Shown one piece after another: positions 1-29,029 of a stretch of DNA of 29,029 nucleotides. A program made the position numbers and the translations under genes. The stretch's first letter is position 1; each line of letters opens with the position of its first letter. The notes under the pieces are model-generated. The model made no database searches. It saw nothing but the letters and a program-made list of their open reading frames with translations, and was not told the DNA's origin. Source of the stretch: a virus; IMG/VR virus record IMGVR_UViG_3300027760_000061, positions 1-29,029 of that record; one strand, 5' to 3'.

Positions 1-1
1 G

Positions 2-823
2 TGGTCGGCTCTCGGAATGGATGAACTCCGCATGCGTGCCGAGGGTGAGTTCACCACCGAATCGACGCTCATGTACCCGACCTTCAATGCGTCAGTCCAC
101 ATGATGCAGAGGTCCGAACTCCCTGATGGTCGAATCCCATCGGACTGGACTCGCTATGTGGGGATCGACCCAGGCCATGCGGTCATGGCGACTCTCTTCC
201 TCGCCATCCCGCCAGACGAGAAGTTCTGGCTGATCTACGACGAGTTGTACATCCGCAACTGCAACGCGCTGATCTGGGGAGAGCAGTTCTGTTCCAAGGC
301 CCTGGAGCAGAACATCTACACCGGGATCATGGACATGCACGGCGGTGCGCTGCGTGACCTTGGGTCCGGAAGACTTCCGCATGAGCTTTACTCCGAGGAA
401 CTCAAGAAGCGCAAGTTCCGCTTCCAGTTGACGAACACGCAGTTCATTCCGGGGTCTGATGACATCCAGGCCCGCACGGCTCTCGTTAGGCAGGCGCTGC
501 ACATCAAGGGCGACGGCACTACAAAGTTGAAGTTTTTAGAGGGTGGGTGTCCGAACCTCCTCAGGGAAATCAAGCGGTACAGGAAGAAGACAACGACGGT
601 CAACGGCCAGGTCTACGTGACCGACGAACCACAGACCCGAGGCGAGGTCCACGCCTGCCAAGTGTTGGAATACCTCTGCGCCAATGAGCCGAAGTACCAC
701 AAGCCACCCAAGACCTACGGTCCTACTCCATGGTGGGTGGACTACTTAGACAGGAAGAAGAAACGAGAGCGGGCGTCCGAAGACGCCTGCGTGATCCTTG
801 GCCCGATGGGAAGCCGGAAATGA
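2..823 (+). CDS. terL: Terminase large subunit, C-terminal nuclease part (5' end outside window)
   Basis: The reading frame is open to the left edge, so this is the C-terminal part of a larger gene; the ATPase domain lies upstream. TerL packages DNA into the procapsid through the portal, and its C-terminal RNase H-like domain cuts the concatemer. The segment YVGIDPGHAVMATLFLA looks like the first beta hairpin of that nuclease with its first acidic residue. IMDMHGGALRD could supply the second. The last helix reads GEVHACQVLEYLC, where many TerL proteins have an H-x-x-D or D-D motif, so the third metal ligand is not obvious. The portal two genes downstream supports the call. The stop overlaps the next start as ATGA. 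Other RNase H-fold nucleases are less likely given the neighbours. Confidence 0.8.
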   Translation, partial: WSALGMDELRMRAEGEFTTESTLMYPTFNASVHMMQRSELPDGRIPSDWTRYVGIDPGHAVMATLFLAIPPDEKFWLIYDELYIRNCNALIWGEQFCSKALEQNIYTGIMDMHGGALRDLGSGRLPHELYSEELKKRKFRFQLTNTQFIPGSDDIQARTALVRQALHIKGDGTTKLKFLEGGCPNLLREIKRYRKKTTTVNGQVYVTDEPQTRGEVHACQVLEYLCANEPKYHKPPKTYGPTPWWVDYLDRKKKRERASEDACVILGPMGSRK

Positions 824-1146
824 CTAGCTACGAAATGCCCGAAGTGAAGATTGGCGACATGGTTCTGTTCTACGCCCATGAGGGCGCGGACCCTGTCATG
901 GCGTTTGTGACCACCACAGCCTCGCGGACCCTGACGCTTTGGGCCGTGGTCCCGGGTTATGGCGGGGTTGAGAAGGCCAGCGTCCACCACAAGGACGATC
1001 CGGGGGTCCAAGAGTTCCCGGCTTGGAAGGAATACGGCTTCTGGGGACCCCGGCCGGCGGGCAAAGAAGCCATCCTGTCCGAGAAAGTCGCACTTCTTGA
1101 GAAGAAAGTGGCCGAACTTGAGGGCCGGAAGGGCAATAGACAGTAG
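820..1146 (+). CDS. Small protein with C-terminal coiled coil, between terL and portal
   Basis: This 108-residue protein is of unknown function. Its ATG overlaps the terL stop (ATGA), implying translational coupling; an earlier in-frame ATG at 730 lies deep in terL and is unlikely. The N-terminal 75 residues look beta-rich (VKIGDMVLFYAHEG, then a TTTASRTLTLWAVVPG strand pair), like a small SH3-type barrel. The last 25 residues (SEKVALLEKKVAELEGRKG) have leucine heptad spacing typical of a short oligomerising coiled coil. Position between terminase and portal fits a minor head or packaging accessory role, but no family was recognised. It ends 11 bases before the portal start. Confidence 0.75.
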   Translation: MTSYEMPEVKIGDMVLFYAHEGADPVMAFVTTTASRTLTLWAVVPGYGGVEKASVHHKDDPGVQEFPAWKEYGFWGPRPAGKEAILSEKVALLEKKVAELEGRKGNRQ

Positions 1147-1157
1147 GGAGATACTGC

Positions 1158-3176
1158 GTGTCCAACGATAACCCGCTCGCGCCCATAGCCAAGAACTGGC
1201 TCCGCCTCATCGACTTGGCTGAAAAGCACAAGAAGGCGTTCACAGACGATGCAAAAGAAGCTATGGGGTTCTACGCGAGCGACCCATCGGTTATGTGGGA
1301 AAACAGTTATGCCATGGGCGAGCGGGGCTACAACCGCGGCATCGACCCACCTGCGTTTCGGATGACGGTCAACCGTGTCTGGGAGGCCGTGCGTCTGTTC
1401 TCGGCAGTCATTCATCACCGGAACCCTGCCCGGACGGTCAACGCCAGGCAGTTCCCCATCATCGGCCCACAGCTGTTGGGAATCTTCCCGCAGCCCCCGG
1501 TTCCGCAGATGGGTCCAGAAGGCCCTGTGATGGGGCCTGACGGCCAGCCGGTGATGATGCCCGATCCTGGGGTGCAGGCGTACCAGCAGGGCATGGAGCA
1601 GCAGCAGTTCGCCTTTGAGCGCCGCAAGGTTGTTTCCAAGCTCTTGGAAGACTACCTCAACTACACACCCAACGAGCTTGATCTCAAGCGTCACTCTCGG
1701 AAGGTTGTGGAGGAAGCGTTCATCAAGGGTGCTGGCGTGTGGTGGCATGAGCTGTATTCGCCACCTGGGTCGAACGTGAAGATGGCTGGGTCGTTCTTTG
1801 ACTCCATCGACAACCTGACTTGGGACCCTGACGCCGACGAGTTTGAAGACATCCGCTGGGCCGCACGCAAGCGGGTTCAGCCAGTCGATGAGGTGGCGGC
1901 GAAGTTTGGTCTGTCGATTGAAGACCTCAAGGGTCACGCCGAGTCTTACTCGTCTCGGGTGAATGAGGATCAGCGTGGGTACAGGACTCAGAAGAGAAAC
2001 GGCAAGACGGCCGACCTCATCTGTTACTGGGAGGTCTACTCCAAGATTGGATTCGGTGACCGGCTCAAGGACTCCGACAAGGACCTCAAGGGCAAGTTCG
2101 ATGCCATGGGGCCAAACTGCTACATCGTCGTTGCCGAGGGCGTGGACTTCCCGCTGAACTGCCCGCCCAAGATGCTCCAAGAGGAGGTGGACGAGACGGG
2201 CATTCCCCAGCAACTGTTTATGAACACTCAGTGGCCCATCCCTTTCTGGGCCGAGCCAAACGGTTGGCCGTTCACACTTCTGGCGTGGCACGGCAAGCCT
2301 GGCTACTCATGGCCTGTGTCGCTGATCCGCCCCGGGATCGGTGAGCTTCGATTCATTAATTGGGCGATGTCCTTCCTTGCAACACGCATTGCAGCGTCCA
2401 GCCAAGTGCTGATTGGCGTGTCGAAGGCTGCGGATGAGAACCTCAAGAGCAAGTTGCTTGAGAAGTCGGAGGGCGGTTTCAAGATTGTGGAAATCTCTGA
2501 AGCCATCGGCCGGTCGGTCAACGATGTGATCTCAGTCTTCCAGCTTCCCGCAGTCACAGAAGACCTATACAAGATCATCGCGGAGGTGACGAACCTCTTC
2601 GACCGGCGAGTGGGCCTGACAGAGTTAATTTACGGCATGACCAGAAATCAGTTCCGGTCAGCTGCAGAGGCCAACGTGAAGGCCGAGCAAATCTCGGTCA
2701 GGCCAGACGATTATGCCAACACGCTGGAAGACGCTCTTTCGGACGTTGCGAGGAAGGAAGCACTCCTTGCGAGGTGGTTGATTCAGCCACAAGACGTTGC
2801 CCCGTTCATGGGTCCGATGGCAGCCCAAGCGTGGCAGATGCACGTACAGCAGGAAGACCCTGACTCCATTGTCAGGGAGTACGACTACCGGGTCGAAGCC
2901 GGCTCCGCGAGGAAGCCCAACATTGCTACCAAGACAGAGAACCTCAACAACCTGATGCAGGTGATGATGCCTGTCGCTCAGGGCATGTTGCAGGCCGGAA
3001 AGCCGGAACTCTTCAACACCCTCATGGCCAAGTGGGGCGAGGTCAACCAGATGGATGTGGCCGACTTCGCCGTGCCACCACCCCCTCCGCCACCCCCAGG
3101 GCCTCCTCCTGGTCAGCCCCCGCAAGGAGGCCCTCCGCAGGATCAGCCGCCACAAGGCCCTCCCCCGGGACAGTAG
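1158..3176 (+). CDS. Portal protein
   Basis: A 672-residue protein with the look of a podovirus-type portal, the dodecameric ring at one capsid vertex through which DNA enters and leaves. Supporting features are the position after terL, the length, the helical N-terminus, the segment around residues 205-225 (FFDSIDNLTWDPDADEFED, typical of the portal wing), and a long helical C-terminal half containing LTELIYGMTRNQFRSAAEA-like clip and stem segments. The start is GTG at 1158, preceded by GGGAG at 1146-1150 with a 7-base gap, which is a good ribosome site. The last ~35 residues are a low-complexity Pro/Gln/Gly tail with eight prolines in a row, unusual for a portal. About 60 residues near 95-155 are also Pro/Gln/Met-rich and look like an insertion. 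Confidence 0.82.
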   Translation: MSNDNPLAPIAKNWLRLIDLAEKHKKAFTDDAKEAMGFYASDPSVMWENSYAMGERGYNRGIDPPAFRMTVNRVWEAVRLFSAVIHHRNPARTVNARQFPIIGPQLLGIFPQPPVPQMGPEGPVMGPDGQPVMMPDPGVQAYQQGMEQQQFAFERRKVVSKLLEDYLNYTPNELDLKRHSRKVVEEAFIKGAGVWWHELYSPPGSNVKMAGSFFDSIDNLTWDPDADEFEDIRWAARKRVQPVDEVAAKFGLSIEDLKGHAESYSSRVNEDQRGYRTQKRNGKTADLICYWEVYSKIGFGDRLKDSDKDLKGKFDAMGPNCYIVVAEGVDFPLNCPPKMLQEEVDETGIPQQLFMNTQWPIPFWAEPNGWPFTLLAWHGKPGYSWPVSLIRPGIGELRFINWAMSFLATRIAASSQVLIGVSKAADENLKSKLLEKSEGGFKIVEISEAIGRSVNDVISVFQLPAVTEDLYKIIAEVTNLFDRRVGLTELIYGMTRNQFRSAAEANVKAEQISVRPDDYANTLEDALSDVARKEALLARWLIQPQDVAPFMGPMAAQAWQMHVQQEDPDSIVREYDYRVEAGSARKPNIATKTENLNNLMQVMMPVAQGMLQAGKPELFNTLMAKWGEVNQMDVADFAVPPPPPPPPGPPPGQPPQGGPPQDQPPQGPPPGQ

Positions 3177-3182
3177 TTGTAT

Positions 3183-3716
3183 ATGGACCTTCCATTCGAC
3201 ATCGCCAACGCCTCCTCGTCCGTGCAGGCCCATTACCGCCGCATGGTTGAGGACGGCCAGAATCCCCGGTTCGCAGAGATGTGTGCCCTGCAATGTCCTC
3301 CCGGGACGCAGGGAACCGACCGGGCGTTCATGGAAGGCCGCTACAACAACCAACAGTTAGATGCCATGCCGCTCCGCCAAGCCAAGTACGTGGCTGACGA
3401 AGCCAAGGCCGCTGGGATCAACATCTCGGGCAAGTACTACTGCGGCGGCATCGCCAACCATCGCGGCTGGCGCGACCCCAAGGCTTGGGTGTCAGGGAAC
3501 GATGACGTTCTCCGCGTAGCCAAAGAGCGGCAGATGATGGTGACCGGGAGCGTCAACTATGACCCCGGCCCCGCCGCGCCAAAGCGGACGCTCATCAACG
3601 AATCAATCGTCAAGGACTTGGTGCGCCGGGAGAAGAAGAAGAACCCCGGCGCCAAGACTGCCGAACTCCGTGAAAAGGTCATTGAAAAACACGCCTACAG
3701 GGTCAAGAACCGATGA
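3183..3716 (+). CDS. Conserved-looking phage protein of unknown function
   Basis: A 177-residue protein starting MDLPFDIANASSSVQAHYRR. A TTG two codons upstream is an alternative start, but ATG at 3183 is preferred; no strong ribosome site is visible, so coupling to the portal stop seven bases upstream is likely. The middle part (NNQQLDAMPLRQAKYVADEAKAAGINISGKYY) is helical with a conserved feel, and the C-terminus is very basic (KKKNPGAKTAELREKVIEKH). I have an impression of similar proteins in environmental tailed phages, always unnamed. Its place after the portal would suit a scaffold or head-associated protein, but nothing in the sequence proves this. Confidence 0.75.
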   Translation: MDLPFDIANASSSVQAHYRRMVEDGQNPRFAEMCALQCPPGTQGTDRAFMEGRYNNQQLDAMPLRQAKYVADEAKAAGINISGKYYCGGIANHRGWRDPKAWVSGNDDVLRVAKERQMMVTGSVNYDPGPAAPKRTLINESIVKDLVRREKKKNPGAKTAELREKVIEKHAYRVKNR

Positions 3717-4042
3717 ACGAAATCGCTCGCCATTTCTCTCCCGGCATGGTTGTCACCGCCAACTCTTCGGCGGCAACCACCTCGGGCAAGTTTCCCTTCG
3801 GCCGTTTCGGCGGCGCGTGCGTGATGGTTGCCAGCACTGGCGGCGGCACGCAGATCAACTGGTACGGAACCGTCGATCCTGTGGTGGCTCCGCTTCAGAT
3901 TTACGCTGACGGCGCTGCGGTCACCACGGCACTGACGGTCGGCATCATGCCGGTTCCAGACGCCTGTTTCTCGTCCAACTACGTTGTCCCCATCGTTGCT
4001 GGCGCCACCACCTGCGCGATGACCGTCATGGCAAAGGGCTGA
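3713..4042 (+). CDS. Small beta-rich protein, possible decoration or minor virion protein
   Basis: This 109-residue protein starts with an ATGA overlap on the previous gene. It is rich in Ala, Val, Thr and Gly with almost no charged residues, and alternating hydrophobic segments (GACVMVASTGGGTQINWYG, ITV-like strands near VTTALTVGIMPV, YVVPIVAGATTCAMTVMAKG) suggest a single small beta sandwich. It sits between two genes presumed to be structural. A capsid decoration or small tail component would fit. It is too small for a normal HK97-fold major capsid protein, and no family was recognised. Confidence 0.7.
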   Translation: MNEIARHFSPGMVVTANSSAATTSGKFPFGRFGGACVMVASTGGGTQINWYGTVDPVVAPLQIYADGAAVTTALTVGIMPVPDACFSSNYVVPIVAGATTCAMTVMAKG

Positions 4043-4043
4043 C

Positions 4044-5351
4044 ATGGGCCTGTCTCCACGCCTTCTTCGCCCGCAAAACAGAAACGCCGTTCATCCCGAA
4101 GCGGCAGCGTGGGCCGCTCGCGTTGTTGCCAACGGCGGCACGGTTGGCACATCGCTGCCAGCGGTGTCTGCGTTCTGCCGTGCCATTGACTCGGCATCGC
4201 TACGCGACCGCTTCTATCGGCTTAACTTGTTTTGCGGCACAGGACTCAACGCCGCACTGGTGCCGCTCTATCTGACGCCAGACAAGACGGTCACAAACCT
4301 GTTCCAGTTTGGGACAGACCAGACCAACGCGGCGTGGCTTGCTGGCGGGAATGGCCTAGTCACCCGCACGGCAACCACTGAAGTCGGGCCGCTTGGATAC
4401 GGATACGCGACCAAACTCACAACGCCGTCAGCCCCGTTTGATGTTCGTCAGATGTACCAGCAGATGCCACTTGATGGGCGTCAGGTGACCGTGTCTGCGT
4501 GGATGAAGACCAACTCTGGCACTCGCCAAATCCAGTGGCTCACAGGGAACTCGTACTCCGATACCGTAACCGTCACAACAACGTGGCAGCGATTCACAAA
4601 GACATTCACGCTTCCGACTTCCACAGACGCTCGCACTGGATTTTCGACCGTCAGCGAACTCAGTGACGCCGCAGGGTTCATTTACGTTTGGGGAATGCAG
4701 TGTGAGTACGGCGCGGCTGCGACCTCGTACAGCCAGCCGAGATACGGCAACACCACCGACACCAACGTGGGCGGGCTGTTCGTATCTGCGAACTACAACG
4801 AGACAGGTGCGAGTGGCGGGCTGGCGGGCAACGGCAGCAATAAGTACCTCAACACTGGGTTCCCGACAAATACTCTTTCGGCCAGCGACCGTCACTTGGC
4901 GGCGTATCCGATCACATGGCCCAACGGAGGCTTTCAGTATTTCTTGGGATCGGAGTCTGCAGGCGGCATCGGCCAGCAGCAGTTTGCTCTCGGTCACTTC
5001 GACTACGCGGACAAGGGTGCATTTGCGTTTGGGCCAACGTCAGGAAGTTACCTCAACAACACAACTGCCATTTCTAGTGGCGGGATGTGGATGGGCGTCA
5101 ATACATCAGGAAGCGGAACTATCTACAGGAACGGCACCGCCAACGGGACGATGTCCCTCGCCGCCGCAACGCCAACGGCATCGGAGATATATGCGTTTGC
5201 TGTAAATCGGGCAGCAAGCGGTAACGCAGCAAACTACTTCAACGGCCGCATCGGCGGCTACTCCATCGGCCTGTCGATGACCGCACCGCAAGCCGCCGCC
5301 TACAACACCGCGATGCAAGCCTTCCAAGCAGCCATGACGAGGAACGTATGA
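4044..5351 (+). CDS. Lectin-like tail or receptor-binding protein with an inserted carbohydrate-binding-like module
   Basis: A 435-residue protein with three apparent parts. Residues 1-80 (HPEAAAWAARVVANGGTV, then FYRLNLFCGTGLNAALVPLY) form an N-terminal helical/beta section. Residues ~83-230 look like a CBM4/9-type jelly roll: an NLFQFG...NAAWL opening, YATKLTTPS, VTVSAWMKTNSGTR, and the closing signature VWGMQCEYGAAATSYSQP seen in many phage tail carbohydrate-binding modules. Residues ~231-435 (YGNTTDTNVGGLF through RIGGYSIGLSMTAPQAAAYN) resemble a concanavalin A/LamG-like sandwich. A role in binding cell-surface glycans is inferred. The gene starts two bases after the previous stop and ends in an ATGA overlap with the next. 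It lies unusually early, before the adaptor genes. Confidence 0.7.
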   Translation: MGLSPRLLRPQNRNAVHPEAAAWAARVVANGGTVGTSLPAVSAFCRAIDSASLRDRFYRLNLFCGTGLNAALVPLYLTPDKTVTNLFQFGTDQTNAAWLAGGNGLVTRTATTEVGPLGYGYATKLTTPSAPFDVRQMYQQMPLDGRQVTVSAWMKTNSGTRQIQWLTGNSYSDTVTVTTTWQRFTKTFTLPTSTDARTGFSTVSELSDAAGFIYVWGMQCEYGAAATSYSQPRYGNTTDTNVGGLFVSANYNETGASGGLAGNGSNKYLNTGFPTNTLSASDRHLAAYPITWPNGGFQYFLGSESAGGIGQQQFALGHFDYADKGAFAFGPTSGSYLNNTTAISSGGMWMGVNTSGSGTIYRNGTANGTMSLAAATPTASEIYAFAVNRAASGNAANYFNGRIGGYSIGLSMTAPQAAAYNTAMQAFQAAMTRNV

Positions 5352-5668
5352 CACTCGCAGACATCACGCTTCCGATGCCCTACGACGAGTGTAAAGACCT
5401 TGCCCTTGTCTACGACTACGCGACCGCCTCAGAGTGGTACACCATCCAACAGGAACACGGCGATCCTCGCCATGTGGCTGGCGGGCAGCAACTGACCGAT
5501 GGTCGCTGGATGATGGGCGGGCATCTGCTCTCGGAACTTCATGAGGGTGGCATCCTGGCATGGGCTCTGCCGTACCTGACGCCGGAGTTCATGGCAGCGG
5601 TAGAGATTGTGCCCCTGGCCGACGCCCTCGCCCTGCTGCCACCAGAGTCTCCTAGCCCTGTGAACTAG
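5348..5668 (+). CDS. Small unknown protein following the lectin-like gene
   Basis: A 106-residue acidic protein coupled to the previous gene by ATGA. It carries YDECKDLALVYDYATASEWYTIQQE, then GGHLLSELHEGGILAWALPYLTPEF, with no membrane segment or signal peptide. Small genes directly after receptor-binding proteins are often assembly chaperones or short tail components, so that is a possible role, but it rests only on position. A gap of 30 bases separates it from the adaptor-like gene. Confidence 0.65.
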   Translation: MTLADITLPMPYDECKDLALVYDYATASEWYTIQQEHGDPRHVAGGQQLTDGRWMMGGHLLSELHEGGILAWALPYLTPEFMAAVEIVPLADALALLPPESPSPVN

Positions 5669-5698
5669 TGAACAAATGCAACCAAAGACACATCGCTA

Positions 5699-6838
5699 AT
5701 GGCCTACCTCACTTATTTCGATCTTGTCGAAAACCTCATCGTCTCCTCCTACGGCGGGCCGCAGGACGCAGAGCAGCGAGACATCCGCACGGCCGTGCAG
5801 CGCGCCTATAGCGAAGTCACCACAGTCACCGAGTGGTCGCACTACTACCAGCACGGCCGGATCATCACCCAGCCCCAGTATCAGACCGGGACGGTGGCGT
5901 TCAATGCCACAACCAACCAACTCACTCTGTCTGGCGGAACTTGGCCCACATGGGCCGCGTCTGGATCGGTATCCATCGGCCGGGCGATTGCCAAGGTCGC
6001 CACGCGCGTGTCCCCAACAATCTTGGCGTTGGACACAACTCTGACGTTTGCCAGCACTCTCGCAGCCGGCCAGGCATACGTTCTCTACCAAACCGACTAC
6101 GCCCTGCCGGCTGACTTCCGGAACATGGACGAGCCGTCCAATGAGTTTAACTGGTGGTCCGGTCTGTATCTGAAGCCTGACGAAGCGATGAAGTTGGAGC
6201 GGGTCGGGAACAGGTCCGGAAGGCCATGGCACTGGACGGTCCTCAAGAACCCGAATGGGTCTGGGTACATCCTCAAGCTCGTTGGTTATCCGACATCGCA
6301 AGAGACGCTGGACTTCACCTACCGTCGCTATCCAAGGCAGATCAAGTACTCCGGGCATGAGCCGCGAGTTCGCACTGGGACAATCACCGTCTCTTCTTCT
6401 GTCGAAATAACTAGCGCCGACGCCAACTTCCCACCGGATTGCCCGGGGTCAATCATCCGCATTGGCACTGCATCGGAGTATCCAGGCTCCATAGAGTCAA
6501 TGACTCCTTACACAGAAGAGCATTTGATTGCATCCCGCCCAGGGGAGGATGTGATTTTTATTGCCCCTCCCGGCTCATCATTGGAGTCATCGTACAAATA
6601 CCTGATCACCGACCCCGCTGACGTTGCTCGCCACATGCAGACTGCACTTCACTCCTGCGCCTCCTACTGGCTGGATCGCATCCGTGGCGGCAAGGCCGAC
6701 CAGTCCTTCTCCACTTATCAGCGCGACCTCCGCCTTGCCCTAGAGCAAGACCAGCTCGCCCCGCTCTCTGGCAGGACCAGGGAAATCTGGCATGACGGTG
6801 GCTGGAGGAGTCCGCTTAAGGCTGACGAGGGCGCATGA
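5699..6838 (+). CDS. Adaptor-like (head-to-tail connector) virion protein
   Basis: A 379-residue protein directly before the tail nozzle genes. The N-terminal helices (YFDLVENLIVSS, then RDIRTAVQRAYSEVTTVTEW) and the following YYQHGRIIT segment resemble adaptor proteins that dock under the portal in podoviruses. Residues ~55-120 form a beta-rich insert (TGTVAFNATTNQLTLSGGTW). The C-terminal ~70 residues return to helix (ADVARHMQTALHSCASYWLDRI, then DLRLALEQDQLAPLSG). The role is inferred from gene order (adaptor, then nozzle) and this helix-beta-helix layout. A major capsid protein was considered and disfavoured, since the segments look like a connector. ATG at 5699 has no clear Shine-Dalgarno. 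It ends in ATGA with the next gene. Confidence 0.6.
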   Translation: MAYLTYFDLVENLIVSSYGGPQDAEQRDIRTAVQRAYSEVTTVTEWSHYYQHGRIITQPQYQTGTVAFNATTNQLTLSGGTWPTWAASGSVSIGRAIAKVATRVSPTILALDTTLTFASTLAAGQAYVLYQTDYALPADFRNMDEPSNEFNWWSGLYLKPDEAMKLERVGNRSGRPWHWTVLKNPNGSGYILKLVGYPTSQETLDFTYRRYPRQIKYSGHEPRVRTGTITVSSSVEITSADANFPPDCPGSIIRIGTASEYPGSIESMTPYTEEHLIASRPGEDVIFIAPPGSSLESSYKYLITDPADVARHMQTALHSCASYWLDRIRGGKADQSFSTYQRDLRLALEQDQLAPLSGRTREIWHDGGWRSPLKADEGA

Positions 6839-7104
6839 TCATCATCGAAAAGTGGGCCGGGCTTGCTACCAACGTCAGTCCGTACGCCATCCCTCCCGGC
6901 GCAGCAGTTACCCAAGTCAATCTCCAGTGCCTTAACCCCGGACAACTGACGGTTCGCAAGGGCATGACTTCGATGTCTTGGACCACTCACTCTGGCTCAA
7001 CGATCCCGATCACAACCCTCCAAAGGTTTCAGAGCGGGACGCTTGAGACGGTGGTGTACCAGAACGCTTCTGGTGTCCTGTTCTACGCCAAAGGGCCGAC
7101 ATGA
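6835..7104 (+). CDS. Tail nozzle N-terminal fragment (P22 gp10-like), separate ORF
   Basis: An 89-residue protein. Its beginning (KWAGLATNVSPYAIPPGAAV, then VNLQCLNPGQLTVRKGMTSM) matches the way podovirus tail-tube/nozzle proteins normally start: a 'G-x-x-T-N-x-S-P-y-x-l-P-p-G' opening followed by a strand describing the first propeller blade. It ends in an ATGA overlap with the 787-residue nozzle gene, which lacks this opening. The two ORFs therefore look like one ancestral protein divided into two translationally coupled polypeptides. No canonical slippery heptamer is visible at the junction, so separate translation is more likely than frameshifting. A sequencing or assembly indel cannot be excluded. 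Confidence 0.65.
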   Translation: MIIIEKWAGLATNVSPYAIPPGAAVTQVNLQCLNPGQLTVRKGMTSMSWTTHSGSTIPITTLQRFQSGTLETVVYQNASGVLFYAKGPT

Positions 7105-9464
7105 AGATCAACGGCGCCACGCTCACTGGATCGACCAAGGTTTCGCTGTTTAAGGGTCAGTACAAGTACATCTACGGCGTGAACGGTGGCGGGCGTGGGA
7201 TAAGGTGGTCGGGCGACGGGAATGCTGAGTACATCGGCATGCAGGCCCCGACCGCAGGGCTAACGATGTCCACTATCGCAGCGACGGCCAACATCGTCGC
7301 TGCCGTAGAAGTCATCGCGTCTGGCTCAGGATATTTCCAGCCGCCCACTGTAGCGTTCTCTGGAGGTGGCCTGGCCGCGGGCAATACGAATCACGCTCAA
7401 GGATTGGCGAAACTCAAGAACGGCGGAGTAGCCAATGTCATCGTCACCAACGCTGGCAGGAATTACACATCTCGCCCACAGATCGCACTCAGTGGTGGGC
7501 GAGGTAGCGGGGCCGAGGTGACCGTTGTTGTTGACGGCAGTATCGCTTCTGCCATACCTCTTACTCAAGGGTCTGGGTATACAAACGGCGCACTTGTCAG
7601 CTTCTCTGGCAACGGCATTGCTGAAGCCATTGGCGAAGTTGACATCACTGATGGCCGCGTAAGCGGCGTAAGGATTGTTAACCCAGGCCGCAGCGCCACG
7701 GGCGTAGCCACGGGCACAATCACTGCAGTAAATGGAGGCGCTGGCGCCACGCTGAAGTGCATCATGTCATATGCCGTCACCAACCTCACGGTCGTTGGCG
7801 GCTCCGGATTTGCCGGGACTGTTCCCGTGCAGTTCTCTTCTGTCAGCGGCTCTGGGGCTGCGGCGTATTGCATAGCAAACTCAGCTGGCGCGCCAGAAAA
7901 CCCAGTGATCACCTCTCGCGGCGCTTACTCGGTCATTCCTACAGCAAGCGTCCTGGGAACTGCCGCCAGGGCCGAAACGCTTATCCGCTCGCCTATGCGA
8001 GGATCGTACCGCTGCGGATACAGGTTCCTAGACAACACGCTTATTGGGGACGGCGGGCCTATTCCTTCTAGCCTCTCGGAACTTGTCACCGTTGAGGCCG
8101 GCGAGGGCGCCTCGGGTTTTACTTGGAACTGGTCCAATGCCGCCGCGGACTCACGGGCCGTGGCCGTGGAGCTGTGGCGCACATCAGCAAACCAGGCTGT
8201 TGTCCTTTATCGCATTGCGCTCCTAGAGAGGTCTGGCGGGCTGTTGCCGACCTCGTACACGGACACCATGGACGAGGCAACGCTGATCAGCCCAACTAGG
8301 TCTGGATACGGCCTGATGCCGATCACTCTCCCGTCAGGCCAGCTCAATGCGTATCGCTTTGAAGTGCCGCCCACGGACATGGAAGACGCCTGCTGGTTCC
8401 AAGACCGCGCCTGGTACGGGGCCAACACCAACGGCACGCGACCAAACACGCTGCTGTTCTCTGAGACAGATGAGGCAGAATCCGTTCCGCCCGTGAACGA
8501 GATTGTGATCCAGAACAACACCGGCTCCCAAGACCGGGTGGTGGCCTTGATTCCCTATGGCGCCATGATGCTCGTCGCCCAAGAGAAGCACATGTACCGC
8601 CTCACGTACGTGGCCCAGCCAGTCATTGACGCGGCCGTGACTCTGGCAGGATATCGCGGGCTTCTGAACAAGCGATGCTGGACCACCTTTGAAGGCGGGC
8701 TGTACTGCGTTGACTCGTTTGGCATGTACGCCTTCGACGGCTCAAGCATGGAGCCGCTATCTGTAGCGGTGGATGATTACTGGAGAGACAGTGTCATTGA
8801 CTTCTCCAAGTCAGCCAACTTCTTTGTCCAAGCCGACCCGGTTTCGCGGGTGATTCGTTTCCACTACTGCAAGTCCACGGACGGCACCACTCCCCCGAGG
8901 GCGCTGTGCTATTCGCTTGCGACAAAAACTTGGTGGGAGGAGACATATCCCCAAGGGGTCGGCGCCTCCACCGTCATCCGCATAAGCGGCAAGCAGTCCT
9001 TAGTCTCTGGCTCCGCCGATGGGAAGCTCCTCAAGGCCAACACGGGCCTTGTGGACACAAGCGGGAACACCACCGCAACCATCCCGTACCAACTGCGCAC
9101 TGGCCCGCTGGTGATCACGGACGAACCAACCCGTCAGATCGGTGTCCTGTACAAGCCCACCGCCACCACGGCCGACCTGACGCTCAAGGTTCACTACAAC
9201 AACTCATCCACGGCTAGATCGAATGCCGTTGACTCCGACCGCGGCGAAGGAGTTGTGGCTTCCCCGGCTGGCGTGGTGATTGACATGCGAACCGGACGGT
9301 CGGCGCTTGGCGATTCCAATGGCTACTCAACGGCCCGGTATTCCGGCAGGGCCAACGACCGCTCGTCGGGTGCAGACAGGCATTTAGCCGTCGCCCTGTC
9401 AGGCTCTCAGTCATCCTCCCCGATTGTGTTGCACGGCGTCACCATCGGTGGAGTGACTGCGTAA
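7101..9464 (+). CDS. Tail nozzle / DNA-stabilisation beta-propeller protein with GSGY repeat insert
   Basis: A 787-residue protein. Residues ~295-787 resemble podovirus tail nozzle proteins (P22 gp10/T7 gp12 type), which close the tail tip and retain DNA: SPMRGSYRCGYRFLDNTLIG, then FQDRAWYGAN..LLFSETDE, GAMMLVAQEKHMYRL, EGGLYCVDSFGMYAFDG and ALCYSLATKTWWEETYP are propeller-blade strands. Residues ~70-290 are a block of degenerate repeats of the form 'V-x-x-x-GSGY-x-x-x-P-x-V-x-F-S-GGG', about 40-60 residues each, known in phage structural proteins and probably forming extra surface beta domains. The N-terminus begins mid-propeller because the usual opening is in the preceding 89-residue ORF. 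It ends with a TAATG overlap. Confidence 0.78.
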   Translation: MKINGATLTGSTKVSLFKGQYKYIYGVNGGGRGIRWSGDGNAEYIGMQAPTAGLTMSTIAATANIVAAVEVIASGSGYFQPPTVAFSGGGLAAGNTNHAQGLAKLKNGGVANVIVTNAGRNYTSRPQIALSGGRGSGAEVTVVVDGSIASAIPLTQGSGYTNGALVSFSGNGIAEAIGEVDITDGRVSGVRIVNPGRSATGVATGTITAVNGGAGATLKCIMSYAVTNLTVVGGSGFAGTVPVQFSSVSGSGAAAYCIANSAGAPENPVITSRGAYSVIPTASVLGTAARAETLIRSPMRGSYRCGYRFLDNTLIGDGGPIPSSLSELVTVEAGEGASGFTWNWSNAAADSRAVAVELWRTSANQAVVLYRIALLERSGGLLPTSYTDTMDEATLISPTRSGYGLMPITLPSGQLNAYRFEVPPTDMEDACWFQDRAWYGANTNGTRPNTLLFSETDEAESVPPVNEIVIQNNTGSQDRVVALIPYGAMMLVAQEKHMYRLTYVAQPVIDAAVTLAGYRGLLNKRCWTTFEGGLYCVDSFGMYAFDGSSMEPLSVAVDDYWRDSVIDFSKSANFFVQADPVSRVIRFHYCKSTDGTTPPRALCYSLATKTWWEETYPQGVGASTVIRISGKQSLVSGSADGKLLKANTGLVDTSGNTTATIPYQLRTGPLVITDEPTRQIGVLYKPTATTADLTLKVHYNNSSTARSNAVDSDRGEGVVASPAGVVIDMRTGRSALGDSNGYSTARYSGRANDRSSGADRHLAVALSGSQSSSPIVLHGVTIGGVTA

Positions 9465-10489
9465 TGTACACACAGCAGAGCAATGCCTTAGCCGCTGCTC
9501 TCGCCCTCCCAGCAGGCCAGCAGCAGTCTCAGGCGCTGCTGCAAGTCTTCGCCAACTGCATCCAAGGCTTGCGCCAGAACGGCCCAGTGTCCATCAACAC
9601 TGGCGCGGGCAGCCAAGCACCTCCGGGGGGCGTGATCACTTCACCCCCAGGCGTAGGAAGCGTCACCAACAACTACTACGACGGCAACACCAACAACACA
9701 ACAAACAATCTCCAGAACTACCTAAACGGTGGCGATTACCGGACGATCAACAACTACCCGCCCAACGTCTGGAATGTCAACAACTACGGCGGTGACACCA
9801 ACAACAGCTACTTCACCACCAACAATGACAATACCAGCAATTATTATGGCGGTGACACGTTCTATGGCGACAACTACCTGACCACCAACAACTACGACAA
9901 CTCCCAAAACTTCAACATAAACAATCAGACTGACTACAACACCTACAACAACTCAACGAACAACGTCAACAACTCCATTCAGAACAACAACATCAGCAAC
10001 TGGTACAACAACCAGTACACAGACAACAGCTACAACGACTTCTCCACCACCCTTCAGACTACACAGAACAACTACAACCAGACCGTCAACAACTTTGAGG
10101 GTGACTCCTACTTTGAAAACACCGTCAACCAGGGCGATGTGATCAACCAGTCCACGGTCATCAACCAAGGGGATGTGATCCATCAGGGCGACACGTACCT
10201 GGACGAAAACAAGACGTTCATTACGAACGACAACCGCACCATAAACCTGATTAATTACATCACCAACACGGTGATAAACATCATCCAGGGCGGAGGCCAA
10301 GACGGTAAGGATGGCAAGGACGGCCTTCCCGCAAAGCCCCTCCCGCACACACATGCGTTCAAGGGCAAAAAAGCCAAGATTAAGGTGCCAAAATACAAGT
10401 TTAACGCGGAATCTTGCGCCATTGAGGAGGACGGCACCAAGGACATTGAATTCACGCCACAGGGCACCGTGGAGAAGAACGCCCTTTGA
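9464..10489 (+). CDS. Asn/Tyr/Thr-rich fibre-like protein with hexapeptide repeats and collagen-like motif
   Basis: A 341-residue protein; ATG overlaps the nozzle stop. Residues 1-40 are helical (NALAAALALPAGQQQSQALLQVFANCI), a likely virion anchor. Residues ~65-205 are dominated by Asn with Tyr, Thr, Asp and Ser (for example TNNYYDGNTNN and NYYGGDTFYGDNYL). Residues ~220-270 become a regular six-residue pattern (VNQGD, VINQST, VINQGD, VIHQGD) as expected of a beta-helix or triple beta-helix fibre. Then comes a short Gly-x-y stretch (GGQDGKDGKDG) and a basic tail with KGKKAKIKVPKYKF. A trimeric tail fibre or spike is inferred from the fold-like periodicity and the location after the nozzle; no known family was recognised. 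Confidence 0.7.
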   Translation: MYTQQSNALAAALALPAGQQQSQALLQVFANCIQGLRQNGPVSINTGAGSQAPPGGVITSPPGVGSVTNNYYDGNTNNTTNNLQNYLNGGDYRTINNYPPNVWNVNNYGGDTNNSYFTTNNDNTSNYYGGDTFYGDNYLTTNNYDNSQNFNINNQTDYNTYNNSTNNVNNSIQNNNISNWYNNQYTDNSYNDFSTTLQTTQNNYNQTVNNFEGDSYFENTVNQGDVINQSTVINQGDVIHQGDTYLDENKTFITNDNRTINLINYITNTVINIIQGGGQDGKDGKDGLPAKPLPHTHAFKGKKAKIKVPKYKFNAESCAIEEDGTKDIEFTPQGTVEKNAL

Positions 10490-10514
10490 GGGCATTAGTC
10501 AGTAGGAGAAACTC

Positions 10515-12824
10515 ATGGCCTTTATCAAAGTCCCGAACTACACCTTCAGCGGCGATCCGGTGTCCCAAGCCGCGGCTGCCAAAGTCGCCTCGGATCACTT
10601 AAAGGCTTACGGCCAAGTTGACTCCGCCCAGGCTGCCGCCAATGGCCAAATTGGGGCTGCCCAAGCCGCGGCCCAGGGGACGCTGTACGGTCAGCCGGCC
10701 AACATCTACGGCAACTACGCCACATCTGGCGCTAACGCCTTTAACGCCTACAACCAAGGCATGAGCGGGATTGGCTCGTCGCTGGCCAATCTGTACGGCA
10801 ACTACGGCAACAACCTCCAGAACCTGTATTCCAATCAGACTTCTGCGATGGGCCAGACCGAGGCAGCGCGGCAGATTGCCGCCGCCAACATCGGCACGGC
10901 TGGCCTGAGTTCGATGGGCCAGATGATGAGCGGGGCGTTTGGTGCCCAGGCCCAGAATCAGTCTGCCGCCTACCGGGCCATGGCCGACATGCAGGCCGCG
11001 AACCAAGGAGCCATGAGTTCCTACGGGGCCTCCCAGAACAATGCCCTCGCCGGCCTTGGTGCTTCCGCAGCGTCCCTTGGTGGCGCTGGGGCAAACGCTT
11101 ACGGCCAGCTCGGGACCGGAACCTCCACCGCGAGGGCCAACGCGGCAAGCTCTCTTGGCACTGCGTACGGCAGCGTCTTGGGCGGGATTGCAAACTCGGC
11201 TGGCAATCTTGGCACTGGCTTGGCGACGGCTCGGGGCAACACGGCCGGGGCGCTCGGGTCGGCCTATGGCTCCGCGCTCAACAGCTACAACTCGTCCAAC
11301 GCTGCCCTTGGCGGAAGCATGGCCGGCGCTTACGGCAACATGGCCGGCGCGATGGGCAATGCGTACGGTCAGGCTGCCGGAAGTCTCGGCACCGCCGCAG
11401 GCAATTTCGGATCGGCCACCAACACCGCCCTCGGCAACATGTACGGCACACTGGGGACCGCCCAAGGGCAGTACGGGGCTGCATCGCAGACAGCGCGTGG
11501 CAACATGCTGTCTTCGCTGGCCAACACAAATCTCGGCGGATACAACACCGGCGCCAGCTATCAGGCAGACATGGCCAAACTTGGATTGGCCCGGGAGCTT
11601 GGGCTTGGGCAGATCGGAGTTGCTGGCAGCGCGTTTGGTGGTGGCGGCGGAAGCGGTGGCGTAAGCATGACGGCGGCTGGCGAGCCGCTCGGGTACGCAT
11701 CTGGCGGCTACTCGTCTGGTGGTGGTGGCGGAGGCTATGGGGGCGGCGGCACTGGTGGCGGATACTCGCCCAATCCTTCGCCGGCCTGGTATCAGAGTCC
11801 GCAATACTTGGCACCTTTCCCGAACCAGACGCCATACGCCGCAAGTCAGATGGGCGGCGCAGACCAGGCCGTCCTCAGCGGGCTTTATGGGACAGGTGCG
11901 GCGGGCGGTGGGGCGATTGGGAATAACTCCGCTTCGACCTACGGCCAGCTCGGCGCTCTCTCAAACCAGCTCTCCAACATCCCCGGCATGTTTAACTCGG
12001 GCATGCAGGGCATCGGGTCCGCTGGCCAGCAAGGGTATGCCAACCTCAACAGAGGATTAGCATCGGCCAACCGCCAGATTCCAGGCATGCTGAACACCTC
12101 CATGCAGGCGATGGACCGCGATGGGGCTAACGCCTTCGGGGCGCTGCGGAACACGGCCAGCCAAGCCGGCGCCATCCCCGGCATGTTGAACACCACCATG
12201 AGTGGCATCAACAACGACTTCTCTCGGTCGCAGTCAGGGATCGGATCGTCACTCAGTCAGGGCTATGACGCGATCAATCAGTCTCGCAACTCCATCAACT
12301 CGTCGCCCATCGCTAGTTACCTCATGCAGACCGGACAGGCCGGCAGGGATCAGCTCGGTAGTTCGATGGCTACGAACGACAACCTGTTGGGCAGTTGGGT
12401 AAACAGTGGCCTTGGCAACATGCGTGGCGCCTTGGCGAGTGGTTATGGCCAACTCAACAACGGCATGAACCAGTTCTACGCCAACATCCCACGCGACGGC
12501 GCGGAACTTCTGGGGTCGGCACTCAAGCAAGGCGCTGGCCAGATCGGCTCTATCGGATCGCAGATGGGGTCGGCGTATGGCTCGTTCAACAACTCCAACA
12601 ACGCAGGTCGCCAAGGCGCCATGCAGCAGGTAACTGACCTGTACAAGATGGCCAACGGCGGGTTCCAGCAGCCACAGCAACGTCCGATGCAATCGCAGGC
12701 CGAGATGATGGCCAAGGCCCGCGCCGACACCGCCGCTGCGACTGCCGCGTGGAAACAGGCCAACCCAGTGAGGCCGACAGGCAATGCCACGTTCGACCGA
12801 ATGAACCAGGCGTACTACCGCTAA
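10515..12824 (+). CDS. Large repeat protein with 32 hendecads, putative internal virion or ejection protein
   Basis: A 769-residue protein with TAGGAG at 10503-10508, six bases before ATG. After a 13-residue leader, residues 14-365 split without any gap into 11-residue units. Position 11 is usually Leu, Met or Ala, position 3 often Leu or Met, position 6 often Ala, and position 8 often Gly (for example GALGSAYGSAL and GSMAGAYGNMA). Residues ~375-420 are a Gly/Ser-rich linker. Residues ~485-590 hold three copies of an IPGM(L/F)N motif spaced 32-33 residues, three hendecads. The C-terminus is Gln/Met/Ala-rich. Charged residues are scarce. The regularity suggests a very long helix or helical bundle; location between fibre and internal-protein genes suggests an injected or tube-forming protein. 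The function is inference. Confidence 0.75.
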   Translation: MAFIKVPNYTFSGDPVSQAAAAKVASDHLKAYGQVDSAQAAANGQIGAAQAAAQGTLYGQPANIYGNYATSGANAFNAYNQGMSGIGSSLANLYGNYGNNLQNLYSNQTSAMGQTEAARQIAAANIGTAGLSSMGQMMSGAFGAQAQNQSAAYRAMADMQAANQGAMSSYGASQNNALAGLGASAASLGGAGANAYGQLGTGTSTARANAASSLGTAYGSVLGGIANSAGNLGTGLATARGNTAGALGSAYGSALNSYNSSNAALGGSMAGAYGNMAGAMGNAYGQAAGSLGTAAGNFGSATNTALGNMYGTLGTAQGQYGAASQTARGNMLSSLANTNLGGYNTGASYQADMAKLGLARELGLGQIGVAGSAFGGGGGSGGVSMTAAGEPLGYASGGYSSGGGGGGYGGGGTGGGYSPNPSPAWYQSPQYLAPFPNQTPYAASQMGGADQAVLSGLYGTGAAGGGAIGNNSASTYGQLGALSNQLSNIPGMFNSGMQGIGSAGQQGYANLNRGLASANRQIPGMLNTSMQAMDRDGANAFGALRNTASQAGAIPGMLNTTMSGINNDFSRSQSGIGSSLSQGYDAINQSRNSINSSPIASYLMQTGQAGRDQLGSSMATNDNLLGSWVNSGLGNMRGALASGYGQLNNGMNQFYANIPRDGAELLGSALKQGAGQIGSIGSQMGSAYGSFNNSNNAGRQGAMQQVTDLYKMANGGFQQPQQRPMQSQAEMMAKARADTAAATAAWKQANPVRPTGNATFDRMNQAYYR
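10554..11609 (+). repeat. Array of 32 consecutive 33-bp coding repeats (hendecads)
   Basis: This is the DNA span of residues 14-365 of the 769-residue protein. The repeats are diverged in DNA but keep strict 33-base phase with no insertion or deletion across 1056 bases. Later copies are the most alike (around 11148-11511), suggesting more recent expansion there. Confidence 0.8.
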
Positions 12825-13189
12825 TGCTCTCATACGACACTGGCATTCAAAACAAGCCGCCGGTCACCCAAGGCATGCAGCAGCAGGCTCTGGCCGGGCT
12901 GGCTGCGCAGGGTGGCGTACTTCAGTACCCCGGCTCGGCAGCGGATGTCTACAACGCCCGCGCCATGGCTGCGGGCTTGGACTACGAACGTGCCGCGGCA
13001 ACCACCAACAACGAGTACCTTGCCAACGCACAGAAGGCGCAGCAGTCCACAGCTCTCGCGGGACTGCAGCAGATGGCTACGGCCCAGCAGAACGCAAACA
13101 ACCTCGCCAACTCGCAGCAGTCGATGAAGCTGGACTATCTCGGCAAGTTGTCTGGCGGGCTTAACGGACTTCTCGGAAACATCTTCTGA
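12824..13189 (+). CDS. Small Gln/Ala/Asn-rich virion-like protein
   Basis: A 121-residue protein starting at ATG 12824, which overlaps the previous stop (TAATG); an earlier in-frame ATG at 12749 lies inside the repeat gene and is less likely. The central part is a helix rich in Ala, Gln and Asn (LANAQKAQQSTALAGLQQM, NANNLANSQQSM). The C-terminus ends LSGGLNGLLGNIF, a Gly/Leu motif echoed by the next gene (NALGGLLGSIG), so the two may be distant paralogues. Composition resembles the hendecad protein upstream, consistent with membership in the same internal or tail assembly. No family was recognised. Confidence 0.7.
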   Translation: MLSYDTGIQNKPPVTQGMQQQALAGLAAQGGVLQYPGSAADVYNARAMAAGLDYERAAATTNNEYLANAQKAQQSTALAGLQQMATAQQNANNLANSQQSMKLDYLGKLSGGLNGLLGNIF

Positions 13190-13659
13190 TGAACTACGCC
13201 ACAACAACTTCGACGTTCGCCCCGCAGCAGGTCCCGAACACGCAGGGCATGTTCAACACGGAACTGGCTAATGCCCAGGCAGCGGCCGATCCGCGATTCA
13301 ACATGAAGGCCATGGACCGCAATGGCGTGTCCCGTGGCAAGGGGACGATGGCTGTGGCGGGCATTCAAGCGGCCCAGAACCTCGCTGGCGGCATTGCTAA
13401 AGCGTATCAGGTTCCCGCTCAGGATGCGTCCACCAACGCCAACAACACGCTCCAGTACCAGACCAACCAAGAGAACTTCGGTCAGGGCATCTCCAACATC
13501 GCACAGCAGAACGACTACGCCAACGCGATGGCCGCTCTGCAGCGCAATCAGAACGTACTGAACTTCCAGGGTAACGCTCTCGGCGGCTTGCTGGGGAGCA
13601 TTGGTAACACAAGCAATCTCGGTTCCTTCGGAAACTACAATGGCACGTATAGATTTTGA
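13189..13659 (+). CDS. Small Gln/Asn/Ala-rich virion-like protein, relative of the previous gene
   Basis: A 156-residue protein with a TGATG start overlap. The layout mirrors the previous protein: an unstructured N-terminus (YATTTSTFAPQQVPNTQG), a long Gln/Asn/Ala helix (NNTLQYQTNQENF, then IAQQNDYANAMAALQRNQNV), and a Gly/Leu C-terminal patch (NALGGLLGSIG). A short stretch at residues 50-75 (GTMAVAGIQAAQNLAGGIAKAY) is hydrophobic and amphipathic and could touch membrane. T7-type internal virion proteins can have similar composition, but assignment is only by context. Its last 20 bases overlap the next gene. Confidence 0.7.
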   Translation: MNYATTTSTFAPQQVPNTQGMFNTELANAQAAADPRFNMKAMDRNGVSRGKGTMAVAGIQAAQNLAGGIAKAYQVPAQDASTNANNTLQYQTNQENFGQGISNIAQQNDYANAMAALQRNQNVLNFQGNALGGLLGSIGNTSNLGSFGNYNGTYRF

Positions 13660-13912
13660 TCTAGACGATCTCACCAACACCGCACTGAAGCGGCTGGTCA
13701 AGCAACTCCTTGTCGCTGATGACGATGAGGAGAAGAAGATTGTCAAGAACCTTGGCAAGAAAACTGGCGCCAAGGCAGAGAAGAACGATCTAGCCGACCT
13801 CCATGAGGAGAAGCACGGCAAGCCCAACACGCCGATGGTCACTGACGATGACCTCCCGTACGACGGCGATGACGAACTGCCTGACGTTCCGAAGAAGAAG
13901 GGGAAGAAGTAA
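13640..13912 (+). CDS. Small highly charged acidic/lysine-rich protein
   Basis: A 90-residue protein beginning MARIDFDLDDLTNTALKRL. ATG at 13640 is preferred over an in-frame TTG at 13601 because the residues before it are non-coding-like and overlap the previous gene further. The first 35 residues form an amphipathic helix; residues 45-90 alternate acidic and lysine clusters (DDDLPYDGDDELPDV, ending KKKGKK) and look disordered. It lies in the run of internal-protein genes and overlaps the next gene as TAATG. Such charged proteins can be assembly cofactors or DNA-associated virion components; no specific role can be assigned. Confidence 0.65.
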   Translation: MARIDFDLDDLTNTALKRLVKQLLVADDDEEKKIVKNLGKKTGAKAEKNDLADLHEEKHGKPNTPMVTDDDLPYDGDDELPDVPKKKGKK

Positions 13913-14985
13913 TGGGTAATCCAAGCAAGTGGGGCGAAACCGTTGATGCAATTCGCAGGCTTGTCGGCCGTCCAGCGGCTGGCGTCCCGCTTGACGTTGC
14001 GGACGATGTGGCCCGCGCAGCAACTCGCCACTCGCAAGAGATGCACGGAAGCAACGCGCTCTGGGATGACATGCGGGCATCTCAGGAGAGGTATGGAACG
14101 TCATACTTGTTCAGCCCGCAGCGTGGCGGAACAAGTGTGGACGGCACAAAACTGTTTGACGATGTGATCAACGCCAACATGCCCGAAGGCCCGACCCTTT
14201 CGCGCCCCGCAGCCGCTGAAGACTTTGAACTCGGCTCTCCGCTCTGGCATCAGCTGGACAAGGGCTATCGGGCCAACGACAACCTTCGCCGTGGCCGCAC
14301 GCCCAACCTGCGGAATCAAGACCCGCAGCTTGCCCGCATTGCTGGGCAGGAACTCAACTCCACCAACTCCGCCGCCAGAGCCACTCGGGCCGCTGATGCC
14401 CAGCGTGCCCAGGGCATGCGTGAAGGACTCGGTGAACTCGGTGCCGCTGCCGCAACTGTCGGAATTGGTGCGGGCCTGAGTTCGATGTACCCGTCTGGCG
14501 AGACGCCTACCCAAGGCGACATGACCGACACCTCGGGCACGGAAGACCTTGCGGCAGAATCCCGGCCGGCGCCAAGCGTTGAGCCTGACATGCCGCCCGA
14601 TGAGCAGGAGTTTGCCGACAGGTTCAAGCGTCAGTACCTCGCCCGCGAGGCGAAGCGAAACGCCCCTGTGGACTACTCATTCCAAGCCCGCGAGTTGATG
14701 GGCAAGCTCAACGCCATGCGCAAGGCCGCTGGCGGCGAGGTGCCAGAAGCCAAGCAGATGATGGCCGAGATTGACCGGCTGCTTGGGATGGCGAATCAGC
14801 AGAAGAATGCGCCGGGCTACAAGCCCGCAATGCCTACCGACTACCACGGCGAGGCACAGCGTCTTCTCCAAGACTTGAACGCTCGTCGCATGGAAGCCGG
14901 CGGTGAAGTGGCCGATACGCAGAAGGTCATGGCGGAGGTTCGTCGCCTCCAGGCCATGGGCGATCAGATGAGAAACGCAAGGTAA
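13912..14985 (+). CDS. Putative internal virion protein with duplicated C-terminal helical domain
   Basis: A 357-residue protein of unknown family. The N-terminal ~110 residues contain short mixed segments (WGETVDAIRRLVGRPAAGV, YGTSYLFSPQRGG). A hydrophobic stretch near residues 178-194 (LGELGAAAATVGIGAGL) could insert into a membrane. The last ~105 residues are a tandem duplication with a 56-residue period, starting at residues 252 and 308; both copies share P-x-D-Y, LNA-x-R, AGGEV, MAE and RL. Position before the 532- and 1210-residue genes suits a set of DNA-ejection proteins (analogous, not shown homologous, to T7 gp14-16). The ribosome start overlaps the previous stop. Confidence 0.7.
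   Translation: MGNPSKWGETVDAIRRLVGRPAAGVPLDVADDVARAATRHSQEMHGSNALWDDMRASQERYGTSYLFSPQRGGTSVDGTKLFDDVINANMPEGPTLSRPAAAEDFELGSPLWHQLDKGYRANDNLRRGRTPNLRNQDPQLARIAGQELNSTNSAARATRAADAQRAQGMREGLGELGAAAATVGIGAGLSSMYPSGETPTQGDMTDTSGTEDLAAESRPAPSVEPDMPPDEQEFADRFKRQYLAREAKRNAPVDYSFQARELMGKLNAMRKAAGGEVPEAKQMMAEIDRLLGMANQQKNAPGYKPAMPTDYHGEAQRLLQDLNARRMEAGGEVADTQKVMAEVRRLQAMGDQMRNAR
14665..14982 (+). repeat. Tandem duplicated helical domain (56-residue period)
   Basis: Two copies, residues 252-307 and 308-357, align without gaps over about 50 positions, with roughly 20-25 identities by eye. Conserved landmarks are P-x-D-Y, LNA, AGGEV, MAE, RL and NA. The second copy ends at the C-terminus. Confidence 0.75.
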
Positions 14986-14994
14986 GGAGCATTC

Positions 14995-16593
14995 ATGGCC
15001 GTCAAGCATCGCCGCCTCCCCAATGGGGCGTATGAGACTGTTGATAACGTGGACGCCAACCTTGAGGCCGCTGCCACGCCTATCGCTGTTGAGCCTACGG
15101 CGGGAGCCGGGCCTTTGCCGAGCGATGTTAGGCAGGCTCAAATCGACCGACTTGTGGGCCTTGGCGATGACCCTCGCACTGCCGCCATGGTTGTAGACCG
15201 CATGCGCGAAATCCATGGCGAAGAGATGTCGCCAGAGCTGTTTGATCACTACAACAACCCAAGGGACAACGCAGCCCTGCGTCAACGAATTGCTGAGAGC
15301 AAAGCCGCCAACGCGCGGATGGCTGCTTTTGAAACCAACTACAACGCCGAGACTGGCCACCCAGAGTACGGCTACGACGAGGCCGGGAATGCGGCCAGGC
15401 TGGGGAGGGTTGACATCCGCAACCCAGGCCAAGGTGAGCGACTTGGCGCAGGGAGCATCTATGGCAGCCGCCAAGCGATTCGCCGCAATCACTGGCGTGG
15501 TGCCAACACCAGCGAACTTGACTACCAAAACTATCCAAGTGACTACGCTGAGTCCGAGGACGATGGCCGTCCTTTCGGCGGCACCGAATCCGTGGCGCCG
15601 GACTTTGCCGACTCCACGGTTCCTGGCCCTCGCACGTTGGACGGAAATTCTCCCGCGCCGTCTCGCGGCCTGACTGCAGAGGAGGCCGAGGCTTACAACA
15701 CTCGCAAGCCCGGGGGGCTGTCGCAGCGAGATCGGGACATGCAGGCTCGCGGATACGTTCCGGTTGTGACTCCGGACGGTGTTTCATACCAGCCTGCCTA
15801 TGTGGCCAATAGAAACAAGTATGCGATTCCCGGTGGACCCGGTCGGCCAGGACCTCGCACCGGACTTGCCAAGCCATACTTGGACGGCAAGTACGAAATG
15901 GACATTGCCGTTGGCCCCGATGGCGTTCCTCGTTCCGTTTACGCACCGACGCCTGAGTTCCGCAAACAGCAAGAAGACAATCAAAAGCGCCGCCGGCAAG
16001 AGCTGTCCGCAGAACGCGACAAGCGCCGAGCCAACTGGCAGGCTACAGCGATGCTTGCCGGCGGGTCGCAGAACCTCAACTCAGGCAACCGCTGGATTGC
16101 TCAATCTCTTGTTAACATGAGCGACGAGGACCGAGCAAACGCCATGAAGTACATGCTCCCGGGTGGACAGCTGCACGCTCAGGTGGATGCCGCAAACGCC
16201 GAGGCGGCGGCAGGAATGGCGCAGCGGGCAATGACGGCATTCTTGACGAACAACCCCGGCGCCACTCCCCTGCAGCAGGCCGCACTTGAGCAGCAGAAGG
16301 CCAAGGACCGGCAAGACATGCTGACTTGGGCCGAGGGCCACATTGGCGACAACTATGCCTACGACTCTGGCTGGGTGTCTTCTGCATTCGGGTTTGATGA
16401 GTTCACGCCTGCCGAGCAGGAGGCCGCGGTAAATGACATCATGCAGAGATACCCAGGCACCACGCGAGAGCAGGCGCGGGAGATAGTTGACAGCATTGCG
16501 GCTCGCAAGGGTGGTCGCCAAGCAGCAGCAGTTCCGCCTGCTGGCGCCACGGCTCCCGGTGCCGGCGGTGCTGACGGTGGGTTCACGGGATAA
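14995..16593 (+). CDS. Putative internal virion protein (unknown family)
   Basis: A 532-residue protein with a strong ribosome site (AAGGAG at 14984-14989, five bases before ATG). The N-terminus starts AVKHRRLPNGAYETVDNVD. Residues 40-110 are helical (IDRLVGLGDDPRTAAMVVDRM). The middle (110-300) is Gly/Pro/Asn-rich and probably disordered. Residues ~320-350 form a very basic helix (KQQEDNQKRRRQELSAERDK), followed by Ala/Gln-rich helices (AEAAAGMAQRAMTAFLTNNP) and a C-terminal Ala/Gly/Pro tail. The composition matches neighbours considered to be internal virion proteins. No catalytic motif, such as a lytic transglycosylase signature, was found. The TAA is directly followed by the next ATG. Confidence 0.72.
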   Translation: MAVKHRRLPNGAYETVDNVDANLEAAATPIAVEPTAGAGPLPSDVRQAQIDRLVGLGDDPRTAAMVVDRMREIHGEEMSPELFDHYNNPRDNAALRQRIAESKAANARMAAFETNYNAETGHPEYGYDEAGNAARLGRVDIRNPGQGERLGAGSIYGSRQAIRRNHWRGANTSELDYQNYPSDYAESEDDGRPFGGTESVAPDFADSTVPGPRTLDGNSPAPSRGLTAEEAEAYNTRKPGGLSQRDRDMQARGYVPVVTPDGVSYQPAYVANRNKYAIPGGPGRPGPRTGLAKPYLDGKYEMDIAVGPDGVPRSVYAPTPEFRKQQEDNQKRRRQELSAERDKRRANWQATAMLAGGSQNLNSGNRWIAQSLVNMSDEDRANAMKYMLPGGQLHAQVDAANAEAAAGMAQRAMTAFLTNNPGATPLQQAALEQQKAKDRQDMLTWAEGHIGDNYAYDSGWVSSAFGFDEFTPAEQEAAVNDIMQRYPGTTREQAREIVDSIAARKGGRQAAAVPPAGATAPGAGGADGGFTG

Positions 16594-19500
16594 ATGGCAC
16601 GCTCCCCGCTCTTCGATCTCTATGATCCAGATGGACTGCTGACCGGGCAGTCCGACTACGACATTGACCCCCTGACTGGGCAGAAGCGTCGGCGGCAGAT
16701 CGCTGACCTGATGCCAAAGGAGGAGCAGAGCAGCCTCCTCAATTCACTGGCCCAGATTGGTTCCTCTGGACTGGCGGCGGCTGGCTATCTGTTTGACACT
16801 CCAGGCGCCTTGATACGCGGCACGCTTGCAGGCGATCCCCTCAGTGCGTTTGGCACATCTGAGGATCGCGTTACTGGGCGAGAGCTTCTTCGCCAGTACG
16901 GAATGGTCGGAGACGAGGATACCTGGGGAAACTTCGGTGGCGGGCTTGCTGCCGAAGTGCTTCTTGATCCGCTCACTTACGGCTCGTTTGGACTTAGCAC
17001 TCTCTTTGGTCGCGGCGCCAAGACGCTTGCCGGCAAGGCCACGGAAGCTGCGGGCATGCTTCGCAACGTGGCCCTTGATGCAGCCGACACTCCTGGCGTG
17101 ACTGGCGTTCGCAACTACATGCGGAACACCACGCCGCGGGAACAACTGCTCACCATTGCTGACCCCGCGGTGCGTGCCGACACCGAACAGCGATTGATGC
17201 AGCAGCTTGACAGGTTTGGGGTTGGCCCCGATGGGCTGGACCAGGCTATGGGTGCGTTCGATGACGTTCGCATCCCGGGCACCAACATCGGCTTCTCATA
17301 CAACCTCGGCCCGGTCGGTGATGCGGTCGCCAATGCCGCAGATAGGTTTGGGCACTTCTCCCGGAATGCCCCAATCATCGGTCACGCCACTCGCTGGGGA
17401 GCGGCAGCGTTTGATAAGTCGGCCGGCGAGTACTGGAACCGCGACCTTGAGTTGACCAACCTGGTCCAGGATGCCAACCGCCGGGCCTATCGCAACGCCG
17501 ATGACCTGGCATACGCTGACCGACTGCGGCAAACCAGGCTTCAGCGCGAGGCGCTCAACGCAGAGGCTCCGGAGTTCTTTCCTGCTTCGGCCGGGTCGCT
17601 TGCTGGCCAGGCGATACCCGATGACTTGCGGACGTTCGACAACGCCCGGCTTCGCCAATCCATGGCCGACTGGGTTGAAGGCGGAGGCGGAACCCCGACC
17701 GGGCATTTCGGCCCCATGCTCCCGAACGGGGCCTACTATTCCGGCGCTCGCGGATCGGGCGACGAGATGGCCGACTGGGTCATGGAGAACGTCCCAGAGT
17801 TCCGAAACGTCCGGGACGAGTTTGCCACCCTTGGTCGCAACGCTAATGTTGCTGCCAATGATCTTGGACTTCCTGTCACGCAATGGGCGAGTCGCCAAGG
17901 AACAGACTGGTTCCCGCGTCAGCTTCACTTCTGGCAGCAGGACCGCGCTCCTGTGCGACCGGGTGCGGCGCAGGTCCGCGAGAAGCCTTGGTCCCGGGCC
18001 GAGCGAATCCTTGGTACGCAAGACAACTTCGGCCGTAGACGGCAGGCGTACACCGACCTCCCTGGTGGCATGCGGACCTTCCGGGAGCTGACGGGAAACC
18101 TCAATCCCCGCTTGGACTCGGCGGCGCTTCAGCAGCAGCTCATTGGCGCCAGCGACGATCAGGTCCGCGGAATCCTGGACAACGCCTTTGGGCAGATCGG
18201 CATCCAGGACCCGTACCAGCCGTGGATGGACGATGTCCTAAACGACCCAGCGTACATCAACGGCACGCCTGCGATTCAGCAGCAGATGCTGGATCAGGCC
18301 GACCAAGCCATCAACGGCATGTACACGCAGCTTGCCGACTTGCTCCGGGCCGCAGACACGCAGTTCGCCACCAACCGGCGAGGCATCTTTGACAGCGACC
18401 CATGGAACAACATGGCTCGCTATTCCGCGGGCCAGGCCACCAACCGAGCCAACGCCGAAGAGCTGATCCGCCAGATGGGCGAATTGGCAGAACCCATCCA
18501 AGCTAATCAGGTTGTCGGCGGCACAAGCATCCCGCTGACGCAGGCTGCCGAGCGATTCGGATTTGATCCGGCTTCTTTCCGGCAGATGTGGAACGATAGG
18601 TTTGGGGCAGACCCGACCAACCTGTCAATCAACGAGCGATACTCAGACGCACTTCGCACGCTGGCCCCGAAGACCCAGCTTGCCATGCCCGAGAGGGGCT
18701 TGCTTGGTGCGGTCGATCAGTTCACCAACATGTTTAAGGTCGGTGCCCTCGCCGCCCCGTCCTTCCACACTCGCAATGCCTATAGCGGTGCGATCAATGC
18801 CGCAACGCACGGCGCGTTCAATCTGTGGGACATGATGGCCGCAAACCGGGCGAGCGCTGGCGACTACGGCCCGCTCGCCAGGCGACTGCGAAACGCCCCC
18901 GGATTTGAGAACCTCACTGACGAAGAGCGGGTCGCAAGATACCTGGACCTGACTGGAGCCACTCAGGTCACCGGCAGCAATGCACTGGATGACGTTGCTG
19001 GAATGCCAGAGCAGGCGATGAAGGGCATGTACCTTGGCTCCGACCCGACATCGGTTGCCGCCCAAGTCGCCAACGCAGCCATGCCAAGGGGCCGTGGCTG
19101 GCGGCAATATCTCAGCGACATGTTCTCAATGCGTGGCGTTGGGTTCACGCAGAACCCGATGCGCGAGAACACTAATCCGCTGCTTGTCCTCAACGATGCT
19201 GTGGGCCAGCGGGTGGAGGACTCGCTGCGAGGCGGCATGTTCCTCAACCAAATTAGGAAGGGAGTGGACCCGCGGCGGGCCGCGGATGTGTCGTTCCTCT
19301 CAAACGTGGACTACCGGCCCCAAGCGTTTACGGGCTTTGAGAAGGGATTAAAACGGCTAATCCCGTTCTACAGTTTTCAGAAGGGCATCATCCCGAGTAT
19401 CGCGACCAACGTCGTTGAGCGACCGGGCGGATTGCAGAACCAGCTCATCCGTGCCGTCAACCGCGGATCAGAGCCGTCGCAAGACAACTTCGTCCCTGAG

Positions 19501-20226
19501 CATCTACGGCAGTCTGCGGCAATCCCGCTGCCCGCCGACCTGCCAGGACTCCTTGGTGGGTCTGGCAACCCAGAACTCAAGCGTTATCTCAACAACATCG
19601 ACCTGCCATGGGAGAGCCTGTTCCAGACTTACACGCAAGGGGTGGGCGCGGATGCGTCTTCAACTCTTGCTGACACCATCCGCAAGACTGGCTCCAACAT
19701 CCTTGGGCAGACCAATCCACTTCTCAAAGCGCCATTGGAGTACATCACCAACCGTCAGCTGTACAGCGGCCGGCAGATGTCCGACTTGTACTCGGTGCTT
19801 GAGCAGGACCTTGGCCCGATAGGCAGACCACTGGAACAGCTCGTCACAAACTTTGTCCCGTTTGGTGCCCGCGGCCTCGGCCTGTATCGCCAGGCGACCG
19901 ATGATCGAATGACAAGCGGACAGGCCCTGCAGAAGGCGGCGTTCAATCTCCTCGCTGGAGCCAAGCTCACCGACGTTGACTCCGACCGAGCCAAGAGACT
20001 GGCGGCGAGAGACATGCTTAACAGCATCCTGGAGACAACGCCAGGGGTCAGGACGTTTGAGAACATTGCCGTCCCCGAAGATGTTCTGATGAACATGCCG
20101 AAGGAACAGCAGGACATGTACCTCCTCTACAAGATCATCCAGTCCGAGGCAGCCAAGCGTGCCCGCGAGAAGAAGAAGCAGCAACTCGTCATGGACCCGA
20201 TGCAGATGCTAGGGATCAACGGCTAG
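16594..20226 (+). CDS. Giant internal virion / large polyvalent-type protein (1210 aa)
   Basis: The largest gene in the window. Residues ~45-75 (LLNSLAQIGSSGLAAAGYLFDTP) and ~105-140 (GNFGGGLAAEVLLDPLTYG) match the 'gene-context' signature common in phage internal proteins and large polyvalent proteins: a Gly/Ala hydrophobic patch followed by L-x-D-P-x-T-Y. Late in the protein (residues ~880-960) VDYRPQAFTGFEKGLKRLIP and YSFQKGIIPSIATNVVERPG resemble the LPD38-type C-terminal module (a 'P-F-x-x-f-x-k-x-i-P' motif). The very C-terminus is basic and helical (RAREKKKQQL). A role in DNA ejection is inferred. No polymerase, peptidase or transglycosylase motif was recognised. It starts immediately after the previous TAA and its end overlaps the converging integrase gene by 18 bases. 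Confidence 0.75.
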   Translation: MARSPLFDLYDPDGLLTGQSDYDIDPLTGQKRRRQIADLMPKEEQSSLLNSLAQIGSSGLAAAGYLFDTPGALIRGTLAGDPLSAFGTSEDRVTGRELLRQYGMVGDEDTWGNFGGGLAAEVLLDPLTYGSFGLSTLFGRGAKTLAGKATEAAGMLRNVALDAADTPGVTGVRNYMRNTTPREQLLTIADPAVRADTEQRLMQQLDRFGVGPDGLDQAMGAFDDVRIPGTNIGFSYNLGPVGDAVANAADRFGHFSRNAPIIGHATRWGAAAFDKSAGEYWNRDLELTNLVQDANRRAYRNADDLAYADRLRQTRLQREALNAEAPEFFPASAGSLAGQAIPDDLRTFDNARLRQSMADWVEGGGGTPTGHFGPMLPNGAYYSGARGSGDEMADWVMENVPEFRNVRDEFATLGRNANVAANDLGLPVTQWASRQGTDWFPRQLHFWQQDRAPVRPGAAQVREKPWSRAERILGTQDNFGRRRQAYTDLPGGMRTFRELTGNLNPRLDSAALQQQLIGASDDQVRGILDNAFGQIGIQDPYQPWMDDVLNDPAYINGTPAIQQQMLDQADQAINGMYTQLADLLRAADTQFATNRRGIFDSDPWNNMARYSAGQATNRANAEELIRQMGELAEPIQANQVVGGTSIPLTQAAERFGFDPASFRQMWNDRFGADPTNLSINERYSDALRTLAPKTQLAMPERGLLGAVDQFTNMFKVGALAAPSFHTRNAYSGAINAATHGAFNLWDMMAANRASAGDYGPLARRLRNAPGFENLTDEERVARYLDLTGATQVTGSNALDDVAGMPEQAMKGMYLGSDPTSVAAQVANAAMPRGRGWRQYLSDMFSMRGVGFTQNPMRENTNPLLVLNDAVGQRVEDSLRGGMFLNQIRKGVDPRRAADVSFLSNVDYRPQAFTGFEKGLKRLIPFYSFQKGIIPSIATNVVERPGGLQNQLIRAVNRGSEPSQDNFVPEHLRQSAAIPLPADLPGLLGGSGNPELKRYLNNIDLPWESLFQTYTQGVGADASSTLADTIRKTGSNILGQTNPLLKAPLEYITNRQLYSGRQMSDLYSVLEQDLGPIGRPLEQLVTNFVPFGARGLGLYRQATDDRMTSGQALQKAAFNLLAGAKLTDVDSDRAKRLAARDMLNSILETTPGVRTFENIAVPEDVLMNMPKEQQDMYLLYKIIQSEAAKRAREKKKQQLVMDPMQMLGING

Positions 20227-21087
20227 CGCGACTGACGGCACTGGGTTCTTCAACTCTGCCACCAAGACCGGATCGACATAGCACCGCTGTGCGAGTCCGG
20301 GGGTGAGGTGCCCGAGGTGGTCCGAGGGGTTCATCCCGGCTATGGCAGCATAGGTCGCGGACGAGCGGCGAAGAAACCGCCCTGACCCGGCCATTCCGGC
20401 CCGCTTGACAAGTCTCCTGAACGCCCGTATAAGTACGCACCGCCCAACCAGACCCCCGAAGATAAGGGGGCCTGAGATTGGGAGGGATGCGATGGCCTGG
20501 AGGGCGGCGCTGTCCAGCATGACTACATGCGGGCGGGCTGTCTTGGCCATCACCAACGCAACTCTGGCTCCACGGATGGAATCATGTCGCAGCGTCAGCA
20601 TATCTCCGAGCCGAAGACCGCTGCTGTAGGCCACCAGAATCCAAGCTGGAAGCAGAATCTTCCATCTACATTTCTGGGTGCCACCCGGCATTTCCCCGGC
20701 AGCTTGTATCAATCTTCGTATCTCCTCATGGCTCCACGCACGGGGCAACGGACGAGGGCACTTGACACGGCGAACCTCGCCTGTACAATCGTCCACCAGC
20801 AGGTTGCCTCGGAGGGCAGCACGGCGGAGGGTGATCAACATCCTCCTGTGGTTCTGGACAGTCTGAGGAGCGAGGATATGGAGAGCCTGAGTCAGGTAGC
20901 CGTCGATGTTGCTAATGGTCAGTTCGCTGACCTGCCACGGCAGTCTTTTGGTCAGGACGCGAAGCTGCTCCGCGTACCCGGCGGAAGCCCCGGACTTCAT
21001 AGCGTAGTCAAGTGCGAAGTGGTAAAGCAGCATGGGAAAGCCCCCCGATGGTGGCGAGTGTTTTTCCCGAAGTCCGAGGCATTTCAT
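20209..21087 (-). CDS. int: Tyrosine recombinase / integrase
   Basis: With ATG at 21087 this is a 292-residue site-specific recombinase. An upstream TTG at 21099 or an internal ATG at 21033 are alternatives; AGGGGGG lies close before 21087. Residues ~20-105 form a core-binding SAM-like domain. The catalytic domain shows box I Arg159 (YSSGLRLGDMLTL), beta-hairpin Lys182 (VMAKTARPH), box II Arg240 (RFLRRSSATY), His260 (HLGH) and the nucleophile Tyr270 (QRCYVDP). The usual His of box II (H-x-L-R-H) is Arg237 and the second position is Arg241, a variant I associate with planctomycete-type integrases (from memory). It is the only - strand gene recognised and converges on the late operon. It would integrate the genome; no att core could be identified. 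Confidence 0.9.
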   Translation of the reverse strand: MKCLGLREKHSPPSGGFPMLLYHFALDYAMKSGASAGYAEQLRVLTKRLPWQVSELTISNIDGYLTQALHILAPQTVQNHRRMLITLRRAALRGNLLVDDCTGEVRRVKCPRPLPRAWSHEEIRRLIQAAGEMPGGTQKCRWKILLPAWILVAYSSGLRLGDMLTLRHDSIRGARVALVMAKTARPHVVMLDSAALQAIASLPISGPLIFGGLVGRCVLIRAFRRLVKRAGMAGSGRFLRRSSATYAAIAGMNPSDHLGHLTPGLAQRCYVDPVLVAELKNPVPSVALAVDP

Positions 21088-21117
21088 ACCCCCCTGCAAA
21101 GTTCGTATAATCCGAAC
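21083..21117 (+). promoter_or_regulatory. Sigma70-like promoter with -10 inside an inverted repeat (candidate operator)
   Basis: TTCATA (21083-21088, 4 of 6 matches to TTGACA) is followed by a 17-base spacer and a perfect TATAAT (21106-21111). The -10 lies within the inverted repeat GTTCG-N7-CGAAC (21101-21117), so a bound repressor would block the promoter. Transcription should begin at about 21117-21119, on the ATG of the 71-residue ORF. The element also overlaps the start of the divergent integrase gene, so it may set both directions. Spacing (inverted, 7 bases) does not match the LexA consensus known to me. Confidence 0.6.
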
Positions 21118-21333
21118 ATGTTTACAGGCACCCCTAGCTCAATTGTCTATAGCACTCTCCGGAGTGCCCTAGTTTGGTGCGTCCTTCGGGATCACCGAAT
21201 CCTACGGCTGGCGTTTCTCGCCGCCCTGACCACTGCCCTCTGGCTCAACCGATTGGGCCTCGTCTGCACCTTGCTGGTGCTTGGACATCTGGGCGAAGCG
21301 ATCAAGGAGTTCTGCCCCAAGGACGGGGATTGA
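21118..21333 (+). CDS. Small membrane protein, probably from a leaderless mRNA
   Basis: A 71-residue ORF whose ATG lies seven bases downstream of the TATAAT box, that is at the expected transcription start, leaving no room for a ribosome site. Residues ~28-58 (ILRLAFLAALTTALWLNRLG, then VCTLLVLGHLGEAI) form one long or two short transmembrane helices, with a charged C-terminal tail (KEFCPKDGD). Codon choice in the second half looks like its neighbours. A hairpin (GCACTC-TCCG-GAGTGC, 21152-21167) lies within the coding sequence. Immunity, superinfection exclusion or a regulatory peptide are possibilities for a first early gene beside an integrase; none is shown by the sequence. Confidence 0.5.
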   Translation: MFTGTPSSIVYSTLRSALVWCVLRDHRILRLAFLAALTTALWLNRLGLVCTLLVLGHLGEAIKEFCPKDGD

Positions 21334-21345
21334 AGGATCGACCCT

Positions 21346-21370
21346 GCCCCACGGATGGGGCTTTCATTTT
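21346..21370 (+). terminator. Terminator-like hairpin 14 bases before the exonuclease start
   Basis: GCCCCA-CGGA-TGGGGC (21346-21361) forms a six-base-pair GC-rich stem with a four-base loop, followed by TTTCATTTT. It lies after the 71-residue ORF and just before the ribosome site (CTGGAGGT, about 21371-21378) of the exonuclease gene. With no room for a promoter between it and that gene, it would act as an attenuator rather than a simple end. A similar stem with the same CGGA loop occurs at 27155-27168. Confidence 0.55.
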
Positions 21371-21384
21371 CTGGAGGTGTACGG

Positions 21385-22236
21385 ATGACCACTATCAAAG
21401 AACTGCCGACCAAGGTGATCGGCATGAGCAATCAGGCGTACCGGATGGAGTCGGACTTCGACTCACGGTCCTTCCTGCACACGGTCGCCAAGCACGGCGG
21501 CGAGGTGCAGCTGTGGCTGGAGCAGGGCAAGACGTTTTTCGGTGGCAACTCAGGGACCTCCAAGGGGTCTGAGTTTGACGAGATCATCACCGGCATCCTC
21601 GGCGGCAAGCGGTTTGAGGACATGGTGGTCACCCCCCCGGACGATGTGCTTGGGAAGGGTGGCTCCCGAACGACCAATGCCTACAGGGAGTGGGCTGCCC
21701 AGCAGACGGCCATCATCTGCACGCCTGATCAGTTGTGGGCCTACAAGCAGATGCACGGCTCAATGCTGGGCAACGACGCTGCCTATGACCTGATGAAGCG
21801 GACCACCGAGACGCAAGTCTCAGTGTTCTTTGAGATAGACGGCCATCCGCTCAAGACCCGCCCGGACGCATGCTGCCCAGAGTTGTGGTGGGACCTCAAG
21901 ACCACATCCCAGCCATGGGAGAAGCTCTTCTTCAGTGCGAGGGACTACGGCTACTACGAGCAGGAGTGGCTGTACGTGGAGTCTGCCAAGGCCATCGGCC
22001 TGCCGCACTTCCGCATGCCATTCGTTTTTGTGCAGACCATGCCGCCCTACGGCTGCAAGGTCTTCTATCTGCCAGTTGAACTTGTTGAGGCAGCCGGGCG
22101 CCGGATGCTCAACACCATGGAGGAGGTTCGTCTACGCCGCTCCACGGGCATGTATATGCCCGCTGACGCAAACGAGATCACGGAACTCGTTGTCCCGGCG
22201 TGGGCAAAGAAGGAAGAGGAGTACGTAGAGGTATGA
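21385..22236 (+). CDS. PD-(D/E)XK exonuclease (RecE/YqaJ-like phage recombination nuclease)
   Basis: A 283-residue nuclease. ATG at 21385 follows a CTGGAGGT ribosome site; an in-frame ATG at 21355 falls inside the hairpin and is less likely. The catalytic core is visible as P160-D161-A followed by D170-L-K172-T, the D...(D/E)-x-K motif of PDDEXK_1-type exodeoxyribonuclease VIII-like proteins. An upstream helix with G-x-E-F-D (near residue 60) fits the conserved helix of the family, and Tyr/Gln-rich helix residues follow (YGYYEQEWLY). It would resect double-stranded ends to give 3' overhangs for the ERF annealing protein, encoded next with an ATGA overlap. With SSB, this is a Red-like cassette. 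Confidence 0.85.
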   Translation: MTTIKELPTKVIGMSNQAYRMESDFDSRSFLHTVAKHGGEVQLWLEQGKTFFGGNSGTSKGSEFDEIITGILGGKRFEDMVVTPPDDVLGKGGSRTTNAYREWAAQQTAIICTPDQLWAYKQMHGSMLGNDAAYDLMKRTTETQVSVFFEIDGHPLKTRPDACCPELWWDLKTTSQPWEKLFFSARDYGYYEQEWLYVESAKAIGLPHFRMPFVFVQTMPPYGCKVFYLPVELVEAAGRRMLNTMEEVRLRRSTGMYMPADANEITELVVPAWAKKEEEYVEV

Positions 22237-22871
22237 ATTACGACAACAACATCCTCGGGCCGAGTTGTTCGCCCGAGACATCGGAGTTGACCAAGGCTCT
22301 TGCCAAGGCCCAGGCCGAGTATCCCATCGTTGCCTATGACAGTGCGAACCCGCACTTCAAAAGCAAGTTTGCTTCATATGCACAGTGCTGCGACTCGCTC
22401 CGCGGGCCGCTCACCAAGAACGGGCTGAGTCTCCCTGACTTCCGACCCGGCCTTGTTGGTGGTCAGTGGCTCGTCGTTGGAACCCTGCGTCATTCGTCAG
22501 GCCAGTGGATCAGCGGTGCCGCCCCTTTGTTCATGGGAAAGACCGACATGCAGTCCTTTGGGGCGGCGATGACCTACGCCAAGCGGACGCTACTGATGGC
22601 TCTGTGCGGCGGGTTCAGTGGCGAGGCTGACGATGACGGCAACAGCCTTGGTGAGCAGCAGCCGCAGAAGAAGTCAGAGCCGAAGGTGGACGCCAAGAGC
22701 CTTGCCTACCAGCAGGGTGCGATCAAGGCGATCAACGAGGCCGAGAGTAAGGATCACGCGAAGAAGCATCTAGACATGGTGCGTCTCCGTGCGAAGGAGA
22801 AGGCCGTCCCTGCGGAAGTGTTCCACAGGGTTGAGGCCGAATTCAAGAAGGTCTGGGAGGTTCAAGCATGA
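22233..22871 (+). CDS. erf: ERF-family single-strand annealing protein
   Basis: A 212-residue protein with the family signature: SELTKALAKAQAEYPIVAYD, NPHFKSKFASYAQ, GLSLPDF, VGTLRHSSGQWISG, DMQSFGAAMTYAKRT and LCGGFSGEADDDGN. ERF proteins (P22 Erf type) anneal complementary single strands during phage recombination. The ~75 C-terminal residues are Lys/Glu-rich (AKKHLDMVRLRAKEKAVPAE) and probably regulatory or protein-binding. It is translationally coupled to the exonuclease upstream (ATGA) and SSB downstream (ATGA), a classic exonuclease-annealase-SSB order. The usual family length is about 200 residues, so it looks intact. Confidence 0.93.
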   Translation: MNYDNNILGPSCSPETSELTKALAKAQAEYPIVAYDSANPHFKSKFASYAQCCDSLRGPLTKNGLSLPDFRPGLVGGQWLVVGTLRHSSGQWISGAAPLFMGKTDMQSFGAAMTYAKRTLLMALCGGFSGEADDDGNSLGEQQPQKKSEPKVDAKSLAYQQGAIKAINEAESKDHAKKHLDMVRLRAKEKAVPAEVFHRVEAEFKKVWEVQA

Positions 22872-23209
22872 GCGGTTACCAGCGTTTCATCTGTCTCGGC
22901 AATCTGACCAAGGATGCCGAGAGTCGCATGGCCGGCGAGAACGAGGTTGCGAAGTTCAGCCTCGCGGTCAATGGCTACAAGGACTCGGTTGAGTACTTCG
23001 ACTGCGAGATGTGGAAGCCCGGTGGCGTCGTTGAGTACCTCGTCCGCGGCACTCAGGTGCTGGTGGAAGGTGAGATTCAGACGCAGTCTTGGGAGAAGGA
23101 CGGCGAGAAGAAGTCGAAGAAGATCATCAAGGTGATGAAGGTGCAGCTCTGCGGCGGGAAGCGCCGTGAAGAGCCGGCCTTGGAGGAATCGTTCTCGGAC
23201 TTTAGGTGA
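22868..23209 (+). CDS. ssb: Single-stranded DNA-binding protein
   Basis: A 113-residue OB-fold protein. The start (QRFICLGNLTKDAESRMAG) and the central strands (VAKFSLAVNGYKDS, FDCEMWKPGGVVEYLVRGTQ, VEGEIQTQSWEKDGEKKSKK) match bacterial and phage SSB. It protects single strands created by the exonuclease and supports replication. The C-terminus ends EESFSDFR, an acidic tip that is not the usual D-D-I-P-F, so contacts with host partner proteins may differ. It is shorter than the ~170-residue cellular SSB, as many phage versions are. It overlaps the ERF stop as ATGA, with GGAGG nearby as ribosome site. An 80-base gap with a large hairpin follows. Confidence 0.92.
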   Translation: MSGYQRFICLGNLTKDAESRMAGENEVAKFSLAVNGYKDSVEYFDCEMWKPGGVVEYLVRGTQVLVEGEIQTQSWEKDGEKKSKKIIKVMKVQLCGGKRREEPALEESFSDFR

Positions 23210-23233
23210 TTTGAAGGAAGAAAGTGCGCGCCG

Positions 23234-23268
23234 CCTGGGGGCTGGGAACCCTCCGCCCAGCCCCCAGG
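23234..23268. promoter_or_regulatory. Perfect 13-bp inverted repeat (mRNA hairpin) between ssb and helicase
   Basis: CCTGGGGGCTGGG (23234-23246) pairs fully with CCCAGCCCCCAGG (23256-23268) around a 9-base loop. The stem is very GC-rich, but the following bases are TCTTCTC rather than a T run, so an ordinary Rho-independent terminator is not certain. It could lower read-through into the helicase or protect the 3' end of the exonuclease-erf-ssb message. It lies 20 bases before the helicase start codon. Confidence 0.6.
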
Positions 23269-23288
23269 TCTTCTCAAAGGAATGAGAC

Positions 23289-23879
23289 ATGCAACTACGT
23301 GACTATCAAGAGCAAGTGGTGGGCGACAACATCGCCGCGATGGAACGCGGAGTGAAGTCCACGCTCAACCCCATGTTCACGGGAGCGGGGAAGACGGTGG
23401 TGTTCTGCAGCCTGGCCAATCGAATCCCGGGCCGCACGCTCATCATCGTCCCGCTCAAGGAACTTCTGTGGCAGGCAGTGGACAAGGTCAGGGACATCCT
23501 CGGGGAAGACCCTGACATTGAGATGGCTGAGTACAGGGCGGGTGCCGATGACTGGTTCTCGCCCAAGGTGGTGGTGGCATCGAAGCAAACGCTGCTTTCC
23601 CGGAGGGGCGGGCAGAAGCGTTACGAGAGGTTCGATGATTTCCAACTGGTGATCGTTGATGAAGCACACATGATGTGCAGTGAGGCGGTGGTGGAGATGC
23701 TCACGCATTTCCAATCGAAGGGGGCAATGGTCGCTGGCTTTACAGCCACGCCATTTCGGATGGACGGCAAGCCAATGCTCAGGAGTGAAGCATGCAATTC
23801 TACGAAGAACTCGTCGGCGGATACGACCTGCGGTGGGCCATCGAATACGGGTGGGCTGTTTCCCCCGTCTGCAAACTAG
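23289..23879 (+). CDS. SF2 helicase, N-terminal RecA domain (first half of split gene)
   Basis: A 196-residue polypeptide with AAGGA eight bases before ATG. It contains helicase motifs Q (LRDYQ, residues 3-7), I/Walker A (FTGAGKT, lysine at 35), Ia (TLIIVPLKELLWQ), II (VDEAH, residues 123-127) and III (TATP, residues 152-155), as in the RAD25/UvsW-like or phage SSL2-type group. After about residue 165 (GKPML) the reading becomes non-homologous and Ser/Thr-rich (ACNSTKNSSADTTCGG), while the helicase sequence continues in the -1 frame. The C-terminal ~30 residues therefore look like out-of-frame tail. The other domain lies in the next ORF, which overlaps by 88 bases. Confidence 0.85.
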   Translation: MQLRDYQEQVVGDNIAAMERGVKSTLNPMFTGAGKTVVFCSLANRIPGRTLIIVPLKELLWQAVDKVRDILGEDPDIEMAEYRAGADDWFSPKVVVASKQTLLSRRGGQKRYERFDDFQLVIVDEAHMMCSEAVVEMLTHFQSKGAMVAGFTATPFRMDGKPMLRSEACNSTKNSSADTTCGGPSNTGGLFPPSAN

Positions 23880-24835
23880 CACGGGTGGAATCCTTGGACC
23901 TGTCAGGCATCAAGATCGTTGGCGGTGACTTCCAGCAGCAGGCCCTACAGGCCGAGTTGAATAAGGAATCCAACATCCAACGCCTGTGCCTGATCACGGC
24001 GGAGGAGATGGAGGGCCAGACCGTCCTCTTCACGGCATCTGTCTCGTCATCGAAGGCTGCGGCCCACTACCTCAACAACAACTACGGCATCCCTGCCGTG
24101 TACGTGTACGGCACACAGCCCGAGGAGGAGAGGCGTGAGGCACTCCGAGCGTTTAAGTCAGGCGAGGCCAAGGTCCTGTGCAACTGCCAAGTCGTTGCCG
24201 TTGGCTTCGATTACCCCCCTACAGCAACCCTTATTCTGGGAAGGCCCACCCGCTCAAGGTCCTTCTGGCTGCAGTGCGTGGGACGAGCCACTCGTCCGCT
24301 ACCGGGCGTTGTTGATTTTGAGGGCAGTACGCCAGATAGCCGACGAGCTGCCGTCTCCGCAAGTGCGAAGAAGCACTTCAAGATAGTGGACTGCACCACG
24401 GGCAGCATCGACCACTCGCTCGTCACCAGCGTGGACATGTTCTGCCCTGCCGCCGACGAGGAAGTGAAGAAGGTAGTCAAGAAGGCGGCTGCTGAATCCA
24501 AGAAGCCACTGACTGCCGAGGAGATGGCTGACATCGCCGCCAAGGAGGCCGAGCGGATCGCATCCGCCAAGGCCATCGAAGCCATGCGGAAGAACACGCA
24601 AGGCCGGGGCTTTGGCCGGGTGGCCAGCCAAGAGATCGACATTACATGGAAGGGCAAGAGGCCGGTCGGCACGTATACGAACCCTCTCCGGGGCAAGTAC
24701 GGCGGGCTGAAGATGAGCCAGCTTCCAGATCACTACATCCGATGGGCATGTGATGCACCGAGCATCAGCGGATGGGTGAAGGGTCTGTTCTGTAGGGAGT
24801 GGGAGAGGCGACATGGAATCCCCCAAGCGTCCTGA
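23792..24835 (+). CDS. SF2 helicase, C-terminal RecA domain (second half of split gene)
   Basis: A 347-residue ORF starting MQFYEELVGGYDLRWAIEYG, exactly where the first RecA domain ends. ATG at 23792 has AGGAG at 23781-23785 with a six-base gap; an in-frame TGA at 23786-23788 blocks earlier starts. It carries motif IV-like TVLFTASVSSSK, motif V (VVAVGFDYPP) and motif VI (QCVGRATR, residues 161-168, with both arginine fingers). Residues ~230-275 are a Lys/Ala coiled region and the last ~60 (KYGGLKMSQLPDHYIRWA) resemble the short C-terminal module of DUF3820/exonuclease X-like proteins. The two halves together give a complete helicase. Either a true gene fission, a frameshift, or an assembly indel is possible. 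Confidence 0.85.
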   Translation: MQFYEELVGGYDLRWAIEYGWAVSPVCKLARVESLDLSGIKIVGGDFQQQALQAELNKESNIQRLCLITAEEMEGQTVLFTASVSSSKAAAHYLNNNYGIPAVYVYGTQPEEERREALRAFKSGEAKVLCNCQVVAVGFDYPPTATLILGRPTRSRSFWLQCVGRATRPLPGVVDFEGSTPDSRRAAVSASAKKHFKIVDCTTGSIDHSLVTSVDMFCPAADEEVKKVVKKAAAESKKPLTAEEMADIAAKEAERIASAKAIEAMRKNTQGRGFGRVASQEIDITWKGKRPVGTYTNPLRGKYGGLKMSQLPDHYIRWACDAPSISGWVKGLFCREWERRHGIPQAS

Positions 24836-25115
24836 CTTTCTCTTGGATGAGACGGTCGATGCGATTCTGAATCAGTTCGATGTTGAGCATGTGTTCCCTA
24901 CCGAGTTTCTCAAGGAGGAGAAGAGAGATGGTTTTTGGAAACGATGGCGAGATTCGATTGCGGCATGCTTTGGCTTTCGCAGACGAGCTGCACCGCCGAG
25001 TGCTGATCAATCAGGAGTCAGCGACCGCAGTGGCGGAGAGCTTGGGGCTGGACATCCAGCAGACCAAGGGGGCCGTCCGTCTGCTAAGGAGCTTGCCTGC
25101 CAAGCCAAGCCCTGA
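24813..25115 (+). CDS. Short acidic/basic unknown ORF overlapping helicase and HTH genes
   Basis: A 100-residue ORF with an early GGGAG/GAGAGG ribosome-like stretch before ATG at 24813. Residues 1-45 (KRPDFLLDETVDAILNQFDV, then FPTEFLKEEKRDG) look protein-like and helical, but after about residue 50 the sequence is Arg/Pro/Gly-rich and overlaps the HTH gene for 188 bases in another frame, typical of shadow coding. It may be a short real gene with a random tail, or a leader that couples translation from the helicase (23-base overlap) to the HTH gene. No family was recognised. Confidence 0.4.
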   Translation: MESPKRPDFLLDETVDAILNQFDVEHVFPTEFLKEEKRDGFWKRWRDSIAACFGFRRRAAPPSADQSGVSDRSGGELGAGHPADQGGRPSAKELACQAKP

Positions 25116-25410
25116 GCGACTCGCCCTGGTGGTGATGCGTGACTGCGGGCTGGACAACCGGGACATCGCTGAAATCTTTGGCCGCTCTCCTCGCTGGGCC
25201 TATCTGGTCCGCGAGCGTGCGGTCGAACTCCGCGAGGCCGAGCCGATCCGCTGGGACCTTGAGTACTTGGACGATGGGCTTCAGCCTGGCGATCCGACTC
25301 CCACGGAAATCCTTGAGCAAGCCGAAGCCCTGCGTGTCGCCGGCACGTATCGGTCCCGGCTCCCGTCACACCGGAGAGAACTCAATGCGTTCGTTCAAGA
25401 GTGCGCTTGA
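24928..25410 (+). CDS. DNA-binding protein with two helix-turn-helix motifs
   Basis: A 160-residue protein starting MVFGNDGEIRLRHALAFADE; the ATG has AAGGAGG at 24912-24918, nine bases upstream, which settles the start against an in-frame ATG at 24880. Two helix-turn-helix units are likely: residues ~30-52 (SATAVAESLGLDIQQTKGAV) and ~70-95 (GLDNRDIAEIFGRSPRWAYL), the second resembling sigma-region-4 or LuxR-like recognition helices. The C-terminal third (EPIRWDLEYLDDGLQPGDPT) looks like an effector or dimer segment. A transcription regulator of the early operon or an origin-binding protein would fit. It overlaps the next gene by 26 bases. Confidence 0.7.
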   Translation: MVFGNDGEIRLRHALAFADELHRRVLINQESATAVAESLGLDIQQTKGAVRLLRSLPAKPSPERLALVVMRDCGLDNRDIAEIFGRSPRWAYLVRERAVELREAEPIRWDLEYLDDGLQPGDPTPTEILEQAEALRVAGTYRSRLPSHRRELNAFVQECA

Positions 25411-25990
25411 GGGCGGGCACAGAGCCGAGCGTAACTGGGTTGAGTCTGTTCGCGAGGCAGGCAGGTCAGCGGCCCACGGCAAGAAGATCGTTGTAAAGGT
25501 TCACAACAAGAACAAGGACCACGTTGAGACGCCCGATGCACTGGGCTTGTTCAGCTTGGAGATCAAGGAGCGGTCCCTAACTTTCACTTCCCCGGAGGAT
25601 TACCCATATGACACCGTCTTTGTTGATGACATGCGAGGACTTGGACGCGAGCGACTGCAGCACCTCGCCTACATCTACATCTCCCGGCCAACAGGAGAGT
25701 GGGTGTGGCTCACTCCCCTTGATCGGGACAACAGTTGGAAGGAACAGACTGTCTTCGACCGAGGGCGAGGGCATGACGTTCCGACCCTCGTTGCCCCGAA
25801 GAAGTTCCTCCGACCAGCCAGCCAACTCACAGACCTCCTATACCCACATCACTATCTGGACCTTGTCGATGGAGACGCAGGACTATTCCTCTCAGGAGGT
25901 GGAGCGATTGAAGAACGAGAACGCTACGTTGCGAAGACGCATCCAGACTTTGGAGGCCGAGATCGCAAGCCTCCAGGCCAAGGTCATTAA
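25385..25990 (+). CDS. PD-(D/E)XK-fold nuclease-like protein
   Basis: A 201-residue protein; GGAGAG lies just before ATG 25385, inside the previous gene. The N-terminal helix (RAERNWVESVREAG), a strand-rich stretch and then T-P-D51-A-L-G...L-E59-I-K61-E give the spacing D-x7-E-x-K expected of resolvase-like or small-restriction PD-(D/E)XK nucleases. Residues ~95-130 (LAYIYISRPTGEWVWLTPL) add further strands. The C-terminus from residue 170 on (GGGAIEERERYVAK) is less ordered and overlaps the next small gene. Possible roles are junction resolution, DNA degradation or defence; context with recombination genes favours nucleic-acid processing. Assignment rests on the motif and not on close family recognition. 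Confidence 0.55.
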   Translation: MRSFKSALEGGHRAERNWVESVREAGRSAAHGKKIVVKVHNKNKDHVETPDALGLFSLEIKERSLTFTSPEDYPYDTVFVDDMRGLGRERLQHLAYIYISRPTGEWVWLTPLDRDNSWKEQTVFDRGRGHDVPTLVAPKKFLRPASQLTDLLYPHHYLDLVDGDAGLFLSGGGAIEERERYVAKTHPDFGGRDRKPPGQGH

Positions 25991-26009
25991 TGCGTGGGGA
26001 TCATGCTGA
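25869..26009 (+). CDS. 46-residue coiled-coil protein
   Basis: A short ORF starting METQDYSSQEVERLKNENAT. From residue 11 it forms an almost ideal leucine-zipper-like helix (VERLKNENATLRRRIQTLEA continuing with IASLQAKVI), with hydrophobic residues at heptad a/d positions. It overlaps the end of the nuclease-like gene by 122 bases, and its stop overlaps the next ATG (ATGCTGA). Phage spanin, lysis regulator and small DNA-associated factors can have such coiled coils. The heptad regularity and the nested coupling to a membrane peptide argue that it is translated, although its own ribosome site is weak. Confidence 0.55.
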   Translation: METQDYSSQEVERLKNENATLRRRIQTLEAEIASLQAKVINAWGSC

Positions 26010-26101
26010 CGTTCATCGACACCATAGGCGAAGGCACGTTCACCATGTTCCTCCTGATCATAGTCATCCTCCTCATCATCTTGAGCAACCATGAAGATTG
26101 A
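26003..26101 (+). CDS. 32-residue single-pass membrane peptide
   Basis: This small ORF starts at ATG 26003, after GGGGA with a short gap, and begins MLTFIDTIGEGTFT. Residues ~15-27 (MFLLIIVILLIIL) are a hydrophobic helix, followed by the charged end SNHED. It overlaps the coiled-coil stop and the following gene's ATG (26091), so it sits in an unbroken chain of coupled genes. A holin-like, inhibitor or toxin-like membrane peptide is conceivable, or an accessory of the coiled-coil protein. The function is not shown by sequence. Confidence 0.5.
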   Translation: MLTFIDTIGEGTFTMFLLIIVILLIILSNHED

Positions 26102-26381
26102 AGACCGCATGTCCATGTGGGCAGCCAAGCGTCCACGGGAAGAACCGGCCGAGCTGCTGCTGGAAGGAGCGCAGGAGATTGCCGACCTCCGCCGGCAAAG
26201 GGAAGAGGACAGCAAACAGATGAGTGCCCTGATAGAGGGTTACCAGAAAATGCAGGCGTTGTGCATCGACGGCAAGCACCTGACTGACAAGGAGCGGCGT
26301 GCCCTCACTGAGGCGAGCGAGTTCTACATTGGCACCCAGACAGGATTGACTTTGAGCGGCCTTCTGGAGCGAATGAAATGA
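26091..26381 (+). CDS. Small helical protein with LTD-(E/K)-ER motif (paralogue A)
   Basis: A 96-residue protein. Residues 1-60 form an amphipathic charged helix (AELLLEGAQEIADLRRQREE). Residues 64-96 (LTDKERRALTEASEFYIGTQ ending LSGLLERMK) closely parallel the C-terminus of the next gene. It overlaps the membrane peptide by 11 bases and the next gene by ATGA. Small proteins with the pattern L-T-D-E-E-R...L-L-E-R are common in phage accessory regions but have no function I can name. Confidence 0.7.
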   Translation: MKIEDRMSMWAAKRPREEPAELLLEGAQEIADLRRQREEDSKQMSALIEGYQKMQALCIDGKHLTDKERRALTEASEFYIGTQTGLTLSGLLERMK

Positions 26382-26653
26382 CAGACATCGTCACCCGGCT
26401 CCGACGCTGGGTTCACGCAGTCGATTCAGTCTCGGCTTCCGACCTCATGGATGAGGCTGCTGACGAGATTGAGCGGCTGCGTAAGGCCCCGTGTCCGTAC
26501 GTTGTCGGCACTACAACTCAGTACTGTTCCCTGACTCCGCCCACGCTCACCGACGAGGAGCGGCAGGCGATTGAGGCGGCTGCAGACTTCATTGACGCGA
26601 AGAGTTACGCAAGTGCCGCCACGCTCCGCTCACTGCTGGAGAGAACCAAATGA
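26378..26653 (+). CDS. Small helical protein with LTDEER motif (paralogue B)
   Basis: A 91-residue protein. The N-terminus (IVTRLRRWVHAVDSVSASDL then MDEAADEIERLRK) is the widespread phage 'D-A-A-x-E-I-E-R-L-R' segment. Then a short Cys-Pro linker (APCPYVVGTTTQYCSL) is followed by LTDEERQAIEAAADFIDA, ending TLRSLLERTK, which aligns with the preceding protein. Both thus share a C-terminal module after different N-termini. It starts and ends with ATGA overlaps. Function is unknown. Confidence 0.72.
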   Translation: MTDIVTRLRRWVHAVDSVSASDLMDEAADEIERLRKAPCPYVVGTTTQYCSLTPPTLTDEERQAIEAAADFIDAKSYASAATLRSLLERTK

Positions 26654-26877
26654 CTCTTCCAAGCCAGCGAACCCGATCAGTCCTTAGCACCAGGGACTTT
26701 CTCCTGCGGCTGATGAACCCCGCCCTGCCGGATGGTTTTAAGAGAGTTCCCCGCCACGTACGCGAGGAGGCCCGCAGGCTCATGCGTCACTACCCGGGGG
26801 TGGTGGACATGTCCTTGGCCGGGGAGCGGGCGCCGAACGTGTTCGACGCCGAGGAAGCCTGGAGGCTGGCCGAGTGA
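26650..26877 (+). CDS. BPSL0761-family-like small protein
   Basis: A 75-residue protein matching the pattern I recall for the BPSL0761 family: an opening of the form T-L-P-x-x-R-T-R-x-V (here LPSQRTRSVLSTRDFLLRL), a middle R-V-P-R-H-V-R-E-E-A-R, and R-H-Y-P-G. Members are small and of unknown function in many Gram-negative bacteria and their phages. It is coupled by ATGA to the gene before and by GTGA to the gene after. Full length is as expected for the family (about 70-90 residues). Confidence 0.75.
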   Translation: MTLPSQRTRSVLSTRDFLLRLMNPALPDGFKRVPRHVREEARRLMRHYPGVVDMSLAGERAPNVFDAEEAWRLAE

Positions 26878-27137
26878 CTATCTGCCAGCTGGACCCGCCG
26901 ATCTGGGTTACCTGCCCTCTCGGGGACGGGATCGCCCTGCTCGTCATTGACTACGGCCCCCACATTAACACCGTCTGGGTTGTACATTTGACTGGGGATG
27001 GCCGCGTGACGCACGTAGACGCCTCAGAAATCCGAATAGCCGGGAACGCCATGTACGGTATCCCGGAACCCAAACGCCCCGTAGAACGCACGCCAGGGGC
27101 CTTAGAAGACACTGGACATAAGGACAGTCTCAGGTAG
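26874..27137 (+). CDS. Small beta-rich unknown protein
   Basis: An 87-residue protein with a GTG start overlapping the previous stop (GTGA). It reads as paired strands (PIWVTCPLGDGIALLVIDYG, TVWVVHLTGDGRVTHVD, EIRIAGNAMYG) followed by a Pro/Lys-rich tail. The layout resembles the short 'D-Y-G-P...W...D-x-G...V' phage proteins of unknown role. Its stop lies within a 6-bp inverted repeat (CAGTCT-CAGGT-AGACTG, 27125-27141). It is the last gene of the coupled early run; a 392-base gap follows. Confidence 0.65.
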   Translation: MTICQLDPPIWVTCPLGDGIALLVIDYGPHINTVWVVHLTGDGRVTHVDASEIRIAGNAMYGIPEPKRPVERTPGALEDTGHKDSLR

Positions 27138-27141
27138 ACTG
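27125..27141. terminator. Short inverted repeat at the end of the early gene run
   Basis: CAGTCT (27125-27130), loop CAGGT, AGACTG (27136-27141). It spans the stop codon of the last early gene. No T run follows, so Rho-independent termination is uncertain. Confidence 0.3.
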
Positions 27142-27154
27142 CCGCCCTTACATA

Positions 27155-27168
27155 GCCCACGGATGGGC
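27155..27168. promoter_or_regulatory. Second copy of the CGGA-loop hairpin
   Basis: GCCCA-CGGA-TGGGC is a five-base-pair stem with the same CGGA loop as the hairpin at 21346-21361, here followed by ACCTGG instead of a T-rich tract. The shared stem-loop core at the end of two modules suggests a common regulatory RNA element, but two copies are too few for certainty. Confidence 0.35.
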
Positions 27169-27465
27169 ACCTGGCCTGCAGATCGGCCCCCCGCCAACTG
27201 GTCCCGTATGGGATGCGACAAGAGGGGGCAACACGGATGTGACCCGCCCGCAAGGCAATCCATCCGAACTCTTGCGACTGAGGGGTGGGAACTGGTGACT
27301 CCGCCTGCCCCGGGCTACAGCCAACCGCAAGCGCCGTGTCTGGGAGAAATGGATACAACGGCGTTAAACAATCAGCATCCAGTCGCTGCCGCCGAAAGCG
27401 CGGTCTAAGCGATTGACTTCCGGCATTTTTGCTGGGAGTCAACTGCGCCTCTGCACGGTCTACGT

Positions 27466-27493
27466 TTGACTGGGGCGTGATCGCCTGTACACT
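27466..27493 (+). promoter_or_regulatory. Candidate sigma70-like promoter upstream of HNH gene
   Basis: TTGACT (27466-27471, 5 of 6) with a 16-base spacer and TACACT (27488-27493, 4 of 6). Transcription would start about 27500, followed by GGAGG at 27508-27512 and the HNH start at 27530. The longest non-coding region of the right half lies just upstream. Confidence 0.45.
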
Positions 27494-27529
27494 CCCGCCC
27501 AACCCACGGAGGTGGAAGCGTGAAGGAGC

Positions 27530-28042
27530 ATGTACGCCGAGGCAACCAAGGTTTGCAACGGGCCATTGTGTCAAGGGCGGGAAAGACCCCGCTCGGACTT
27601 TAACAGGAACAACAGTAAGGCTGACGGTCTACAGGGCAGTTGCAGGCGCTGTGACTCCGAATATCAGAAGGATGAAAAAAATAAAGCTCGCAGAAGAAGA
27701 ACGCGCGGAGCGTGGAAAGATCGGGACTTGGCTGCAGCAATGTTTCAGCAATGCAAAAGCCGGGCGAAGCATAGATCGCTAGAGTTTGGGCTTGCGCTTG
27801 AGTGGTTTCGGCAGAAATTACTGGCCTGCACGTGCGAGGTCACAGGAATTGTTTTTGTTCTTAACGTCAGGCGACATCCATTCATGCCGTCAATTGATCG
27901 CATCGACAGCAGCAAGGGTTACACGCCAGACAACTGCCGAGTTGTTCTTTGGATAATCAACCAGGCCAAGAACGACATCTTAGAAGATGACTTCCAGTCG
28001 GCCCTGCGCCAAGTAGCGGAGGCTGTCGTTGAACGCTGTTGA
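27530..28042 (+). CDS. HNH-type endonuclease with N-terminal zinc motif
   Basis: A 170-residue protein. The N-terminus carries a Cys4 zinc ribbon (Cys9, Cys14, Cys38, Cys41) of the 'K-x-C...D-G-L-x-x-x-C-x-x-C' form common in phage HNH proteins. The C-terminal half has CEVTGI (around residue 99) and PSIDRIDSSKGYTPDNCRVV (about residues 120-139), the D-R-I-D...G-Y-T...N-C signature of HNH/homing-like endonucleases. AAGGAG at 27523-27528 is too close to ATG 27530, and a better placed GGAGG lies further off, so the exact start is uncertain. Such genes may be free-standing homing endonucleases. It may follow its own promoter (27466-27493). Confidence 0.8.
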   Translation: MYAEATKVCNGPLCQGRERPRSDFNRNNSKADGLQGSCRRCDSEYQKDEKNKARRRRTRGAWKDRDLAAAMFQQCKSRAKHRSLEFGLALEWFRQKLLACTCEVTGIVFVLNVRRHPFMPSIDRIDSSKGYTPDNCRVVLWIINQAKNDILEDDFQSALRQVAEAVVERC

Positions 28043-28047
28043 ACGCT
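28028..28047 (+). repeat. Perfect tandem 10-bp duplication at gene junction
   Basis: GTTGAACGCT occurs twice back to back (28028-28037 and 28038-28047). The second copy contains the TGA stop of the first HNH gene; the TTG in the first copy is the proposed start of the second HNH gene. A 10-base duplication shifts frame, so it may have reset this gene border. Confidence 0.85.
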
Positions 28048-28421
28048 CCGCCCTGCTGGAATGGGTGGCCGAGCATCGCTGTTGCTCAGTGTGCTGGTGG
28101 CCCGAGTCTGATGGTCGCCGCCGGCTTGAGGTTCACCACATCGTTGGTGGCGCAGGTCGCAAGCATGACATCAGGAACTACCTTCGGCTCTGCGACCGTG
28201 ACCATCACACGCTGCACAGTGGAAACAAGTTGCATGCCGATCTGGACAACCGTATACTATTAGGTGTCAAGCAGGAGTGTGATCCGGATAACTACGATCC
28301 GGAATACCTCGCCTCGCTAAGACATAAGAAGCATCTGGGCTATGACCCCGAGCCTCTGCCGGATTACTACCTCAAGGAACGGGAACGTAACACGGGATCA
28401 TGGACGAGTCGCAGCCCATAG
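28029..28421 (+). CDS. HNH endonuclease (CxxC...HH...N...HH type)
   Basis: A 130-residue protein starting at TTG 28029. The start is supported by GGAGG at 28018-28022 with a six-base gap; no in-frame ATG gives a full domain. The domain shows Cys19/Cys22, then LEVHHIVGG (His36, His37), Asn50 (IRNYLRLC), Cys55, and DRDHHTLHSG (His59, His60, His63), the order of a zinc-containing HNH nuclease. This differs from the neighbour, so they are not simple copies. In phages such proteins nick or cut DNA in packaging, mobility or recombination. It overlaps the previous gene by 14 bases and the next by 22. Confidence 0.85.
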   Translation: MNAVERSALLEWVAEHRCCSVCWWPESDGRRRLEVHHIVGGAGRKHDIRNYLRLCDRDHHTLHSGNKLHADLDNRILLGVKQECDPDNYDPEYLASLRHKKHLGYDPEPLPDYYLKERERNTGSWTSRSP

Positions 28422-28783
28422 CACACGTACTCCGCGTCATCCGGCATGACACCCTGCAGCTGCGGGCCTGGTGCCCGCTGTCGCAAACCCGAGTCACCCT
28501 CTACATGGTTCCCTGTGGCATTTGGTGTCTTGATGATGCCAAGGAACACATCATCGACTGGTGTGAATTACATTCCGATGCCGACCGGCTGAAGCTCGTT
28601 ACCTACGATCACATGCGAGACGAGTACGGCCGGCTCATGGGCGACCTGGCAGACATCCAGACGGGCGAAACCCTGACTGCCTACCTCCTGAGCGTTGGGG
28701 CAGCCAAGCCAAGGCCGCACCACATCCTGGAAATGCTGGGAGTTCTCCTCTCTTCAACGGAGGTCGAAGATGCTGGCGGGTGA
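28400..28783 (+). CDS. Staphylococcal-nuclease-like (SNase fold) protein with altered active site
   Basis: A 127-residue protein. Its pattern follows the SNase fold: VLRVIRHDTLQLRAW (for the family's v-D-G-D-T), RVTLYMVP (for R-L-x-G-I-D-x-P-E), an alpha helix with DAKEHIIDW, the strand DRLKLVTYDHM, then RDEYGRLMGDL and LTAYLLSVGAAKPR (D-x-Y-G-R-l...L-x-x-G-x-A). Compared with S. aureus nuclease, Asp21, Arg87 and possibly Arg35 are kept, but the calcium ligand Asp40 and the general base Glu43 are absent (MVPCG in their place). It may be an inactive binder or use other residues. It overlaps the HNH gene by 22 bases and the next gene by 14. Confidence 0.7.
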   Translation: MDESQPIAHVLRVIRHDTLQLRAWCPLSQTRVTLYMVPCGIWCLDDAKEHIIDWCELHSDADRLKLVTYDHMRDEYGRLMGDLADIQTGETLTAYLLSVGAAKPRPHHILEMLGVLLSSTEVEDAGG

Positions 28784-29029
28784 TCAGACAAAGACGAACA
28801 GTTACACCATCAGTTGGTGGTGGGAGTCCGAGACTGAGGGGCGGGATCGCCAGCTAGGCAATCCGGTCGCCTCATGGATCGGACAGAACGTGCGGGTCCT
28901 GGATAAGAAGCGCTCTCCCGAGGTGGTGAAGCTCATAGTGGAGCAGTTCCCATACCTCATGGAGGTTGAGGCCCGTCACGCCCAGCATCAGCATGCAAAG
29001 TGGAAACAGTCCAGTCTTGCAGCCAGTGG
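28770..29029 (+). CDS. Unknown protein, truncated by window end
   Basis: An open frame of 86 codons runs off the right edge. ATG at 28770 has GGAGG at 28759-28763 with a six-base gap, a strong ribosome site. It begins MLAGDQTKTNSYTISWWWES, then GNPVASWIGQNVRVLDKKRS and PEVVKLIVEQFPYLMEVEAR with a His/Gln-rich continuation. It overlaps the SNase-like gene by 14 bases. No family is recognised; the true length is unknown. Confidence 0.6.
   Translation, partial: MLAGDQTKTNSYTISWWWESETEGRDRQLGNPVASWIGQNVRVLDKKRSPEVVKLIVEQFPYLMEVEARHAQHQHAKWKQSSLAAS

Follow-up and report, generated by a model that had tools for sequence, protein, structure and literature searches.

A conserved family of almost uncharged helical proteins from uncultivated podovirus-like phages whose helical segments differ in length preferentially by whole turns

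Amphipathic helices built from 11-residue repeats occur in apolipophorin III and the apolipoproteins, which are charged cellular lipid carriers. Among phage proteins, the coiled-coil domain of phiX174 H combines three hendecads with heptads and forms a decameric tube, the lumen of which is lined mostly by Asn, Gln and Arg (PMC7354561). The tape measure protein (TMP) of TP901-1 contains 25 repeats of 11 residues and 4 of 18 residues, and tolerates changes in its length (PMC5099701). The T7 proteins gp14, gp15 and gp16 and the P22 proteins gp7, gp20 and gp16 are helical, are encoded after the tail genes and are known to be ejected. Homologues of gp14 are only 181-240 aa long, with several predicted transmembrane helices (PMC8954989).

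The protein studied here is encoded in a virus record of 29,029 bases, hereafter the window (IMGVR_UViG_3300027760_000061); the same species is also present in a 59.6-kb IMG/VR contig. Its ORF (10515-12824, + strand, as are the parts of the protein, the 379-aa and nozzle-like genes and the genes at 12824-20226 described below) has 769 codons and specifies a 769-aa helical protein rich in Ala, Gly, Asn and Ser, of which a sequence-only reading had delineated just the N-terminal portion. Residues 1-132 (10515-10910) carry a conserved N-terminal motif (YTFSGDPVSQAAAAK) and the anchor QPAN, and show an 11-residue rhythm in registers that differ from that of the main array. A rigid conserved core, AARQ...SxNxAL, spans residues ~117-186 (10863-11072), and a phase-locked hendecad array of about 20 units spans residues 133-352 (10911-11570). 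The linker at residues 362-448 (11598-11858) contains 34% Gly and a motif related to FSASGPGGxIASGSY of the relatives. The second helical half, residues 449-714 (11859-12656), displays a strong hydrophobic periodicity at 3.6 residues and bears the conserved GMNQFYA motif. A Gly content of 18% is uncommon in free-standing helices, and no transmembrane-grade hydrophobic segment was found in the protein (maximum Kyte-Doolittle mean over 19 residues, 0.98). No support was found for an antisense ORF of 401 aa (10599-11804), which seems simply to mirror the codon composition.

Residues 14-365 had been described as 32 uninterrupted hendecads. Identity autocorrelation over this span gave z values of 6.3, 5.7 and 8.2 at lags 11, 22 and 33 relative to 500 shuffles; these were the top three of lags 1-60, the strongest being the 33-residue superperiod. 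The eleven-residue periodicity is thus borne out, together with the proposed position preferences (Ala at position 6 in 18/32 units, Gly at position 8 in 13/32, and Leu, Met or Ala at position 11 in 17/32) and the near absence of charge (16 of 352 residues). The uninterrupted array stood for only about 20 units. When the register was followed along the protein with a leave-out 11-position profile, a single register was found over approximately residues 133-352, weakly from residue 111. Residues 1-66 best fitted one position off this main register and residues 67-132 seven positions off, and a profile trained on residues 190-365 preferred another phase in residues 14-189; these phase shifts rule out a single 32-unit register. 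The Fourier peak of hydrophobicity at 11, suggested as a check, did not rise above shuffles: the signal sits in residue identity and in the helical moment at 11/3 (3.667) residues per turn. No tandem array was detected at the DNA level across the repeat region, indicating that the 11-residue units are old. The dN/dS values of 0.10-0.13 in residues 133-352 reveal strong purifying selection, and the amino-acid divergence of this array is below that of the C-terminal half.

The residues are distributed on two distinct faces. At 11/3 residues per turn, Leu, Ile, Val, Met and Phe of residues 111-352 cluster on one side of the helix (R 0.63, 47 degrees), a clustering reached by none of 500 shuffles and which vanishes at 3.6 residues per turn. 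Tyr shares this face, Asn/Gln (221 degrees) and Ser/Thr (263 degrees) are located opposite, and Gly lies between (162 degrees). Hydrophobic and Asn/Gln faces are likewise opposed in two homologues, L144 and L097. AlphaFold2, run on the monomer with 24 homologues, gave helices at residues 15-103, 108-199, 204-287 and 291-336, coil at 362-448 and further helices up to residue 714, with low to moderate confidence (mean pLDDT 58.5, pTM 0.30). The model predicts helix and not beta for the array, and continuous alpha-helices split by the Gly-rich linker. The model of one minimal homologue (326 aa) has two long helices and additional helical segments, with a beta hairpin formed by the conserved FSxxG...IASG motif (pLDDT 62.7, pTM about 0.3). 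Foldseek searches with the models yielded no match at E <= 0.001.

Contigs encoding homologues were gathered by searching with the portal, the product of a 379-aa gene and a nozzle-like protein. At least 61 complete distinct homologues of 171-887 aa were obtained, the four shortest (171-264 aa, alignment A4) being assigned mainly by position, with marginal or absent core-profile scores. They belong to uncultivated podovirus-like phages in which the gene is found close downstream of the nozzle-like gene, a synteny kept in dozens of contigs. The lag-11 score is positive in most homologues, and in many of them also that at lag 7, 18, 29 or 36; lags 7, 11, 18, 29 and 36 are all alpha-helical spacings. 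Short core blocks are held at constant distances: AARQ and SRNxAL are 56 aa apart in 19 of the 25 homologues measured, and 92 aa (36 more) in one clade, while HxxSRxxP and GMxQFY are separated by 32 aa in 19/19. The segment ahead of the core varies from 42 to 239 aa. No match was found for the target in Pfam and PHROG, or by tblastn against 50,697 phage records, and no cultured relatives were found of the target, the adaptor-like, portal, 156-aa or 1210-aa proteins. The nozzle-like query gave just short matches to cultured phages, with at most 22% coverage in the listed records, which we read as a shared beta repeat. The family is real, conserved and undescribed, and has a clean helical signature. 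The earlier view that no named family carries such an array is correct for Pfam and PHROGs; as a kind, the family has precedents in the phiX174 H tube and the siphophage TMPs. One contig with the same module was binned as a Pirellulaceae MAG, with the target and nozzle frames broken; the binning either hints weakly at the host range or is an artefact.

Of the new observations, the most informative concerns the lengths of insertions and deletions. Indel events were collected where gap-free flanks of 24 aa had at least 45% identity, which gave 29 clustered events outside the Gly/Pro-rich parts, a number obtained by simple clustering so that some events are possibly not fully independent. Scanning periods from 2.5 to 12.5 residues, the best period was 3.63 (R 0.61), which equals the alpha-helical pitch, and the V-test gave z = 4.65 at 3.636 for these 29 helical-region events. 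With stricter flank identity the V-test z was 4.19 at 0.50, 2.94 at 0.55 and 2.67 at 0.60. In contrast, 56 indels of the nozzle protein from the same phages gave z = 0.06, and the Gly/Pro-rich indels of the target itself z = 0.42. Random deletions simulated in the target homologues resulted in z = 0.32 +/- 0.97, with a maximum of 3.61 in 5000 draws, and they were recovered exactly, which eliminates aligner bias as the source of the quantisation. Multiples of 11 do not account for the indel lengths (mean cos 0.02); whole turns of 7, 11, 18, 22, 29 and 36 residues fit instead. In the window's clade, setting aside one indel near the C-terminus, every indel of at least 10 residues in the predicted helical parts measures 22 residues, and these fall at two sites. 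At the site around residue 290 (11385), the relatives L004-L006 are longer by exactly 22 residues, or two hendecads, and the other exact 22-residue site is in the second helical half. Anchor-to-anchor distances in the deep family gave p ~0.04 at 3.636, which was not the best over all periods, and by themselves are only suggestive of whole-turn spacing. These data show that the helical segments of relatives differ in length preferentially by whole turns, while the short core blocks keep their spacing. Since the indels are whole alpha-helical turns, it is the helical face, and not the number of hendecads, that is conserved.

We then considered the genes around the target. In many contigs the terminase gene is followed by the portal gene and variable fibre genes, and these by the 379-aa gene and the nozzle-like gene. 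A gene of ~340 aa stands between the latter and the target, and genes of ~120 aa and ~156 aa, then large ones, come after the target. The portal assignment is based on phrog_156. Between the portal and the 379-aa gene lies a hypervariable fibre cassette (4044-5351), where the CBM/lectin-like (LALWLDAS) genes vary from one relative to another. The conserved 379-aa gene (5699-6838) has the position of an adaptor-type tail protein, and from this position may encode the adaptor; it has no profile match. The nozzle-like tail protein (7101-9464) contains inserted beta repeats and is weakly identified as a nozzle by PDB profile matches to 9nwi_Y (E 0.0027) and, in the same region, to the VP1 nozzle gp16 (E 0.58), with a phrog_3287 match in 6/6 homologues. 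Portal and adaptor-like profiles had no match in the PDB, and no notable PDB or Pfam match was found for the portal, the 379-aa gene or the downstream proteins. The sequence-only reading had advised looking for homologues beside nozzle and LPD38-type genes: a nozzle-like gene does lie nearby, and a search of the large neighbouring proteins for an LPD38-type Pfam domain gave none.

In most relatives the target adjoins the gene for the 341-aa protein (9464-10489), which is rich in Asn, Thr and Tyr, has lag-6 and lag-46 repeats (z 6.2 and 5.2) and a collagen-like GQDGKDGKDG stretch, and is possibly a spike or fibre; the motif ALGNCNQ...HRG, which includes a conserved Cys, is common to the N-termini of its relatives. 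Downstream of the target are a 121-aa protein rich in Ala, Gln and Asn (12824-13189) and a 156-aa protein rich in Ala, Asn and Gln with the motif DPRFNMK...DRxGxSRG (13189-13659), for which a family match was sought and none found. Both genes accompany the target in dozens of contigs, and their products are candidate partners of it. Three large conserved proteins of 357, 532 and 1210 aa follow (13912-20226) and are possible further internal virion proteins. Farther along the window, 21355-22236 encodes an Exonuclease VIII-like/DUF3799 PDDEXK protein, followed by ORFs resembling a recombination module; the ORF at 22868-23209 looks by eye like a single-strand-binding protein. Two overlapping ORFs in different frames (23289-24835) resemble the N- and C-terminal parts of a single helicase (phrog_16; Helicase_C in the second), possibly a frameshift or a split gene. 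In the 117,778-base IMG/VR contig 3300049595_001870, about 56 kb separate two nozzle genes that differ from each other; the contig perhaps joins two genomes of ~60 kb or holds them in tandem.

Like phiX174 H, the target is a phage protein with alpha-helical hendecads and an amide-rich face (PMC7354561), its Asn/Gln stripe lying opposite the hydrophobic stripe at 3.667. The differences are these: phiX174 is a tailless ssDNA microvirus, its H hendecads carry Lys and Glu, those of the target are far more numerous and variable, and the tube is known for H whereas it is conjectured for the target. H did not appear at E <= 1 in profile searches of PDB sequences with the target. As in T7 and P22, the gene is located close downstream of nozzle-like and tail genes in the virion module; ejection, known for the T7 and P22 proteins, we infer for the target solely from synteny. 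None of T7 gp14, gp15 and gp16 and P22 gp7, gp20 and gp16 has the 11-residue rhythm, and hhalign of the target alignments A3 and A9 against all seven proteins of the T7/P22 ejection-protein comparison gave probabilities of at most 0.5%. The family also differs from the gp14 homologues in its size range, and the window protein in having no transmembrane helix. Membership in the H or the T7/P22 ejection families is thus not borne out at the sequence level.

We consider it about an even bet that the target is an internal, probably ejected, virion protein of a podovirus-like phage whose length-variable amphipathic rods form part of a DNA-delivery conduit, which the gene order suggests it may line or span. 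The helices would lie packed alongside one another, as a rod, bundle or tube, with the hydrophobic stripes buried between neighbours and the Asn/Gln/Ser/Thr stripes facing the lumen or the solvent. The protein would be packaged with the DNA, leave the virion ahead of it and extend the short tail across the envelope, the tube acting like that of phiX174 H. Turns added or removed would tune the rod length to the host envelope or the internal core while leaving the interaction face unrotated, and whole-turn length change is indeed what a rod or tube with one face to keep aligned should show. Points against this reading are the missing profile similarity to the T7 and P22 ejection proteins, the lack of a transmembrane-grade segment and of a fold match at E <= 0.001, the low to moderate confidence of the monomer models, and the 18% Gly.

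The same synteny and helical evidence would equally apply if the protein were a rod of the internal core or of scaffold type, stacked on the portal or giving the packaged genome its shape, without being a conduit itself, and variable lengths could suit differing head or core sizes. This is possible, if rather doubtful: scaffold-like and capsid-like genes, recognised by position only, are found elsewhere, upstream of the terminase, and the hydrophobic and amide faces suit a packed tube at least equally well. An all-helical protein of variable length with 11- and 18-residue lags also recalls the TMP repeats of siphophages (PMC5099701), and the rod could determine how long an extended tail, or a structure associated with the tail, becomes. 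Here the upstream nozzle-like gene argues for a short tail, no tape-measure profile of PHROG or Pfam matches the target, and some homologues have merely 171-192 aa; TP901-1 is moreover long-tailed, and its TMP has Trp/Phe-marked repeats and strongly hydrophobic segments that the target lacks. A tape-measure function is therefore unlikely.

That the amphipathic hendecads bind membranes or lipid surfaces, in the manner of apolipoproteins, perilipins or LEA proteins, is quite improbable. The best profile match of this type, to apolipophorin III, is at chance level (E 0.03); no significant similarity to apolipoprotein, LEA or synuclein 11-mer proteins and no Pfam match were found, and the virus-encoded helices, almost uncharged, are devoid of the charges typical of the class, so that the synuclein- or apolipoprotein-type lipid binding suggested earlier is not sustained. 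The quantised indels further argue for fixed packing partners. The Ala/Gly/Asn composition and the low pLDDT of some parts might evoke a largely unfolded low-complexity sequence, its rhythm being a relic of repeat duplication. We hold this to be very improbable since the array is among the best-conserved parts (dN/dS ~0.1), has no DNA-level tandem array, and its indels keep the helical phase, unlike those of the nozzle or the linker.

Returning to the conduit, a more specific proposal, which we advance only tentatively, is that these proteins are an undescribed podophage DNA-conduit family, a dsDNA-phage analogue of the phiX174 H tube in which uncharged hendecad helices enclose an amide-lined lumen and the channel, an elastic rod, evolves in length by whole turns to fit the host envelope. 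Beyond T7 and a few relatives, the structural means by which phages with short tails bridge the envelope are an open question. In this family one rod with fixed core blocks occurs naturally in many lengths (171-887 aa), so that the relation of rod length to a dimension of the host envelope or core becomes directly testable. The sequence by itself provides evidence that face-preserving length change is under selection, and the indel-phase test is a general means, independent of any structure, of showing that a repetitive sequence functions as a helix.
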